NCBI RefSeq assembly: GCF_002161355.1
Contig: NZ_NFHL01000004.1
Location: forward strand, 1-64,000
Reading direction: 5' to 3'
Source of the DNA: Lachnoclostridium sp. An76
Lineage (GTDB): Bacteria > Bacillota > Clostridia > Lachnospirales > Lachnospiraceae
Length of the DNA: 64,000 bases
Position numbers and translations under genes: made by a program. Within the stretch, counting starts at the first letter, position 1. Each line of letters begins with the position of its first letter. The notes beneath the pieces are model-generated. The model worked only from the letters and a program-made list of their open reading frames with translations, was not told where the DNA came from and ran no database searches. This document shows, in pieces, positions 1 through 64,000 of the stretch.

Positions 1-55
1 GTCTTATGACAGTATACAGAGCAATCCGCTGACAGGCAAGTAGATCATAAATATG

Positions 56-227
56 CTATTTTAAGAAATCAACAACAGATAAAACCAGTTCTTCGAACTT
101 CCCACATTTCAGATATGCAGGATCATTCGAGCAAAATCCGATATCCCAATCGAGCAGCAGGTCGTCCTCAATCGGGATTCCATCTTGCGCCTAAAGCTTT
201 GGCTCCATCTTTAATCAGAGAATCATG
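56..227 (-). pseudogene. gene remnant, two out-of-frame open pieces
   Basis: On the minus strand an open piece without a start ends at a stop at 56-58 and reads ...IEDDLLLDWDIGF... up to a stop near 191. A second open piece at about 168-227, in another frame, reads ...KDGAKALGARWNP. Together they look like the broken 3' end of a lost gene. I do not recognise the family. The piece lies just upstream of the AAA/HNH pair and may mark the edge of that insertion. The rest of 1-322 shows nothing I can support. Confidence 0.25.
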
Positions 228-322
228 AAGAAGATGTTGTGCTCTTTTTTTATCTATTGTAATATGAGGATATATACGCAGAGGCATCGATGTTTTCAGA
301 GCGCTTAGTGAGGAGCAGGCAT

Positions 323-2554
323 ATGGAACTGGTTTATCTTTATATTGATAATTACAGAAACTTTAAGGAAGCAGAATTTAATTTCGGACAGGACGTCAGG
401 CTCCATTTTGACAATGATACAAAGAAGCTGACAGCCAGACGGTGTGACCCTGCCCTTCCGGATGGATTCTGGGGCGGGAATATTAAAAATCTTACGACCC
501 TGATCGGGAATAACGGATCAGGTAAGACAAGTGTGTTCCAGTTTATCATCCTTCTCCTGAAGGAGATGTGGGGTGAACTCTATGGGACATCGATCCAGGG
601 AAATGGGATCATTGCTTTTAAAGAAAATGAAACTATATTCTGGTATGCAAATCGTTCATTCGAAGAGACCGGACAGATCCGGGCTGAGTGTGATACGGAT
701 CTGGCAGGCCGCAGTAGGGCAGAGATGTACAGAATGAGAAATTTGATATCAGATGAAGTCCCTGATATTATGGGAAAGGCCAAGTTTATTTATCTGACCG
801 GTTCTCTGTCCCGGGAGGATTATCAGCGGGGAATGCTCAATGGATCCGGACGTTACGATCATCTGTACGATGCTTCACTGGGAAATCTGATCAGTCAGGA
901 TATGGGGATGGATGTAAACAGAGCACTGCGCCTGAGGCCTCTCCGATATCCGCAGGGGAAGGGCACGGCATATTTTTCTGAGATAGAGACGTACTTTGCA
1001 TATGAACAGTATAAGCAGATCAAGTATGTATTTGACAGAAATCAGTTCAACATTATCAGGAAGATGCGGCAGGAGGGGTATCCTGTTCCTGTACCGGATG
1101 TGCTTCATATAGAGCTTAGAGCATGGAGCGGGACAGATGATATCCTCTGTCAGAAAAAGCTCCCCCAAAAGATATCTTTCAGGGATATGGAAGAAGCTGT
1201 CTGCGGAGAGACGATCAGCCATTTCATCGAGTCTTTTCCCCGTCCGTCTGTCTGGGATGAGCAGGAGAAACAGCAGTATTTTATTGGATTATTACGCTTT
1301 CATCTGCAGCTGTCAGGGATCATCTGTGCCTTTCGCAGCGCAGCCCGCCTGATGGATGAGGGAGATCTGTATATTATGTTTCGGGACCTTCCCCAACATT
1401 TGGACATAAGGGAAGGCGAGGAGGAAGATTTTGAACAGCTTTTCGAATCTCTGTGGGAGGCTGTGATCACTTCGGCAGGTGAACGGACGAAAGCAGCGCC
1501 GGGATGGGAGGCTCTGAAAAGATGCCGGAGGTGTTATATAGACTACCTTGAATTTATTAAAGCGGCAGATTTAGGACAGCATTTCTTTGCGGAAACAGAA
1601 CTGAGCGGAGATATAGCTCATGATATGGACGAACAGGTATTAAGGTTTTATGTCCGGACATCTGATGCCGAGTGGTTTATGGAATTTGTACAGAAGTACC
1701 GCTATATATGCAATCCGGATTATTTCCTTGATTTCCAGTGGGGATTGAGCAGCGGGGAATACAACCTGCTGTCGATGTTTTCCACGCTGTATTACATATT
1801 CGACGCTGATTACACGAATAAAAAGAACGGAGAATATACGATCTGGAACTGCGGGCCGTATGGATCGATACGGACACAGAAGACAGCGTGTGACAGTGTG
1901 GTGCTGATGATCGATGAGGCGGATCTGTCATATCATCCCGAGTGGCAGCGGCAGTATATTTCTATCCTGACAGCATTCCTTCCACGGATATATCCCAGGG
2001 AATGCTGCCGTGATATACAGGTCGTCCTCTCCACGCATTCGCCATTGCTGCTCGGAGATGTGCCGCAGGAGAATGTCATCTATCTCAGCTGCGGCGGGGA
2101 GGGGGATCCGGTATGTGTGGCAAAGAGGGAAGGCTGCGGAACTTTTGGGCAGAACGTGCATCTGCTTTTTAAAGACAGCTTCTTCCTGGAGAATGGCACG
2201 ATCGGCCAGTTCGCGCAAAGTAAGATCAACGGGACATACAGAGAACTGCTTGATCTTGAGCGTGAAATAGACAGGGCGAAACAGGACAGGCAGGGATGGG
2301 CGGAAAAGAGGGCAAAATTGATATCAGACCTCAGCGGCCGATACCGGAAGTTGGCGGAGGTGATCAGTGAACCGCTTATCCGGGAAAAGATGAAGGAGAA
2401 GATCGGTTCGCTGCTGCGGCAGCTGGATGCGCCTGTACAGAGGCCGGACGCAGCAGCGGAAGGATATGGGCGGATGACGGAGAAGGAACTGCGCCGGCAG
2501 CTTGCCCTTATCGAAGAGGAGCTTGGAAAGAGAAGCCGGAAAAGAGAACTCTGA
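323..2554 (+). CDS. AAA/ABC-type ATPase, Septu PtuA-like defence protein
   Basis: This is a predicted cytoplasmic ATPase of the OLD/PtuA type, working with the HNH protein encoded next. Visible motifs are a Walker A GNNGSGKT at about residues 62-69, an ABC-signature-like LSSGE at 475-479, a Walker B VVLMIDEAD with D531/E532, and an H-loop-like STHSPLLLG. The C-terminal 120 residues are charged and probably coiled coil. I chose the ATG at 323 because GAGGAG lies just upstream; an ATG at 290 would add 11 residues but has a weaker site. At 743 aa it is longer than PtuA proteins I know of, so it may belong to another ATPase+HNH family. In Septu-type systems such pairs protect against phage; the role here is inferred from the pairing. 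Confidence 0.8.
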   Translation: MELVYLYIDNYRNFKEAEFNFGQDVRLHFDNDTKKLTARRCDPALPDGFWGGNIKNLTTLIGNNGSGKTSVFQFIILLLKEMWGELYGTSIQGNGIIAFKENETIFWYANRSFEETGQIRAECDTDLAGRSRAEMYRMRNLISDEVPDIMGKAKFIYLTGSLSREDYQRGMLNGSGRYDHLYDASLGNLISQDMGMDVNRALRLRPLRYPQGKGTAYFSEIETYFAYEQYKQIKYVFDRNQFNIIRKMRQEGYPVPVPDVLHIELRAWSGTDDILCQKKLPQKISFRDMEEAVCGETISHFIESFPRPSVWDEQEKQQYFIGLLRFHLQLSGIICAFRSAARLMDEGDLYIMFRDLPQHLDIREGEEEDFEQLFESLWEAVITSAGERTKAAPGWEALKRCRRCYIDYLEFIKAADLGQHFFAETELSGDIAHDMDEQVLRFYVRTSDAEWFMEFVQKYRYICNPDYFLDFQWGLSSGEYNLLSMFSTLYYIFDADYTNKKNGEYTIWNCGPYGSIRTQKTACDSVVLMIDEADLSYHPEWQRQYISILTAFLPRIYPRECCRDIQVVLSTHSPLLLGDVPQENVIYLSCGGEGDPVCVAKREGCGTFGQNVHLLFKDSFFLENGTIGQFAQSKINGTYRELLDLEREIDRAKQDRQGWAEKRAKLISDLSGRYRKLAEVISEPLIREKMKEKIGSLLRQLDAPVQRPDAAAEGYGRMTEKELRRQLALIEEELGKRSRKREL

Positions 2555-2612
2555 AAAGAGGAATCTGAAAAGAGAAATCTGAAGACTGCGAGATGAGGTG
2601 GAGAGAACACAA

Positions 2613-3860
2613 ATGATAAAGATAAGGCCATATTACGATCACCCGGCTCATAAAAAGATCATTGACCGGTATTTATATCTTGCAGCCCTTGTCCTGCCTT
2701 TTCCTCCGGAAGCTGTGATCGGGGATGAGAAGCTGACAGTGGACGGAATAGAGATCACGGCAGAGACGGTGCTGGAGGAACACCTGCAGAGGTGCAGGAA
2801 ATATCTTGGGAAAAAGTCTGAAAAATATCAGGAAGCATTGGCGGCATATTCGATCACGGGTACTCCGGGAGACGAACAGGAGCTGCTCGCTCAGGAACAG
2901 CTCCTGGCGGCAAAGGTCATCCAGGCAGCGAGCCAGGATTTATATGGTTATTTATATGAAACTGGAAATACAGGAGTAAGTCCGGCGAAAGTGCCGCCCA
3001 TGAATAAGGAACATGTACGGAGACTGCTCACGGTCCCCATGAATGCACTGGATGCTGATCTGAAAAGGATCGGGCAGATTACAGGAGAGCATAAAAGGCC
3101 AATACAGAGCAAGACAATAAACGGGTCAATAAACGGGAAAATATACAAAAGACAAAGAAGCGATGAACTGCTGGATTTTGTGTTCCGGTATGAGTCATTT
3201 TCCCAAAGAGCGCAGGCGTTCAGGCTTTTGAAAGATATGGACGTCAATGTGTGCCCGTACTGCAACAGGATCTACACGGTGACTCTGACGAAGAACGGAC
3301 ACAAGTCCAGGCCGCAGTTTGACCATTATATGAGTAAGTCGAAGTATCCTTATTTTGCTGTCTCCCTTTTGAACCTGATCCCCTGCTGCGGGCTGTGCAA
3401 CCAGGCGAAGAGTGATAAAGAAGATCAGATACTTTATCCCTATTTTGAAGAGATGGGGACGGATGTCCTGTTTCGGACAAAGGCGGAAAACGGGCTGACC
3501 TACCTGACGGGATGTCCGTCCGCGCAAGATGAGTTCAGTATTTCGCTGGAGGCAAAGGAAGGCACAGCGCAGGAGTTAAGAGAAAAAGTTAAAAATTCGG
3601 ATGAAGTTTTTCATTTGACGGAACTGTATAATGAGCATAAAGATTATGTGCTTTATCTCTATCGGAAAAGATATATGTTTTCTGATGAATACCTGCAGAT
3701 GATCTGTGATACCTTCCCGGAAATGGCGGGAAGATTTGATGAATTGAAAGGTCTTCTGTACCTTATGGATCTGGAAAAGGAGCAATGGGGCAGAAGGCCG
3801 CTGGCGAAGCTGACGCATGATATTGATCTCCAGATCACAGAAGAAAGGAACAACCCATGA
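2613..3860 (+). CDS. HNH endonuclease, Septu PtuB-like partner
   Basis: This is a predicted nuclease partner of the upstream ATPase. The central region carries a zinc-knuckle HNH fold: C214-P-Y-C217, then D237-H238, N254 and C259-G-L-C262 followed by N263. This is the pattern of HNH proteins found beside PtuA-like ATPases and some retrons. The N-terminal 200 residues are helical and unassigned. I chose the ATG at 2613, placed behind GAGGTGGAG; a GTG at 2598 would add five residues. The gap to the ATPase gene contains short repeated AATCTGAAAAGAG units. The stop overlaps the next start by four bases (ATGA), so the three genes are probably one transcript. Fold assignment is firm; the biological role is inference. 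Confidence 0.8.
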   Translation: MIKIRPYYDHPAHKKIIDRYLYLAALVLPFPPEAVIGDEKLTVDGIEITAETVLEEHLQRCRKYLGKKSEKYQEALAAYSITGTPGDEQELLAQEQLLAAKVIQAASQDLYGYLYETGNTGVSPAKVPPMNKEHVRRLLTVPMNALDADLKRIGQITGEHKRPIQSKTINGSINGKIYKRQRSDELLDFVFRYESFSQRAQAFRLLKDMDVNVCPYCNRIYTVTLTKNGHKSRPQFDHYMSKSKYPYFAVSLLNLIPCCGLCNQAKSDKEDQILYPYFEEMGTDVLFRTKAENGLTYLTGCPSAQDEFSISLEAKEGTAQELREKVKNSDEVFHLTELYNEHKDYVLYLYRKRYMFSDEYLQMICDTFPEMAGRFDELKGLLYLMDLEKEQWGRRPLAKLTHDIDLQITEERNNP

Positions 3861-5014
3861 ACAATACTCAGATCTATCTTCTCACCCTGGTGCGGTGCGC
3901 CCTGGGTGAGAAAAACCTTCCAACAGAATTACGCTCTTTGTCCACGGATGAGAAAATAGAGATCATCCGGTATGCACAGAAGCAGGGGCTTCTTACGTTC
4001 CTGCAGTATTTTGACATATTTATGGAAAAAGACTGCAGGGATATTTTCTTCCCCAGGGCCGCAGCTGCGGTCTGTGAGGATGTGAGGCAGGCTTCGGAGA
4101 TCGTGCAGCTGTTGGAAGCTTTTGAAAAAAACGGGATCTACTGCATCCCTCTGAAAGGGATCCGGACTAAGAAGCTTTACCCGTCGTCAGAACTGCGGAC
4201 AATGGGGGACCTTGATATACTGTACCGGAAGGAGCAGACAGACGGATTGCGACGGGTCATGGCAGAACAGGGATATACATGGAGCGGCGAGGCGGCAAAG
4301 CATGACCACTATGAAAAAGGCGGACGGACTGTGGAGATGCATAAAGAGCTGCTCTCTTCAGAGAGCCGGGCGTATGATTATTTTCTGAAGATCTGGGACA
4401 GGGCTCAGCCGGAAGAGGGAAAGCGGTATTGCTGGCAGATGTCCATGGAAGACCATTATCTCTTTACGCTGTACCATCTTATCGAGCATTTTATCCGGGG
4501 CGGCATCGGGATACGCATGGTCCTGGATATCTATATCCTCAGCGGGTTCCCGGAACTGGACAGGGACAAGACGGCAGAAGAGCTTAAGAAGTTAAAGATC
4601 GACAGATTCGAAAAGAATATCCTGGACATTGCGGGAAAATGGTTTGATCCCTCCCGCGGGCTCCAGGGGACAGGGGCGTTGTCAGGGCTGGAGGAGATGG
4701 AAGAATATATTGTAAATGGCGGGATTTTCGGCAATACTGTAAATGAACAGGCAAATAATGCCCTGAGATATGGGAGTAGAGGGAAGTTCCTTAAAAGTGT
4801 GATATTTCCTTCCTATAAAACAATGCAGTCGGTATTCCCGGATCTGGACAGCCCCATCCTGCTTCCGGCAGCATGGGTGAGACGATGGTGGAATGTGTGG
4901 ACGAAACGGAGAGGAAATGTCCGGAAGCAGCTCGGCCGGGCAGGGCAGATCGGACAGCAGGACAGCGGATACATAGAAAAGCAGAGACGTTTTTTTCAGC
5001 GCTGCGGGCTGTGA
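3857..5014 (+). CDS. nucleotidyltransferase family protein (NTP_transf_5-like)
   Basis: The protein is 385 aa. Its N-terminal half has the hallmark of the NTP_transf_5 group: LKGIRTKKLYP followed by RTMGDLDILY, where the GDLD aspartates would bind metal, then a VEMHKEL segment. The target molecule is unknown. Members often sit in peptide-modification (RiPP-like) and exopolysaccharide loci with PqqD and HprK-like genes, which in this window lie at 17.4-20 kb. Its start overlaps the HNH stop by four bases, so it is also co-translated with the defence pair. It may therefore be a third component of that pair, or a resident of the polysaccharide locus that the pair landed beside. The C-terminal part is basic and unassigned. 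Confidence 0.7.
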   Translation: MNNTQIYLLTLVRCALGEKNLPTELRSLSTDEKIEIIRYAQKQGLLTFLQYFDIFMEKDCRDIFFPRAAAAVCEDVRQASEIVQLLEAFEKNGIYCIPLKGIRTKKLYPSSELRTMGDLDILYRKEQTDGLRRVMAEQGYTWSGEAAKHDHYEKGGRTVEMHKELLSSESRAYDYFLKIWDRAQPEEGKRYCWQMSMEDHYLFTLYHLIEHFIRGGIGIRMVLDIYILSGFPELDRDKTAEELKKLKIDRFEKNILDIAGKWFDPSRGLQGTGALSGLEEMEEYIVNGGIFGNTVNEQANNALRYGSRGKFLKSVIFPSYKTMQSVFPDLDSPILLPAAWVRRWWNVWTKRRGNVRKQLGRAGQIGQQDSGYIEKQRRFFQRCGL

Positions 5015-5042
5015 AAAGAACTCAGGATAAGGGAGTGGTCAA

Positions 5043-6497
5043 ATGAAAGAACAGACAAACAGGAAAAAACATAAAAAAATACGCCGTTACCGCAAAGTCG
5101 GATATTCGTTCCTTTCCGTCTACGCAGTGGCGGCAATGATACTGATCACATTCTGCGTCAGGCTGGGCATGGTACCGGGGGGATATCTGGCAGCCCTGGG
5201 CGGAGTCCTCGCTGTTTTGGGCGGGCTGTTTGTGCTGATGCAGAGAAGGAAAGTGTGGTCCATTATTTCGGATGTGCTGTGCGTGCTGCTTACAGTGTGC
5301 TGCATCGCAGGATGCTTTTATATCGGAAAGGCTGATACGACAGTGCGGGATGTGGCGCGTGTGACCTCAGAGACAGACGAGGTGGGGGTCTATGTGCTGA
5401 CGGATGATCCGGCGCAGGATATAGAGGATGCGGCGGACTACCGCTTCGGTATGGCTGAGGCAGTGGACAGGGAGAACACAGACGCAACGGTTGCGGATAT
5501 AGAGGAAGAGTTAGGCAGAGAGCTGGATATCGGCGGATACGGAGATATGTTTAAGCTCCTTGACGCGCTGAAGGAGCAGGAGGTCAGGGCGATCATCCTG
5601 AACAGCGCATATGTCCCGGTCGCGGCGGACGCGGGGAACTATGCGTGGGTGACGGACGGGCTGCGCCAGATCGCGTCCTATACACACGAGACCGGGGAAG
5701 AGACTGCGGCGGAACCGTCGGAGGATAACAACTCCTTTATCGTATACCTGAGTGGGATCGACACATACGGAGAGGTGTCGGCGCGCTCGCGGAGCGACGT
5801 GAATATCCTTGCGGTCGTTAACACAGAGACTAAGAATGTGCTGCTCTTATCGACACCGAGGGATTACTATGTGGAGTATTCAGCGACCGGCGGTGCGAAG
5901 GACAAGCTGACCCATGCGGGGATCTACGGTGTGGACGCGTCCATCGACGCACTGGAACGGCTTTACGGAGTGGATGTCAATTATTACCTGCGGGTGAACT
6001 TCACCGGTTTTACCCAGATCATCGATGCGCTGGGCGGGGTGGACGTGTACTCGCAGTATGATTTCACTGCGGGCGGCAGGCAGTTTTCCCAGGGATATAA
6101 TACGGTCAACGGTACGGAAGCACTGTCCTTTGCGAGAGAGAGGTACAGCTTTGAAGACGGGGACATCCAGAGAGGACGGAACCAGATGGAAGTCATCCGC
6201 GCTGTCATCAAAAAAGCGGCATCTTCTTCTCTGCTCGCTAATTATGCGGCGGTAATGGATGCAGTATCAGGAAGCTTCGAGACAAATATGCCGCAGGAGA
6301 AGATCGCAGAGCTCGTAAGGATGCAGCTCTCGGATATGGCGTCATGGAATATTACGACCTATACAGCGGCAGGGCAGGTCTCCACCGGGGAGACATACTC
6401 AGCACCCGGGGAGATGCTCTCGATCGTCATCCCCGATGAAGCCAGTGTGCAGGAAGCGAAAAACATGATCAACTCAGTCCTGAACGGGGGAGAATGA
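5043..6497 (+). CDS. LytR-CpsA-Psr (LCP) family cell-wall polymer transferase
   Basis: LCP enzymes move undecaprenyl-pyrophosphate-linked polymers (capsule, teichoic acid) onto peptidoglycan outside the membrane. The N-terminus is basic, then has three hydrophobic segments within residues 18-95, followed by an external accessory region. The LCP core starts near residue 250 and shows NILAVVNTETKNVLLLSTPRD, a KLTHAG...YGVD segment, and FARERYSFEDGDIQRGRNQ with the arginines that bind pyrophosphate. Its last 25 bases and stop codon form one copy of the 28-bp direct repeat that bounds the downstream island. The gene probably belongs with the polysaccharide genes at 21.9-26.5 kb. Confidence 0.92.
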   Translation: MKEQTNRKKHKKIRRYRKVGYSFLSVYAVAAMILITFCVRLGMVPGGYLAALGGVLAVLGGLFVLMQRRKVWSIISDVLCVLLTVCCIAGCFYIGKADTTVRDVARVTSETDEVGVYVLTDDPAQDIEDAADYRFGMAEAVDRENTDATVADIEEELGRELDIGGYGDMFKLLDALKEQEVRAIILNSAYVPVAADAGNYAWVTDGLRQIASYTHETGEETAAEPSEDNNSFIVYLSGIDTYGEVSARSRSDVNILAVVNTETKNVLLLSTPRDYYVEYSATGGAKDKLTHAGIYGVDASIDALERLYGVDVNYYLRVNFTGFTQIIDALGGVDVYSQYDFTAGGRQFSQGYNTVNGTEALSFARERYSFEDGDIQRGRNQMEVIRAVIKKAASSSLLANYAAVMDAVSGSFETNMPQEKIAELVRMQLSDMASWNITTYTAAGQVSTGETYSAPGEMLSIVIPDEASVQEAKNMINSVLNGGE

Positions 6498-6500
6498 AGG
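6473..6500 (+). repeat. 28-bp direct repeat, left copy (island boundary)
   Basis: The sequence is identical to 15021-15048. It contains the final codons and stop of the LCP gene. Similarity continues beyond the core: gatca precedes both copies one base upstream, and tgatgc follows both two bases downstream, so about 42 bp match with three differences. The two copies bracket the AT-rich operon at 7.0-15.0 kb. Confidence 0.9.
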
Positions 6501-6620
6501 AGTGATGCTTTTGATCGAATGAATAGGTGTATATATATTCGCCGAGAACAGAAAAGAAATATTTATGCAGAGTAAAGATTGGTAAAAATATACAAAAAAA
6601 ACTGCTTTTTATGAAAAATA

Positions 6621-6649
6621 TTGATATAACAGATTGTTATCGGTATAAT
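6621..6649 (+). promoter_or_regulatory. sigma-A promoter with palindromic operator
   Basis: TTGATA at 6621-6626 and TATAAT at 6644-6649 are separated by exactly 17 bases. A perfect inverted repeat, ATAACA-gat-TGTTAT (6626-6640), fills the spacer, a classical place for a repressor to bind. It is the only strong promoter seen ahead of the island operon. No obvious helix-turn-helix regulator is encoded in the island. Confidence 0.75.
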
Positions 6650-6800
6650 ATCACTGTGGTGTATCTTTTGGGGGATCATGGGCATACTTTGGTACGGAGG
6701 AGGCATTGATTCACAGATTAAAGATGAGCGTTATAGCGCATTTACCACAGAGGTATGGGGACCCTTGCGTGAAGAAATCGGATTGATTAGGAGATTTAAT

Positions 6801-6980
6801 ATGAAAATTAGACAGATGCAGCGGGGTGGCGGCGCAGAGCTGCCTCGCGCCGGGAAGAAGAGAAGCCTGCATTCTTCAGCGGGTGGAGTGAAACTGCCGG
6901 TGAAAAAGGAAAATTCATATGATGCACCGACACAAGATTACAGCCATTCATTTGGTTGGAAGCATTTTGATAAGAAATAG
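6801..6980 (+). CDS. small basic protein of unknown function
   Basis: A 59-residue reading frame starts at an ATG placed seven bases after TAGGAG. The product is lysine/arginine-rich in its first half (IRQMQRGGGAELPRAGKKR) and aromatic near the end (SFGWKHFDKK). I do not recognise it. It lies between the operon promoter and a Rho-independent terminator that begins at its stop codon, so it may be a leader peptide or a small regulator. In-frame upstream starts exist but lack a ribosome site. Confidence 0.45.
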   Translation: MKIRQMQRGGGAELPRAGKKRSLHSSAGGVKLPVKKENSYDAPTQDYSHSFGWKHFDKK

Positions 6981-7004
6981 ACTGCGGAAGCGGTCTTTTT
7001 TTTT
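6980..7004 (+). terminator. Rho-independent terminator / attenuator ahead of island operon
   Basis: GACTGC-GGAA-GCGGTC forms a six-pair stem (one G-U pair) followed by nine T residues. It begins at the stop codon of the small basic gene and ends 27 bases before the first large island gene. Transcripts from the promoter at 6621 would have to pass it, which suggests attenuation. Confidence 0.75.
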
Positions 7005-7030
7005 ACTAAAAATGATGAAGAGGGGAAAAG

Positions 7031-9898
7031 ATGAACAAGTTCAAAGGGATGTTGTTTACCTTAAAGAAGAGAATAGAAAACATTTCTGAAAATGATAATG
7101 ATTATTATAAGTATATGATGATGGGATACTATGATGGGCTTGATATTAATACTGTAGAAAAATGGTATACAATGAGGCCGCGTGGTTTGCGTGAACGTAA
7201 CCTTCAGGTGGATATCTCGTCACCTTTTGTAGATCAATACACGATACGTGCTTTTTTTCCTGCAAATAGAGAGGAACTTGAAAAGTACGGATTTGACTAT
7301 CAGATATGGGATAAGATTGGAGATACAGGATTAGAGGAATTTAAAAGAAATGTGTGGGATGAGAGAAAGAAAAAACCGTATATATGTATGTCAATTCTGA
7401 ATCTTGCGAATCCAGTTTTATTCGGCGCTAACTTAAGTAATGTTTCGGAAATGCTGAAAGACCGCTTGATCGAGTCCGCAGAGAATTCGGAGATATCATT
7501 GGCGGAACTGCATTGTGCTGTTTTTCCGAGTATTGGATACATAGATTACATAGTGCTTTTTTTGACACAAGATCTCAAGAAAGTGTCAAAAATATTGAGT
7601 GGATTGCGAAAAGAAATCGAAACTCAAATACTGATATCAGGTGTTTATTCTGTCTGTGGAATAGACAGTGCAGTTACTGGCTGCGGGAATGCAGAGGAAC
7701 ATACCGATGTTCAGATTGCCCTATATATTAATTTGCGTGAAGGAATATCGGTGGGAAATTTTATCCGGGGACTGGATGATGAAATAGACGGGATAAAAGG
7801 ACAATTGTCAGGATATAGAAAGGAGTTGGAGTGTCTCCGGCAGGAACTTGAAGAAAATGTGTATCTTACATTTGGATATTCAGACTCAATGATTGTATTG
7901 TATAAATCCATCAGTACTTATAAACAACTGTATGCAGAAAATCATATATTGAATCCAGGGCATGGATTTTATAAAAAATACATTGCGAATCTGAGGACAT
8001 CTGTGCGTATCAAAGATAGAGAGATAATACTGGAAACTGCAGAAATGACACAAGACATCTCAGGGCCCGGCAATAAATTTTGCCAGTATGACGAGTTTGT
8101 CAAACAATATTCTTCTTTTTTGGAGAAAAATAATTTTCCGGTCAGGACGGCTATTGGATTAAAGCAGATAATGAAAAATTATCTGAATATTTCATCGCTT
8201 GTCAGGAGCTTTGATATATCAGTAGTAGTGGGAGAGGCTTTTTCTGCCCTTATAAATGCTGTTACATATTATATTAACAAATCAATGGAACTGCCGGATG
8301 AAATAAAAGGGGATGCCGAGAAGAAAGAAAATTATACAATTAAAATCAAAAATGAATATGCGCAGACGGTAGAAGCGGTTAAGCTTTTTAAAGAAAATAT
8401 AGGGGATTTTATTGCCGATTTAATGAGATCGGACTGCGCTTTTATCGAAGGAAATACACTGTCGCATCCGGCAATCGGTTCAGCTACAAAATTACTTTTT
8501 GCATATACAGAGCTTTTAAACAGGTTAACGATGGAATATAAAGAGGAAGACAGGATTCGGTTTATTGTGATCAGCGGCGGTTGTGATAAGACAGAATCTG
8601 TAGATCTGTTTTCGTTTGCATCGCCTGATGAGATTGAAAATATTAAAAAGCTGATCATAATATCAATACCGGAGATGAGTCTGTATGATGTGCAGGGAAC
8701 CTTATTCCGTATTCTGCATGAATGCATGCATTTTGTCGGAGACAGATGTAGAAAAGAACGGTACAACTATATAATCAGAGCTTTATCCGCATATATGGCT
8801 CATGATATTGTGAGTATAAGATTCAGCGAAAGTTCTTTGGAGAAGTATATAGAATGTGCGGTAAATGGATGCGATGGAGAAAGTGCTTCGGAGATAGCCG
8901 AAAAGTTCAGCGAAAGTTTTGGCAGGATTGCTGTTAAGGCAGAGCAGGATATGCAGAAGGTAATAGTGGATCACAGACTTTATCAGGAGTATCTGAAGTA
9001 TAGAAGTGATATATATTATCACAGAGGTGTAATGTTCTGTAATGTGCTGAGGTTTGAACGCCTGGCAGACAGCCTGGCATCAGGCAGTCTCATAGAGAAA
9101 ATTTATGAAATCTTGTGTGTGAGACGAATAGAATTGTTAGAAAGTTTTACAGAAATCCTTAATTGCCTGTACAAAAAAGAAAGAGATATGAATACGGACA
9201 AAGCGTTGAGACTTCATGCTTCTATCCGTCAGTTCAGCTTGCATTTATGCCGGTGCAGGCATATTATGGACGTCAGTGAATGTGATCAGATCGAGATGCA
9301 ATTTATAGAGGATTATTTCGAGTCCTTTTTATATCGGGCTATAGACAAATCGACAAAGTTAGAGCAGTTTTATACAGAAATTGCAGATTCAATTGTCTCG
9401 GCAATGGTTGAGTGTTATTCAGACTGTACTGCCATAGCATTAACAGGAATGCCGGCAGAGGATTTCCTTCTTTCATTTATGTATGAACTATGGGATGTTG
9501 ATCAGGCGTTCCCGGACAATCTTAGTGATGCCCTGCGTATGGGGACAGATCTGAAAGTGATGTATGGAATTGAAGGACGCCTTGGGGAAGAATTGGAGAC
9601 GCAGATTATAAGAAAAGTAGAAACGAAGCAGGAAAATGGATATGTGTACAGGCACATTTCGGAGATGATAGAGAGGATTAATTTTTTGCTGAGTCAGTAT
9701 CAGAGTGAAAAGTTTAAGGGAATAGCCCAAAATGTAGAAGGTTACATAAGAGAAATATGTACTCATCAACAACAGGATGATTATTCTGAACTGAAAGAAA
9801 TGTATAGAAAATGCACATTTAATGACGACAGTGAGGATGAGAATGTATATGTTTCCATCAGCTCGATGCTGCGGATGTGGAAAGAACTGGGGGATTAA
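7031..9898 (+). CDS. 955-aa protein with HExxH zinc-peptidase signature
   Basis: The family is not recognised. Residues 563-567 are HECMH in the helix-like context LFRILHECMHFVGDR, a zinc-metallopeptidase signature. Downstream, E794 in MVECYSDCTAIALTG has the E-x-x-x-D form of the third ligand in gluzincins, so a zinc peptidase is plausible. The first 350 residues hold three strands with G-Y-x-D: GYYDGLDI near 32, GYIDYIVLF near 166 and GYSDSMIVL near 288. These resemble ferredoxin-like modules and recall CATRA-type conflict proteins. The middle is helical. The gene is AT-rich, starts after AGAGGGGAAAAG, and is directly followed by the SIR2 gene. It could be an effector protease, or a sensor that cleaves its neighbours. 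Coding status is certain; function is inference. Confidence 0.7.
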   Translation: MNKFKGMLFTLKKRIENISENDNDYYKYMMMGYYDGLDINTVEKWYTMRPRGLRERNLQVDISSPFVDQYTIRAFFPANREELEKYGFDYQIWDKIGDTGLEEFKRNVWDERKKKPYICMSILNLANPVLFGANLSNVSEMLKDRLIESAENSEISLAELHCAVFPSIGYIDYIVLFLTQDLKKVSKILSGLRKEIETQILISGVYSVCGIDSAVTGCGNAEEHTDVQIALYINLREGISVGNFIRGLDDEIDGIKGQLSGYRKELECLRQELEENVYLTFGYSDSMIVLYKSISTYKQLYAENHILNPGHGFYKKYIANLRTSVRIKDREIILETAEMTQDISGPGNKFCQYDEFVKQYSSFLEKNNFPVRTAIGLKQIMKNYLNISSLVRSFDISVVVGEAFSALINAVTYYINKSMELPDEIKGDAEKKENYTIKIKNEYAQTVEAVKLFKENIGDFIADLMRSDCAFIEGNTLSHPAIGSATKLLFAYTELLNRLTMEYKEEDRIRFIVISGGCDKTESVDLFSFASPDEIENIKKLIIISIPEMSLYDVQGTLFRILHECMHFVGDRCRKERYNYIIRALSAYMAHDIVSIRFSESSLEKYIECAVNGCDGESASEIAEKFSESFGRIAVKAEQDMQKVIVDHRLYQEYLKYRSDIYYHRGVMFCNVLRFERLADSLASGSLIEKIYEILCVRRIELLESFTEILNCLYKKERDMNTDKALRLHASIRQFSLHLCRCRHIMDVSECDQIEMQFIEDYFESFLYRAIDKSTKLEQFYTEIADSIVSAMVECYSDCTAIALTGMPAEDFLLSFMYELWDVDQAFPDNLSDALRMGTDLKVMYGIEGRLGEELETQIIRKVETKQENGYVYRHISEMIERINFLLSQYQSEKFKGIAQNVEGYIREICTHQQQDDYSELKEMYRKCTFNDDSEDENVYVSISSMLRMWKELGD

Positions 9899-11179
9899 AT
9901 GAAAGTTCAGGATATTTTATTTGAACAGATGTATAGAAATAATGAAGCAAGGTTGAATAGATTGAAAAATAATCTGGAAAGAGAAGATTCGGAAAGTGAG
10001 TGGGCATTATGTCTGGGAGCAGGTATCAGTATTTCAGCAGGGCTGCCTGATTGGTATGGGCTTTTGGCGAAAATGACTGCACAGATCATTCCGGATGAAA
10101 TGATGTTTGAACTTCAGAATAATACAAGGGCGTGTCAGCTGGATGCTTTTGGTTCTGGCCGAACTGAAAGTGATCCGAAGACTGATGATGAGGCGTTTCA
10201 GGTGGATGTACAGAGATTTTTTGAAGAGTTAAATGCAGCCGGGGGCAAGACAGAGTATCTGGAAAAATTGGAATCTGCCCAGAACGGGAAATATAAATAC
10301 GTTTTTGCGAATATCAATGTCCTGGAGTCGGCGGAATATATCAGAAATTACATTGCTCATCTGCTTCAACCTGAAAATAATTCTAAAGAAAGTAAAGGAA
10401 CGGCAGAAAGAAATATTAACTGGCATATTAATTATTTTATCCATCAGAGCTGTTTGCAAAGCCTGAAATATTCTATGGATAGCGAAAAAATGAAAAAGTC
10501 AGCTCTGGGAGCGGCTGCCAGATTGCTTAAAAGTGATAAGGATTCAATCATACACGATGTGATCACATATAATTATGATAATCTGCTGGAAGAATATTTG
10601 CGGACAAACTGTGGGTGTGATGCTGCTAAAATACATTCAGTCATAAAGACTGATGTATTGCCTCGGTTTGGTGACCAAGGGGCATGGAATATTTATCATG
10701 TACATGGACGGATACCGGTTTTTGAGTGTGAAAGTGAGCCGATGAGCGAGGAAGTAATCCTGACAGAATCGGATTATTATAAAGAAGAACGCATTAATTA
10801 CAGCTGGACAAATACAATCCAGTCATATATTTTAGGTCGTGCGAATGTAATTTTTATCGGATTCTCAGGAACAGATTATAATTTTCGGAGACTATTGAAA
10901 TATATCCGTCAGGACAAGAGCAATGCGCATAAAAGATATATTTTTTTCTCTGTTGATGATATTGTTAATGCAGTATTTGGCAATCGGGAAAACATTGATG
11001 ACAGTGTTTCACAATGCATAAAAAAGATGAATCAGAATGAGGGCAGTTATGCTTATGAGAAATTGATGATTAATTACCTGATCCATGCTCAAACACTGTA
11101 CTGGTATAAAAATGGGATGGAGGTAATATGGACATCACACGAAGAATTACCGTATAATCTGGACAGGATGCATTTGTAG
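9899..11179 (+). CDS. SIR2-domain protein, predicted NADase
   Basis: This 426-aa protein has the SIR2 Rossmann signature of defence-type sirtuins. GAGIS at residues 40-44 is followed by GLPDW; N225-Y-D227 sits in ITYNYDNLLE; the catalytic-type histidines lie in HVHG (H267, H269); and GFSGTDYNFRRLL comes near the C-terminus. Family members such as ThsA and DSR degrade NAD+ and stop growth when phage is sensed. It starts immediately after the stop of the HExxH gene. The last 60 residues are unassigned. It probably supplies one of the killing activities of the operon together with the TIR protein; that role is inferred from family and context. Confidence 0.85.
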   Translation: MKVQDILFEQMYRNNEARLNRLKNNLEREDSESEWALCLGAGISISAGLPDWYGLLAKMTAQIIPDEMMFELQNNTRACQLDAFGSGRTESDPKTDDEAFQVDVQRFFEELNAAGGKTEYLEKLESAQNGKYKYVFANINVLESAEYIRNYIAHLLQPENNSKESKGTAERNINWHINYFIHQSCLQSLKYSMDSEKMKKSALGAAARLLKSDKDSIIHDVITYNYDNLLEEYLRTNCGCDAAKIHSVIKTDVLPRFGDQGAWNIYHVHGRIPVFECESEPMSEEVILTESDYYKEERINYSWTNTIQSYILGRANVIFIGFSGTDYNFRRLLKYIRQDKSNAHKRYIFFSVDDIVNAVFGNRENIDDSVSQCIKKMNQNEGSYAYEKLMINYLIHAQTLYWYKNGMEVIWTSHEELPYNLDRMHL

Positions 11180-11263
11180 ATGTGTTCTGGTAAAATGGAA
11201 GGGATGATAAAAAACATGGAAGAAATTCTGGCAGGTATGAAAAGGAGAGAAATCTGGAAATGA
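11180..11263 (+). CDS. 27-residue coupling peptide between SIR2 and TIR genes
   Basis: An ATG directly follows the SIR2 stop. The 27-codon frame, rich in Met, Lys and Glu, ends with a TGA that overlaps the TIR start (ATGA). No strong ribosome site precedes it. It may act only to couple translation, or the arrangement may be chance. Confidence 0.3.
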   Translation: MCSGKMEGMIKNMEEILAGMKRREIWK

Positions 11264-11832
11264 GCAATATAACGATAAATATGGGGACAATGAATGGTAA
11301 TATTATCCAGACAGACTGCGCAGGGAATTGTGGTTCAGGGAAAGAACCCGAAAATTCCAAGGAAAGATGCAGCCAGGATAAGGAACTTCAGAAATATGAA
11401 TTTGATATCGCAGTTTCCTATTCCAGTGCGGAGACAAAATATGTTTCCAGGGTGGTTAAGATTTTGAAAAAGGAAGGGCTGAGAGTATTTTTTGCGCCTG
11501 ATTGTGAAGAAGAGTTTATGGCACGAAATATGATATCAGAATTTTATGGGATATATCGGTATAGAAGTATGTTTGTGGCAGCCTTTGTTTCAAAATCTTA
11601 TGTGGAGGGAGATATTACTATGAATGAAGCGTCAGCCGCCATGATCCGGGAAAAAGATGAAAAAAGGAATTGTCTGATACCGATTTATATGGATGATGCA
11701 AAGCTGCCTAAATTAGATCCGGATATTAATTATATTCCTGTAAATGGCAAAAATGGCAGCCTCACAGAAATCGAGACGGCTGATAAGATTATACGAATTG
11801 TAAAAGGATATGTTAGAGGAAGAGAAAAATGA
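11260..11832 (+). CDS. TIR-domain protein with N-terminal NxGxxxGxIxQ motif
   Basis: The protein is 190 aa. Residues 45-185 form a TIR domain: EFDIAVSYSSAETKYV, then GLRVFFAPD, a MISEFYGIYRYRSMFVAAFVSK strand-helix region, and E123 in MNEASAAM, the position of the catalytic glutamate in NAD-cleaving TIRs. The first 20 residues carry INMGTMNGNIIQ, a beta-type motif repeated in the next protein. The ribosome site AAAGGAGAG is strong. TIR domains of this branch cleave NAD+ or make signalling nucleotides. With SIR2 beside it, either a signal-and-effector pair or two effectors are possible. Its stop overlaps the next start by four bases. Confidence 0.85.
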   Translation: MSNITINMGTMNGNIIQTDCAGNCGSGKEPENSKERCSQDKELQKYEFDIAVSYSSAETKYVSRVVKILKKEGLRVFFAPDCEEEFMARNMISEFYGIYRYRSMFVAAFVSKSYVEGDITMNEASAAMIREKDEKRNCLIPIYMDDAKLPKLDPDINYIPVNGKNGSLTEIETADKIIRIVKGYVRGREK

Positions 11833-13307
11833 GCGATGTGACCATGGATAGAAAATCAGGAGACGATGGGAAGAGACAGGACATTCTGGATATGATCACA
11901 GAACCGATTACGGAAGCTGAGAAAGCGGAGCATCTGAAGATTAGCGTTGATAATGGGGGCTCGCCTGTTAATATGATCGTAAATCTTGGATCTATACATG
12001 GAGATATAGCGCAGCATCATGTCAGAGGTTCAGATGAAGAAGCAGGATCAGTATGCCTGGAGAGGGTAAAGGATCTTGGGGACTTTATACAGATACATAA
12101 AAACACGCACACAGTTCCTGTTATGATCGTTACTGCTGTCTTGGAGACGATCCCTGAACATTTGCTCTCTTCATTATGCCAGCAGTTAGAGAGGTGGATC
12201 AGCCGCTTATCTGGCGGCGGGGGAAAGACGGAAAAAACAGATACCGGATACGCGTCCTTAAAGGAGATACTCGCGCTCATTAAGGCAGAAAAGATCGATG
12301 CACAATTGAGAAGGGAAGGGACCGCGGTTCCGATCCGATGCGTTGTGTTTACGGATCCTTCTTACCCGGAATGGATCAGAAGAGAGATTTGGGCGGATTA
12401 TTTTGAATTGAGAGAGGCTGTCACCGGATGGCTAATGGAGTTGAAAGATGACCCTGCTGTAAATGTGATCTATTATCAGGTGGTAAAAGGCATTTCCGAA
12501 CTGGCAGTCCTGGATTGTGTATACGCAGTTGAAAAGTTTATCGATCCGGTAGATAAGCCCTGGCGGGCTGACCGGATCGGATATATAGTGAAGGTACTCG
12601 GAACGTTGAGAAAAAGCACGCAGCATAAAGAATATGTTGAACATTTGCTGTGTACGTGGCTGAAATCGAGGGAACCATACTGGAGAATCGCATATCAGAT
12701 GTATGATCCGTCTGTGTGTACTCAGTGGTACGAAAAATTACTGCATGATAAATTATCGGAGGAGATCAGGCATGATGTGGATGCACTGCGGGAAGAAGAA
12801 AATGAACAACATCGGATATCAAAAGGCTATCTTCTCGTACCGGCCCGTATCAATCTGGCAGCGGCTCATATGCTTGCAGCAGTTTTGGAAGAAATATTTT
12901 CAAAGGCGGGAACGAAGCCGGAAAAGGGTGAAATTGTCATATATTTTTTGAGCTTATTTCGGGAGGATTATCTGTATACAAATCCTCAGCACCGAAAAAT
13001 GCTTTTTATTGATTTATGCAATCAAAGGGAAGAACGGCATCTGCTTGAAGGCATCCTTGTGTTCGCGTGGCGGGATATCAGATATAGAAATGTAATGGCG
13101 CGCATTTTCTTACAGCATCTTGGAGATATGAAAAAGACTGCGGACTGGGAATATATGCAGTGGTTTTTTAAAACCCTGGGATTTACCGGAAGAGAGAGAG
13201 ACCACTATAATATGCGCTATATGCTGGAAAGGAGCAAGGCTGAGCTGGCAGGAGAGGCCCTTGATTGGTTTAATAAAATTACAAAAGAACGGAGAAGAAC
13301 AAAGTGA
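11829..13307 (+). CDS. alpha-helical adaptor-like protein sharing the TIR N-terminal motif
   Basis: The family of this 492-aa protein is not recognised. Near residue 45 it has VNLGSIHGDIAQHH, matching the TIR protein's INMGTMNGNIIQ at N, G, G, I and Q. The following 400 residues look almost wholly helical, with amphipathic repeats rich in Trp/Tyr-Leu pairs, as in HEAT- or TPR-like scaffolds. No catalytic motif or membrane segment is visible. The shared motif suggests it binds the TIR protein or a common partner. Genes on both sides overlap it by four bases, so expression is coupled. Confidence 0.6.
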   Translation: MSDVTMDRKSGDDGKRQDILDMITEPITEAEKAEHLKISVDNGGSPVNMIVNLGSIHGDIAQHHVRGSDEEAGSVCLERVKDLGDFIQIHKNTHTVPVMIVTAVLETIPEHLLSSLCQQLERWISRLSGGGGKTEKTDTGYASLKEILALIKAEKIDAQLRREGTAVPIRCVVFTDPSYPEWIRREIWADYFELREAVTGWLMELKDDPAVNVIYYQVVKGISELAVLDCVYAVEKFIDPVDKPWRADRIGYIVKVLGTLRKSTQHKEYVEHLLCTWLKSREPYWRIAYQMYDPSVCTQWYEKLLHDKLSEEIRHDVDALREEENEQHRISKGYLLVPARINLAAAHMLAAVLEEIFSKAGTKPEKGEIVIYFLSLFREDYLYTNPQHRKMLFIDLCNQREERHLLEGILVFAWRDIRYRNVMARIFLQHLGDMKKTADWEYMQWFFKTLGFTGRERDHYNMRYMLERSKAELAGEALDWFNKITKERRRTK

Positions 13308-14248
13308 TCAGGAAAACATATAATCCAATTTTAAGACAAGAAACATATAAACCGAATTTTTTTGCGAAAATACCTGAGCCCGGGATCAATAGCGCGATCC
13401 TGCTCATCCCGGGGGATGATCTGAGACAGGCGCTGTGCATAACTGCAGGGACTGATATCAGACCGTCTGATCTGCGGAAAAAGGCATATAACCGTCTTAT
13501 TGAGATAGATACGGCGGATCATTATATAGAAATAGAGCTCACCCTTTTGACAAGAGATAATGTGTCCAGTTTTATTCTCACAGCAGGAATGACTGCCAGA
13601 GTAACAGATCCGGCTGTTTTTCTGGAGGAGGGGATTACTAATGCCGCAGAGAGGGCTGAAAAAGAGTTAAAACAAATCTTTGAAGAACTGGCTGATGAGT
13701 TTGAACCGGAAGAATTCCGGGAATTCCGTGAAGCGGCGCGCAATGAGATTTCCCATTTTACACTTACAAGATGTGGGCTTTCTTTGAGCGGCGGGACTGT
13801 CAATGTGCGGGGAGACCAAAAATATCAGGAATTTTTGCAGAAGAAAAAAGATATTGCGCGGCAGAAAGAGCTTGAACAGGTAAAGGCAGAGGCTGCCCGG
13901 CAGCTGTCCGGCATATATGCGGATATGATAACAGCTGTGTATTCCGAAGTGGCAGACGGTAAGATCACAGCTGCGGAGGCTCAGAGAAAAATAAAGCAGA
14001 TAAAAGACACTGATTTTAATGTGGGAATGCAGCAGAGAGATCAAGTGCTTGAATTTTTCACGAAAATGCGGGATGCAGGTATAGCAACGGAAGAAGAGCT
14101 CCAAAAACAGATTGAATTGCTGACCGGCGGGATCGCTATTCGGACTGAGGCGGGACGGATTACGGGACCTGAAACCAGGGGGATTGAGAAAAATGAAGAA
14201 AACGGCGGGGATTCTTCTATTTATGCCCCATTTGATGATGATGAATAA
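13304..14248 (+). CDS. SPFH/band-7-like protein with coiled coil (tentative)
   Basis: This 314-aa protein has a beta-rich N-terminal half (ILLIPGDD, YIEIELTLLTRDNVSSFILTA) ending in TARVTDPAVFL. A long amphipathic helix follows, then the phrase RCGLSLSGGTVNVRGD, then a charged coiled coil (about residues 180-270). Strands, a DP turn, a helix and a G-L-x-L strand are the order seen in SPFH/band-7 domains, which scaffold membrane patches, but the match is by eye only. The tail is acidic. It overlaps the adaptor gene by four bases and precedes the membrane SH3 gene by 43 bases. Confidence 0.5.
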   Translation: MIRKTYNPILRQETYKPNFFAKIPEPGINSAILLIPGDDLRQALCITAGTDIRPSDLRKKAYNRLIEIDTADHYIEIELTLLTRDNVSSFILTAGMTARVTDPAVFLEEGITNAAERAEKELKQIFEELADEFEPEEFREFREAARNEISHFTLTRCGLSLSGGTVNVRGDQKYQEFLQKKKDIARQKELEQVKAEAARQLSGIYADMITAVYSEVADGKITAAEAQRKIKQIKDTDFNVGMQQRDQVLEFFTKMRDAGIATEEELQKQIELLTGGIAIRTEAGRITGPETRGIEKNEENGGDSSIYAPFDDDE

Positions 14249-14291
14249 ATATAATGTTTTTTATCGGTGAGAAACGTGAGAGAGGATAAAA

Positions 14292-15011
14292 ATGGATATA
14301 TACTATGCTGTATGGGCACAGATGAGTAACTGGACGATTAACCAGAGAGCAATTTTAGTATTGGGGGTCGGGTGCCTGATTTTTGTTGTTTTTTTAAAAT
14401 TGATCGGATTTAGGCTGGCTGCTCTTTTTTTATGGATTCTGAACTGGCTTCTGAAAGCAGTTTTTATTTGTCTGTCAACTCTGTTTTCTATCCGGGCTTA
14501 CGGGGCGGGCGCAAAGAGATGGAATCGTATTAGCGGAGGATTCGAGAAAGTTTCCCTGTTTTTGGACAGGTGGAAAGAAGCGGCGCTCCAACCGAATAAG
14601 AAAATAGCGGGAAAGATATTGATATTGTATTGCTTACTTCTGATCTGCGTGGTCGTCCCCGGTTGGCTGGGAAAGGTTATGGATACGGAATATGTTGAGA
14701 AAGTGTCTGGAATACGTAATTTGTATATGAAGTGTGAACAGATCCCATTGGAAAAAGCAAAAGCTTATGCCCCTCTGATCGATCCGGCGGAGACTCAGGT
14801 GCAGTCGGAGCGGATCCTGAAGCTGTCGGAGCGGGGTGTGCCGGGAGCGAATATCAGAACAGAACCGAATCCGGACAGTGGAAAGATAACTGTAATTTGG
14901 GGAGATGCTCAAATGACATATATACGAGAGCAGGACGGTTGGATTTATGTCAGGCTGTCTGATGGTACTGAAGGGTGGATAAGAGATTATCTTGTGCAGG
15001 ATGCCGGATAA
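14292..15011 (+). CDS. membrane protein with external SH3-type domain
   Basis: Of 239 aa, residues 18-66 contain two hydrophobic helices in close succession and residues 108-128 a third. The C-terminal 70 residues read as a bacterial SH3 (SH3_3) domain: GANIRTEPNPDSGKI, then the WGDAQMTYIREQDGWIYVRL and TEGWIRDYL strands. With three membrane spans, the SH3 part would lie outside and could contact the cell wall. It is the last gene of the island operon, ending just before the right direct repeat. It might sense envelope damage or be a membrane effector. Confidence 0.65.
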   Translation: MDIYYAVWAQMSNWTINQRAILVLGVGCLIFVVFLKLIGFRLAALFLWILNWLLKAVFICLSTLFSIRAYGAGAKRWNRISGGFEKVSLFLDRWKEAALQPNKKIAGKILILYCLLLICVVVPGWLGKVMDTEYVEKVSGIRNLYMKCEQIPLEKAKAYAPLIDPAETQVQSERILKLSERGVPGANIRTEPNPDSGKITVIWGDAQMTYIREQDGWIYVRLSDGTEGWIRDYLVQDAG

Positions 15012-15020
15012 AAGGATCAG

Positions 15021-15048
15021 CTCAGTCCTGAACGGGGGAGAATGAAGG
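15021..15048 (+). repeat. 28-bp direct repeat, right copy (island boundary)
   Basis: This is an exact copy of 6473-6500, the 3' end of the LCP gene, placed nine bases after the stop of the SH3 gene. Here it is not part of a gene. It fixes the right edge of the island. Confidence 0.9.
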
Positions 15049-15232
15049 CCTGATGCCTGAACAACAGTGATAATGCCCGGATAACGGGCGGAAAAAACGT
15101 GATCTGTGATATAATATCCAGAGCGCAGAAAGAAGAAAAAGCGGGATGTGCGTCGCGCAGAGGCAGATAAAAGCTCCGCATGTGCGCCGCGAAGAGGAAG
15201 AACAATCCTGCAGATGGGACAAAACGCATGAA
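15049..15232. other. intergenic region between island and two-component genes
   Basis: This stretch holds a small hairpin GCCCG-GATAA-CGGGC (15075-15089) and a TATAAT at 15110-15115 without a convincing -35 box. A short transcript ending at the terminator at 15233 is possible but unproven. I see no gene. Confidence 0.3.
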
Positions 15233-15270
15233 AGAGGGCTGAAACGCAGGGAGGTTGAGCCCTCTTTTTT
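15233..15270 (+). terminator. Rho-independent terminator
   Basis: AGAGGGCT (15233-15240) pairs with AGCCCTCT (15258-15265) across a 17-base loop and runs into six T residues. It separates the island from the AgrA-type gene. Confidence 0.75.
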
Positions 15271-15315
15271 GGTAAAATATAACTATATTATACGCTAAAT
15301 TTGAAGATAACAGTG

Positions 15316-16059
15316 ATGGTGAATAATTTGAAAGAAACGAAGATCATTGTCTGTGATGATGAAAAGAGAGACCGGGAAGAACTGGTCCGGGACATTAAGG
15401 AGGTCTGGCAGGACCCTGTGGTCGAGGAGGCACAGAGCGGAGAGGAGGTGCTCCGGAAACTCGGGAAAGACGGGGATTATGACTTCGTATTCCTTGATAT
15501 TTATATGGATGGGATGAATGGGATCGAGACAGGCAGAAAGATCCGGGGTGAGTTCCCGGATATCCCGCTCGTGTTTGTGAGCAGCAGCAGGGAATTCGGC
15601 CCTGAAGCTTTTGAGCTGAATGCGTCTCATTATCTCCTCAAGCCGTATAAAAAGCAGCTTCTCGCCGAGATACGCGACAGGTTCAGTGTCCCTGACAAGA
15701 GCGAGATCACGTTTTACGATACGGGCAGCAGGCAGGAGGTGACAGTCCCATGCAGGAGGATCGCGTACATAGAGAGCGCGCGGAATTATATTTATGTCCA
15801 CCTGTCTACAGGCGCGGAGCTGAAAGTGCGCAAGAGCATGCAGGAAGCTGAGGAGGAGCTTGACGGCAGATTCCTCCGGATCAGCAGAGGCGTGATCGTA
15901 AATATGGATGCAGTGGAGAGGATGAATTATGATTCCTGCGAGATCGATGGTATGACATTTATGCTGAGCAGGGGACAGCGTATGGAATACAGGAGAAAAT
16001 ATAATGATTATATTTTCAGCCGATATATGGATATACCGGGGGGTAAACGAAAGCAATGA
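15316..16059 (+). CDS. LytTR response regulator (AgrA type)
   Basis: The receiver domain has the KIIVCDDE acidic pocket, the phospho-acceptor Asp in VFLDIYMDG, a VSSS switch threonine/serine segment and LLKPYKKQLL with the conserved lysine. The C-terminal LytTR DNA-binding domain begins near IAYIESARNYIYVHL and ends with RISRGVIVNMDAVERM. Regulators of this type bind direct repeats upstream of peptide or polysaccharide operons. The start is uncertain: ATG 15316, TTG 15301 and TTG 15328 all lack a strong ribosome site. The stop overlaps the kinase start by four bases. It probably controls the PqqD/radical SAM genes in the same operon. Confidence 0.9.
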   Translation: MVNNLKETKIIVCDDEKRDREELVRDIKEVWQDPVVEEAQSGEEVLRKLGKDGDYDFVFLDIYMDGMNGIETGRKIRGEFPDIPLVFVSSSREFGPEAFELNASHYLLKPYKKQLLAEIRDRFSVPDKSEITFYDTGSRQEVTVPCRRIAYIESARNYIYVHLSTGAELKVRKSMQEAEEELDGRFLRISRGVIVNMDAVERMNYDSCEIDGMTFMLSRGQRMEYRRKYNDYIFSRYMDIPGGKRKQ

Positions 16060-17441
16060 TGGATTATGGAATATGTAGTTATACAGTGGTCCAGTTCTGC
16101 GGGTACCTGCTCCAGCTCCTGCCGCTGCTGTTCCTGTTCTATGTCCCTTACAGCCAGGAACTCCTGCGCTTCCCGAAAAGAAGGATACTGCTCTGCCTGT
16201 CGGTCTTTTATGTGATAATGTCCGCGCTTTCAGCAGTATTTCTGAGCGTGCAGGTGTGGCAGGGAGCGGATGTGACGGCAGTGAGATGGGCTGCGAACAT
16301 TTTGTTCCTGACGGATATCGTAGTGGGGACGGTCGTCTATTTTAACAGCTTCCGCGTAAAAGCGGGCGGGACGGTTTTCTTCTATACGGTCGTGCTGGAA
16401 TACGGCATCATACTCTACATATTAAATGAGATCTGGACAAGGTTCGTGCCTGCTGTGTCGGAGAATTTCGCTCCGTATGATATCACGACTCTTCTCGTAT
16501 ATGCTGTATGTACGGCAGTGACATATCCTGCCATTTACCGTTCGCTCATAAGGTTCAAAGCGAGGAATCTGTGGGAGATAAGCCGGAGAAATCTGCGTAT
16601 GATCACGATCTGCGCGATCATCATCGTCCTCCTGACTATGGTGGCTCTCCAGATGGAGGTCGGTCTCCGCGGATTACACAGCAGCATGACGGAAAAAATC
16701 TATGAAAGCATCCTGCTCGGATGTATCCTTCTGGCAAATGTGATCTCATATGTGATCTACTTTTTCTGTATGGTGCTGGAGCAGGAGAGGGAGCGGATGG
16801 CGTCCAGGGCTTCCGCATATGAAATGCAGTATGCAAGTGTGCGTGAGGGGATGGACAGGGAACGGCGGATGCACCATAATCTGAGACATCATTTCCGGAC
16901 GCTGGGCGTACTCGCGGCGGACGGGCAGAATGAGGAACTGCAGGAATATATCAGGGGCTATATAAAGGAACTGGTTGATTTCGAGCTGAGGAAAGTATCG
17001 GGCAATCCGGTCATTGACAGTGTGCTCAGTTATTATATCCAGCAGGCAGAAGAAGAAAAGATAAATGTAACCTGCGATATCCAAGTGCGAGGAGATTATC
17101 TGTTCGATATCAAAGATATGACCGTGCTGATCGGGAATGCGATGGAGAACGCGCTGAAGGCATCAGCGGGCTGCGCCGAAGGCGCGGGATATATCAGATT
17201 CGTGATGAAACAGTACCGCCAGAGTATCCTCATCAAGATAGAAAATAAGGTCTGCCCGGGAAACATCATCGGGAATCCGGAGAGAAAACGGACAGAGAGA
17301 AGTTACGGGCTCGACAGTATCGAACTGATAGCGGAGAAGTATGAAGGGAGCATGGAGGCATGGCAGGAAGGGGATGTATTTATCCTGAGAGTCGTGCTGA
17401 ATATGCCGGATCGCAGAGAAAAAGGGAGTGATAAGGGATGA
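16056..17441 (+). CDS. GHKL sensor histidine kinase (AgrC type)
   Basis: Of 461 aa, the first 230 form about six hydrophobic segments, as in AgrC-like peptide sensors. A coiled stretch leads to the phospho-acceptor region RRMHHNLRHHFRTLG. The GHKL ATPase domain has the N box NAMENALKAS and the G box SYGLDSIELIAEKYEG. It pairs with the overlapping LytTR regulator. No AgrB or AgrD gene is nearby, so the signal may be the product of the adjacent peptide-modification genes or an envelope cue. It overlaps the PqqD gene by four bases, so sensing and modification genes are co-expressed. Confidence 0.9.
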   Translation: MMDYGICSYTVVQFCGYLLQLLPLLFLFYVPYSQELLRFPKRRILLCLSVFYVIMSALSAVFLSVQVWQGADVTAVRWAANILFLTDIVVGTVVYFNSFRVKAGGTVFFYTVVLEYGIILYILNEIWTRFVPAVSENFAPYDITTLLVYAVCTAVTYPAIYRSLIRFKARNLWEISRRNLRMITICAIIIVLLTMVALQMEVGLRGLHSSMTEKIYESILLGCILLANVISYVIYFFCMVLEQERERMASRASAYEMQYASVREGMDRERRMHHNLRHHFRTLGVLAADGQNEELQEYIRGYIKELVDFELRKVSGNPVIDSVLSYYIQQAEEEKINVTCDIQVRGDYLFDIKDMTVLIGNAMENALKASAGCAEGAGYIRFVMKQYRQSILIKIENKVCPGNIIGNPERKRTERSYGLDSIELIAEKYEGSMEAWQEGDVFILRVVLNMPDRREKGSDKG

Positions 17442-17764
17442 AGCTGAAAGACGGGCTGATCCTCAGGGAGGTGGCAGGGCAGTATGTCATCGTCCCGACC
17501 GGGAAGCGGGTGCAGGAAGTGACCGGCGTCCTCTATATGACAAAACCCGCAGCGTATCTTTGGGACTATATGCAGAGCCATGAATTTGAGAAAGAAGATC
17601 TGATCAGATTGACGCTGGAACGATATAAGGATGCCACGCGCGAACAGGTCAGCGGCGATCTGGACAAATTTTTGAAAGGACTGGCAGATAAAGGTGTTTT
17701 GGAGATTGAAGGCCAGATAAACGGCAGCTTCAGCGTGCGCCTGCCAAAGAAGATAAATGAGTGA
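17438..17764 (+). CDS. PqqD-like peptide-binding (RRE) protein
   Basis: The 108-aa protein matches the PqqD fold. A short beta hairpin (LILREVAGQYVIVP) is followed by AAYLWDYMQS, helices around DLIRLTLERY, and a final wing (FLKGLADKGVLEIEG). PqqD-type RiPP recognition elements hold the leader of a precursor peptide for a radical SAM enzyme. The stop overlaps the start of just such an enzyme by eight bases. Its substrate is unknown. Confidence 0.85.
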   Translation: MKLKDGLILREVAGQYVIVPTGKRVQEVTGVLYMTKPAAYLWDYMQSHEFEKEDLIRLTLERYKDATREQVSGDLDKFLKGLADKGVLEIEGQINGSFSVRLPKKINE

Positions 17765-18794
17765 GACACAGTTTGGACCCGCCTGCCGCAGGATGGAGTG
17801 GCTTGATCCGTTTTATAAGGCGGTGTGGGAAAAAGCATATGCAGACGCCATACCTATATCCGGGACATTCGAGCTGACGCCCAGATGTAATTTTAACTGC
17901 CGGATGTGTTACGTACACTTGCCGGAAAATGAAATAGAACGCCATGGGGCGGAGCTGACTGCGAAGGAATGGGTCAGGATCGCGCAGGAAGCGAAAGAGG
18001 CCGGGACGACATGGCTGTGCATCACGGGCGGAGAACCTCTGATGCACCCGGGATTTGAGACGATCTGGCAGGAACTGACGCAGATGGGATTCTTTATTAC
18101 GCTGCAGACGAATGCGTCTCTGGTCACAAAATATGACAAGCTGTTTGAAGAGTGCCCGCCCCGCGCTTGTAAGATTACTCTGTATGGCTCAAATGATGAT
18201 GTCTATCGGGACGTGTGCCGGGTAGAAAAGGGATTTACAAGAGCGGATGAAGGAATCCAAATGCTCAGAGAAATGAAGATTCCTGTTGAATTGGTCAGTA
18301 CCATAATACAGCAGAATCTGGACGATGTGGATAATATCATAAGGTATGTCGGTGGGAACCGATTCCGCTGGATACCGAATATCAATGTAAGGACTGCCGG
18401 GCGCGGTGTGGATGTAGATATGGAGCATCTGCGGATCAAGCCGCCGGCGAGAGAAAATCCGGCTGATAAAGATGAAGGCAAAGAAAAATACAGGATGGAT
18501 CCGGACAGAAAGCCATGTACATATTGCCGGGATTACCGGCTGGGCTACTGGATTGTCTGGAATGGATATATGAGATTCTGCAGTTTTATGAATGGTCCGG
18601 ATATTCCGGTGAGGGAAAAGAGTTTTAAAGAGTGCTGGGAGGAGCTGGTTGAATTCCAGGAAGGACTGCAGTGGCCGGAGGAATGTACAGAATGTGAATA
18701 TCGATGGAACTGCACAAGATGTGCGGCGCTGTTTGATATAGAGGATGGAAGATTGAAGATAAGAGATGAATTTTGTGTCAGTAGGAAGGAGTAG
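17757..18794 (+). CDS. radical SAM/SPASM-type maturase
   Basis: The 345-aa enzyme has the radical SAM cluster motif CNFNCRMCYVH near residue 44 and the glycine-rich ITGGEPLMHPGF. A cysteine-rich C-terminus (CTYCRDYRLGYW, FCSF, ECTECEYRWNCTRC, EFC) would hold one or two auxiliary iron-sulphur clusters. Such enzymes install thioether, carbon-carbon or similar crosslinks in peptides delivered by PqqD-like proteins. The last part of the gene is AT-richer than the first. The stop is immediately followed by the candidate substrate gene. Confidence 0.88.
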   Translation: MSETQFGPACRRMEWLDPFYKAVWEKAYADAIPISGTFELTPRCNFNCRMCYVHLPENEIERHGAELTAKEWVRIAQEAKEAGTTWLCITGGEPLMHPGFETIWQELTQMGFFITLQTNASLVTKYDKLFEECPPRACKITLYGSNDDVYRDVCRVEKGFTRADEGIQMLREMKIPVELVSTIIQQNLDDVDNIIRYVGGNRFRWIPNINVRTAGRGVDVDMEHLRIKPPARENPADKDEGKEKYRMDPDRKPCTYCRDYRLGYWIVWNGYMRFCSFMNGPDIPVREKSFKECWEELVEFQEGLQWPEECTECEYRWNCTRCAALFDIEDGRLKIRDEFCVSRKE

Positions 18795-18800
18795 ATGATT

Positions 18801-19226
18801 ATGGAAACAATAAATGGAACATCACCGACTATACAAGTGGAAAATGGTTATATAGATGACGGGGGAATTGCGGTATTTTCAACTACGGATGATACAGTTA
18901 CTGGCGGATCAATAAAAAATCCTGATGGCTCATATTTTGATGCTTATCAGATCTTGTGGACAATAACTCGGGTACCAAGTGGCGATGGCTATACATATAC
19001 TGGTGGAATAACGGGGGATTATGGATGGTATTTCGCTGAATCGAGTAGTCCGTTTTATGGATATAATATAGAAGCTGTGGCAGCAGAAGCATTTCCTCCG
19101 GGACCAGGTAATTTAAATCGGTTTTTTACAGATTGGTTAGCCAATACTTCTTCAGATGAAAAATATACATTTTTGCATGAGAAAATGCAAAATGCAAGAT
19201 ATTGTCTACATTATTCAGGCAGTTGA
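18801..19226 (+). CDS. candidate substrate of the radical SAM enzyme, 141 aa
   Basis: The family is not recognised. I chose the ATG at 18801, nine bases after AAGGAG, over the ATG at 18795 that touches the radical SAM stop. The protein is acidic and rich in Gly, Tyr, Thr and Ser (GDGYTYTGGITGDYGWYF), with one Cys near the end, and has no signal peptide or membrane segment. Its place between the maturase and the HprK-like kinase is that of a precursor, but it is longer than most precursor peptides and could be a small beta-rich partner instead. The gene is clearly AT-richer than the flanking operon. Confidence 0.5.
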   Translation: METINGTSPTIQVENGYIDDGGIAVFSTTDDTVTGGSIKNPDGSYFDAYQILWTITRVPSGDGYTYTGGITGDYGWYFAESSSPFYGYNIEAVAAEAFPPGPGNLNRFFTDWLANTSSDEKYTFLHEKMQNARYCLHYSGS

Positions 19227-19243
19227 TAAAATATTAAGTAGTG

Positions 19244-20026
19244 ATGTATAAAGTAATATCAATTTATATAGAGTTTACAGGAATACAAGGTTTAAATTGG
19301 AGTCCCTTTACCACTAATAAAAAGCACTCTCCTAATTTTACGGTAAGGACATTGGCAGAGAATAATATTTCTTATCATGGAATAGAAAATTATAAGATGA
19401 TTTCAGGATATAAATATCTATTGCGATGCAATGGAGATATCATGCTTGCAGACAAAACCTGGGAACATGCGGTCATTCTCCCCTTGCAGGAGCGGACACA
19501 CGCTGACAGTTTCCTCTGCCAGTTATTCTATACCCATGCCGTCCAGCGGCACATTATCTATCTCCACAGTTCCCTGATTGACTTCCAGGGACGCGGGCTC
19601 ATGTTCTTGGGACCTTCCGGCATCGGGAAGACCACCCAGGCAGAGCTGTGGAATAAATATCGTGATGCCCTTATCATCAACGGCGATGTGGTCTTTGTCC
19701 AGGAGGCAGAAGATACATTTCTCGGCTGGGGAACTCCGTGGCACGGCTCGTCGCCATATTGCGAGAATGCAAGTGTTCCGGTACATGCGATGATCGTGCT
19801 GAAGCAGTCATCAGAAAATTCGATCCGGGAGCTGACCGGCTTTGAGAAAGTTACTGCAGTGTCAACCAGTGTTTTTTATCCGCGGTGGCTGGAAAACGGC
19901 ATGGAGCTCTGCCTTGAGACGCTTGACCATTTCCTGAGCAGAGTCCCGGTCTATGAATTATCCTGCCGTCCTGATGAGGACGCGGTCAAACTCACAGAAG
20001 AGGCGGTCTTCGGATCGCGATTATAG
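19244..20026 (+). CDS. HprK-like kinase domain protein
   Basis: From residue 95 on, the protein resembles the C-terminal domain of HPr kinase: IIYLHSSLIDFQG, a P-loop GPSGIGKTT, and NGDVVFV with the conserved Asp. Relatives in peptide-modification clusters phosphorylate precursor peptides or other small substrates. It lacks the usual HprK N-terminal domain. The first 65 codons are strongly AT-rich and the rest GC-rich, with a sharp change near 19440. No ribosome site is evident; GTG 19241 and ATG 19244 are both possible. Confidence 0.75.
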   Translation: MYKVISIYIEFTGIQGLNWSPFTTNKKHSPNFTVRTLAENNISYHGIENYKMISGYKYLLRCNGDIMLADKTWEHAVILPLQERTHADSFLCQLFYTHAVQRHIIYLHSSLIDFQGRGLMFLGPSGIGKTTQAELWNKYRDALIINGDVVFVQEAEDTFLGWGTPWHGSSPYCENASVPVHAMIVLKQSSENSIRELTGFEKVTAVSTSVFYPRWLENGMELCLETLDHFLSRVPVYELSCRPDEDAVKLTEEAVFGSRL

Positions 20027-20137
20027 CAGAGATCCCATCCTGTATCTGGGGGAGATGCAGAGCAATGAAGACGTTCTGCCGCCCGGCTGATGCGGGAAGG
20101 GGATTTTTTGTTTAAAGGGGAGTGTAAAAACATACAT

Positions 20138-21898
20138 ATGAGTGATGTGAAACGAATCATTCAGCGAATTAAAGAGGGAAGGCTAAAGCAGCTGATCGGT
20201 GAAGTGCTGTGGATGTATGCGTATGTGCGCAGGTACTGGCTGCTGATCGCGGTGTATGTCCTGCTCGGGGCTTCGGGTTCTGTGCTGGGGCTTGGGACCT
20301 CTGTGGTGAGCAAGGAGCTGGTGGATGCTGTGACCGGGGTGAATTCCCGGGGGATCGTGCAGGTGGCGTGCCTGTACGTGGGTGTAGGCGTGGGACAGAT
20401 ATTTGTCAACGCGGTGAAGTCCCGGCTGTCGCTCAAGGTGCGGCTGAAAGTGACGAATGAGATCCGGGCGGATATTTATGAGCAGGTGCTGCGCACGAAC
20501 TGGGAGTCGCTTGCGAAATACCGCTCGGGAGACCTGCTCTACCGTGTCAACGGGGATGCGGGGATGGTGGCGAATACGATCCTGACATTCCTGCCGAATG
20601 TAGTGACGACACTGATCAGCTTCGGCGGCGCGTTCCTGATCGTGATAAAGAATGACCCGTGGATGGCGCTGATCGCCCTGCTGGGCGCGCCGGTCTCGTT
20701 CCTGACTTCCAGATATTCGGCGAAGCGGATGCGCCAGTTCCAGAGGGACAATCAGAACGTCGCGAGCGACCGCACGGTATTTGACCAGGAGACGTTCCAG
20801 AATCTCCAGTTCATCAAGGCGTTCGGCATGCTGGACCGGGTGACGGAGAAGTTCCACCGCATCCAGCAGGAGAGCGTGGACGTAGCGCTCAGGCAGAATA
20901 AATTCCAGCAGTATATGACTATCACGACGTCTCTCGTGGGGCAGGCGGTCGGGTATGCATGTTACGGGTTCGCGGCATTCCGCCTCTGGCAGGGGCAGAT
21001 CAGCTACGGGACTATGACCATGTTTATATCCATGGCAGCATCCCTGAGGGGATCGTTCAGCGGGATCCTGAACCTGGCGCCAATGGTCATCCGCGCCGGG
21101 ATCAGCGCGGAGAGGATCATGGAGATCACCGGGCTCCCGAGGGACTCTATGGCAGATAAGGAAGAGGCGGAAGAGATCCGGAAGCAGAGCCGGGAAAAGG
21201 GCGTTTATGTACATATGGAGAATGTAGACTTTGCCTACGAAGAAGACAAATGGATCTATCAGGGGGCGGATTTCCGGGCGGAACCGGGAGAGATCGTCGC
21301 CCTGATCGGGCCGTCCGGGCAGGGGAAGACAACGACGCTGAACCTGATACTCGGGCTGTATCATCCAAAGAAAGGAACGATCAGGGTGGGGAATCCGGGC
21401 GGAAATGAGCTCAGGGCGTCCTCTTCCACGCGCTGCCTGTTCAGCTATATCCCACAGGGGAATACCATGTTTTCCGGTACGATCGCGGACAATATGCGCA
21501 TGGTGAAGCCGGAGGCTTCAGATGAAGAGATCCGATCAGCGCTGGAAGCTGCGTGCGCATGGGAGTTTGTCGGGAAACTGGAGCATGGCATGGACACAGA
21601 AGTGAGGGAGAGGGGGACCCGTTTTTCCGAAGGGCAGAAGCAGAGGCTGTCCATTGCCCGTGCCCTTCTCGCGGATGCCCCTGTGATGATCCTGGACGAG
21701 GCGACAAGCGCTCTCGATGTGGCTACGGAGAGGCGTGTGCTGCGCAGCATTAGCAGGATAGAGCCGAACCGGACCGTCATAGTGGCAGCGCACAGGCCCA
21801 GTGTGTTCTCTATGTGCAGCAGGGTCTATAAGGTAGGCGGAAGCAGGATCACAGAATTGGATGAACAGGGGATCCAGGAGTTCCTGGAGGCGTTTTGA
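20138..21898 (+). CDS. ABC transporter, fused permease and ATPase
   Basis: This is a half-transporter exporter of about 586 aa that would work as a dimer. The N-terminal half has six membrane segments starting at YWLLIAVYVLLG. The ATPase half shows Walker A GPSGQGKTT, signature FSEGQKQRLSIARALL, Walker B PVMILDEATSALD and the H-loop VAAHRPS. There is no C39 peptidase domain, so a modified substrate would need cleavage elsewhere. The start is uncertain: ATG 20138 fits the family, while ATG 20090 or TTG 20108 (after GGAAGGGG) would add up to 16 residues. It probably exports the product of the PqqD/radical SAM/kinase genes. Confidence 0.9.
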   Translation: MSDVKRIIQRIKEGRLKQLIGEVLWMYAYVRRYWLLIAVYVLLGASGSVLGLGTSVVSKELVDAVTGVNSRGIVQVACLYVGVGVGQIFVNAVKSRLSLKVRLKVTNEIRADIYEQVLRTNWESLAKYRSGDLLYRVNGDAGMVANTILTFLPNVVTTLISFGGAFLIVIKNDPWMALIALLGAPVSFLTSRYSAKRMRQFQRDNQNVASDRTVFDQETFQNLQFIKAFGMLDRVTEKFHRIQQESVDVALRQNKFQQYMTITTSLVGQAVGYACYGFAAFRLWQGQISYGTMTMFISMAASLRGSFSGILNLAPMVIRAGISAERIMEITGLPRDSMADKEEAEEIRKQSREKGVYVHMENVDFAYEEDKWIYQGADFRAEPGEIVALIGPSGQGKTTTLNLILGLYHPKKGTIRVGNPGGNELRASSSTRCLFSYIPQGNTMFSGTIADNMRMVKPEASDEEIRSALEAACAWEFVGKLEHGMDTEVRERGTRFSEGQKQRLSIARALLADAPVMILDEATSALDVATERRVLRSISRIEPNRTVIVAAHRPSVFSMCSRVYKVGGSRITELDEQGIQEFLEAF

Positions 21899-21966
21899 CA
21901 GGAAAAAACAGCAGCGGGAAACAGTGGAGAAAGAACTACAAGATCACAGCATAGGAGGAAGCGCGC

Positions 21967-22806
21967 ATGAGGATTGTCAGGAGCATATTGATCGCTGTCA
22001 GTATCCTGTCCCTGGGGCTGTTCGGGATATCGGAACTGGTCCGGATCAACGGCAGGGATACAGAAGCGCCGGTGATCACCAGCGACAGGGAAGTGCTGGA
22101 AATACCGTGCGGATATACACAGGAGCAGCTTATGGAAGGATTGTCCGCTGAGGATGGGACAGACGGAGACCTGACCCCGGAGATCATAGCAGGGTCATTT
22201 TCCCGGTTTATCGATACAGGAGTGTGCAATCTTACTTATGTAGTGTTCGACTCCTCGGATCAGCCGGCAAGCCTGACCAGGAAAGTGAAATTTACGGATT
22301 ATCATCCGCCCAGGTTCACACTGACTGAGCCTCTCGTGTTCTCGGAGCAGGAAGGGAGCTACACGGAAGCCATGGAGCGGCTCGGGGCACAGGACCAGCT
22401 GGACGGCAGCCTGAAAGAATGGATCACCCAGACAGATACGGATGTAAACTACCAGCGTGTGGGGGCGTATACGATGTCCGTGGAAGTGAGCAACAGTTTC
22501 GGCGATACATCGTCAGCGGCTCTTCCGGTGCATGTGGTGAGCGCGGAAAACCGGCGTGTGGATATTGCCCTTGCTTCCGGGATCGTATACGTTGGCGCCG
22601 GGGAGAGCTTTGATCCGGCAGCTTATATTTCAGGTGTGACAGCAGCGGACGGGACAGTCCTCGATGCGTCTGCAGTGACAGTGGAGTCTGCGGTGGATAC
22701 GAATACTCCGGGGTGTTATGAAGTACATTACCAGGCCTTTGACGCCGGGGGGAATACAGGAGAGACGTGGATGACTGTCATTGTCGGAGAAGGAGGGACA
22801 GAATGA
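21967..22806 (+). CDS. secreted or anchored protein with Ig-like repeats
   Basis: It is 279 aa, starting after AGGAGG with good spacing. An N-terminal hydrophobic segment (residues 5-22) acts as signal or anchor. The rest shows about three repeats of the DUF5011/Ig-like kind: APVITSD...YTQEQLMEGLSAEDGTDGDLT, PPRFTLTE...LGAQDQLDGSL and AAYISGVTAADGTVLD. Such domains bind surfaces or sugars outside the cell. It overlaps the next gene by four bases, linking it to polysaccharide assembly. Confidence 0.75.
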   Translation: MRIVRSILIAVSILSLGLFGISELVRINGRDTEAPVITSDREVLEIPCGYTQEQLMEGLSAEDGTDGDLTPEIIAGSFSRFIDTGVCNLTYVVFDSSDQPASLTRKVKFTDYHPPRFTLTEPLVFSEQEGSYTEAMERLGAQDQLDGSLKEWITQTDTDVNYQRVGAYTMSVEVSNSFGDTSSAALPVHVVSAENRRVDIALASGIVYVGAGESFDPAAYISGVTAADGTVLDASAVTVESAVDTNTPGCYEVHYQAFDAGGNTGETWMTVIVGEGGTE

Positions 22807-24257
22807 ACGGAGAAAGATTCAGCCTGGCTGAGATCAGTGTCAGGGGCTTATGCATGGATCTGTTCAGGAATGCGTGGATGATCCTGCTCGCGGCGGCAGC
22901 AGTATGGCTTGCGGCGACAGGCTGGCATAATCTTACCTATCAGCCGGAATATACATCTTCCGCGACTCTTGTCGTCACGGTAAAGGGCAGCTCCAGTACA
23001 TACAGTTCCCTTTCACTGACAACGCAGATGGCAGATGTATTCGGACAGGTATTCCAGAGCGATGCCCTGGCTGAGAAGATCGCGGAAGAGACTGGGGAGG
23101 AGATCGCCGGAAAGATCAGCTGTACTCCGATCCAGGAGACGAATCTCCTCGTGCTCAGCGTGACATGCCGCCATCCCAGGGACGCATATCTTTTTATCAA
23201 CGCGGCGCTGGAACATTACGGGGAAGTGGCGGGCGATGTGTTTTCCAATGCTTCTCTCCGGACAGTACAGGAGCCGGAAGTGCCGTCCGCTCCGTCGAAT
23301 ACTTCGGCGGCCATGAGATACAGGTATCCTCTGATGGCGGCGGGGGCGGCAGGAATGGCAGCTTTGATCTGTCTGCTGTATGTGATGCGTTTCACGGTGA
23401 AGAATCCTCTGTGCGCACAGCGCCAGCTGGACGGGAAGGTCAGAGGCGTGATACCGTTTGAGCAGAAAGGGACAGCTCTCAGACAGAAGAAAAACCCGAA
23501 GGAAGCGCTGCTTTTGGATTCCCCGGTCGTGAGTATGGGATTCGCAGAGGCGGGGCGGCGGACTGCTGCGAGAGTTGAGTATCATATGAGGCGGCACAGG
23601 CAGAAGATGCTGCTCGTATCCAGTATCGCGGAGAACGAAGGAAAATCTACCGTAGCGGCAAATCTGGCGCTCGCTCTGGCGGAAAAGCATAAAAAGGTGC
23701 TCCTCGTGGATGGGGACCTGAGGAGGCCTGCCCAGCACAAGGTGTTTGAAGAGAAGGGGAAGGAAAGGTTCTCTTTCAGCCAGGTGCTCAAAGGAGAGGC
23801 TGACTGGAAGGATGCCGCCTTCTACAATAAGAGGAGTGATATTTGGGAATTGTTCCAGTTCCGCGCTGTCCGGGAGCCGGCAAGGATACTCAGGGAGGAG
23901 AAGCTGGAAGGACTCGCGGAGGAGTGGAAGCGGGAGATGGATTATATCATTATAGACTGCTCGCCCGTGGCAGTATCCGCGGACGCGGAAGTCTGGGTGT
24001 CTGTGGCAGATTCGGTCCTCCTCGTTGTAAGAGAAGACTGGGCGGATGTGCGGGTGATCAATGATGCTGTGGATATGATCAGCCAGAACGGGACGGACTT
24101 TACAGGGTTTGTGCTGAATGCATTCCACAGGGAATGGTCCCGGCCTGCGGGGCGGCAGGAGTATTCTTACGGCCGTGCGTACCGGAGCCAGGATATGCCG
24201 GGCGAGGGGCTGACAGGGCGGAGCGGGGAGCATACTGCCCGTGGAGAAAGAGGTTAG
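22803..24257 (+). CDS. Wzz chain-length protein fused to BY-kinase (CpsCD type), first copy
   Basis: This 484-aa fusion begins with a Wzz region: membrane segment at residues 22-40, an external domain, and a second segment near 180. A bacterial tyrosine kinase follows: SSIAENEGKSTVAANLA (Walker A), VLLVDGDLRRP (Walker A') and MDYIIIDCSPV (Walker B). The C-terminus has only a few tyrosines (EYSYGRAY). It controls polymer length and export by cycles of autophosphorylation. It has ribosome site GGAGAAGGAGGGAC and overlaps the Ig-like gene by four bases. The tyrosine-poor tail contrasts with the next copy. Confidence 0.88.
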   Translation: MNGERFSLAEISVRGLCMDLFRNAWMILLAAAAVWLAATGWHNLTYQPEYTSSATLVVTVKGSSSTYSSLSLTTQMADVFGQVFQSDALAEKIAEETGEEIAGKISCTPIQETNLLVLSVTCRHPRDAYLFINAALEHYGEVAGDVFSNASLRTVQEPEVPSAPSNTSAAMRYRYPLMAAGAAGMAALICLLYVMRFTVKNPLCAQRQLDGKVRGVIPFEQKGTALRQKKNPKEALLLDSPVVSMGFAEAGRRTAARVEYHMRRHRQKMLLVSSIAENEGKSTVAANLALALAEKHKKVLLVDGDLRRPAQHKVFEEKGKERFSFSQVLKGEADWKDAAFYNKRSDIWELFQFRAVREPARILREEKLEGLAEEWKREMDYIIIDCSPVAVSADAEVWVSVADSVLLVVREDWADVRVINDAVDMISQNGTDFTGFVLNAFHREWSRPAGRQEYSYGRAYRSQDMPGEGLTGRSGEHTARGERG

Positions 24258-24261
24258 ATAT

Positions 24262-25785
24262 ATGCAGGATCAGAGAAATCGGATTGATGAAAGAGAAGAT
24301 GAGATGGAGATCGATCTCGGGCTGCTGTTTGCGGGAATGTGGAAGAATATCCGCAGGTTCTGGTGGCTGGCGCTGCTCCTGACTGTGGCTGGCGCCGCAG
24401 GGGTAACTGTATATCAGAGAGTATTCCATCAGCCAATGTATGAATGCAGCGCGACATTTACCGTTGCCACCGGGAACAGCGAGAACGGAAGCTACAGCTT
24501 TTATTATAATTCCAGCACAGCGGACCAGATGTCGCTGACATTTCCGTATATACTGGAGAGCAATTTTTTCCAGAGCGCGCTTATGGAGGAACTGGGGACC
24601 GATACGCTGAACGGGGAGATCAGCTCTGAGACGATCACAGATTCGAATGTGGTCACTATGCGTGTGGAAAGTCCTGACCCGGAGGATGCGCGGGCAATCC
24701 TGGAGGCAGCGCTGGCGATCTATCCGGAGACCGCGAGATTTGTCTTGGGAGATATCCAGTTCAATATGCTGGACGGCCCTGAGACTCCGGCAGCGCCTTT
24801 TAACCAGATGAGCGTACGGCGCTGCCTTCTCCTCGGCGGGGCCGGCGGGGCGGCTGTGTCCCTGCTGATCTTCCTGCTGATGTCGCTGTTCTGGAAAGCG
24901 GTGTGCAGCCCGGAGGATATGAAAAAGATAACGAGCCTGCGGTGTCTGGCGTTTATCCCTCATGTCCGCTTTAAGGCAAGGAAGAAGCTTGACGATACGC
25001 GGCTTTCTCTGCTGAACGAAAAGCTGCCGTTCGGATACAGGGAGAGCATACGCTCTCTCCAGAAAAGAGTCGTAAAAAACCTTGAGCATATGGATGGGAA
25101 GATCCTTATGGTCACGAGTTCCACGGCGGGAGAGGGCAAGACGACAGTGGCCGTGAACCTTGCGCAGATGCTGGCGGCGGATGGAAGCAGAGTCCTCCTG
25201 ATAGACGGCGACCTGAGAAAGCACGGGAGCGCAGGGCTCCTGGGAGTGAGCGGGAAGTACAGCCTGAAAGATGTGGCAGGTATGGACACGAAAAAGGTGA
25301 AAGCCGGAGAGCTCCTGGAAAGGATCCCCGGGAGTACGATGTGGCTGCTGGGAAACAATGAGGTCGTGAAACAGCCGGCGCCGGTCCTGAGCAGCAGGAT
25401 GGTGAAGCTGTTTATCAGGGAGATGCGGCGGAAGATGGACTATGTCATCATAGACAGCCCGCCGTGCACGATGTTCCAGGATGCGGGAATACTTGCGGAT
25501 CATGCGGACGCAGTCCTGTATGTGGTGAAATATGATGAGCTGCCCCTGCAGAAGATACAGGAGGGGCTTTCCTTCCTGGGAAGCCAGAGGACTCCGTTCA
25601 CAGGATATGTCTTTAATAATTTCCCGGAAGGACCCGGCGAATATGGTTACAGCCGTTATGGGTACGGAAGGTACGGTTACGGAAAATACGGGTACGGCAG
25701 ATATGGCTATGGGAAATATGGCTATGGAAGATACGGTTATGGAAGCGATGGAGATGAAACGGAAACAGAGGAGCAGGAGGATTGA
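24262..25785 (+). CDS. Wzz chain-length protein fused to BY-kinase, second copy with tyrosine ladder
   Basis: This 507-aa paralogue of the preceding gene has the same plan: Wzz membrane segments near residues 33-52 and 190-210, kinase P-loop TSSTAGEGKTT, VLLIDGDLRKH and MDYVIIDSPP. The tail (25642-25740) is a regular run of 14 tyrosines in RYGYG/KYGYG units, followed by an acidic end. In BY-kinases such tyrosines are phosphorylated in trans. I chose the ATG at 24262 behind AAAGAGG. The phosphatase gene starts inside its 3' end. The two copies may cross-phosphorylate. Confidence 0.9.
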   Translation: MQDQRNRIDEREDEMEIDLGLLFAGMWKNIRRFWWLALLLTVAGAAGVTVYQRVFHQPMYECSATFTVATGNSENGSYSFYYNSSTADQMSLTFPYILESNFFQSALMEELGTDTLNGEISSETITDSNVVTMRVESPDPEDARAILEAALAIYPETARFVLGDIQFNMLDGPETPAAPFNQMSVRRCLLLGGAGGAAVSLLIFLLMSLFWKAVCSPEDMKKITSLRCLAFIPHVRFKARKKLDDTRLSLLNEKLPFGYRESIRSLQKRVVKNLEHMDGKILMVTSSTAGEGKTTVAVNLAQMLAADGSRVLLIDGDLRKHGSAGLLGVSGKYSLKDVAGMDTKKVKAGELLERIPGSTMWLLGNNEVVKQPAPVLSSRMVKLFIREMRRKMDYVIIDSPPCTMFQDAGILADHADAVLYVVKYDELPLQKIQEGLSFLGSQRTPFTGYVFNNFPEGPGEYGYSRYGYGRYGYGKYGYGRYGYGKYGYGRYGYGSDGDETETEEQED

Positions 25786-26503
25786 CCTGCACATGCATAT
25801 CCTCCCGGGAGTGGACGATGGAGCGGAGACAATGGAGGATGCGGTGGAGATGGCGGAAATCTCTGTGCGCAGCGGCATTGGCACAGTGGCAGCCACACCG
25901 CACGGAGATTTTTCCCGCTGGGATGCGATAGAATATATCAGGCTCTGTTCCGCGAAGCTGGATGCGCTGCGCTCTGAGCTGGCACGCAGGAAGATCCCTC
26001 TTAAAGTGGTGGGCGGGATGGAGCTCCTGGTAAATGAAGCGCTCATAAAGTGGGCGCGGGAGAACCGGCTGCCCGGGATCAACGGAAGCAGATGGCTGCT
26101 TGTGGAATTTTATTTTGACATCAGCTTAAGCCGTGCGCTGAGGATGGCGGATGAGCTTGCCGCACTCGGATACCGGCTGATCCTGGCGCATCCTGAGAGG
26201 TACGGACTGGCGCGGCGCAGCCCGGAAGATCTGAGGGCATTCTATGACAGGAATATCATACTGCAGGTCAATAAGGGCAGTATCTTACAGGAATTCGGGA
26301 GAAAGGCGTTCCGCGCTGCGGACTGGATGCTGTCCGCAGGGATCGCCGGCGCAGTGGCATCGGATGCGCACGACCCTGTCCTGCGGACGCCGGATATGGA
26401 GGATGCGGTGGATGTGCTGGAGATGTATTATGGAAGGGATGCGGCTGAGGTGCTGATGGAGAGAAATCCGGGGAGGATCGTGGAAAGCGCACCCGGCGCT
26501 TGA
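25754..26503 (+). CDS. cpsB: CpsB-type PHP tyrosine phosphatase
   Basis: The 249-aa protein has the manganese-dependent PHP signatures IDLHMHILPGVDDG, AATPHGDF, LAHPERYG and ASDAHDP. CpsB phosphatases remove phosphate from the tyrosine cluster of the BY-kinase encoded upstream and so set the polymerisation cycle. Start ATG 25754 overlaps the kinase gene by 32 bases; the usual protein begins close to the IDLH motif, which fits. It is the last gene of the polysaccharide control group here; no glycosyltransferases follow. Confidence 0.88.
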   Translation: MKRKQRSRRIDLHMHILPGVDDGAETMEDAVEMAEISVRSGIGTVAATPHGDFSRWDAIEYIRLCSAKLDALRSELARRKIPLKVVGGMELLVNEALIKWARENRLPGINGSRWLLVEFYFDISLSRALRMADELAALGYRLILAHPERYGLARRSPEDLRAFYDRNIILQVNKGSILQEFGRKAFRAADWMLSAGIAGAVASDAHDPVLRTPDMEDAVDVLEMYYGRDAAEVLMERNPGRIVESAPGA

Positions 26504-26564
26504 CATTCCCCTGTCCATATGCTACCCTTTTTTACAGATCAAAATGATCCGAATATATTTTGAA

Positions 26565-26957
26565 ACGCAATGACGAAGAGAGTAGTCTGCCGGAGATCTT
26601 ACAGAGAATTCCCGGAGGGATACAGCGCACAGGCACGGCGTGCCGGTATATCAGCCGGCCGGGTACTGCAGCAGTATCCCGATGCTGAGAGGGACAGGTC
26701 GAACACAGATGAACATGGCTTCTGAGCAGCGCACCGAACGGCGGATATACAGTCAGACACAGCCAGAGAACAGGGCTGTTTATCGGGTATCTGCGGCAAG
26801 GCTGCGAAGGGTCCGCCCTTTACAGCGGGGGATGCAAGCGGCAGGCTAGCTGTGCGCGGGCACCCGGTGAGGCCTCTTCCGTGAGGGGGAGGCGAAGAGA
26901 AGTGGTAACACGGTAAATACCCGTCTTCTTACAGGTTAAGGAGGCGGGATTTTTTTC
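26565..26957 (+). promoter_or_regulatory. T-box leader of metG
   Basis: The stretch between cpsB and metG has no gene. It contains the AGTA kink-turn motif of stem I (GAAGAGAGTAG near 26576), a long structured region, the T-box sequence AGTGGTAACACGG (26901-26913) and a terminator, CCCGTCTTCTT paired with AAGGAGGCGGG (26920-26948), followed by a T run. Uncharged tRNA-Met should stabilise the antiterminator and switch metG on. ATG triplets at 26709 and 26715 are candidate specifier codons. Confidence 0.9.
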
Positions 26958-27001
26958 GCCATTGTAAGCCGGAAGTAATAAGGAAAGAGAGGAGACGCTA
27001 T

Positions 27002-28939
27002 ATGTCAGACAAACAGAAATACTACATTACAACAGCGATTGCCTACACATCAGGCAAGCCGCACATCGGCAATACCTATGAGATCGTGCTCGCGGACGCG
27101 ATCGCGCGCTACAAGAGGAGCCAGGGATACGATGTATTCTTCCAGACAGGAACAGACGAGCACGGGCAGAAGATCGAGCTCAAGGCGGAGGAAGCGGGGA
27201 TCACCCCGAAGGAGTTTGTGGACAATGTGTCCGCTGAGATCAAGAGGATCTGGGACCTGATGGATACTTCCTATGATAAATTTATCCGTACAACGGACGC
27301 GGACCATGAGAAGCAGGTGCAGAAGATTTTTAGGAAGCTTTATGAGCAGGGAGATATTTATAAAGGATATTATGAAGGCATGTACTGTACACCGTGCGAG
27401 TCCTTCTTTACGGAGTCCCAGCTCGTGGATGGCAAGTGCCCGGACTGTGGGCGCGAGGTACAGCCTGCGAAGGAAGAGGCATATTTCTTCAAAATGAGCA
27501 AGTATGCGGACCGTCTGATCGACTATATCAATGAGCACCCGGAGTTCATCCAGCCGGTGTCCAGGAAGAATGAGATGATGAATAACTTCCTGCTCCCGGG
27601 TCTTCAGGATCTGTGCGTGTCCAGGACGTCCTTTAAGTGGGGAATCCCGGTGGATTTTGACCCGAAGCATGTGACCTATGTGTGGCTGGACGCTCTGACC
27701 AACTATATCACGGGGATCGGGTACGATGCGGACGGGAACAGCACGGAGCAGTTTGAGAAGCTGTGGCCCGCGGACCTGCATCTGATCGGGAAGGACATTA
27801 TCCGCTTCCATACGATCTACTGGCCCATCTTCCTGATGGCGCTGGGGCTGCCCCTGCCGAAGCAGGTATTCGGGCATCCGTGGCTCTTACAGGGCGACGG
27901 CAAGATGAGCAAGTCAAAGGGAAATGTGCTCTATGCGGACGAGCTGGTGGATTTCTTCGGGGTGGACGCGGTGCGCTATTTTGTGCTCCATGAGATGCCG
28001 TTCGAGAATGACGGTGTGATCACCTGGGAGCTGATGGTGGAGCGCCTGAATTCCGACCTTGCGAATACGCTCGGAAACCTGGTGAACCGTACGGTTTCCA
28101 TGACGAACAAATATTTCGGCGGCACAGTGACGGATAAAGGTGTGGCGGAAGATGTGGACGCGGACCTGAAGGCAGTGATCGAGAATACGCCGAAGGCAGT
28201 GGACGCAAAGATGAACGACCTCAGAGTCGCGGATGCGATCACAGAGATCTTCAATCTGTTCAAACGCTGCAACAAATATATCGATGAGACAATGCCGTGG
28301 GCGCTGGCAAAGGATGAGGCGAAAAAAGACCGCCTGGAGACAGTGCTCTGGAACCTGATCCAGGGGATCTCAGCAGGTGCGCGGCTTCTGGAATCCTTTA
28401 TGCCGTCTACGAGCAAAAAGATACTGGAGCAGCTCGGAGACGGGCATGTGACACAGAAACCGGAAATCCTGTTCCAGAGGCTGGACCTGGAAGAAGTGAT
28501 GAAGAAAGTGGAAGAACTGCATCCGCACAAGGATGACGCGGCAGAGAACGGAAGCGGAGATGCGGCGGATGGCGCTGAGAAAGAGGATGCTGTGATTGAC
28601 ATCGAGCCGAAGGATGAGATCACTTTTGAACAGTTCGGGACCATGCAGTTCCAGGTGGGCGAGATCATTGCCTGCGAGGAAGTGAAGAAATCCAAAAAGC
28701 TTCTCTGCTCCCAGGTAAAGATCGGCAGCCAGGTGAAACAGATCGTGTCAGGCATCAAGGCGCACTATACGCCGGAAGAGATGGTAGGCAAGAAGGTCAT
28801 GGTGCTGGTGAACTTAAAGCCCGCGAAGCTGGCGGGAGTACTGTCAGAGGGAATGCTGCTCTGCGCAGAGGACGCTGACGGGAACCTGTCGCTGATGGTG
28901 CCGGAGAAGGAGATGCCGGCAGGAGCGGAGATCTGCTGA
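27002..28939 (+). CDS. metG: methionyl-tRNA synthetase
   Basis: The 645-aa enzyme charges tRNA-Met. It has the class I motifs GKPHIGNTYE (HIGH type) and KMSKSKGN, and a single zinc knuckle (CTPCESF...CPDCGREV) as in the shorter bacterial form. Residues 535-645 are a Trbp111/EMAPII-like tRNA-binding domain (FGTMQFQVGEIIACEEVKKS...GMLLCAEDADG). Ribosome site GAGAGGAG precedes ATG 27002. It is controlled by the T-box leader just upstream and appears monocistronic. Confidence 0.97.
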   Translation: MSDKQKYYITTAIAYTSGKPHIGNTYEIVLADAIARYKRSQGYDVFFQTGTDEHGQKIELKAEEAGITPKEFVDNVSAEIKRIWDLMDTSYDKFIRTTDADHEKQVQKIFRKLYEQGDIYKGYYEGMYCTPCESFFTESQLVDGKCPDCGREVQPAKEEAYFFKMSKYADRLIDYINEHPEFIQPVSRKNEMMNNFLLPGLQDLCVSRTSFKWGIPVDFDPKHVTYVWLDALTNYITGIGYDADGNSTEQFEKLWPADLHLIGKDIIRFHTIYWPIFLMALGLPLPKQVFGHPWLLQGDGKMSKSKGNVLYADELVDFFGVDAVRYFVLHEMPFENDGVITWELMVERLNSDLANTLGNLVNRTVSMTNKYFGGTVTDKGVAEDVDADLKAVIENTPKAVDAKMNDLRVADAITEIFNLFKRCNKYIDETMPWALAKDEAKKDRLETVLWNLIQGISAGARLLESFMPSTSKKILEQLGDGHVTQKPEILFQRLDLEEVMKKVEELHPHKDDAAENGSGDAADGAEKEDAVIDIEPKDEITFEQFGTMQFQVGEIIACEEVKKSKKLLCSQVKIGSQVKQIVSGIKAHYTPEEMVGKKVMVLVNLKPAKLAGVLSEGMLLCAEDADGNLSLMVPEKEMPAGAEIC

Positions 28940-28989
28940 TTCAAAGTAGACGCACAGCAACCTTAAGGACGACAGGAGCGGACCGGCCG

Positions 28990-29076
28990 CAGAAATCGGA
29001 TGGCTTGCGGATTGGCCTCAGAAATCAGACAGTTTGCGGACTGGCAGCAGAGATTGGACAGCTTGCGACCGGCTGA
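28990..29076 (+). repeat. three imperfect 29-bp tandem repeats after metG
   Basis: The units begin at 28990, 29019 and 29048, each starting CAGA and containing a GCTTGCG or GTTTGCG core. They fill the gap between the convergent metG and aminotransferase genes. The units are contiguous without spacers. Confidence 0.75.
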
Positions 29077-29081
29077 GGGGC

Positions 29082-30173
29082 TCAGACGGCCTCCAACACC
29101 TCAAGCAGCCGTGAGTTGTCCTCCGGCATCATAATACAGAATCGGACGAATTCCCCGTCCAGGCACTGGAAGGAGGAACAGTCACGGATCATCAGACCGC
29201 GTTTGATGCATGTCTCGAACACATCAAACGCGGTCTTTCCTTCTTTTAAGATCCTGAGCAGAAGGAAATTGGCATAAGGCGGATAGACCTTGTAAGCGCC
29301 CTGTTGTGACAATGCCTCATACATCCTGCTGCACTCAGTGAGCACCAGTTCCCTGGTGCGGTCGATATAATCCTTATCCTGGAACAGCAGCTCTCCGGCA
29401 AAGGCTCCGATACTGTTCAGCGACCAGGGAATCTGCTTTTCCTTCATCTTTTTGAGGAAGTTTTTGTTCCCGGTGACAGCATAACCCAGGCGCATGCCCG
29501 GAGCCGCGAAGAATTTGGATACACCGCGGAGGACGCAGAGATTGCCGAATTTTTTTGTAAACGGCACTGCGGTGACAGCGTCAATGTCCGGGGCAAATTC
29601 CACATAGGTCTCATCGATCATGACGAACACATCGTGATCTGCGCAAAATGAGAGCAGTTTTTCCATATCATCATGCAGGATCGCCGATGAGGTGGGATTA
29701 TTCGGGTTGCAGAGAATGAGAAAATCATACCCGCCTTTATCAAGCACAGAACAGAAATCGTCCACGTCCAGCGCAAAGTCCTGTTCCTCCCTCAGATGAT
29801 AGTATTCCTGTGTGCTCCCGGAAAAAGAAAGCTCCCGGGAATACTCGGAATAGGTCGGCCCGAGGATGAGAGTATGTTTTGGCGCCCGGGCGTCGATCAG
29901 CAGGGAGATCAGTTCGCTGGAGCCGTTCCCGGGGAGTATGAAGTCCGCAGGGATCTGGCAGTATGCGGACAGGACACTGCGCAGCGCAGTATAATCCCGG
30001 TCCGGGTAGGAAGAAAGAACATCCAGGTGCGATGCAAGCTCTTTCTTTACGGAATCAGACAGCCCCAGCGGGTTGACATTTGCCCCGAAGTTGGTGATGT
30101 CTTCTTTATTCAGATGATAGTATCCACAGATTTTCTCAATGTCGCTCCCGTGAAAAACAGGTCGTGTATTCAT
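29082..30173 (-). CDS. histidinol-phosphate aminotransferase-like / CobD-like PLP enzyme
   Basis: This 363-aa class I/II aminotransferase fold shows NFGANVNPLG at the start, LPGNGSSELISLL, NPNNPTS, MIDETYVEF and the PLP lysine in LRGVSKFFAAPGMRLGY. The pattern fits HisC and the related threonine-phosphate decarboxylase CobD. No histidine or cobalamin genes are adjacent, so the exact substrate is open. I chose ATG 30173 with AAGGGAAGGGAG upstream; a longer frame would add 20 hydrophobic residues without a good site. Confidence 0.85.
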   Translation of the reverse strand: MNTRPVFHGSDIEKICGYYHLNKEDITNFGANVNPLGLSDSVKKELASHLDVLSSYPDRDYTALRSVLSAYCQIPADFILPGNGSSELISLLIDARAPKHTLILGPTYSEYSRELSFSGSTQEYYHLREEQDFALDVDDFCSVLDKGGYDFLILCNPNNPTSSAILHDDMEKLLSFCADHDVFVMIDETYVEFAPDIDAVTAVPFTKKFGNLCVLRGVSKFFAAPGMRLGYAVTGNKNFLKKMKEKQIPWSLNSIGAFAGELLFQDKDYIDRTRELVLTECSRMYEALSQQGAYKVYPPYANFLLLRILKEGKTAFDVFETCIKRGLMIRDCSSFQCLDGEFVRFCIMMPEDNSRLLEVLEAV

Positions 30174-30300
30174 GTTCTCCCTTCCCTTCGTATAAAAACT
30201 CAGTATAAAACTCAGTGTAAAAGCATAAAACACAGTGTAAAAATCCAGATTGGAAAATCAACCTGAAAATTTAGTTTCAAAGCCTGGCGGAACCGTGCTG

Positions 30301-31167
30301 CTACATGGTCTCAAAAAGGATCCCCAGAGTATTCGGACCGCAGTGGCAGGAGATGGTACAGCTTGCTTTGGTCACATGGATCTCTTTAAATTTCATCGTC
30401 TCTTCAACTGTCTTCCGCACAAGGTCAATATATTCCTGCGGGATCCCGGAGTGGGTGATAAAGAGCAGGTCTGTATTGATGTCTGAATATTTCGCCAGCT
30501 CATCCTTTACATATTTTACAAGGACCTTGTCCAGTGAGCCCCGGTACTTTTTTCCGACTCCCATGCTCCCGTCCCGGTTGTCTACCTGGATGCATGGCTT
30601 TAATTTCAGCATATTGGCGCCGAGGGCTGCGACAGCGGAGCAGCGTCCGCCCGCGTGGAGAAAGGTCAGGGTATCAAGGATGAAGCTGGCGTGGCATTTT
30701 GAGGTCCGCTTCCGCAGTGCATCTGCGATCCCGGCTGCATCCATGCCCTGTTCGATCATCTTCCCGGCGGCAACGACTAGCAGGCCGGTCCCGGTGGAGA
30801 GATTGCAGCTGTCCACCACGTGGACATGTCCCAGCTCTTCTGCGGCAAGGCAGCAGTTCTGGTATACGCTGGAGAGCGCGTGCCCCAGATTGATGTGGAT
30901 GATCTCGTATCCGTCTTCTACCCATGGGCGGAAATGGTCGATGTATTCCTGTACATTGACTGCTGCGGTTTTGGGGAGTGTTTTGTGGTCGTAATATTCC
31001 TGATAGATTTCTTCCGGTGTGATATCTACATTATCCCTGTACTGCTTTTCATTCAGTATGATATGCAGGGGAAAATAGTTGACATTATAACGTACTTTTA
31101 GTTCCTCATCCAGATCGCAGGTGCTGTCCGCACTCAGGATGATCTTCTGTGCTGTCTTGTCTGACAT
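30301..31167 (-). CDS. DegV family fatty-acid-binding protein
   Basis: The 288-aa protein has DegV signatures: LSADSTCDLDEEL, the threonine-rich TAAVNVQEY, GHALSSVYQN and VVDSCNLSTGTGLLV. In Firmicutes such proteins (FakB) bind a fatty acid for phosphorylation by the kinase FakA, feeding phospholipid synthesis; no FakA gene is in the window. Ribosome site AGGAGG lies before the ATG. It is probably transcribed alone; the 127 bases to the aminotransferase contain short AAAACTCAGT repeats. Confidence 0.9.
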   Translation of the reverse strand: MSDKTAQKIILSADSTCDLDEELKVRYNVNYFPLHIILNEKQYRDNVDITPEEIYQEYYDHKTLPKTAAVNVQEYIDHFRPWVEDGYEIIHINLGHALSSVYQNCCLAAEELGHVHVVDSCNLSTGTGLLVVAAGKMIEQGMDAAGIADALRKRTSKCHASFILDTLTFLHAGGRCSAVAALGANMLKLKPCIQVDNRDGSMGVGKKYRGSLDKVLVKYVKDELAKYSDINTDLLFITHSGIPQEYIDLVRKTVEETMKFKEIHVTKASCTISCHCGPNTLGILFETM

Positions 31168-31428
31168 GGTCCAAACCTCCTGATGAAAGCATGATATATA
31201 CGGTTCTTTGAAAGACAGTATAGCACGTTTTAAGAGAAAGGGGAGGGGCGAAATAAAACTTGTATTTCCTATATGCCGGTGTTACACTTTTTTAGTATGT
31301 TTGGTCCCTGCGCCTGTTTTTACGGTGGGAATCGAAGGGATAAAGAGAAGAGCTGCTGCATTAAAAGAACTGCGGCGCGTCAGTGCTCCCTAAATGAAGG
31401 GAAATTATATGGAAGGAGAATTTATTTT

Positions 31429-32418
31429 ATGTACAGAGCATCAGAAAAGCGATATGAAAGAATGGCATATACAAGGTGTGGGCGGAGCGGGCTGAAGCTG
31501 CCGGCTGTGTCCCTCGGGCTGTGGCACAATTTCGGGGATACCGGGGTATATGAGAATATGCGGCAGATCTGTTTTACTGCATTTGACAATGGGGTCACGC
31601 ATTTTGACCTTGCGAATAATTATGGCCCGGCGCCGGGAAGCGCGGAGAAGAATTTCGGCAGGATCCTGAAGGAAGACCTGGGACAGTACAGAGACGAACT
31701 CATTATCAGCACAAAGGCGGGTTACGAGATGTGGGACGGCCCTTACGGCGACTGGGGCAGCAGGAAATATCTCCTCGCCAGCCTGGACCAGAGCCTGAAA
31801 AGGATGGGGCTGGAGTACGTGGATATTTTCTACCATCACAGAATGGATCCGGAAACGCCGCTGGAGGAGACAATGGGCGCCCTGGCGCAGGCAGTGGCTT
31901 CCGGGAAGGCGCTGTATGCAGGACTGTCCAATTATGACGGAGAGACCATGAAAAAGGCGGCAGCTATCCTGGATGAGATGCACTGTCCGTTTATCATTAA
32001 CCAGAACCGCTATTCTATCTTTGACCGTACCATCGAGAAGAACGGGCTGAAAGATGCGGCGGCAGAGACCGGGAAGGGGATCATTGCGTTCAGCCCTCTG
32101 GCGCAGGGGCTCCTGACCAACCGTTACCTGAACGGGATCCCGGCGGACAGCAGGATACGGACGGATGGAAGATTTCTTCATGCAGAGACACTGACAGAGG
32201 AGCGTCTGCAGCAGATCCGGAATCTCAACGGGATCGCGGCGGGCAGGGGGCAGACCCTTGCGGAGATGGCTCTGAGCTGGGTGTTAAAAGACGGAGCAGT
32301 GACAAGTGTGCTGATCGGCGCGTCAAAGCCGGAACAGGTGCTGGACAATATCAAAGCGATTGAAAACACACAGTTTACGGAAGAGGAACTGAAGAAGATC
32401 GACAGCGTGAGCATGTAG
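31429..32418 (+). CDS. aldo/keto reductase (YghZ-like)
   Basis: This 329-aa NADPH-dependent oxidoreductase of the AKR14-like group shows YTRCGRSGLKLPAVSLG, the catalytic FDLANNYG (Asp, Tyr), LIISTKAGY (Lys), HRMDPETPLEETM (His) and the cofactor-binding SVLIGASKPEQ. E. coli YghZ reduces glyceraldehyde 3-phosphate and methylglyoxal; the substrate here is unknown. ATG 31429 follows AAGGAGAA. The upstream 260 bases carry no gene I can support. Confidence 0.92.
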   Translation: MYRASEKRYERMAYTRCGRSGLKLPAVSLGLWHNFGDTGVYENMRQICFTAFDNGVTHFDLANNYGPAPGSAEKNFGRILKEDLGQYRDELIISTKAGYEMWDGPYGDWGSRKYLLASLDQSLKRMGLEYVDIFYHHRMDPETPLEETMGALAQAVASGKALYAGLSNYDGETMKKAAAILDEMHCPFIINQNRYSIFDRTIEKNGLKDAAAETGKGIIAFSPLAQGLLTNRYLNGIPADSRIRTDGRFLHAETLTEERLQQIRNLNGIAAGRGQTLAEMALSWVLKDGAVTSVLIGASKPEQVLDNIKAIENTQFTEEELKKIDSVSM

Positions 32419-32475
32419 CGCGGCGGTATCTGGAAATAAACGGCAGTAAAATCAGGCAGAAAAGAGGCAGGGAGA

Positions 32476-33954
32476 ATGGAAGAGCGGGATACGCAGGAGA
32501 AAAAGGCAGTGCAGGATCAGCCATCAGAGGCCATGGCGGCAGTACGGGATGAGCCGTCAGGGAACATGGCAGCAGCGGCGGATCAGCCATCAGGGACCAG
32601 GACAGCAGTACAGAAGCCGGGAAAGCGGGATCTGACGACCGGGAGCGTGACATCTACCATGCTCCTTTTTGCTGTGCCCATGATACTGGGGAATGTCCTC
32701 CAGCAGTGCTACAACCTGGCGGATACATGGATCGTGGGGAAATTTGTCGGGTCAGGGGCTCTGGCGGCAGTGGGGAGCGCCTATACACTTATGACATTCC
32801 TGACTTCTATCCTCACGGGCATGTGCATGGGCGGCGGCGCGCTGTTTTCTATCTGCTACGGCCGCAGGGATATCCGTAAGATGAAGGAATATATGGTGTC
32901 ATCCTTTGTGCTGATCCTGGGGATCACCGCGCTTTTGACCGCGTTGTCTTTTGCATTCCTGCATCCCATCCTCAGGCTGATGCAGATCCCTTCGGATGTG
33001 TACGATATGATGTATGACTATATGTGGATCATCCTGTTCGGGCTGCCTTTTATCTTTCTTTATAATTATTTCGCATTCCTTCTGCGCTCAGTCGGAAATT
33101 CCGTGACTCCTCTGGTATTCCTCGGCGTCAGCACTGCGCTGAATATCGGGCTGGACTATGTGTTTGTGGCTGTCTTTGACTGGAATGTGGAGGGCGCTGC
33201 GATCGCGACAGTCCTTGCCCAGATCATATCCGGGATCGGAATCGCCGGATACAGCTTCGCGAAAGAGGAAGTGCTGCGCCTGAAAAAAGAAGAACTGAGG
33301 GTAAACGGCGGGCTCCTGGGAGAGATCTTCTCCTATTCCGCAGCGACCGGGATCCAGCAGTCGGTCATGAATTTCGGGATCCTCATGGTGCAGGGTCTTG
33401 TGAACAGCTTCGGGACCGCGGTCATGGCTGCGTTTGCGGCGGGAGTGAAGATCGATACGCTGGCGTATATGCCGGCGCAGGAATTCGGAAACGCTTATTC
33501 CATCTTTATCTCGCAGAATTACGGAGCAGGGAAAAAAGGCAGGATCAGGAAGGGCTCGAAAAGCGCGGTGGCCGTTGTGCTGGTATTCTGCCTGGCGGCA
33601 TCTGCGGTAGTCTTTATCCTTGCCCGGCAGCTCATGGGGATCTTTATCGCGCCGGAAGAGACTGAGATCATTAACATCGGAGCCGGATATCTGCGGATCG
33701 AAGGGGCGTGCTACTGCGGGATTGGAATTTTGTTCCTGCTGTACGGATATTTCCGCGCGGTGGAAAAGCCGAAGGTTTCACTGCTTCTGACGATCATATC
33801 GCTCGGGACGAGAGTCGTGTTGGCTTACGCTTTTGCTCCTGTCTTTGGTGTGGGAGCAATCTGGTGGGCAATCCCCATCGGATGGGCGCTGGCGGACATG
33901 ACCGGGGCGGTGCTTTTAAATCTGGATTTGCGGGGGAGCCGACCGATTGGCTGA
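32476..33954 (+). CDS. MATE family multidrug efflux transporter
   Basis: The 492-aa protein has twelve hydrophobic segments and MATE hallmarks (LFAVPMILGNVLQQCYNLADTWIVG, with PAQEFGNAYSIFISQNYGAG in the second half). It exports cationic or other drugs using a sodium or proton gradient. The first 55 residues are an unusual hydrophilic extension with repeated DQPSG/DEPSG...AA units, encoded by a degenerate tandem repeat. The last codons lie inside a large palindrome (33926-34130), so the C-terminus was probably altered by an insertion. Confidence 0.93.
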   Translation: MEERDTQEKKAVQDQPSEAMAAVRDEPSGNMAAAADQPSGTRTAVQKPGKRDLTTGSVTSTMLLFAVPMILGNVLQQCYNLADTWIVGKFVGSGALAAVGSAYTLMTFLTSILTGMCMGGGALFSICYGRRDIRKMKEYMVSSFVLILGITALLTALSFAFLHPILRLMQIPSDVYDMMYDYMWIILFGLPFIFLYNYFAFLLRSVGNSVTPLVFLGVSTALNIGLDYVFVAVFDWNVEGAAIATVLAQIISGIGIAGYSFAKEEVLRLKKEELRVNGGLLGEIFSYSAATGIQQSVMNFGILMVQGLVNSFGTAVMAAFAAGVKIDTLAYMPAQEFGNAYSIFISQNYGAGKKGRIRKGSKSAVAVVLVFCLAASAVVFILARQLMGIFIAPEETEIINIGAGYLRIEGACYCGIGILFLLYGYFRAVEKPKVSLLLTIISLGTRVVLAYAFAPVFGVGAIWWAIPIGWALADMTGAVLLNLDLRGSRPIG

Positions 33955-34130
33955 ATGTCCGAAAACCGTCGATGTGATCGAGGATGTTTTCGCGGCGGGC
34001 GGGGATATGGCGACGGTGATTTGGAGTAATCTGCCGAAACCTGAGCCATATCCCCGCCCACCGCGAAAGACTTTGCATCAAAGGGGACGGTTTTCTTCGC
34101 GCATCCGATCGGAAGGCCCCCGCAGGCAAA
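33926..34130. mobile_element. MITE-like nested palindrome over MATE 3' end
   Basis: Inner arms 33988-34011 and 34045-34068 are 24 bases with one mismatch. Around them, GAAAACCGTC (33961-33970) pairs with GACGGTTTTC (34085-34094), and the outer ends TTTGC...GGGGG and CCCCCGC..GCAAA also match. The whole is a roughly 205-bp imperfect palindrome with no coding capacity, as expected of a miniature inverted-repeat element or a large structured RNA. The bases 34131-34418 hold the start of the duplicated segment and no gene. Confidence 0.55.
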
Positions 34131-34158
34131 TGCAGGATTTCTGAAATATCAGAACTGA

Positions 34159-35160
34159 AAAATGTACAAAATTGTTGTGGGTGGTTTGAGTAAAACTGCC
34201 CATAGTTTTTTCTGCCCGGATATGCTATGATTAAGTCCACCTGATCCCCGGTCATGGGGATCAAACTATCAGTTTCAAATTCATTTTATTTCAAGGCTGG
34301 TTCAGCCGGTTATTCACAGATGTGAGACGTGAACTGCAAAGGAAAGGAGTGAGGAGCAGGAGCTGTTTATTTATTGTAAATCAAAAGCAAAAATACTATA
34401 ATCAAAGGAGAAAAGCTTATGGAAGAAAAAACAAAACTGAATATGCAGATGTATGATGCTGAGAGTATCCTTGCTCCCCTGCAGAAGCTGAACCTGATGG
34501 ATGATTTCCTGTTTGATGCTGCCACCGGGGATCTGGAAACATGCAGGATCATTATCGAACTGTCACTGGGCATCAGGATCCGTAACATTGCCTGGAAAGA
34601 AGGACAGAAGGTGATCCGCAATCTTCCGGGGAACCGGGGGATCCGGATGGATTTCTATGTGGGTTCGACCTTTATGGATATGGGCTGTACCGATATACAT
34701 TTGACAACCGGTGCAAAGAGCTCCCGGATCTGGTCATGGGAGACGAATGCAGCAAGATCATCCTGAATACGAAGGGGAAAAATGAAGACAGAGTAGACAG
34801 GGCGCTGATCGATTTTTTGCATTACGTGGAAAAGAGCAGCGACGAGAATGTGCCGGAAGACTGTGATGAGCGTTTGAAACATCTGCATAAAAAGATTCAC
34901 CAGATCAAAATGAGTGAGGAGATTGGAGTGAGTTATATGAAGATGGAAGAACGCGACAGATTGATAAGAGCAGAAGGAAGAGCAGAAGGCGAGGCCCGGC
35001 TGGTCGGTGTTATCCGAAAAAAGGTTTCAAAGAACATGTCGGCTGCTGATATTGCAGACTGGCTGGAGACAGGGCGTGAAGAGGTGGAGAGAACAATAGA
35101 GCTTCTTGGAGCGCATCCTGACTGGACGGACCTTCAGGTCGCGGAAGAACTGCTGGGCAG
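34159..35160 (+). repeat. 1-kb direct repeat, copy 1
   Basis: This segment repeats at 36263-37287, offset 2104 bases. It is nearly identical for about the first 800 bases (including leader and ATG), then diverges moderately with a 30-base indel. It includes a GATCCCC-GGTCAT-GGGGATC hairpin (34243-34262) upstream of the decayed nuclease gene. Confidence 0.92.
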
Positions 35161-35188
35161 GGGAAACCTTGCCAAATTCGATGCGTAG
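34419..35188 (+). pseudogene. Rpn/PD-(D/E)XK transposase-family nuclease, copy 1, internally deleted
   Basis: The 5' frame gives the usual beginning of this family (LMDDFLFDAATGD, RIRNIAWKEGQKVI, GIRMDFYV). At about 34664 the frame changes, and the family's middle (FDLYGYGLYRYTFDNRCKELPDL) follows at once, then VMGDECSKIILNTKGK and the normal C-terminus. The core between, expected to hold the catalytic Asp and E-x-Q, is missing. The product should be inactive. The C-terminal part could still be translated from an ATG at 34736. Confidence 0.8.
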
Positions 35189-35431
35189 TTTTGATTTTTA
35201 AGTTTTGGCAGCCGGATATACAGTCACCTTAGCCCTCTCCACATACATACCAGCTCCGTCCTGCCCGCCAATTCTGAATTTTTCTGGTATATGAGAAGAA
35301 AATAAGAGAATGTCAAAGAAATTTACCTATGTTCCAAGCAGATTTACTGGTATCAGGCAACGTTATCTGGTACGATACAGGCGGAATAAAAGAGGATTTC
35401 AAAAAAATGTGGACATGAAGGAGAATTATTA

Positions 35432-35908
35432 ATGCTCGGAGATAAGCTAATGGAAGTGAGGAAAAAGCACGGGTACAGTCAGCAGGAGATCGCTGATATG
35501 CTGTCCGTCAGCAGGCAGACAATCTCGAACTGGGAATCTGGTCAAGGGGCGCCTGCCTTGGATAAAGCGTGCGAGCTTGCCAGGATATATAAGATCAGTC
35601 TGGATGAGCTGGTTGGAAATGAAGTGAGAAACAGGGTGGAAAAACAGAAAGAAAAAGATATCCATGTGTTGAAAAAACTGACAGGGAGGACTTGTATTCT
35701 GGACTGCTCGGACTGGGATGTACTGCTTTTAGATGGAGCGGAGGATGCTTCCGGCAATATCCGAGTAAGAATACTTGATGTGAATGAGGCATGGATGAAG
35801 ATTGAATATACCCGTAGAAAAGAAGGGACGATATTCCAGAAGGAAACCGTGCAGAGAGTGGTTGATCTGTCGAAGATACAGGGGATCGGATTTGAAGAGG
35901 GGGAGTAA
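35432..35908 (+). CDS. XRE-family HTH regulator
   Basis: Of 158 aa, residues 5-60 form a lambda-repressor-type helix-turn-helix (MEVRKKHGYSQQEIADMLSVSRQTISNWESG). The C-terminal part is a beta-rich domain I do not recognise (LDCSDWDVLLLDGAEDASGNIRVRILDV). It starts after AAGGAGAATTATT. The next gene begins two bases after its stop, so the two form an operon. The pair is enclosed by the two copies of the 1-kb repeat. It could regulate itself and its membrane partner; 35189-35431 is AT-rich and may hold its promoter. Confidence 0.88.
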   Translation: MLGDKLMEVRKKHGYSQQEIADMLSVSRQTISNWESGQGAPALDKACELARIYKISLDELVGNEVRNRVEKQKEKDIHVLKKLTGRTCILDCSDWDVLLLDGAEDASGNIRVRILDVNEAWMKIEYTRRKEGTIFQKETVQRVVDLSKIQGIGFEEGE

Positions 35909-35910
35909 GG

Positions 35911-36216
35911 ATGGTCGTTTTTTTGTTAATTGTGCTGATCGTGCTTTTGATCTATATTATCTGGGAAAAGAAAAAAGGAAATGAGCAGGGAAAACAAGAA
36001 TTTTCATGGAGCCCTTTTCTGCCGGGATATAAAGGGAAAAACTGTGAGATTGCTGTAAAAGAACCCCTTCCTTACATTGATATTATGTACAGTGAAAAAG
36101 GAATGCTGCTTGATATGGATGACGAGTGGATCATGCTTTTATGCAGACGGAAAAAGAAGACAGTAGTAAAAATACTTCGGATCGATAATATAAGTTCGGT
36201 GAAAGAAATCGTCTGA
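35911..36216 (+). CDS. small single-span membrane protein, XRE partner
   Basis: Of 101 aa, residues 1-19 are a hydrophobic anchor (VVFLLIVLIVLLIYIIW), followed by a basic linker and a soluble beta-rich domain (CEIAVKEPLPYIDIMYSEKGMLLDMDDEWIMLL) that resembles the C-terminal part of its upstream neighbour in style. Ribosome site GGGGGAGTAAGG overlaps the end of the XRE gene. The function is unknown; the pairing suggests a membrane-linked control unit. Confidence 0.7.
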   Translation: MVVFLLIVLIVLLIYIIWEKKKGNEQGKQEFSWSPFLPGYKGKNCEIAVKEPLPYIDIMYSEKGMLLDMDDEWIMLLCRRKKKTVVKILRIDNISSVKEIV

Positions 36217-36262
36217 TAAAAAATGTTCTGACGGGTTATTTCCTACATAATATTAAAACTGC

Positions 36263-37287
36263 AAAATGTACAAAATTGCTGTGGGTGGTTTGAGTAAAAC
36301 TGCCCATAGTTTTTTCTGCCCGGATATGCTATGATTAAGTCCATCTGATCCCCGGTCATGGGGATCAAACTATCAGTTTCAAATTCATTTTATTTCAAGG
36401 CTGGTTCAGCCGGTTATTCACAGATGTGAGACGTGAACTGCAAAGGAAAGGAGTGAGGAGCAGGAGCTGTTTATTTATTGTAAATCAAAAGCAAAAATAC
36501 TATAATCAAAGGAGAAAAGCTTATGGAAGAAAAAACAAAACTGAATATGCAGATGTATGATGCTGAGAGTATCCTTGCTCCCCTGCAGAAGCTGAACCTG
36601 ATGGATGATTTCCTGTTTGATGCTGCCACCGGGGATCTGGAAACATGCAGGATCATTATCGAACTGTCACTGGGCATCAGGATCCGTAACATTGCCTGGA
36701 AAGAAGGACAGAAGGTGATCCGCAATCTTCCGGGGAACCGGGGGATCCGGATGGATTTCTATGTGGGTTCGACCTTTATGGATATGGGCTGTACCGATAT
36801 ACATTTGACAACCGGTGCAAAGAGCTCCCGGATCTGGTCATGGGAGACGAATGCAGCAAGATCATCCTGAATACGAAGGGGAAAAATGAAGACAGAGTAG
36901 ACAGGGCGCTGATCGATTTTTTGCATTACGTGGAAAAGAGCAGCGACGAGAATGTGCCGGAAGACTGTGATGAGCGTTTGAAACATCTGCATAAAAAGAT
37001 TCACCAGATCAAAATGAGTGAGGAGATTGGAGTGAGTTATATGAAGATGGAAGAACGCGACAGGCTGATAAGAGATGAAGGTTTAAGGCGGGGAAAAGCG
37101 GAAGGCAGGGCAGAGGGCGAGGCCCGGCTGGTGAGTATTATCCGAAAAAAGGTTTCAAAGAGCATGTCGGCTGCTGATATCGCAGATTTGCTGGAGACAG
37201 GGTGTGAAGAGGTGGAGAGAACAATGGAGCTGCTTGGAGCGCATCCTGACTGGACGGACCTTCAGGTCGCGGAGGAACTGCTCAGAC
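36263..37287 (+). repeat. 1-kb direct repeat, copy 2
   Basis: This is the second copy of 34159-35160. The two copies bracket the XRE and membrane genes in direct orientation, an arrangement that allows deletion or amplification of the 2.1-kb unit by homologous recombination. Confidence 0.92.
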
Positions 37288-37316
37288 AGGAAGCTACATC
37301 AGAGGGGCAGGAGTAG
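36523..37316 (+). pseudogene. Rpn/PD-(D/E)XK transposase-family nuclease, copy 2, same deletion
   Basis: It carries the same internal deletion and frame change (near 36768) as copy 1, so the gene decayed before it was duplicated. The C-terminal part is longer by ten residues (LRRGKAEGRAEGEARL), closer to the normal family tail. No active site is expected. Confidence 0.8.
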
Positions 37317-37371
37317 CTCAACAGCCGATATAGAGAACGAAACTTAAGCAAGAAAGAGAAGGTGGCATTCT

Positions 37372-40300
37372 ATGTACATAGCGGATCTGCACATCCATTC
37401 CCGGTACTCCCGGGCGACCAGCAGAGAGTGTACCCCGGAGTATCTGGATCTCTGGGCGAGGAGAAAAGGCATCCATATCGTGGGGACAGGAGATTTCACA
37501 CACCCGGCATGGCGGGAGGAACTGGCAGAAAAGCTCGTGCCCGCGGAGGACGGACTGTATGTGCTGAGAGATGAGTACCGGATCAAAGACGGCAGTGTGC
37601 GGGGAGATATGGTTCCCCGCTTTGTCATCACCGGAGAGATCAGTTCCATATATAAGAAAAATGGGAAGGTGAGGAAGGTCCACAGTGTGATCATCCTGCC
37701 TGGGCTTGAGGATGCAGAGCGGATCTCAAATAAGCTGGAACAGATTGGGAATATCCATTCCGACGGGCGTCCGATCCTGGGGCTGGACTGCCATGACCTG
37801 CTGGAGATCACTCTGGAGCTATGCCCTTCATCGGTGTATGTGCCTGCGCATATCTGGACGCCTCATTTTTCCATGTTCGGCGCGTTTTCCGGGTTTGATA
37901 CGGTGGAAGAGTGCTTTGAGGATCTGACCCCGCATATCCATGCCGTGGAGACAGGGCTTTCTTCGGATCCGCCTATGAACTGGCGCGTCTCCGCCCTGGA
38001 CCGGTTCCAGCTCGTGTCGAATTCGGATGCTCATTCTCCGGCGAAGCTGGGGAGAGAGGCAAATCTGCTGGATATTCCTATGTCCTACGAAGGGCTTGTG
38101 CAGGCGATACAGACAGGAGAGGGACTGTACGGTACCATCGAGTTTTTCCCGGAGGAAGGGAAATACCATATGGATGGGCACAGGAAGTGCAATCTCTGCC
38201 TGTCTCCTTCTGACACTATGAAATATAATGGGATCTGTCCGGTGTGCGGCCGCAAGATCACCATCGGCGTATCCCACCGGGTGGAGGAGCTTGCGGACCG
38301 TCCGGAAGGATATGTGCGGGAAGGGGCAAAGGCCTTTGAGAGCCTTGTGCCGCTCCCGGAAGTGATCGCCGCTTCTATGGGATGCTCGGCGGCGAGTAAA
38401 AAGGCAGGAAAAGAGTATGCGCATATGCTCTTGGGGCTGGGCCCGGAGTTTGAGATATTGAGGACACTCCCCATCGAGGATATCCGGCGGGTGTCCGGCA
38501 CAAGGATTGCGGAAGGAATCCAGCGGCTCAGGGATGGGAAAGTAGAGCGCATCCCCGGATTTGACGGCGAGTATGGTGTGATCCGTCTGTTCAGCGCGGA
38601 TGAGCTGGAAAATACAGAAGGACAGATGAGCTTCTTTGATATGATCGGCGCGGCAGCCGTTGGTGCGGAGAAAGACGGCTGCACGGATAAGACTGTCGGT
38701 GAGGATGAGGCCGGAGGGGAAAGCGCTGTTGAAGAGAATGGGATCGATCGCAAGGGCAGCCGTGTGCAGACCGCAGCCCTGGATCCGGAGCAGCTCCGGG
38801 CGGTCACATCAGGGGCTGCGCGGATCGCTGTCAAGGCAGGACCGGGCACGGGGAAGACAAAGACTCTTGTATCCCGCCTGAAATATCTTCTTGAAACCCG
38901 CAGGGGGCGCCCGTCTGAGATCACAGCAGTCACATTTACAAATCAGGCGGCGGCTGAGATGCGGGAGAGAGTAGTCAGAGAGACCGGGAAAAGATCAGCG
39001 GGCAGGATGATGACGATCGGCACTTTCCACGCGGTCTGCCTGGATTTCCTGAAAGCGCAGGGCAGGGAATTCTTCCTGGCAGGAGAGGCAGAGCTCCGGG
39101 AGCTGGCGGAACAGGCATTGGACGAGTGCGGGCAGACGATGAGCGCAAAGGAATTCCTTGAGCAGGTGTCGCGGCAGAAATCAGGGATCGCGGACGCACA
39201 GACAGGACAGGCATATGACCGCTATGAACAGTTAAAAGCAGAGAAAAAACTGTACGATTTTGACGATCTTCTCCTCTGCACCGCAGATCTGATCGAGAGC
39301 GGGAATGTGCAGCCCGGGTGGGAGAAGAGTTTCCGGTATCTTCTTGTGGATGAATTCCAGGACATCAACCTGATCCAGCGCCGTCTGATCAAGATCTGGC
39401 ACAGTTTCGGGCAGGAGCTCTTTGTGATCGGGGACCCGGACCAGTCGATCTATGGTTTCCGCGGGGCGGACGCGGAGTGCTTTGAAAAACTGGCAGAGGA
39501 TTATCCGGACCTTGAAGTGATCGGGCTGAAGGAAAATTACCGCTCCGCGCCGCAGATCCTGACAGCGGCGGAGACAGTTATGGGCAGGAGGGAAAGCCTG
39601 CACGCCAACTGCCCGGACAATGTGCCTGTGCGTGTCGTGCAGGCGGCAAGCCCCCTGGCAGAAGATATTTTTATCGCAAAGGAGATCGGGCACATGGCAG
39701 GCGGCGTCGGAATGCTGGAGGCCCACAGAGAAGCATGGGAAAACGGAGACCGGAAGGTCAGAGGCTTCGGGGATATCGCCGTCCTGTACCGGACGAACCA
39801 TCAGGCGCATCTCCTGGAAAAATGCCTGAAAAAAGAGGGGATCCCCTATGTCGTGGCAGGGCGGGAAGAGTTTCTCCAGGCTGATCTGGAAGCTCCCGTG
39901 GAATACTATGACGGAGGAGCTGATCAGGAATACAGCGGAAAAACTGAGGCTATCATGGAATAAGAAAAAGCCGCAGAAATTCCTGGAAGAATGGATTTCT
40001 GAGATGGGACTGGAAGAAGAGCAGGCGATGGCGCAGTTTGCGGGAATGACCGTATTTTACAGGACAATGGATGAATTCCTGAGCGCTCTTGAGCTGGGCG
40101 TGGAGAGCGACCTGAAACGGTGCGGGAATAAGCAATATGTATCAGAGGCAGTGACCCTGATGACGCTCCACGGCTCAAAAGGACTGGAGTTCCCGGCAGT
40201 ATTCATCTGCGGGGCAGAGAAAGGGCTGATCCCGCTGGAGAGCGAAAAACACCCGGCAGACAGAGATGAGGAACGGCGGCTGTTCTATGTGGGGATGACC

Positions 40301-40483
40301 AGGGCAAAGGAAGAGCTGGTCATTACATCGTCAGGCGAACTCTCTGAGTTCCTAGAGGAGCTGAAAAAGAAAAACGGAGAAAATGGAGAAAATGAGCTGC
40401 CGGACAGCCGGATCAGATGGGAACAGGCCGCGGAGCGGAAAGTGGAAGAGGACTTCCACCAGATGAGCCTCTTCGAACTATGA
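37372..40483 (+). pseudogene. PHP-UvrD helicase fusion, frameshifted
   Basis: Residues 1-400 are a PHP-type domain (MYIADLHIHSRYSRATSREC, GTGDFTHPAW, SNSDAHSP) with a zinc-knuckle-like CNLCLSP...CPVCGRK. From about 470 comes a UvrD/Rep helicase: VKAGPGTGKTKTL, YLLVDEFQDINLIQRR and GDPDQSIYGFRGAD. The frame breaks near 39890, just after [11 protein letters not shown], and stops at 39963. The helicase continues in the +1 frame from about 39900 ([17 protein letters not shown]) through [12 protein letters not shown] and [11 protein letters not shown] to 40483. Some 2A/2B residues normally between these pieces seem missing, so this is a small deletion rather than a single base error. The intact protein would unwind DNA in repair. 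Confidence 0.8.
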
Positions 40484-40516
40484 CCTTTTTGAACTATGAC
40501 CTCTTTGAACTATGAC
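40475..40516 (+). repeat. 16-bp tandem repeat at helicase 3' end
   Basis: GAACTATGAC occurs at 40475, 40491 and 40507, a strict 16-base period that includes the helicase stop codon. A further AT-rich repeat (ATATAGTAAGAT) follows to about 40610. Confidence 0.7.
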
Positions 40517-40664
40517 ATTGACATTCTTCCCGTGATACCTTAGATTATAGTGAGACGAAAATATAGTAAGATGAAAATACAGCGGGATAAAAATATAGTA
40601 AGATAAAAATACCGGGAAAGCCTGACAGACAGAAGGGGATGTCCCGAAAAGGAGACCAAAAGAT

Positions 40665-41495
40665 ATGAGATTAGGAGAAAAGCAGGTGCTCACCGTGGTC
40701 AAGACCGTTGACTTCGGCGTGTACCTCGGAAGTGATGAAGAGCGGGTGCTGCTGCCGAAGAAGCAGGTGCCGGAAGGGATCGAAGTGGGCGATCCGGTGG
40801 AAGTATTCCTCTATAAAGATTCCTCGGACAGGATGATCGCCACGACAAAGGAACCGAAGATCACCCTGGGAGAACTGGCTGTGCTCGAGGTGGCTGACGT
40901 GGGGCGTATCGGTGCGTTCCTGGACTGGGGGCTGGAGAAAGACCTGCTCCTGCCGTTTAAGGAACAGACTGTAAAAGTGGAAAAAGGCGACCGCTGCCTT
41001 GTCAGCCTCTATGTGGACAAGAGCGGGAGACTGTGCGCGACGATGAAAGTGTACCCCCTGCTGCGGACTGATTCTCCGTATAAAAAGAATGACATGGTCA
41101 GAGGTACAGTCTATGGGATCAGCCGGGAGTTCGGCGTATTTGTCGCGGTAGATGACCGGTATTCCGCCCTGATCCCGCGCAGGGAAGTCTATGGCAGGAT
41201 GTTTATCGGCCAGCAGGTCGAAGCCCGGGTGGCGGATGTGAAGGCGGACGGGAAGATGGACTTAAGCGTCAGGGGCAGGATCCCGGAGCAGATGGACGCG
41301 GACGCGCAGCAGATCATGGAAAGGATCGAAAAGAACGGCGGATGTCTCCCGTTTACGGACAAGGCAGACCCGGAGCGGATAAAAAGGGAGTTCGGCATGA
41401 GCAAAGCCGCGTTTAAGCGGGCCGTGGGCAGACTGTTAAAACAGGGAAAGGTCACCATAGACGAAAATCAGGGAAAAATCTTGCAATCCAGATGA
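40665..41495 (+). CDS. cvfB: S1-domain RNA-binding protein CvfB
   Basis: The 276-aa protein has two or three S1-like beta-barrel modules (VVKTVDFGVYLG, VGRIGAFLDWG, YGISREFGVFVAVDDRYSALIP) and a C-terminal winged-helix (CLPFTDKADPERIKREFGMSKAAFKRAVGRLLKQGKV). This is the CvfB layout; in Staphylococcus it affects virulence gene expression through RNA binding. It starts at ATG 40665 after AAAGGAGACC. It is probably transcribed alone ahead of the small HPr-like gene. Confidence 0.88.
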   Translation: MRLGEKQVLTVVKTVDFGVYLGSDEERVLLPKKQVPEGIEVGDPVEVFLYKDSSDRMIATTKEPKITLGELAVLEVADVGRIGAFLDWGLEKDLLLPFKEQTVKVEKGDRCLVSLYVDKSGRLCATMKVYPLLRTDSPYKKNDMVRGTVYGISREFGVFVAVDDRYSALIPRREVYGRMFIGQQVEARVADVKADGKMDLSVRGRIPEQMDADAQQIMERIEKNGGCLPFTDKADPERIKREFGMSKAAFKRAVGRLLKQGKVTIDENQGKILQSR

Positions 41496-41604
41496 AATCG
41501 TTTATAATAGGCATAGGAGCGGGTCGGGCGCGGAACAGTGCCTGCGTTCCTCCGACAGAGGTTGAAAATGTAAAAATCAGAAAGCATAGAAAGGAGAACA
41601 TAAA

Positions 41605-41844
41605 ATGAAAGTTCAGAATATTACAGATATAGACGGCTTTTTTAAAGTCATTGATTCCTGCAAGGGTAAGGTAGAGCTGGTGACAGGAGAGGGAGACAGG
41701 CTGAACCTGAAGTCCAAACTGTCCCAGTATGTTTCCATGGCAAATATCTTCTCAAACGGCGAGATCCCGGAACTGGAGGTCATCGCATATGAGAAGGAAG
41801 ATATAGACAGGCTGATCCAGTTTATGATGGAAGGCGCAGAGTAA
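41605..41844 (+). CDS. HPr-like small protein lacking the active-site histidine
   Basis: The 79-aa protein has the length and alternating pattern of the PTS HPr fold (VQNITDIDGFFKVIDSC, GKVELVTGEGDRLNLKSKLSQYVSMANIF, IPELEVIAYEKEDIDRLIQFM). The segment where HPr has its phospho-histidine has none, so sugar transport phosphotransfer is unlikely. Its role is unknown. The ribosome site GAAAGGAGAAC is strong. Confidence 0.6.
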   Translation: MKVQNITDIDGFFKVIDSCKGKVELVTGEGDRLNLKSKLSQYVSMANIFSNGEIPELEVIAYEKEDIDRLIQFMMEGAE

Positions 41845-41916
41845 GATCCTGCCGGAGAAACATAGACACAGGCTGTCTGACGGCGGTCTTCAGACAACAG
41901 CAGGACAGGATAAGCA

Positions 41917-41952
41917 GGGCAGTTTCCGAAAAGGGAGCCGCCCTTTTCATTT
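41917..41952 (+). terminator. Rho-independent terminator before dnaE
   Basis: GGGCAGTTTCC pairs with GGGAGCCGCCC (one mismatch, two G-U pairs) and runs into TTTTCATTT. It ends the HPr-like transcript, 15 bases upstream of the dnaE start. Confidence 0.7.
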
Positions 41953-41966
41953 AATCGAGGTAAGAG

Positions 41967-44900
41967 ATGAGTTTTGTACATTTGCACGTCCATACAGAAT
42001 ACAGTCTTCTGGATGGCTCGAACAAGATAAAAGAATATGTATCCAGGGTGAAAGAGCTCGGGATGGACAGTGCGGCGATCACGGACCACGGCGTGATGTA
42101 CGGTGTGATCGATTTCTACCGGGAAGCGCACAGGCAGGGGATCAACCCGATCCTGGGCTGCGAAGTCTATGTGGCGCCGAATTCCCGGTTCGACCGGGAA
42201 GTGACGGGCGGGGACGACAGATATTATCATCTGGTGCTCCTGGCGGAGAATAATACCGGGTATGCGAATCTCATGAAAATCGTATCAAAAGGTTTTGTAG
42301 AGGGATACTATTATAAGCCCCGCGTGGACAAATCGCTCCTGCGGGAATATCATGAGGGTATTATCGCGCTGAGCGCCTGTCTGGCGGGAGAAGTGCAGCG
42401 CTATATCGTGAAGGGATTATATGATGAGGCAAAAAAGACTGCCCTGGAATATCAGGAGATCTTCGGTGAGGATAATTATTTCCTCGAACTGCAGGACCAC
42501 GGCATCCCGGATCAGGCGTTGGTGAACCAGCAGCTTTTGAAGATGTCCCAGGAGACGGGGATCGGGCTGGTGGCGACCAATGACGTCCACTATACGTATG
42601 CGGAAGACGCGAAGCCCCACGATATCCTGCTCTGTATACAGACAGGGAAGAAGCTCTCTGATGAGAACAGGATGCGGTATGAAGGCGGGCAGTATTATGT
42701 GAAATCTCCCGAAGAGATGGAAAAGCTCTTCCCGTATGCGCTCCAGGCGCTGGACAATACCCAGAGGATCGCGGACCGGTGCCATGTGGAGATCGAGTTC
42801 GGGGTCACGAAGCTGCCCAAGTATGACGTGCCGGACGGGCTGACTTCCTGGGAATATCTTCAGAAACTCTGCTATGAAGGGCTTGAGAAACGCTATGGGG
42901 AGCCGACAGAGGAGCTGAAGGACAGGCTGGCATATGAGCTGGATACGATCCGGAACATGGGATATGTAGACTACTTCCTCATTGTATGGGATTTTATCAA
43001 ATATGCCAAGGATCATGGTATCGCGGTCGGGCCGGGTAGGGGATCAGCGGCGGGGAGCATCGTCTCCTACTGCCTGGGCATCACTACCATTGATCCGATC
43101 CGCTACCAGCTCCTGTTCGAGCGGTTCCTGAACCCGGAGCGTGTATCCATGCCGGATATCGACGTGGATTTCTGTTTCGAGCGCAGGCAGGAAGTGATCG
43201 ATTACGTTGTGCGCAAGTATGGCAAGGACAGGGTCGTACAGATCGTTACGTTCGGAACGCTTGCCGCCCGGGGCGTCATCCGCGATGTGGGAAGAGTGAT
43301 GGACCTTCCGTACGCGTTTGTGGACAGCATCGCGAAAATGATCCCCCAGGAACTGAATATCACGATCGACAAGGCGCTGAAGGAGAATCCGGAGCTGAGG
43401 CGGACTTATGAAAATGACGAGCAGGTGAAGACGCTCATCGATATGGCGAAGCGTCTGGAAGGGCTTCCGCGGCACAGTTCCATGCATGCGGCGGGCGTAG
43501 TCATCAGCCAGAAATCCGTGGACGAATACGTGCCTCTGTCCAGGGCTGCGGACGGTACGATCACCACCCAGTTCACCATGACGACCCTGGAAGAGCTGGG
43601 GCTTTTAAAGATGGATTTCCTGGGGCTCCGGACGCTGACTGTGATCCAGAACGCGGTGCAGATGGCGAGGAAGAAAGAGCCCACCATTGATATGGAGAAG
43701 ATTGATTACAATGACGCAAAGGTGCTGGACTATATCGGCACAGGGAAGACGGACGGCATCTTCCAGCTCGAGAGCGCGGGGATGAAGAGCTTCATGAAGG
43801 AGCTGAAACCCCACAGCCTGGAGGACATCATCGCCGGGATCTCCCTGTACCGTCCGGGCCCCATGGATTTTATCCCGCAGTATATCAAGGGAAAGAATGA
43901 CGCGTCGTCCATTACCTATGACTGCCCGCAGCTGGAACCGATCCTGGAGCCGACCTACGGGTGTATCGTGTACCAGGAGCAGGTTATGCAGATCGTGCGC
44001 GACCTTGCGGGGTACACGCTGGGGAGGAGCGACCTTCTGCGCCGTGCCATGTCCAAGAAAAAAGGCGACGTCATGCAGAAGGAACGCCAGATCTTTGTCT
44101 ATGGGGACGAAGAGGCGGATGTGCCGGGATGTGTGAAGAACGGGATCGACGAGAAGACGGCGAATAAGATCTATGATGAGATGATCGATTTCGCGAAATA
44201 TGCGTTTAACAAATCCCATGCGGCGGCATATGCGGTCGTGGCATATCAGACCGCGTGGCTGAAATATTATTATCCTGTGGAGTTTATGGCAGCGCTCATG
44301 ACGTCTGTGATCGATAATCCGTCGAAAGTGGCAGAATATATTTACAGCTGCCGCCAGATGGGGATCCAGATCCTGCCGCCGGATATCAACAAGGGAGAGG
44401 CGGATTTTTCCGTTGACGGCGGGAATATCCGTTACGGGCTCGCAGCGATCAAGAGCATCGGCCGCCCGGCCGTGCAGGCAGTGATCGGGGAGCGGGATGC
44501 ATTCGGGCCATTTAAGAATCTGGAGGATTTCATTACCCGGATGTCATCAAAGGACGTGCTCAACAAAAGAACGATCGAGAACTTTATCAAAGCCGGGGCA
44601 CTGGATGCACTGGGCGGGACCAGGAAACAGTTCATGAGCATCTATGTGCAGATCGTGGACCATGTGAACCAGGAAAAGAAATATTCCATGTCAGGCCAGA
44701 TGAGCCTCTTCGATCTGGTGGGAGAGGAAGAGAAAGCGGATTTCCAGATCCGTATGCCGGACGTGGGAGAATATGCAAGGGAAAACCTGCTGGCATTTGA
44801 AAAAGAAGTGCTTGGGATCTACGTCAGCGGACATCCTCTGGAAGAGTACGAGGAGAAATGGAGAAAAGTGATCTCCGCGACCACCCTGGATTTCCAGCCG

Positions 44901-45440
44901 GACGAGGAGACAGGGAGGACAAAGGTGCGGGACGGCTCCAGGCAGATCATCGGAGGCATGATCACGGATAAGACGGTGAAGCATACGAGGACGAACCAGA
45001 TGATGGCGTTCGTGACGGTGGAGGATCTGCTGGGTACGGTCGAAGTCGTCGTTTTCCCGAGGGATTACGAAAACAGCCGGGAATTCCTCGAGGTGGACAA
45101 CAAGGTATTTATCCGCGGGAGAGTGTCCGAGGAGGACGAGAAGGCGAGCAAGCTGATCTGCGAGAAAGTGATCCCCTTCGAGAGGACAAAACGGGAGCTG
45201 TGGCTCCAGTTCCCGGATAAGGAGACGTATCTCGATGAAGAGCAGATCGTGTACGGATACCTGGCGGATTCCGAGGGCGAGGACGAAGTCGTGATCTACT
45301 GCGCGAAGGAACGGGCGGTCAAGAGGCTGCCAAGGAACAGGAATATCCACATCGATGACCGGGTTTTGAGCAGACTGATGAATCATTTTGGGGAGAGCCG
45401 GGTAAAAGTGGTGGAAAAAGCTATTGAAAACCACTTCTAA
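41967..45440 (+). CDS. dnaE: DNA polymerase III alpha subunit, DnaE type
   Basis: The 1157-aa polymerase opens with a PHP domain (FVHLHVHTEYSLLDGSNKI, ITDHGVMYG). The C-family polymerase core has GPGRGSAAGS and the catalytic acids in MPDIDVDFCFERRQEV. It is followed by helix-hairpin-helix segments and an OB-fold (IIGGMITDKTVKHTRTNQMMAFVTVEDLLGTVEVVVFP). In Clostridia this polymerase works beside PolC in lagging-strand synthesis and repair. Length and order are normal. Ribosome site GAGGTAAGAG is close to the ATG. A weak AT-rich hairpin (about 45460-45486) may end the transcript. Confidence 0.97.
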   Translation: MSFVHLHVHTEYSLLDGSNKIKEYVSRVKELGMDSAAITDHGVMYGVIDFYREAHRQGINPILGCEVYVAPNSRFDREVTGGDDRYYHLVLLAENNTGYANLMKIVSKGFVEGYYYKPRVDKSLLREYHEGIIALSACLAGEVQRYIVKGLYDEAKKTALEYQEIFGEDNYFLELQDHGIPDQALVNQQLLKMSQETGIGLVATNDVHYTYAEDAKPHDILLCIQTGKKLSDENRMRYEGGQYYVKSPEEMEKLFPYALQALDNTQRIADRCHVEIEFGVTKLPKYDVPDGLTSWEYLQKLCYEGLEKRYGEPTEELKDRLAYELDTIRNMGYVDYFLIVWDFIKYAKDHGIAVGPGRGSAAGSIVSYCLGITTIDPIRYQLLFERFLNPERVSMPDIDVDFCFERRQEVIDYVVRKYGKDRVVQIVTFGTLAARGVIRDVGRVMDLPYAFVDSIAKMIPQELNITIDKALKENPELRRTYENDEQVKTLIDMAKRLEGLPRHSSMHAAGVVISQKSVDEYVPLSRAADGTITTQFTMTTLEELGLLKMDFLGLRTLTVIQNAVQMARKKEPTIDMEKIDYNDAKVLDYIGTGKTDGIFQLESAGMKSFMKELKPHSLEDIIAGISLYRPGPMDFIPQYIKGKNDASSITYDCPQLEPILEPTYGCIVYQEQVMQIVRDLAGYTLGRSDLLRRAMSKKKGDVMQKERQIFVYGDEEADVPGCVKNGIDEKTANKIYDEMIDFAKYAFNKSHAAAYAVVAYQTAWLKYYYPVEFMAALMTSVIDNPSKVAEYIYSCRQMGIQILPPDINKGEADFSVDGGNIRYGLAAIKSIGRPAVQAVIGERDAFGPFKNLEDFITRMSSKDVLNKRTIENFIKAGALDALGGTRKQFMSIYVQIVDHVNQEKKYSMSGQMSLFDLVGEEEKADFQIRMPDVGEYARENLLAFEKEVLGIYVSGHPLEEYEEKWRKVISATTLDFQPDEETGRTKVRDGSRQIIGGMITDKTVKHTRTNQMMAFVTVEDLLGTVEVVVFPRDYENSREFLEVDNKVFIRGRVSEEDEKASKLICEKVIPFERTKRELWLQFPDKETYLDEEQIVYGYLADSEGEDEVVIYCAKERAVKRLPRNRNIHIDDRVLSRLMNHFGESRVKVVEKAIENHF

Positions 45441-45536
45441 ATAGGGTAGAATAATTTCGAAATTGTTAAAAAATTTACAATTTTTGGGTTTGACAGTTAT
45501 CTGACTTTGACTTTTAAAGGAAAGGTGGAAAAAATC

Positions 45537-46556
45537 ATGGCAGAGAACAGTATGATGGACAAAGAAAAATATTTAGACGAGATTGAAGACAGCATCCGCA
45601 CGATCGGTGTCCTGACCAGCGGCGGCGACGCACCGGGAATGAACGCAGCGATCCGCGCCGTTGTGAGGAGAGCGCTTTCAAAAGGACTGAAAGTGCGCGG
45701 CATCCGCAGAGGGTATCACGGACTTCTCAAAGAAGAGATCATCGATCTTTCCGCACGGGATGTGTCTGACACGATCCAGCGCGGAGGTACGATCCTCCAG
45801 ACTGCGCGCTGCAAAACAATGCGCACGGAAGAGGGACAGCAGAAGGCGGCTGCGATCTGTAAGAAATATGGGATCGACGGGCTTGTGGTCATCGGCGGAG
45901 ACGGATCATTTGCAGGTGCTCAGAAGCTGGCGAACCTGGGAGTAAATACGATCGGCGTGCCGGGTACGATCGACCTGGATATCGCATGTACAGATTATAC
46001 GATCGGTTTTGACACAGCGGTCAACACCGCGATGGAAGCGATCGACAAGGTGCGCGATACTTCTACATCCCATGAGAGATGCAGTATCATCGAGGTTATG
46101 GGACGTGATGCGGGATACCTGGCCCTGTGGTGTGGTATCGCCAACGGCGCAGAGCGTATCCTGATGCCGGAGGAGCACGATTTCGACGAGCAGGCTCTGA
46201 TCGAGGATATCATGAAGAATAAGAAGCGCGGCAAAAAGAACTATATCATCATCAATGCCGAAGGTATCGGTGACTCCATCAATATGGCGAAGAGGATCGA
46301 GGAAGCGACAGGCATTGAGACAAGGGCAACGATCCTGGGACACATGCAGCGCGGCGGAAGCCCGACATGTAAGGACAGGGTATATGCTTCTATCATGGGG
46401 GCAATGGCTGTGGATCTTCTCTGCCAGGGCAAGACGAACCGCGTAGTCGGATATAAGAACGGCGAGTATGTTGACTACGACATCGAGGAAGCGCTTGCAA
46501 TGAAGAAGTCGATCTCAGAGTATCAGTATAATATCGCAAAATCACTTGCGATCTAA
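45537..46556 (+). CDS. pfkA: 6-phosphofructokinase, ATP type
   Basis: The 339-aa enzyme phosphorylates fructose 6-phosphate in glycolysis. Motifs are TSGGDAPGMNAAIRA, GGDGSFAGA (Gly at the position that separates ATP from pyrophosphate enzymes), TIDLDIACTDYTIGFDTAVNT, MGRDAGYLAL and HMQRGG. The usual TIDND reads TIDLD here; both aspartates are kept. The N-terminus is about 20 residues longer than E. coli PfkA. I chose ATG 45537 after AAAGGTGG; an upstream TTG at 45507 would add ten residues. Confidence 0.95.
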   Translation: MAENSMMDKEKYLDEIEDSIRTIGVLTSGGDAPGMNAAIRAVVRRALSKGLKVRGIRRGYHGLLKEEIIDLSARDVSDTIQRGGTILQTARCKTMRTEEGQQKAAAICKKYGIDGLVVIGGDGSFAGAQKLANLGVNTIGVPGTIDLDIACTDYTIGFDTAVNTAMEAIDKVRDTSTSHERCSIIEVMGRDAGYLALWCGIANGAERILMPEEHDFDEQALIEDIMKNKKRGKKNYIIINAEGIGDSINMAKRIEEATGIETRATILGHMQRGGSPTCKDRVYASIMGAMAVDLLCQGKTNRVVGYKNGEYVDYDIEEALAMKKSISEYQYNIAKSLAI

Positions 46557-46620
46557 ATGACGGGATAAGATCAGGGGCAGACAGAATAAGAGCAGGGTCA
46601 GGAGAGATCAGGACGTGAAT

Positions 46621-47442
46621 ATGGAGAACAGGAAGACAGCGCCGGTGGGCGTGTTTGATTCCGGTGTAGGGGGGCTGACGGTGGCGAGAGAGATCGCCCG
46701 TCAGCTTCCTGACGAAAATATCATATATTTTGGCGATACTGCGCGCGTACCGTACGGAAGTAAATCCCAGAACACGATCATCCGCTTTTCAGAGCAGATT
46801 ATCCGCTTTCTCAGGACAAAAGAGGTCAAGGCGATCGTGATCGCGTGTAATACGGCCAGTGCGCTTGCGCTGGATGCGGTGAGGGATGAATTCGAGATCC
46901 CGATCCTGGGCGTGGTGATCCCGGGCGCGAGGGCGGCTGTGGAGGCGACCAGGAATAAAAAGGTGGGGGTCGTAGGGACAGACGCCACGGTGCAGAGCGG
47001 GATGTATACAAAGGTGATCCATGGGATGGATCCGGACGTCACGGTCATTGAGAAAGCCTGCCCTCTTTTTGTGCCTCTGGTGGAAGAGGGGTTCAAAGAC
47101 CATATCGTGACGCAGGAGATCATAGAGTATTACCTGGAATCCATGCGCAGCACGGATATTGACGCAATGATACTCGGGTGCACGCACTATCCGCTCCTGC
47201 GCTCCAGGATCCGTGATTACATGGGCGATAAGATCCAGATCGTTAATCCGGCGTATGAGACGGCCATGGACCTGAAAAAGCTGCTGCATGAGATGGATAT
47301 GGAAAATGACGGATCAGATGCGCGGCACAGCAGGTATTCATTCTATGTGAGCGATACCGCGGAGAAATTCCGCAGATTTGCGAACACAGTCATGCCGTTC
47401 GACGTGCCGACCACAAATGTGGTAAATATCGAGGAGTATTAA
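46621..47442 (+). CDS. murI: glutamate racemase
   Basis: The 273-aa enzyme makes D-glutamate for peptidoglycan. It has VGVFDSGVGGLTV, YFGDTARVPYGSKS, the first catalytic cysteine in IACNTASALA and the second in LGCTHYPLL. ATG 46621 is preferred over GTG 46615 on ribosome-site spacing (GGAGAGATCAGGA). It follows pfkA by 64 bases of GA-rich repeats and precedes the DUF1934 gene by three bases, so those two are co-transcribed. Confidence 0.96.
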   Translation: MENRKTAPVGVFDSGVGGLTVAREIARQLPDENIIYFGDTARVPYGSKSQNTIIRFSEQIIRFLRTKEVKAIVIACNTASALALDAVRDEFEIPILGVVIPGARAAVEATRNKKVGVVGTDATVQSGMYTKVIHGMDPDVTVIEKACPLFVPLVEEGFKDHIVTQEIIEYYLESMRSTDIDAMILGCTHYPLLRSRIRDYMGDKIQIVNPAYETAMDLKKLLHEMDMENDGSDARHSRYSFYVSDTAEKFRRFANTVMPFDVPTTNVVNIEEY

Positions 47443-47445
47443 CTG

Positions 47446-47940
47446 ATGACAAAGGATGTACTGGTCAGTATTTCGGGAAAACATATTGATATCATGAATG
47501 ACCCCGCAGAGGGGTATGAGACCGGGGATGACGCCATTGAGGTCGTTACCCCGGCTGATTATTACTGCCGGAACGGCAAACATTATATTATCTACGACGA
47601 AGTTTTCGAGGGGACGGCAGGGACTGTTAAGAACAAGATCAAGATCACAGGCACAGATATGGTAGAGATCATGAAGAGCGGCCTGACCAGCTCACACATG
47701 ATCTTTGAAAAAAACAAAAAGAACCTGACCTATTATAAGACCCCGTACGGGCAGATGCTCGTCGGAGTCAATACAAAGAAAATGGAGATCAGCGTGGAAG
47801 ACGATAAGATCGGCGTCCTGGTCGACTATGAGCTGGACGTCAACCACGAACCCCTCGCTGACTGCAAGATCAAAATGAGCATCATGCCCAAAGAGAGTGC
47901 GGAGTGGATAAAAGGGGCGTCCCCGGAGTATGTATCATAA
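47446..47940 (+). CDS. DUF1934 family protein (YwiB-like)
   Basis: The 164-aa lipocalin-like beta-barrel protein of the DUF1934 group has VLVSISGKHIDIMN, HYIIYDEVFEGTAGTVKNKIKITG, MIFEKNKKNLTYYKTPYGQM and a VDYELDVNHEPLADCKIKM strand. The function is not established. The gene lies three bases after murI. Its stop codon is within the left arm of an inverted repeat shared with the convergent downstream gene. Confidence 0.85.
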   Translation: MTKDVLVSISGKHIDIMNDPAEGYETGDDAIEVVTPADYYCRNGKHYIIYDEVFEGTAGTVKNKIKITGTDMVEIMKSGLTSSHMIFEKNKKNLTYYKTPYGQMLVGVNTKKMEISVEDDKIGVLVDYELDVNHEPLADCKIKMSIMPKESAEWIKGASPEYVS

Positions 47941-48041
47941 CGCGGGACCCGCTCCTCCTTCCGTCTTAGAAAAAACAAGTTCCCGGACTGCTTTGAGGTA
48001 GAGCGGAGCGGGTCCTGCGTTATGATATGCAGTCCGGGAAC
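47934..48041 (-). terminator. interleaved inverted repeats; terminator of the minus-strand gene
   Basis: Arm A (47934-47955) pairs with A' (48005-48026), 22 bases with one mismatch. Arm B (47979-47991) pairs perfectly with B' (48029-48041). The order A-B-A'-B' means the two helices cross. On the minus strand the B hairpin is followed by TTGTTTTTT, an intrinsic terminator for the gene at 48074-48505. The A helix covers the stop of the DUF1934 gene. Confidence 0.75.
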
Positions 48042-48073
48042 GGACCTTATACTAAAACCATCAGGGGAGCGAT

Positions 48074-48505
48074 TTACCGCTTAAAGAACCCTTTCTTTTT
48101 CTGCGGCGGCTCTATGGAGCCTCCTCTGACGCTTTTGATCTCTGTTATGTAGAGACCGCTGACAACAGCCTTGATCTCTTTCTTGACCGGCATGACTTCG
48201 AATACTTTGTTCTCACACATGAGAGTCATGATCCTGGGGCCGATCTTAGCCTTTACCACCGGGATCTTCGTACGTCTTAAATACTTGGGAGTATTCTCAA
48301 CGACAGCAGCGGGCAGCCCCGCTTCTTTTAGTTTCATTTTCTTTTTATCGATGATCAGCATACTGATGACCTGGGCGGCTGCCTCCATCTGTTCCTTCTG
48401 GGCTGCCTGCTTTTTCTCAGCTTTTTTTCCGAAGATATACAGGGCGATGCACGCTGCGATCACCAGTACAAGAATAACGGTCAGTACGATAGTTAATGGA
48501 CTCAC
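48074..48505 (-). CDS. membrane-anchored protein of unknown function
   Basis: Of 143 aa, residues 4-25 are a membrane helix (IVLTVILVLVIAACIALYIFG), then a basic coiled-coil stretch (KKAEKKQAAQKEQMEAAAQ) and a compact domain (ISMLIIDKKKMKLKEAGLP, KIPVVKAKIGPRIMTLMCENKVFEVMPVKKEIKAVVSGLYITEIK). The tail is basic. I do not recognise a named family. It starts at GTG 48505, eight bases after AGGAGG. Confidence 0.75.
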   Translation of the reverse strand: MSPLTIVLTVILVLVIAACIALYIFGKKAEKKQAAQKEQMEAAAQVISMLIIDKKKMKLKEAGLPAAVVENTPKYLRRTKIPVVKAKIGPRIMTLMCENKVFEVMPVKKEIKAVVSGLYITEIKSVRGGSIEPPQKKKGFFKR

Positions 48506-48632
48506 ATCATAATCCTCCTAAATCATAGATTTCCGCTTTTGCGCAACTAGTATTGTAACATCCTTTCAGGGCAAGTGCAAGCAAATCAGCATATTTGGAG
48601 CGGGTTCCGGAAGCAGATCAGTATATTTGGGG

Positions 48633-48662
48633 TTTACTTTTTATCGGGGAAGCGGGTATACT
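48633..48662 (+). promoter_or_regulatory. probable promoter of cls
   Basis: TTTACT at 48633-48638 and TATACT at 48657-48662 with an 18-base spacer. A near-repeat (ATCAGCATATTTGG, ATCAGTATATTTGG) lies just upstream at about 48585-48630. Confidence 0.5.
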
Positions 48663-48769
48663 GTTAGAGTAGCGTTCCTGCGCGGGAGTGAGATCCGGCG
48701 CAGAGGGCTGATCCTGTTCCCGGAGCGGAAGCGGCGGGTGGCAGGGAAGATGAAAAAGGAGTTTTTTAC

Positions 48770-50245
48770 ATGGCAGAAATGATTTGGAACGGAGCGGTGA
48801 CGGTCTATGATTTCATCATGGACAATATCGTTATCATTAACATCCTCTTCGCGCTGATCATCGTCTTTTTCCAGAGAAGGTCTCCCCAGACTGTGTGGAC
48901 ATGGCTGCTTCTGCTGTATTTTATACCGATCCTGGGATTTATCCTGTATCTGGTCATCGGGCAGGATTTCCATAAGAGCAGGATGTTTAAGGCGAAAGAG
49001 ATTGAAGGGGAGCTGAAGTACGCGGTCAGGAGACAGGAGGAAGCGGTCTATCACAGGCGGCTTAAGCTGGCGAACCCGGAGATGGAAAGGTTTAAGGATC
49101 TGATCCTCTATAATCTGGAGGCGGGCGAGGCGGTCCTGACGGATAACAATGACATCAGGATCTATATAGACGGCAAAGCAAAATTCCGTGCCCTCATAGA
49201 AGAGATGAAGCAGGCGAAGCGGTATATCCATCTCCAGTACTATATTATCCGCAATGACGAGCTGTGGCAGGAGATTGAGAAAGTCCTGATCCAGAAAGTG
49301 CGTGAGGGTGTGGAAGTGCGCGTGCTTTTTGACAGTATGGGATGCCGTACCATGAAGAACCGGGACTGGGAGCGCCTGGAGAGAGAAGGGATCCAGGTGG
49401 CGGAGTTCTTCCCCGCACTGCTGGGGAAACTCCAGCTCCGCGTCAATTACCGCAACCACAGGAAGATCGTGGTCATTGACGGAAGGATCGGATTTGTCGG
49501 CGGATTTAATGTGGGAAGGGAGTATCTTGGCAGGGAGAAGAAATTCGGCTACTGGCGGGATACCCATCTCTGCATCGAGGGGGCGGCTGTCACTTCGCTT
49601 GCAGTGCGTTTTGTCCTCGACTGGAATTATGCGTCTAAGGAAAATCTGTTCCTGGAGGATAAGCTGTTTGAGATCCCGGAATATGTCCGAAAAGGCCGTG
49701 ACCCGGTGCAGATCATATCCAGCGGCCCTGACTCGCAGACCAAGACGATCCATGACAATTACCTGAGACTGATCCACAGCGCGAAAGACCATGTGTATAT
49801 CCAGACGCCGTATTTTATACCGGATGAATCCATACTGGACGCCCTGAAGATCGCCAGCAGGTCCGGGGTGGATGTGCGCATCATGGTACCGTGCAAGCCG
49901 GACCATCCGTTCGTCTACTGGGCGACATACTCTTACATAGGGGACATGGTCGCGGCGGGAGCGAAGTGCTATGTGTACAATAATGGCTTCCTGCACGCGA
50001 AGACGCTGAGCGTGGACGGCATGGTAGCCTGTGTGGGCACCGCGAACATGGATATCCGCAGTTTCGGGCTGAACTTTGAGGTCAACGCTGTTATTTACAG
50101 CGAGCGTACTGTCCAGCGACTGGAGCGTGCGTTTGAAAATGATATGACACAGTGTACGCATGTGACGAGAAAAGTTTATGACGAGAGAAGCCTGGTCATC
50201 AGAGGCAAGGAACAGTTCTCAAGGCTTCTGTCCCCGCTCCTGTAA
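48770..50245 (+). CDS. cls: cardiolipin synthase
   Basis: The 491-aa enzyme condenses two phosphatidylglycerols into cardiolipin at the membrane. Two N-terminal membrane segments (residues 20-60) are followed by a short PLDc_N linker and two phospholipase-D motifs: NHRKIVVIDGRIGFVGG and LHAKTLSVDGMVACVGTANMD, each with the H-x-K-x4-D core. Ribosome site AAAGGAG. It appears monocistronic. Confidence 0.96.
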   Translation: MAEMIWNGAVTVYDFIMDNIVIINILFALIIVFFQRRSPQTVWTWLLLLYFIPILGFILYLVIGQDFHKSRMFKAKEIEGELKYAVRRQEEAVYHRRLKLANPEMERFKDLILYNLEAGEAVLTDNNDIRIYIDGKAKFRALIEEMKQAKRYIHLQYYIIRNDELWQEIEKVLIQKVREGVEVRVLFDSMGCRTMKNRDWERLEREGIQVAEFFPALLGKLQLRVNYRNHRKIVVIDGRIGFVGGFNVGREYLGREKKFGYWRDTHLCIEGAAVTSLAVRFVLDWNYASKENLFLEDKLFEIPEYVRKGRDPVQIISSGPDSQTKTIHDNYLRLIHSAKDHVYIQTPYFIPDESILDALKIASRSGVDVRIMVPCKPDHPFVYWATYSYIGDMVAAGAKCYVYNNGFLHAKTLSVDGMVACVGTANMDIRSFGLNFEVNAVIYSERTVQRLERAFENDMTQCTHVTRKVYDERSLVIRGKEQFSRLLSPLL

Positions 50246-50353
50246 GCAGGAAGGAACTGCGGACAGGGCGGAAGGATTATGTTATCAGACCGGCGCAGAT
50301 GTGCCGGAGCAGATAAAATATAATATACAAAGGTTATAAAAGGAGAAAGAGAA

Positions 50354-51427
50354 ATGAAAAGCAAGATCATCGCAGTTATGCTTGCCGCGGCTTTAGCCGG
50401 TACACTTCCGGGATGCAGCAGCGGAGAATTGTCCAATGAATATGTGACAGTGACCCAGTACAAGGGGCTGGAAGTACCGCAGGCGGAAAAGTCGGAAGTG
50501 ACCGACGACCAGGTGGAGCAGGCCATCCAGACCAATCTTCAGAGTACGGCAGAAAAAGTGCCTGTAACGGACCGCGCGGCAGAGATGGGCGACTGGGTAA
50601 ATATAGATTTTACAGGATATCTGGATGGAGTGGCATTTGACGGCGGGACTGCGCAGGCGCAGGAGCTCCAGCTTGGCGCCGGCGGTTACATAGGCGCCTC
50701 GGGAGACTATGCGGGATTTGAAGATCAGATCGCAGGTCACCAGGCAGGGGAAGCGTTTGATATCACCGTACAGTTCCCGGATAACTACACAGCGGATATG
50801 GCAGGAAAAGTGGCTGATTTCCATATCGTGCTCAATGAGATCTACACGGAGAATGTACCGGAACTTACAGATGACTGGGTAAAAGCAAACATCGAAGGGA
50901 CAGATACCGTGGACCAGTACCGCGAAGACCTGAAAAAGCAGCTGGAGGAGCAGGCGGAGCAGACAGCGCAGGCGCAGCTGAAAAATTCTGTCCAGACAGC
51001 TCTCATGGATAAGATCGAAGTGGAAAAGTATCCGGAAGATGCCGTCAATGAGCAGGTGCAGCAGATGGAAGACTATTACACGCAGATGGCGTCTATGTAT
51101 GGTATCGAGCTGACAGAGTTTATCGAGACCTATCTCCAGACGACGGAGGATGATTTCCACGCTAAGATCAAAGAAGCTGCACAGCAGACTGCTGCCCTGG
51201 AGGAAGCGATCCGTCTGATCGCGGAAAAGCAGAAACTGGAACCCTCTGACAAGGAGTATGAAGAGATGGCTAAGGAGTATGCCCAGCAGGCGGGCATGGA
51301 CGATGTGGATGCCTATAAAGAGCAGGTGGGAGAAGACGTGCTCAAAAATGCGATCCTGGTGGATGTAGTGACAGACTATCTGGTAGATGAATGCGTCCAG
51401 GTGGAGGATACGGATACAGCAGAGTAG
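50354..51427 (+). CDS. exported trigger-factor-like peptidyl-prolyl isomerase, lipoprotein
   Basis: This 357-aa protein starts with a lipoprotein signal (IAVMLAAALAGTLPGCSSG, lipid-attached Cys near residue 22). An FKBP-type isomerase domain follows (MGDWVNIDFTGYLDGVAFDGG, GFEDQIAGHQAGEAFDITVQFPDNY), then a long helical C-terminal arm like that of trigger factor (VPELTDDWVKANIEG, EQVGEDVLKNAILVDVVTDYLV). The ribosome-binding N-terminal domain of cytosolic trigger factor is absent. It probably folds secreted proteins outside the membrane, a job often done by PrsA. Confidence 0.85.
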   Translation: MKSKIIAVMLAAALAGTLPGCSSGELSNEYVTVTQYKGLEVPQAEKSEVTDDQVEQAIQTNLQSTAEKVPVTDRAAEMGDWVNIDFTGYLDGVAFDGGTAQAQELQLGAGGYIGASGDYAGFEDQIAGHQAGEAFDITVQFPDNYTADMAGKVADFHIVLNEIYTENVPELTDDWVKANIEGTDTVDQYREDLKKQLEEQAEQTAQAQLKNSVQTALMDKIEVEKYPEDAVNEQVQQMEDYYTQMASMYGIELTEFIETYLQTTEDDFHAKIKEAAQQTAALEEAIRLIAEKQKLEPSDKEYEEMAKEYAQQAGMDDVDAYKEQVGEDVLKNAILVDVVTDYLVDECVQVEDTDTAE

Positions 51428-51440
51428 GCAGATACGGCGG

Positions 51441-51490
51441 GCATGCGGATACGGCAGGCATGCGGATACAACAGGCATGCGGACCGGCAG
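51441..51490 (+). repeat. three 17-bp tandem repeats
   Basis: Units starting GCATGCGGA at 51441, 51458 and 51475 (the last one base shorter) fill the gap between the isomerase and epimerase genes. Each holds the GCATGC palindrome. Confidence 0.75.
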
Positions 51491-51526
51491 CCTGGGATGA
51501 GGAAAAAAGAAAAGGAGGAGAATGGA

Positions 51527-52396
51527 ATGAAGCTGGAAAATGAAAGACTCTGTGTAGAAATCTCAGAGCAGGGAGCGGAAGTGACGAGGATCTATGATAA
51601 AAAGAAGGATACAGAGCTTCTGTGGAACGGGGATCCCGCATACTGGAAGAGGCATTCCCCGATCCTGTTCCCGAATGTGGGGAAGACATACCACAATACA
51701 GTGCTCATCAACGGGACACAGTACCCGACCTCGCAGCACGGGTTCGCGAGGGATAACAGATTTCAGTGTGTCAGGGAGACAGCGGATACAGTTTCTTTCC
51801 TGTTTTCCTCAAACGAAGAGACAAAAGAAGTATATCCCTTTGATTTTGAGCTGACAGTCACGTACAGGCTGGAAGGAGACTGCCTCACCGTAAAATGGGG
51901 AGTCCAGAATACAGGGGATGAGGAGATGTACTTTACGATCGGCGGGCATCCGGCATTCTGCTTCGCGGACGCAGCGGATAAAAAAGAAGACTACATCCTG
52001 AAATTCCCGGGGAAGACATCCCTGGATTATATCCTGATCGACCTGGCGGAGCTGGCGGCGGATACGGAGAAGGTGTATAAGCTGGAACTGGAGGATGAGT
52101 GCTGCCCGCTGAATGAAGAAATGTTTGAAAATGACGCCCTGATCCTGGACCATGGCCAGATCAGCGAGGTGTGGCTCTGCCATAAGGACGGCACGCCGCG
52201 CGTGGGGATGAAGTGCGGCGGCTTTCCCAATTTCGGTATCTGGTCCGTAAAAAACGCGCCGTTTGTCTGCCTGGAGCCGTGGATGGGAAGATGCGATGAT
52301 ATCGGGTTTGACAGAGAGCTCTCGGAGAAGCCGGATGTCAACAAAGTGCCGGCAGGCGGCAGGTTCGAACAGAGCTATGTGATCGTGGCGGGCTGA
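51527..52396 (+). CDS. aldose 1-epimerase family protein (LacX/YeaD-like)
   Basis: This 289-aa mutarotase fold has ERLCVEISEQGAEVTRI, the sugar-site QHGFARDNRF, IGGHPAFCF with the catalytic-type His, and CLEPWMGRCDDIG near the end. It interconverts anomers of a hexose or hexose phosphate; the substrate is not clear. I chose ATG 51527 directly after AAAAGGAGGAG. Confidence 0.9.
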   Translation: MKLENERLCVEISEQGAEVTRIYDKKKDTELLWNGDPAYWKRHSPILFPNVGKTYHNTVLINGTQYPTSQHGFARDNRFQCVRETADTVSFLFSSNEETKEVYPFDFELTVTYRLEGDCLTVKWGVQNTGDEEMYFTIGGHPAFCFADAADKKEDYILKFPGKTSLDYILIDLAELAADTEKVYKLELEDECCPLNEEMFENDALILDHGQISEVWLCHKDGTPRVGMKCGGFPNFGIWSVKNAPFVCLEPWMGRCDDIGFDRELSEKPDVNKVPAGGRFEQSYVIVAG

Positions 52397-52472
52397 GCTG
52401 AGCGCGCGGCGATTGCAACTGACCGTGTGAGACGAAAGCTGGCCGCGGCGGGACAGGCTGCCGCAGCGTAAG

Positions 52473-52501
52473 AAAAAATGCCGTGAAACACGTCACGGCA
52501 T
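52473..52501 (-). terminator. Rho-independent terminator of the tetR gene
   Basis: On the minus strand ATGCCGTGA pairs with TCACGGCAT around a six-base loop, followed by a T run. It begins 16 bases after the TetR stop. Confidence 0.8.
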
Positions 52502-52516
52502 GAAAAACTGATATGA

Positions 52517-53134
52517 TCAAAAACCAGACATAAGAAAATTCAGCGAGCCGGGCGGGTTATCTGTCCCTTTTTCCAGAAGGGAGACCAGCCCGGCTATTGT
52601 ATTCTCTATCTCTTCCCGGGAAGACGGGATCAGAGTGTTATCCATCTTTACTGTCAGTATGATCAGTACGATCTCTGCGAGGGCATCCGGCTTGTCGAAA
52701 GAAATTTCTCCTTTATCGATCCCCTGGCGTATGATCTCAGCCAGCACGGGCTTCAGCTCTGTGATCAGATGGTTGAGGTATTTCTGGTGGAGGAAGGATT
52801 CTTCCTGCGCCCCTGTCCCTTTGCCTTCCCTGGACCTTAAATATTCGGAAGAAGAATTCCGGCAGGCCTGGAAGATCATCGCCATCCTGGTAAACGGCGG
52901 GATCTCTGTCTGGGAAGAAAGATTTTTCGCGGTAGCCAGCGGTTTTTCATAGTTCCGCTCAACGAGCGCGTCCAGGATCGCGTCCTTTGACGGGAAGTAG
53001 TAGTAAATGCTGCCTTTCCCGATCCCGGCGGTCTGGGCGATCTCGCTCACGGAAATGGTCTGCAGGTTCCTGCTTTCCAGAAGCTTCTGCAGGGAATCTA
53101 ATATAAGTTCGTATTTTTGTGATTGTACTGCCAT
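52517..53134 (-). CDS. TetR family transcriptional repressor
   Basis: The 205-aa regulator has an N-terminal TetR helix-turn-helix (LQTISVSEIAQTAGIGKGSIYYYFPSKDAILDALVERNY) and a helical ligand domain of normal size. It is transcribed away from the SCP2/condensation operon. Palindromes of the form GACCGATGGTC lie in the shared upstream region, one overlapping the operon's -35 box. It probably represses that operon and may respond to an acyl compound. Confidence 0.9.
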   Translation of the reverse strand: MAVQSQKYELILDSLQKLLESRNLQTISVSEIAQTAGIGKGSIYYYFPSKDAILDALVERNYEKPLATAKNLSSQTEIPPFTRMAMIFQACRNSSSEYLRSREGKGTGAQEESFLHQKYLNHLITELKPVLAEIIRQGIDKGEISFDKPDALAEIVLIILTVKMDNTLIPSSREEIENTIAGLVSLLEKGTDNPPGSLNFLMSGF

Positions 53135-53297
53135 GATTTTCGCCTTTCAAAATGACTGGATATGTGAGTGTTATCATGCTGCCGTAAGTTCTGTGTGATT
53201 TTACACCTCAGTATAGCACATCAGCAAAAAAAGGACTACTGATCAAAACGCACAAAAAATTGTCCGGAAATCATGTTTATTTTGATGATAGCGCAAA

Positions 53298-53354
53298 TTG
53301 ACCGATGGTCGAAAAGGTGATAATCTAACGGAAGAAAAGGGATGACCGGTGGTC
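53298..53354 (+). promoter_or_regulatory. promoter and TetR-type operator of the SCP2 operon
   Basis: TTGACC at 53298-53303 with TAATCT 17 bases on is a likely promoter. GACCGATGGTC (53300-53310) is a palindrome over the -35 box, and GACCGGTGGTC recurs at 53344-53354. Both are followed by GAAAA, and a third GGTCGAAAA half site lies near 53373. This pattern suits binding by the divergent TetR protein. Confidence 0.6.
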
Positions 53355-53389
53355 GAAAAAAGAAAGACACGGTCGAAAAGGAGGAAACC

Positions 53390-53731
53390 ATGACTTACGC
53401 AGATATGTTTTCAAAAGTAAAAGGGATGCTCATTGGCGCTGATGTGAGCGATATCCAGGAGCACCTGGCTTATCAGTTTAATATCACAGGCGAGGCGGAA
53501 GGGATCTTTTACGCGGAGGTAAAAGACGGACAGCTCTTTGTGGAGCCGTATGAATATTTTGACCGCGACGCTATGTTCACATGTTCGGCGGAGACGCTGT
53601 TCAAGATCGCGGAGGGAAAGACAGACCCCATCCTGGCAGTGACACTCGGCAAGCTGAAAGTAGAAGGGAATATTGACAAAGCGCTCAGGCTGAAAGACCT
53701 GATCAACAGCAGGAAAAAAGCGGCAAAATGA
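53390..53731 (+). CDS. SCP2-type sterol/lipid-binding domain protein
   Basis: This 113-aa single SCP2 domain has YQFNITGEAEGIFYAEVKDGQLFVEPYE, MFTCSAETLFKIAEGKTDPILAVTLGKLKVEGNIDKALRLKDLI. SCP2 domains hold lipids or acyl chains in a hydrophobic tunnel. I chose ATG 53390 after AAGGAGG. It is the first gene of the TetR-controlled group and may present a lipid substrate to the enzymes encoded downstream. A stretch of short GCGCAGGTATA-like repeats follows (about 53775-53845). Confidence 0.85.
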   Translation: MTYADMFSKVKGMLIGADVSDIQEHLAYQFNITGEAEGIFYAEVKDGQLFVEPYEYFDRDAMFTCSAETLFKIAEGKTDPILAVTLGKLKVEGNIDKALRLKDLINSRKKAAK

Positions 53732-53880
53732 GCAGACGCGGCAGCGGACAGAGAGTGCCGGCGGCAGGATCCTGACAGCGCAGGCGCAGACAGAGCGCAG
53801 GTATAGCGCAGGTATAGTACAGATAGAGCACAGATATAGTACAGAAAGTTTGGACATGACAGGAAGGAAGATGCCAGAAA

Positions 53881-54825
53881 ATGAGCAGGATATTAAAGAC
53901 AGCGGCCGCGCTTCTCGGAGCAGCGGCAGCAGCGGAGGCGGCGGGCAGCGCCTACCTTTACAGGAGGACCATGATCCGCTATAACGCGAAGACGGAACGC
54001 ACGATGAAGATGTCCGGCGTGGACTGGGAGAAATACATTCCCATGATGAAAGAGCGCAGGGAATGGATGATGCAGCAGCCCCACGAGGATGTGTGGATCA
54101 CTTCCCATGACGGCCTGAAGCTCCACGGTACTTATTTCAAAGGCGATGAAGGGAACAAGGCGGTGATCTGCTTCCACGGGTATACGAGCGAGGGGCTGAA
54201 CGACTATGGCAGCCTTTCCCATTACTATCTGAAGCACGGGTTCCGGATGCTGCTCATCGACCTGAGAGCCCACGGGAAGAGCGAGGGCGAGCACATCGGC
54301 TTCGGCAATATGGACAGGCTCGACGGGATGCGCTGGGTGCAGTGGATGGTGGAGAAGATGGGAGATGACGCCCAGATCCTGCTCCACGGGAATTCCATGG
54401 GGAGCGCGACGGTCTGCATGATGAGCGGGCTGGAGCTTCCGCCCCAGGTCAAGGGGATCATATCCGACTGCGCGTTCACCTCGATGAAAGAGGTGTTTAC
54501 CCACGTGCTGCACAGCATGTACCATATCCCTGCATTCCCCATGCTGCAGATCGCAGACTGGGCGAATAAGAGGCAGGTCGGCTACGGGCTGGACGACTTA
54601 AGCTCAGCGCGAGAGGTCAGGAAGGCGAAGGTGCCGTTCCTGTTCATCCACGGAGAGGACGACGTCTTCGTGCCGTGCTGGATGACGGAGGAGATTTATA
54701 AGAACTGCGCGTCCCCGAAGACGAAGCTGATCGTCAAGGGAGCCGGGCACGGAGAGAGCTATTATAAGGATACAGAAGGCTATGAGAGAGCAATGGATTC
54801 ATTTATAGGAGGAGTCATAAAATGA
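53881..54825 (+). CDS. alpha/beta hydrolase with N-terminal anchor
   Basis: The 314-aa protein begins with a hydrophobic alanine-rich segment (residues 4-22) that may anchor it. The hydrolase domain shows VICFHGYTSEG (oxyanion region), LLIDLRAHGKSEGEHIGFG, the nucleophile elbow LLHGNSMGSATVC with Ser, FIHGEDDVFVPCWM (Asp) and GAGHGESYY (His). Substrates are likely lipids or thioesters. The stop overlaps the condensation gene by four bases, so the two products probably act together. Confidence 0.9.
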   Translation: MSRILKTAAALLGAAAAAEAAGSAYLYRRTMIRYNAKTERTMKMSGVDWEKYIPMMKERREWMMQQPHEDVWITSHDGLKLHGTYFKGDEGNKAVICFHGYTSEGLNDYGSLSHYYLKHGFRMLLIDLRAHGKSEGEHIGFGNMDRLDGMRWVQWMVEKMGDDAQILLHGNSMGSATVCMMSGLELPPQVKGIISDCAFTSMKEVFTHVLHSMYHIPAFPMLQIADWANKRQVGYGLDDLSSAREVRKAKVPFLFIHGEDDVFVPCWMTEEIYKNCASPKTKLIVKGAGHGESYYKDTEGYERAMDSFIGGVIK

Positions 54826-56228
54826 TGAAGACAAGGAAGGGATACAAAGTATATCCGCTGACAGTCGCACAGAAGTTTCATATGTATTACGCGCCGCACT
54901 GCCCGAGCCTGGCTGTGCTGAATATCGGGACGAGCCTGACGATCGAGTTCGAGCTCGACTGGGACGAGCTGAAGAGAGCGGTCAATAAAGCGTATGAGAG
55001 AAGCGAAGGGATGCGCGTCCGCTTCGCAAAGGATAAAGAAGGAAACTACTATCAGTACATAGTTAAGCATGAAGATCAGGACATCGAGTTCGTTGATTTC
55101 TCGAACGGGACGATGGAAGAAGCGGAAGAGACGATGAAGGCATGGACGAGAGTCCCGTTCAAGCTTGAGGATACGCAGCTTACAAGAGTTGTTATGATCA
55201 AGATGCCGGACGGGTTCAACGGACTCTATTTCCTCGGTCAGCATATGATCGTGGACGCGCAGTCGCTGATCTGTTTCCTGAAGGATATCATCGAGCTCTA
55301 CTGCAATGCGAAGTTTGAAGGAGTTCCGTACCCGAAGGAAATGACGTCCTATCTCGAACAGCTGCAGAAGGATCTCGCGTATGAGGCGGGGAGCAAGGCG
55401 CAGAAGAGAGATATCGAGTATTTCCAGAAGGAGATTGAGAAGGGAGAGCCGATCTTCAGCGGCATCACAGGAAGAGATAAGCTGGAAGCGGCGAGAGAGA
55501 TGTTCAAAAATCCGGAACTGCGCACCGCATTCAGTGCATCCGGTGATACGACGTCCGCGCTGGATATCTTCCACCTGGAGGAGGAGCCCACGAAGCGGCT
55601 CATGGACTTCTGCGAGAAGTATCATGTCTCCCTGGCATGCCTGCTCCTGATGGGGCTGCGCACCTATCTCCAGAAGATGAACGGATTCGAGGATGTGTCC
55701 ATCAACAATGCCATCGCGAGACGTGCTACCCTGAAGGAGAAGAAATGCGGCGGCACAAGGATCCACTCCTTCCCGATCCGCACGATCTTCCCGGAGGATA
55801 TGAAGTTCATCGACGGAGTTTTTGCGATCCGCGATAAGCAGAACGAGATCTTCCGCCATGCAAATTACGACCCGACGGCATATTTTGCATACCGCTCAAA
55901 GACCTATCCCCAGCCGCACGCAGGGCTTACCTATGAGCAGATTTCCCTGACCTACCAGCCGCTGACGCTGAAGGAGAAGGGGCTGGACCAGCTCGGGGAT
56001 ATCCGTTATAAGACAAAATGGTATCCGAACGGCACATGTCCGCAGGCAATGTACCTCACTGTGATGCACCGTCCGGAGGACAATGGGCTGGACTTCAACT
56101 TTGAGCATCAGGTCAAGGCAGTGTCCAGGGATGAGCTGGAATACCTGTACTATTATCTGTGCAAGATCATGTTCAAGGGTGTGGAGAACCCGGATCTGAC
56201 GATCGGAGAGATCATCAAGTTAGTATAG
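54822..56228 (+). CDS. condensation-domain / acyltransferase-like protein
   Basis: This free-standing 468-aa protein of the chloramphenicol-acetyltransferase/condensation superfamily has LGQHMIVDAQSLICFLKDI, the site of the HHxxxDG motif. The first His is Gln but the second His and the Asp are kept. A late DFNFEHQVKAVSRDELEYL resembles the superfamily's last core segment. Such enzymes join an acyl group on a carrier protein to an amine or alcohol. The genes for a carrier protein and an AMP ligase follow, fitting a small conjugation pathway. The acceptor is unknown. Confidence 0.75.
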   Translation: MMKTRKGYKVYPLTVAQKFHMYYAPHCPSLAVLNIGTSLTIEFELDWDELKRAVNKAYERSEGMRVRFAKDKEGNYYQYIVKHEDQDIEFVDFSNGTMEEAEETMKAWTRVPFKLEDTQLTRVVMIKMPDGFNGLYFLGQHMIVDAQSLICFLKDIIELYCNAKFEGVPYPKEMTSYLEQLQKDLAYEAGSKAQKRDIEYFQKEIEKGEPIFSGITGRDKLEAAREMFKNPELRTAFSASGDTTSALDIFHLEEEPTKRLMDFCEKYHVSLACLLLMGLRTYLQKMNGFEDVSINNAIARRATLKEKKCGGTRIHSFPIRTIFPEDMKFIDGVFAIRDKQNEIFRHANYDPTAYFAYRSKTYPQPHAGLTYEQISLTYQPLTLKEKGLDQLGDIRYKTKWYPNGTCPQAMYLTVMHRPEDNGLDFNFEHQVKAVSRDELEYLYYYLCKIMFKGVENPDLTIGEIIKLV

Positions 56229-56293
56229 GGCCGGACGCAGGGAAAATTCTTATATAGATAGAAAGATATATAGATAGGAAGAGGAGAACGATC

Positions 56294-56530
56294 ATGTTTG
56301 AAAAATTAGTTGATATCATCTGCAATTATGTTGAAGTTGAGCCGGAGAATATTCATCCGGAGTCCCGTTTCATGGAAGATCTCGGATTTACCTCCTTTGA
56401 CTTTATGAGCATGCTCGGCGAGATCGAGGATGAGTTTGACGTAGAGGTGGAGCAGACTGAGGCGGCGAACATCCGCACAGTGCAGGAAGCTGCTGACTAT
56501 CTGGAGAAGCTGGCAGCTGAAAACGAATAA
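56294..56530 (+). CDS. acyl carrier protein
   Basis: This 78-aa four-helix acyl carrier is acidic throughout. The phosphopantetheine serine lies in EDLGFTSFDFMSML, where the usual DSL reads TSF. It is distinct from the fatty-acid ACP and is probably dedicated to this operon, loaded by the AMP ligase downstream and used by the condensation protein upstream. Ribosome site GGAAGAGGAGAAC. Confidence 0.9.
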   Translation: MFEKLVDIICNYVEVEPENIHPESRFMEDLGFTSFDFMSMLGEIEDEFDVEVEQTEAANIRTVQEAADYLEKLAAENE

Positions 56531-56623
56531 AGGATACACACAGTTTTAGTCTGCCTCTCCCGGGGAAGCTGCGGGAAGGCCTGGTCCTGCGCCCGGCAGG
56601 CGCAGAGAAAGGAATGTAAAAAT

Positions 56624-58132
56624 ATGCTTTGCACTACCGTCCGCGAGATCCTGGTCAATACAGAGAAAAAGTATGGGCCGGAAGACGCGATCCGTTATAA
56701 AGTAAAGAAAAATGAAATCGAATCGAAAACTTACACACAGCTGAGGGAAGACAGCGAAAGCTTCTCAAATATACTGAAAGACCTCGGCGAGCAGGGAAAA
56801 CATATCTCAGTCATCGGCATGACTTCCTATGAGTGGCTCGTGGCATATTTCGGCACAGTCAACAGCGGGAGCGTCATCGTACCGCTGGATGTGAATCTCC
56901 CGGCGGAGGACGTGTGCGACCTGATCGCGCGTTCGGACTCTACGGTGCTCGTATACGATGAGGTGAGGAAGGATGTGGCGGCGATCGCCAAAGACCGCTG
57001 CCCGCAGCTTAAGACTCTGATCTCCATGCAGCAGGCAGAGCATGATGACCATGCATACTCTTTCCGGAAGCTGCTGGGAGAGCATCGGGGGAGCTTTGAC
57101 TATACGCCGGAGCCGGACCAGCTCTGTACGATCATGTTCACATCCGGCACGACCGGGAAGAGCAAGGGCGTCATGCTGACCCACAGGAATGTAGCGGAGA
57201 ACGCGACCTGCCTTGACATGAAGATCCCGGAGCGCACGGTCATTATGACAGTGCTTCCCATCCACCACGCGTACTGCCTGAGCATGGATATCCTCAAGGG
57301 CGTATCCCTGGGCTCGGTGATCTGCATCAATGACTCGCTGATGCGTGTGGCAAAAAATATCAAGCTCTTCAAGCCGGAGATGATCCTGATGGTGCCGCTC
57401 ATGATCGAGACCATGGCAAAGAAGCTCGAAGAAGCTTCCATGCTCCCGGCGAAGCTTGTGAAGAGCCAGGTGTTCGGAAAGCAGTTCCACACGATCTGCA
57501 GCGGCGGCGCTTACCTGGACCCGTCGTACATCGACCTGTTCAGGAAATATGACATCGTGATCCAGCAGGGATACGGCATGACAGAGTGCGCGCCGGTCAT
57601 CAGCGTGAACCAGAGCTGGAATATCCGCTCGGATTCTGTCGGGCAGCTTATCCCGAACTGCGAGGCAAAGACCGTGGACGGCGAACTCTGGGTGCGCGGC
57701 AGCAGCGTCATGCAGGGATACTACAAGATGCCGGAGGAGACAGCGGAGACGCTGGAGGACGGATGGCTCAAGACCGGGGACCTTGGATACGTAGATGAGG
57801 ACGGATTCGTCTACCTTACGGGAAGAAAGAAAAACCTGATCATCACAAAGAACGGGGAGAATGTGTCTCCTGAGGAGCTGGAGAACGCCCTGAGCACGAA
57901 CCGCCTTGTGGGCGAAGTCCTCGTGCGCGAAAAAGGCGGCGTGATCGAGGCGGAGATCTACCCGGATCAGGATTATGTAAAGAAGAAACGTATCAAGGAT
58001 GTGCGCGCGGCGCTTCAGGACGTGATCGACGAGTACAACCGCGGCGCGGCGCCTCAGAAGAAGATCTACAGCCTGATCGTCAGGGATACGGAGTTCGAGA
58101 AGACGACCACGAGGAAGATCAAGAGGTTCTAG
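56624..58132 (+). CDS. AMP-dependent acyl ligase (acyl-ACP/CoA synthetase-like)
   Basis: This 502-aa ANL-family enzyme has a P-loop MFTSGTTGKSKGVML, GYGMTECAPV, the ATP-binding KTGDLGYVDEDGFVYLTGR, a hinge and KKNLIITKNGENVSPEELE. The C-terminal lysine region ends FEKTTTRKIKRF. It activates a carboxylic acid as adenylate and likely transfers it to the carrier protein of the same operon. The acid is unknown; the family includes fatty-acid and aromatic-acid ligases. Confidence 0.92.
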   Translation: MLCTTVREILVNTEKKYGPEDAIRYKVKKNEIESKTYTQLREDSESFSNILKDLGEQGKHISVIGMTSYEWLVAYFGTVNSGSVIVPLDVNLPAEDVCDLIARSDSTVLVYDEVRKDVAAIAKDRCPQLKTLISMQQAEHDDHAYSFRKLLGEHRGSFDYTPEPDQLCTIMFTSGTTGKSKGVMLTHRNVAENATCLDMKIPERTVIMTVLPIHHAYCLSMDILKGVSLGSVICINDSLMRVAKNIKLFKPEMILMVPLMIETMAKKLEEASMLPAKLVKSQVFGKQFHTICSGGAYLDPSYIDLFRKYDIVIQQGYGMTECAPVISVNQSWNIRSDSVGQLIPNCEAKTVDGELWVRGSSVMQGYYKMPEETAETLEDGWLKTGDLGYVDEDGFVYLTGRKKNLIITKNGENVSPEELENALSTNRLVGEVLVREKGGVIEAEIYPDQDYVKKKRIKDVRAALQDVIDEYNRGAAPQKKIYSLIVRDTEFEKTTTRKIKRF

Positions 58133-58190
58133 GACATTGCCGGTAAACAATGGGCTGATGTACAGAGCATAATATAGAAAAGATAATATG

Positions 58191-58233
58191 AGCAAAGCAG
58201 CGGGCAGAGAGGATTTCTGCCCGCTGCTTTGCT
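58191..58233. terminator. 18-bp perfect hairpin after the ligase gene
   Basis: Arms 58191-58208 and 58216-58233 match perfectly around a seven-base loop. There is no T run on either strand, so it may be an RNA-stabilising or Rho-independent-like structure. The rest of 58133-58430 holds the coaX promoter and no gene. Confidence 0.6.
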
Positions 58234-58337
58234 GAGCGGCGGAAAAGCCGGTTCTGTTCGGGGCCACTGTTGCACGGCATGTTATTGTGACCGGTAACCG
58301 AGGCACATGTGCTGTCTCGAAAACTTTGCAAAAAGCG

Positions 58338-58367
58338 TTGACTCCGCCCTTTTTTGACTGTTATGAT
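58338..58367 (+). promoter_or_regulatory. sigma-A promoter of coaX-dusB
   Basis: TTGACT at 58338-58343 and TATGAT at 58362-58367 with an 18-base spacer, about 60 bases ahead of the coaX start. Confidence 0.7.
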
Positions 58368-58430
58368 ATACAAACATGAAGAAAAAATATGCAGGGCCCG
58401 GATGGAGGGAAATGTCAGAGGAGGACAGTT

Positions 58431-59201
58431 ATGCTGCTTACGATCGATGTGGGAAATACAAATATTACAATGGGGGCGTTTGACGGGGAGTTCCTTCCCG
58501 GCATGTTCCGCATGACGACAAAACGCCAGCGCACTTCGGATGAATACGGAATGACGATCTGCGGCATACTGGAACACCGGGGGATCGATCCGAAGCAGAT
58601 CGATGCGGTGATCATCGCATCCGTTGTCCCGGACATCATGCATTCCCTGACAAGCGGTGTCATCAAGTACCTGCACACTACGCCGGTGATCGTGACGCCG
58701 GAGTCGGACACGGGCATCCGGGTAAATACGGAGAACCCGTCCAGGACAGGTCCGGACCGCATTGTGAACGCAGTGGCAGGATATGAGATTGCTAAAGGTC
58801 CGGCTATTGTCATTGATTTCGGAACCGCGACAACCTATGATCTGATCGGACCGGACGGGACGCTCGAGGCGTGTATCATCGCGCCCGGCATCGAGACGGC
58901 GGGGCGTTCGCTCTGGGGCGGAGCCGCCATGCTGCCCGCGATCCAGATCGAAAAGCCGGATACCATCCTGGCGCGGGATACTATCGCGGGAATGCAGGGC
59001 GGGCTTGTATTCGGAGCGATCGGTCAGACAGAATATATCGTGCGGAAGATGAAAGAAGAGTCCGGGTATGCGGACGCCTATGTCATAGCCACGGGCGGCC
59101 TGGGAAAGATCATCGCAAAAGAGACAGAGTGCATTGATCTGTATGAACCGAGGCTGACACTGAACGGGCTGAGGCTGATTTATGAGAGGATTGCGCAATG
59201 A
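58431..59201 (+). CDS. coaX: type III pantothenate kinase
   Basis: The 256-aa enzyme of the ASKHA fold phosphorylates pantothenate, the first step to coenzyme A. It has MLLTIDVGNTNITMG (phosphate loop), NPSRTGPDRIVNAV (the substrate-site GPDR), IDFGTATTYDLIGPDG and a VIATGGLGKII adenosine motif. I chose ATG 58431 behind GAGGAGGAC. The stop overlaps dusB by four bases. Confidence 0.96.
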   Translation: MLLTIDVGNTNITMGAFDGEFLPGMFRMTTKRQRTSDEYGMTICGILEHRGIDPKQIDAVIIASVVPDIMHSLTSGVIKYLHTTPVIVTPESDTGIRVNTENPSRTGPDRIVNAVAGYEIAKGPAIVIDFGTATTYDLIGPDGTLEACIIAPGIETAGRSLWGGAAMLPAIQIEKPDTILARDTIAGMQGGLVFGAIGQTEYIVRKMKEESGYADAYVIATGGLGKIIAKETECIDLYEPRLTLNGLRLIYERIAQ

Positions 59202-60157
59202 AGCATTTAAAGATAGGAAATATAGAACTGGAAAACAGATATATTTTAGGACCCATGGCAGGCGTGACGGACCTGCCATTTCGTCTGCTCTGCAAGGAGC
59301 AGGGCGCGGGGCTCCTCTGTATGGAGATGGTGAGCGCGAAAGCGATTTACTATAACAACAGAAATACAGAAAGCCTGCTGGAGATCCATCCGGATGAGAC
59401 GCCGGTCTCTCTCCAGCTCTTTGGCTCTGACCCGAAGATCATGAGCGAGATGGCGAAGCGGATCGAGGAGAGGCCGTTTGCCATCCTGGACGTCAATATG
59501 GGATGCCCTGTGCCGAAGGTCGTCAGGAACGGCGAGGGCTCGGCCCTGATGAAGGAGCCGAAGCTGGTCTATGAGATCGTCAGCGCCCTTGTGAAAGCGA
59601 TTGATAAGCCTGTGACTGTAAAGATCAGGAAAGGCTTTGACGATGACCATGTGAATGCGGTGGAGATCGCAAAGATCATCGAGGAGGCAGGCGCGGCGGC
59701 TGTGGCGGTGCACGGCAGGACGAGAGAGCAGTATTACAGCGGCAAGGCGGACTGGGATATCATCCGGCAGGTGAAAGAGGCCGTGTCCATCCCTGTCATC
59801 GGGAACGGGGACGTGACGTCCCCGCAGAAGGCGGATGTGCTGGTGCGCCAGACCGGGTGCGACGGGATCATGATCGCCAGGGGTGCGGAAGGGAATCCGT
59901 GGATCTTCTCGGAGATGATCCACTGGGAAGAGACGGGAGAACTCCCGTCCAGGCCGGATAAGGATGAGATCCGGGAAATGATGCTTAAACATGCCCGCCT
60001 GCAGCTGAAGTATAAGGGCGAATTCTGCGGGATCAGGGAGATGAGGAAGCATGTCGCATGGTACACGAAAGGGCTCAAAGGAGCGGCCCGTCTGAGGGAA
60101 AAAGTGAACGCTGTGGAGAGCCTTGAAGAGCTGGAAAATCTCTTGACATCATTATAG
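59198..60157 (+). CDS. dusB: tRNA-dihydrouridine synthase
   Basis: This 319-aa FMN enzyme of the Dus family reduces uridines in tRNA. It shows NRYILGPMAGVTDLPFR, VNMGCPVPKVVRNGEGSALM with the catalytic Cys, VKIRKGFDDDHVNAVEIAK, AVHGRTREQYYSGKADW and GNGDVTSPQKA. The DusB subtype is likely for a Firmicute but not certain. Its end contains the greA promoter. Confidence 0.94.
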   Translation: MKHLKIGNIELENRYILGPMAGVTDLPFRLLCKEQGAGLLCMEMVSAKAIYYNNRNTESLLEIHPDETPVSLQLFGSDPKIMSEMAKRIEERPFAILDVNMGCPVPKVVRNGEGSALMKEPKLVYEIVSALVKAIDKPVTVKIRKGFDDDHVNAVEIAKIIEEAGAAAVAVHGRTREQYYSGKADWDIIRQVKEAVSIPVIGNGDVTSPQKADVLVRQTGCDGIMIARGAEGNPWIFSEMIHWEETGELPSRPDKDEIREMMLKHARLQLKYKGEFCGIREMRKHVAWYTKGLKGAARLREKVNAVESLEELENLLTSL

Positions 60158-60171
60158 AGTTTGGTTATAAT
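60143..60171 (+). promoter_or_regulatory. consensus sigma-A promoter of greA
   Basis: TTGACA at 60143-60148 and TATAAT at 60166-60171 are separated by 17 bases, a perfect consensus. The -35 box lies inside the last codons of dusB. Confidence 0.88.
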
Positions 60172-60282
60172 ATTGAAATTGCGAAATAGACTTAAATGAC
60201 AGCATTACAGGACATACAGTCCCGTGTGATGAACATCAAAAAATAGAAAGAAAACCAGAGAAACAGAAAGGAAGCGTAACCA

Positions 60283-60768
60283 ATGGCAGAGGCAAAGAAA
60301 AGATTACTTACTTATGCCGGATTAAAGGCACTTGAGGATGAGCTCGAAGATCTTAAAGTGGTAAAGAGAAAAGAAGTCGCAGCCAAGATCAAAGAGGCCA
60401 GAGAGCAGGGGGATCTTTCCGAGAACGCAGAGTACGACGCGGCGAAGGATGAGCAGAGAGACATCGAAGCCCGCATCGAGGAGCTGGAAGGGATCCTGAA
60501 AAACGCAGAGGTAGTCGTTGAGGATGAAGTTGACTTTGACAAGATCAATGTGGGATGTACGGTGAAAGTGTACGACATCACTTATGACGAAGAGATGGAG
60601 TTCAAGATCGTCGGCTCCACAGAGGCAAACAGCCTTGAGGGAAAGATCTCCAATGAGTCGCCGGTCGGACAGGCCCTGCTCGGAAGAAAAGTCGGCGAGA
60701 CAGTGACCGTAGAGACACAGGCAGGAGACATTGAGTACAAAGTGCTTGAGATCAGCCGTTCAAAGTAA
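60283..60768 (+). CDS. greA: transcription elongation factor GreA
   Basis: The 161-aa factor rescues stalled RNA polymerase by stimulating transcript cleavage. Its N-terminal coiled coil has the tip acids in [18 protein letters not shown]. The C-terminal FKBP-like domain has [18 protein letters not shown]. Length is normal. Ribosome site GAAAGGAAG. Confidence 0.97.
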
Positions 60769-60793
60769 ACATACGAGAACATAAGACATGACA

Positions 60794-60819
60794 CAGACCT
60801 CTTAACACTAAGAGGTCTG
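60794..60819 (+). terminator. 11-bp perfect hairpin between greA and lysS
   Basis: CAGACCTCTTA pairs with TAAGAGGTCTG around ACAC. It lacks a T run, so termination would be weak and greA may read into lysS. Confidence 0.5.
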
Positions 60820-60858
60820 AATTCGCGTGTATGGGGTTATAAGAAAGGAGAAAGTACA

Positions 60859-62778
60859 GTGGCACAGCAGCAGAAAAACGGACAGGAGCAGGATCTGAAC
60901 CAGTTGAGAAAAGTGCGCCGCGAGAAACTTGCGGAGCTGCAGCAGAACGGGAAGGACCCGTTTGTCATCACAAAATATGAGCAGACACATCACAGCCAGG
61001 AGATCAAAGACAACTTTGAGGAACTGGAAGGAAAACAGGTATCCATCGCAGGGCGCATGATGTCCAAGCGTGTGATGGGGAAAGCGTCTTTCTGCAATGT
61101 GCAGGACCTGAAGGGGAATATCCAGTCCTACGTGGCGAGAGACAGTATCGGTGAGGAGAACTACAAAGAGTTCAAGAAACTGGACGTGGGCGATGTGATC
61201 GGCATCGAGGGAGAAGTGTTTAAGACAAAGACCGGAGAAATGTCCATCCACGCGTCCCATGTGACACTGCTGTCCAAGAGCCTGCAGATCCTTCCGGAGA
61301 AGTTCCACGGGCTGACAAATACAGACACACGTTACCGCCAGAGATATGTGGATCTGATCATGAACCCGGAAGTGAAGGATACATTCATCAAGCGTTCCAG
61401 GATCATCAGCGCGATCCGCAAATACCTGGACGGAGAAGGATTTATGGAAGTCGAGACTCCGATGCTCGTGGCAAATGCCGGAGGGGCTGCGGCGAGACCG
61501 TTCGAGACTCACTTCAACGCGCTGAACGAGGATCTGAAGCTCCGCATTTCCCTGGAGCTGTACCTGAAAAGACTGATCGTGGGCGGCCTTGAGAAAGTAT
61601 ATGAGATCGGCCGTGTGTTCCGCAACGAAGGTCTGGATACGAGGCACAACCCGGAGTTCACGCTGATGGAGCTCTATCAGGCATACACAGACTATAACGG
61701 GATGATGGACCTGACAGAGAACCTGTACCGCCATGTGGCGCAGGAAGTGCTCGGTACGACAAAGATCGTCTACAACGGCATTGAGATGGATCTCGGGAAG
61801 CCGTTCGAGCGCATTACCATGGTTGACGCTGTGAAGAAATATTCCGGCGTGGACTGGAACGAAGTAGAGACTCTGGAGCAGGCGAGAGAGCTCGCGAAGG
61901 AGCATAACATCGAGTTCGAGGAGAGACATAAGAAGGGCGATATCCTGAACCTGTTCTTTGAGGAATTCGTAGAGGAGCATCTGGTGCAGCCCACATTTGT
62001 CATGGACCACCCGATCGAGATCTCTCCGCTGACAAAGAAGAAACCGGAGAATCCGGACTACGTGGAGCGCTTTGAGTTCTTTATGAATGGCTGGGAGATG
62101 GCGAACGCTTACTCCGAGCTCAACGACCCGATCGATCAGAGAGAGCGTTTCAAAGCGCAGGAAGAGCAGCTTGCCCAGGGCGATGAGGAAGCGAATACCA
62201 CAGACGAAGATTTCCTGAACGCACTGGAGATCGGTATGCCTCCGACAGGCGGTATCGGGTTCGGGATCGACAGGATGTGCATGCTGCTCACAGACAGCGC
62301 TGCCATCAGGGATGTGCTTCTGTTCCCGACAATGAAGTCACTGGATGCTAAGAAGGGCGAAGTGAAGGCTGAAAAAGCCGAAGAAAAACCGGCGGAAAAG
62401 ATTGATTTTTCAAAGGTAAAGATAGAACCGCTCTTTGAAGAAATGGTTGATTTCGACACTTTCAGCAAGTCAGATTTTCGTGCCGTGAAGATTGAGGCAT
62501 GTGAGGCAGTTCCGAAGTCAAAGAAACTTCTGAAGTTCACATTGAACGACGGAACAGACCGGAAACGCACGATTTTAAGCGGTATTCACGAGTATTATGA
62601 GCCGGAGGAGCTGGTTGGAAAGACAGCAATCGCAATCGTAAATCTGCCGCCCAGGAAGATGATGGGCATTGATTCCGAGGGTATGCTGATTTCAGCAGTA
62701 CATGAGGAAGATGGTCAGGAAGCCTTAAATCTTCTGATGGTAGATGATAGAATACCGGCGGGAGCGAAGCTGTACTAG
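60859..62778 (+). CDS. lysS: lysyl-tRNA synthetase, class II, with tRNA-binding tail
   Basis: It is 639 aa. Residues 1-500 are a normal class II LysRS: OB-fold ([26 protein letters not shown]), motif 2 [17 protein letters not shown] and motif 3 [10 protein letters not shown]. After an Ala/Glu/Lys-rich linker, residues 530-639 form a Trbp111-like domain ([24 protein letters not shown]...) like that of MetRS in this window. The part from about 62350 uses visibly more AT-rich codons than the synthetase core. It starts at GTG 60859 after AAAGGAG. Sequence resembling an integrated element begins right after its stop. Confidence 0.95.
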
Positions 62779-62785
62779 AACTTTG

Positions 62786-62812
62786 AAAAAGACTCCTGAA
62801 AGCAGGCTTTTT
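62786..62812 (+). terminator. Rho-independent terminator of lysS
   Basis: CCTG-AAAG-CAGG with a lower AAAG/CTTT stem (one three-base bulge) runs into CTTTTTG, eight bases after the lysS stop. Confidence 0.55.
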
Positions 62813-62818
62813 GTTGTA

Positions 62819-62840
62819 GAGTACGACAAGAGTACGACAA
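62819..62840 (+). repeat. 11-bp tandem direct repeat, possible element end
   Basis: GAGTACGACAA occurs twice in direct contact at 62819 and 62830. Such short repeats at the junction of a core gene and an element can be recombinase-binding sites. The other end of the element is outside the window, so this is not proven. Confidence 0.4.
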
Positions 62841-62914
62841 ATTATACTCTCTTAACAGGCTTTAATAAAGGATTTTAAAATAGCCTGCATCAGTTCAAGT
62901 AAATAGGTTGCACT

Positions 62915-62958
62915 AAAAGGACACTTTTCTAAGAGAAATTTTAGAAGGGTGTCCTTTT
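62915..62958 (+). terminator. 18-bp hairpin ahead of the element genes
   Basis: AAAAGGACACTTTTCTAA pairs with TTAGAAGGGTGTCCTTTT through two G-U pairs. The short T run makes it terminator-like. A second inverted repeat, CAGGCT...AGCCTG (about 62856-62887), lies before it. Confidence 0.6.
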
Positions 62959-63003
62959 CTGTTATACTCAAAAACTATTTATTATGAATTGGAGGAAAAT
63001 CAA

Positions 63004-63471
63004 ATGGCAAAAAACACAGCGTTAGGAGCAGAAAAGAAACAGGAAATTATCTTTAAGAACAAAGAACATGAAAAATTTTATTATACCTATCTTCCTAAAT
63101 GCCCTTATCAGTATACAAATCATAAAGCACTTGTTTATTGTCTGGGACTATCAGAAGATACCAGACGAAATGCAAATCGGATTTATGACTTCAAGACAGG
63201 ATTTATAAAGCCGGAGTGTTTGCATGAAGGATGGCAGACAGGCGGGAGCAGAAAAATTGTCCGCATTGCCTTTAATCTCTATACGGACGGTACTCCTACG
63301 ACAGATGAATATGACGATCCAGAGGATCAGATTGTTGAGACACGGCTTTATTCAGTAAGCGATATATTCTGCACCGGAGACGCAAAATTCTTTTGGGAAG
63401 CAATCAAAATCCGTTATCCGGACTATTGCAACTATGTAGATTGGGAGGCTCTATTCTATGCTGAAAATTAG
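63004..63471 (+). CDS. DUF6075-like protein of an integrative element
   Basis: The 155-aa protein has the pattern I associate with DUF6075 proteins of Tn1549-like elements: IIFKNKEHEKFYYTYLPKCP, an ALVYCLGLSEDTRRNANRIYDF helix, PECLHEGWQTGGSRKIVRIAFNL and IKIRYPDYC near the end. The function is unknown. Ribosome site TTGGAGG lies before ATG 63004. It overlaps the next small gene by 14 bases. The name is from memory of the family pattern. Confidence 0.75.
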   Translation: MAKNTALGAEKKQEIIFKNKEHEKFYYTYLPKCPYQYTNHKALVYCLGLSEDTRRNANRIYDFKTGFIKPECLHEGWQTGGSRKIVRIAFNLYTDGTPTTDEYDDPEDQIVETRLYSVSDIFCTGDAKFFWEAIKIRYPDYCNYVDWEALFYAEN

Positions 63472-63625
63472 GCTTCAAGGCACAGTGAAAGATATTCGCT
63501 GGTTTGAAAGACTTCTGGAGAAACACCCGGGAATCCGGGTTCTCCAGGCATCAGAGATTTTTTCAAATAAAGGAACAAACAGATATTTTCGCTTTTATGC
63601 AGAGATTGAAAAGGAAGAAAGGTAG
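63458..63625 (+). CDS. DUF3970-like small protein
   Basis: The 55-aa protein reads LKIRLQGTVKDIRWFERLL, then HPGIRVLQASEIFSNKGTNRYFRFYAEIE, the pattern of short DUF3970 proteins carried by conjugative elements. It lies between the DUF6075-like and parA genes and overlaps the former. Its function is unknown. Confidence 0.7.
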   Translation: MLKIRLQGTVKDIRWFERLLEKHPGIRVLQASEIFSNKGTNRYFRFYAEIEKEER

Positions 63626-63634
63626 GTAAACATT

Positions 63635-64000
63635 ATGTGCAGAATTATCGCTATCGCAAATCAGAAAGGCGGCGTGGGAAAAACTACGACATGTGTAAAT
63701 TTAGGGATCGGTCTTTCAAGAGCCGGAAAGAGGGTTCTTCTGGTAGAAGCGGATGCCCAGGGGAGCATGGCGGCCAGCCTGGGAATACAGGAGCCGGACG
63801 AGCTGGACGTCACATTGGTAAATATTCTTGAGAAAATTATCAATGACGAAGATGTGGAGCCGGGAGAGGGGATTCTCCACCATGAGGAAAGGATTGATTT
63901 CATTCCGGCTAATATCGAGCTTGCCGGCCTGGAAACATCGCTTGTGAATGTAATGAGCCGGGAGCAGGTACTTCGCCTGTATCTGGAGGAAGTGAAAGCA
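63635..64000 (+). CDS. parA: ParA-family partition ATPase, 3' end outside window
   Basis: The first 122 residues show the deviant Walker [16 protein letters not shown] and the A' region [17 protein letters not shown]. ParA ATPases segregate or stabilise plasmids and integrative elements and usually pair with a ParB encoded next. The start follows GAAAGGTAGG. The gene runs off the end of the window. Confidence 0.92.

Follow-up and report, generated by a model that had tools for sequence, protein, structure and literature searches.

Two adjoining, probably defensive gene cassettes in Lachnoclostridium sp. An76: a putative metallopeptidase-SIR2 pair and a TIR module with candidate membrane-scaffold genes

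Gene content and layout of the locus

The stretch analyzed here (the window) comprises 64,000 nucleotides of contig NZ_NFHL01000004.1 from Lachnoclostridium sp. An76, and all coordinates below refer to its forward strand, on which all the features described lie. We recovered six ORFs (7031-9898, 9899-11179, 11260-11832, 11829-13307, 13304-14248 and 14292-15011), in agreement with an earlier sequence-only reading that had described six genes in one direction, encoding an HExxH protein, a SIR2 protein, a TIR protein, a helical protein (HEL), an SPFH-like protein and a membrane protein with an SH3 domain. The "0-4 base overlaps" given in that reading are found at three of the five junctions, but the SIR2 and TIR genes are separated by an 80-nt gap and the SPFH and SH3 genes by a 43-nt gap. 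The "AT-rich" character likewise holds for 7-12 kb (36-39% G+C) but not for 12-15 kb, whose G+C content of 44-45% falls inside the 42-57% range of the other 1-kb blocks. Pfam searches corroborated the SIR2, TIR and SH3 domains (SIR2_2, 7.6e-18; TIR_2, 5.4e-11; SH3_3, 8.2e-10) and returned no family above the cut-off for the HExxH, HEL or SPFH-like protein of the window. We also found a small gene encoding 59 aa at 6801-6980, which had been overlooked.

Promoter-like sites agreeing with the consensus at 11/12 positions precede the 59-aa gene (TTGATA-17-TATAAT, 6621-6649) and the TIR gene (TGGACA-18-TATAAT, 11129-11158). As the region contains 37 such sites against 24.5 (sd 3.9) in shuffled sequences, the former is weak evidence when taken alone, and the latter is also weak on its own. 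Rfam gave 0 matches within the 64-kb window. Regulator genes located downstream have relatives in G041 and G052, which occur there in other settings, and for this reason an insertion boundary (empty site) could not be drawn.

The six genes form two cassettes

The six genes had been proposed to constitute one system. Comparison of gene neighborhoods, combined with phmmer searches, contradicts this proposal: in 2/2 other distinct loci, from Hungatella hathewayi (L019) and Hominisplanchenecus murintestinalis (L020), the HExxH-SIR2 pair is present but the remaining four genes are not, and the TIR-HEL-SPFH-SH3 set occurs with its order kept and without HExxH-SIR2 in 2/2 other loci, from two other genomes (L023 and L040), both of which adjoin defense-type genes. 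In L019 and L020 we recognized no defense genes beside the pair on reading the neighborhoods. This comparison covers three loci per module, the window included, with redundant entries counted once (L011, L019 and L039 as one Hungatella locus, L020, L054 and L060 as one Hominisplanchenecus locus, and L017 and L055 as one locus). The six genes are two adjoining cassettes, each also seen singly in other bacteria of the gut type, namely module A, which consists of the 59-aa, HExxH and SIR2 genes, and module B, with the order TIR-HEL-SPFH-SH3. The outcome named in the earlier reading as speaking against it, i.e. that homologs of the six genes never co-occur elsewhere, is what we see for the full set in these few loci, but not for the two sub-sets.

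A single integrated six-gene defense system would agree with the adjacency of the modules on the same strand in the window, and NAD+ is a common target of SIR2 and TIR domains in known systems. However, among the loci examined the two modules occur together in the window only (0/4 other loci), and the 80-nt gap with its promoter-like site separates them, so that we regard such a system as very unlikely; dividing the operon in two avoids naming a six-gene system in error. We favor, with moderate confidence, two independent and probably defensive cassettes of the abortive-infection type, one with a peptidase-gated SIR2 enzyme and the other with a membrane-scaffolded, tag-recruited TIR enzyme that operates without an NLR. 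The defense-type character assigned to the locus in the earlier reading survives in this form.

Module A: a probable metallopeptidase paired with a SIR2 protein

The HExxH protein (955 aa, 7031-9898) is a probable zinc metallopeptidase, with zinc-site residues conserved in 9/9 aligned proteins. The HExxH motif already noticed in the earlier reading maps to H563-E-x-x-H567 (codons at 8717-8731), and a probable third zinc ligand motif to E794-x-x-x-D798 (codons at 9410-9424); both are invariant in all nine sequences. The proteins of L061, L062 and L063 also possess HExxH, and among these a downstream E..[SAT]D is present in L061 only; in L062 and L063, which are more distant, we found no E794-type motif. 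Judged by the combination of HExxH and a downstream Glu ligand, the protein is probably of the gluzincin type. A PDB profile search with the HExxH alignment gave no peptidase match, and the AlphaFold model calculated from a 3-row alignment has a mean pLDDT of 39.1.

The SIR2 protein (426 aa, 9899-11179) retains the residues N225, D227 and H269, correctly singled out beforehand, in 3/3 aligned members, and its sequence fits the fold family of SIR2 defense NADases with catalytic Asn, Asp and His. In viral contigs, a SIR2 profile matched eight SIR2 genes, and no HExxH-sized partner was seen beside them in the neighborhoods listed (5/8); the same contigs contain no detected relative of HExxH, HEL or SPFH, and plasmids yielded no match for HExxH or HEL.

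Analysis of the HExxH family in 12 loci outside the window reveals partners of several kinds: DAC-type (i.e. diadenylate-cyclase-like) in six, SIR2 in two, a FRG fusion in one, and none recognized in three, two of which are without the E..xD motif. The L012 partner, an intact 448-aa ORF, has no Pfam match; its relationship to the remaining DAC-type partners shows in a match to that of L015 (2.6e-22). Because relatives of the peptidase stand beside DAC-type genes or are fused to FRG, the constant component of these loci appears to be the peptidase, and the exchangeable one the nucleotide enzyme.

The 59-aa gene has an AGGAG sequence ahead of its ATG and a counterpart at the same position in Hungatella (L019, 9689-9877), with an alignment score reached by 0/1000 shuffles, a score of 62 in the same frame vs 24 in each of the other two, and a common C-terminal GWKH. 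Between the 59-aa and HExxH genes lies a terminator-like hairpin (6979-6996, fold z -3.87), matched in L019 by a hairpin at the same position (fold z -4.89); six terminator-like hairpins were found against 4.5 expected. An alternative is that module A is a peptide-processing or signaling unit rather than phage defense as such, in which the metallopeptidase would mature the 59-aa protein and SIR2 would modify it or respond to it. The conservation of the gene and of GWKH in Hungatella agrees with this view, as does the precedent of a zincin with a small, fast-changing precursor protein beside conflict systems, described in the cited passages of PMC7159879. On the other hand, the L020 ORF at that position has no significant similarity (155/1000 and 83/1000 shuffles), and we recognized no counterpart of the small gene in the DAC-type HExxH loci; we consider this alternative improbable. 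In the pairs of FxSxx-COOH type from the same passages, as in module A, a metallopeptidase stands next to a small protein whose C-terminus is conserved, but the C-terminal motif here is different and we saw no VMAP or FtsH ternary system.

Under the favored defensive reading, module A is a recurrent gene pair with conserved catalytic residues, led by a small gene, and would comprise a large zinc metallopeptidase and a SIR2 enzyme, the small gene having its own terminator. Infection may trigger the peptidase, or the small protein, which could be a substrate, inhibitor or leader, may be processed; the partner SIR2 would then be freed and consume NAD+, and the infected cell would stop. If true, SIR2 enzymes would be added to those gated by proteases, and the unnamed peptidase family found beside DAC-type genes would gain a common reading.

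Module B: TIR, HEL and two candidate membrane-platform genes

The four module B proteins are 20-33% identical between loci, and 0/200 shuffles reach any of the 12 pairwise scores. The TIR protein (190 aa, 11260-11832) keeps E123, also pointed out earlier, in 3/3 aligned members, as expected for a TIR domain with the catalytic Glu of TIR NADases or cyclases. Two more TIR loci are present in the same genome (C1), with no module gene nearby. HEL (492 aa, 11829-13307), a candidate helical adaptor or sensor, is homologous to the HEL proteins of L023 and L040 (hhalign 94.5%, 8.2e-8); its single-sequence AlphaFold model has a mean pLDDT of 40.5. We rejected HEL as an NTPase, as it has no Pfam match and its GGGGKT stretch, inspected by eye, does not fit GxxxxGK[ST].

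The SPFH-like protein (314 aa, 13304-14248) has homologs in L023, L040 and L027. Scanning these four proteins gave Band_7 matches below the cut-off in L040 (0.0013) and L027 (0.0023) but none in the window and L023, and a PDB profile search with the SPFH alignment gave no usable match, so that the SPFH label proposed earlier keeps weak support. The L023 SPFH protein has no match in plasmids, nor in phages, where it was the sole query. A further SPFH match, G652 (L028), was discarded as a chance match: it has none of the other module genes in its vicinity, and by eye the ORF starts like a signal peptide. The last gene encodes a membrane protein with a C-terminal SH3 domain (239 aa, 14292-15011), hydrophobic at about residues 14-67 and 102-132. 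As to genomic setting, module B is accompanied in L040 by RdrB (4.6e-33) and DUF4231 and in L023 by an LmuA-like gene (1.2e-6); in L027 an HEL-like region is fused to DUF4145 and followed by SPFH and TM genes, with another gene there showing only weak TPR matches in Pfam.

TIR residues 3-23 (11266-11328) match HEL residues 48-68 (11970-12032) with a score of 43, reached by 2/2000 shuffles. Such TIR-HEL tag pairs were found within each of the three loci (z 5.0, 6.1 and 7.5; 2, 0 and 0 of 2000 shuffles). Of the six pairs formed across loci, five score weakly (z 0.2-2.1), a middling one (87/2000 shuffles) included, but the sixth is also similar (L023 TIR vs L040 HEL, z 3.5, 16/2000 shuffles). The likeness could be due to chance or to the composition of flexible ends and have no role in signaling: the alignment in L023 takes in an E/K-rich stretch, and the rank margins are narrow in two of the three loci (43 vs 41 in the window, 38 vs 37 in L023). 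Nevertheless, the within-locus z values and shuffle counts, together with the first rank of the cognate HEL among 318 proteins in 3/3 loci, speak against this explanation. So does the location of the tag, which is at the N-terminus of TIR in the window but C-terminal in L023 and L040, a change of place that a movable tag would be expected to show. We consider the explanation unlikely.

Module B is a four-gene order kept in three loci, with matched tags and a conserved TIR Glu. We suggest that the SPFH-like and TM-SH3 proteins would form a membrane platform bearing HEL, which would recruit TIR via the common tag. A phage component or envelope damage may cluster HEL, whose tags could template the TIR tags homotypically, in an amyloid-like or beta-arch manner, and the clustered TIR domains would attack NAD+ or turn it into a signal. 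More specifically, and only tentatively, module B might represent an NLR-free, membrane-scaffolded, prion-like immune circuit of a Lachnospiraceae-type bacterium, in which HEL would be the sensor borne by an SPFH/SH3 platform in the envelope, and module A might be one example of a broader class whose single metallopeptidase family gates exchangeable nucleotide enzymes (SIR2, DAC-type and FRG); with a tag private to the locus, different versions of the circuit would not set each other off. If true, module B would provide a case of homotypic tag signaling that is bound to a membrane platform and involves no NLR.

Relation to known systems

The statement that no described system has this gene set can be kept: PADLOC 2.0.0 gave no full-length component match (none for HExxH, HEL and SH3, 0.034 for SPFH, with SIR2 and TIR matching in part, at the domain level), and the top hits of literature searches named neither module's gene set. 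One case to consider is Thoeris, with its SIR2 protein ThsA and TIR protein ThsB; in cross-talk of this kind the TIR protein would make a cyclic ADP-ribose signal that activates SIR2. The SIR2 and TIR genes are neighbors in the window, and their products match the ThsA1 (1.5e-14) and ThsB1 (7.4e-5) models, respectively. However, the ThsA1 match spans only the SIR2 part (residues 218-351, profile 103-224 of 478), and the ~75 residues that remain after it are too few for a SLOG sensor; the window protein lacks the C-terminal SLOG-type signal-binding part. Moreover, the two genes travel apart: L019 and L020 have SIR2 but no TIR, and L023 and L040 have the reverse. Cross-talk of the Thoeris kind is accordingly most improbable here.

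Module B resembles the BASS NLR-effector pairs, i.e. adjacent genes with common amyloid motifs and TIR among the effectors, in that a short motif is common to the products of neighboring genes; in BASS, according to the cited part of PMC7889193, it is located at protein ends. Unlike in BASS, the HEL proteins of the window and L040 have no Pfam family and no NTPase/NLR (NACHT or NB-ARC) match, and module B includes the membrane SPFH/SH3 pair. The published cases are mainly from filamentous actinobacteria and cyanobacteria, and the amyloid of module B is putative.

For module A, the relevant parallels are the protease-activated proenzyme pairs and the nuclease-protease pairs of Hachiman/AVAST, in which, as presented in the cited portion of PMC12799240, a protease gene is likewise a recurrent neighbor of an effector enzyme, either exchangeable or a partner. 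There, a trypsin-like protease accompanies an MBL-type nuclease, whereas the module A family combines a putative zinc metallopeptidase with SIR2, DAC or FRG, and proteolytic activation is putative. Finally, the window SIR2 domain aligns with the solved entries of the defense NADases of DSR2 type (7.9e-5 to 4e-4) and with KomC (4.3e-4), but unlike DSR2 the window protein is much shorter and is paired with a metallopeptidase.

Organization of the locus and its division into two modules

All six ORFs reported by the sequence-only reading are present, and Pfam supports its SIR2, TIR and SH3 domains, whereas the HExxH, helical (HEL) and SPFH-like proteins match no Pfam family above the cut-off. The tight packing it described holds at three of the five junctions, but not at SIR2-TIR (80-nt gap) or SPFH-SH3 (43-nt gap), and the AT-richness holds for 7-12 kb (36-39% G+C), but not for 12-15 kb (44-45%); other 1-kb blocks of the window have 42-57% G+C. 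The window makes up the first part of a 277-kb contig. Promoter-like and terminator-like sites in the region show a modest excess over shuffled sequences (37 vs 24.5 and 6 vs 4.5, respectively).

The proposal that the six genes form a single system did not survive comparison with other genomes. A search with the HExxH protein yielded nine matches in 397 family genomes, the window's own included; the sole other full-length match is in Hungatella hathewayi, where a SIR2 homologue is the next gene. Two peptide patterns, scanned against 84,980 genomes and able to pick up close relatives only, gave 61 pattern matches that led to two relatives, Hungatella and Hominisplanchenecus murintestinalis. The HExxH gene of the latter is also followed by SIR2, and the pair lies downstream of genes interpreted as encoding ribosomal proteins and the alpha subunit of RNA polymerase. 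Proteins of the TIR-HEL-SPFH-SH3 half were not detected by phmmer in either locus. This half was traced with the SPFH protein, found in 2 of 299 family genomes (window, G321), and with a two-row SPFH profile, found in 3 of 391 class genomes (window, G763, G652) and in 2 of 37 genomes of G321's genus (G321, G847). The order TIR-HEL-SPFH-SH3 is kept in G321 (locus L023, 19.5 kb read) and G847 (locus L040, a 15.1-kb contig), and HExxH and SIR2 are absent from both these stretches. Since each half occurs alone in two other loci and no second locus with both was seen, counts that come from few loci and from genome sets that are samples, the division into module A (small gene, HExxH, SIR2) and module B (TIR, HEL, SPFH-like, SH3) is well supported. 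A role in defence is likely; the mechanisms proposed overall are testable and, in our judgement, have slightly better than even chances.

Module A: a probable peptidase with apparently exchangeable partners

In the HExxH protein (7031-9898) residues H563, E564, H567, R572, R577, E794 and D798 are identical in all nine aligned proteins, a pattern that we take to fit an active zinc peptidase in which a Glu further downstream is a ligand. N225, D227 and H269 of SIR2 (9899-11179) are kept in 3/3 aligned members, and the protein aligns with SIR2 defence proteins of known structure (DSR2-type entries, 7.9e-5 to 4e-4). Module A may serve in defence, judging from SIR2 and its place beside module B.

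Seven weak HExxH relatives from the search of 397 family genomes were examined for a partner gene. DAC was matched by Pfam in the partners of five (four above the cut-off) and DACNH in those of four (three above the cut-off); the partner at locus L012, without a Pfam match, is related to the DAC-type partners (2.6e-22 to that of L015). At L018 (2126-6034) the HExxH relative carries a fused FRG domain (4.2e-19). When 334 order genomes were searched with a profile, five had matches: the window's, those of two known loci, and two others that together hold three new loci (L061, L062, L063), whose HExxH proteins match no Pfam family above the cut-off and at which no partner enzyme was recognised. 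All three have the HExxH motif, but of these only L061 showed the downstream E..[SAT]D. At the 12 distinct loci outside the window the partners are DAC-type (6), SIR2 (2), FRG (1) or not recognised (3), so that the peptidase appears to be the part that stays the same. The arrangement resembles the protease/partner-proenzyme pairs, in which the protease activates its partner, outlined in excerpts of PMC12799240.

We also found an additional 59-aa ORF (6801-6980, forward strand), with a ribosome-binding site; a promoter-like site lies upstream of it and the HExxH gene downstream. Its alignment score with the Hungatella counterpart was reached by 0 of 1000 shuffles, and the similarity exists only in the true frame (62 vs 24 and 24). 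A terminator-like hairpin lies 3' of the small gene in both the window (z -3.87) and Hungatella (z -4.89). The similarity of the 53-aa ORF in that place in Hominisplanchenecus is not significant (155 and 83 of 1000 shuffles). L018 has a 57-aa ORF (6058-6231) with a good ribosome-binding site just upstream of the HExxH-FRG gene, and L061 (6998-7213, 71 aa) and L063 (8487-8708, 73 aa) have small ORFs with ribosome-binding sites directly 3' of the HExxH gene; the latter two are possible counterparts of the 59-aa gene. A zincin paired with a small precursor protein, of the FxSxx-COOH type, is reported next to other conflict systems in excerpts of PMC7159879.

Module B: divergent proteins and shared tags

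Single-sequence searches with HEL (11829-13307) recovered only the window's own genome (1/58; 1/397). Its G321 relative was missed although that genome was in the 397-genome set; HEL evolves rapidly. Profile comparison of HEL with the L023 and L040 proteins gave 94.5% (8.2e-8), against 1.3% for the HExxH control, and for all four module B proteins the 12 pairwise scores (20-33% identity) were never reached in shuffles (0/200). The TIR (11260-11832) catalytic Glu is kept in 3/3 aligned proteins. The SPFH label (13304-14248) reflects Band_7 matches below the cut-off in two of four proteins scanned, and the SH3 protein (14292-15011) combines two hydrophobic regions with an SH3 domain at its C-terminus. 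G763 carries a module-B-like set (L027, 3686-10108) of a TPR-matching protein, a DUF4145-HEL protein, an SPFH-like protein and a membrane protein. The HEL-like region is downstream of DUF4145 within one protein (hhalign 95.2%, 2.6e-8; DUF4145 5.4e-6), whose gene precedes those of the SPFH-like and membrane proteins; here an effector may be integral to the protein instead of being tagged.

TIR and HEL of one locus share a short peptide tag. In the window TIR residues 3-23 match HEL residues 48-68, whereas L023 and L040 carry the tag at the C-terminus of TIR, where it again matches an N-terminal stretch of HEL. Pairs from one locus score 43, 54 and 61 (window, L023, L040; reached by 2, 0 and 0 of 2000 shuffles), vs 22-41 for the six cross-locus comparisons, five of which have z 0.2-2.1 and one, L023 TIR with L040 HEL, z 3.5 (16/2000 shuffles). 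Against 318 other locus proteins the cognate HEL ranks first in all three loci, with scores over the runner-up of 60 v 34 (L040), 43 v 41 (window) and 38 v 37 (L023). According to excerpts, some bacterial amyloid-signalling motifs were noticed by pairwise matching of adjacent genes' products (PMC8086366), and their effectors include TIR (PMC7889193). Unlike in those NLR-effector pairs, the partner of TIR here, HEL, is not an NLR by Pfam.

Genomic context and relation to known systems

In L040 the genes close to module B include an RdrB-like one (4.6e-33), one with DUF4231 (2.8e-14) and an ATPase, presumably RdrA, whose only PADLOC match is QatA (2.9e-4); in L023 a large protein that begins like LmuA (1.2e-6) is encoded nearby. 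Because of these RdrB-like, DUF4231 and LmuA-like neighbours, gene context supports a putative defence role for module B. By eye, two ORFs in L040 (12749-13872) resemble pieces of the RdrB-like gene that lies on the opposite side of module B, as though the module had come to rest next to, or inside, an earlier copy. Viral contigs (L029-L036; neighbourhoods of 5/8 listed) contain stand-alone SIR2 genes (~370-410 aa) amid phage tail-type genes.

That this gene set is not known from a described system, as first noted, agrees with our searches: neither module has a full match in PADLOC or NCBIfam, and neither gene set is named in titles or abstracts of the open-access literature, among the best matches listed. 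The TIR-like NADase triggered by a phage portal in PMC13174449 is, as presented there, a different enzyme from the module B TIR.

Downstream of the locus, consecutive ORFs at 15301-21898 were named by eye as response regulator, sensor kinase, PqqD-like, radical-SAM-like and ABC-transporter-like, perhaps a modified-peptide cluster; the regulator pair has relatives in genomes G041 and G052, and in both a relative of ORF 19241-20026 is close by. Two short ORFs (115 aa; 150-158 aa) occur together twice, ~2.1 kb apart (34419-35188 and 36523-37316), and begin with the same sequences each time; judging from the ORF list, this is a recent duplication.
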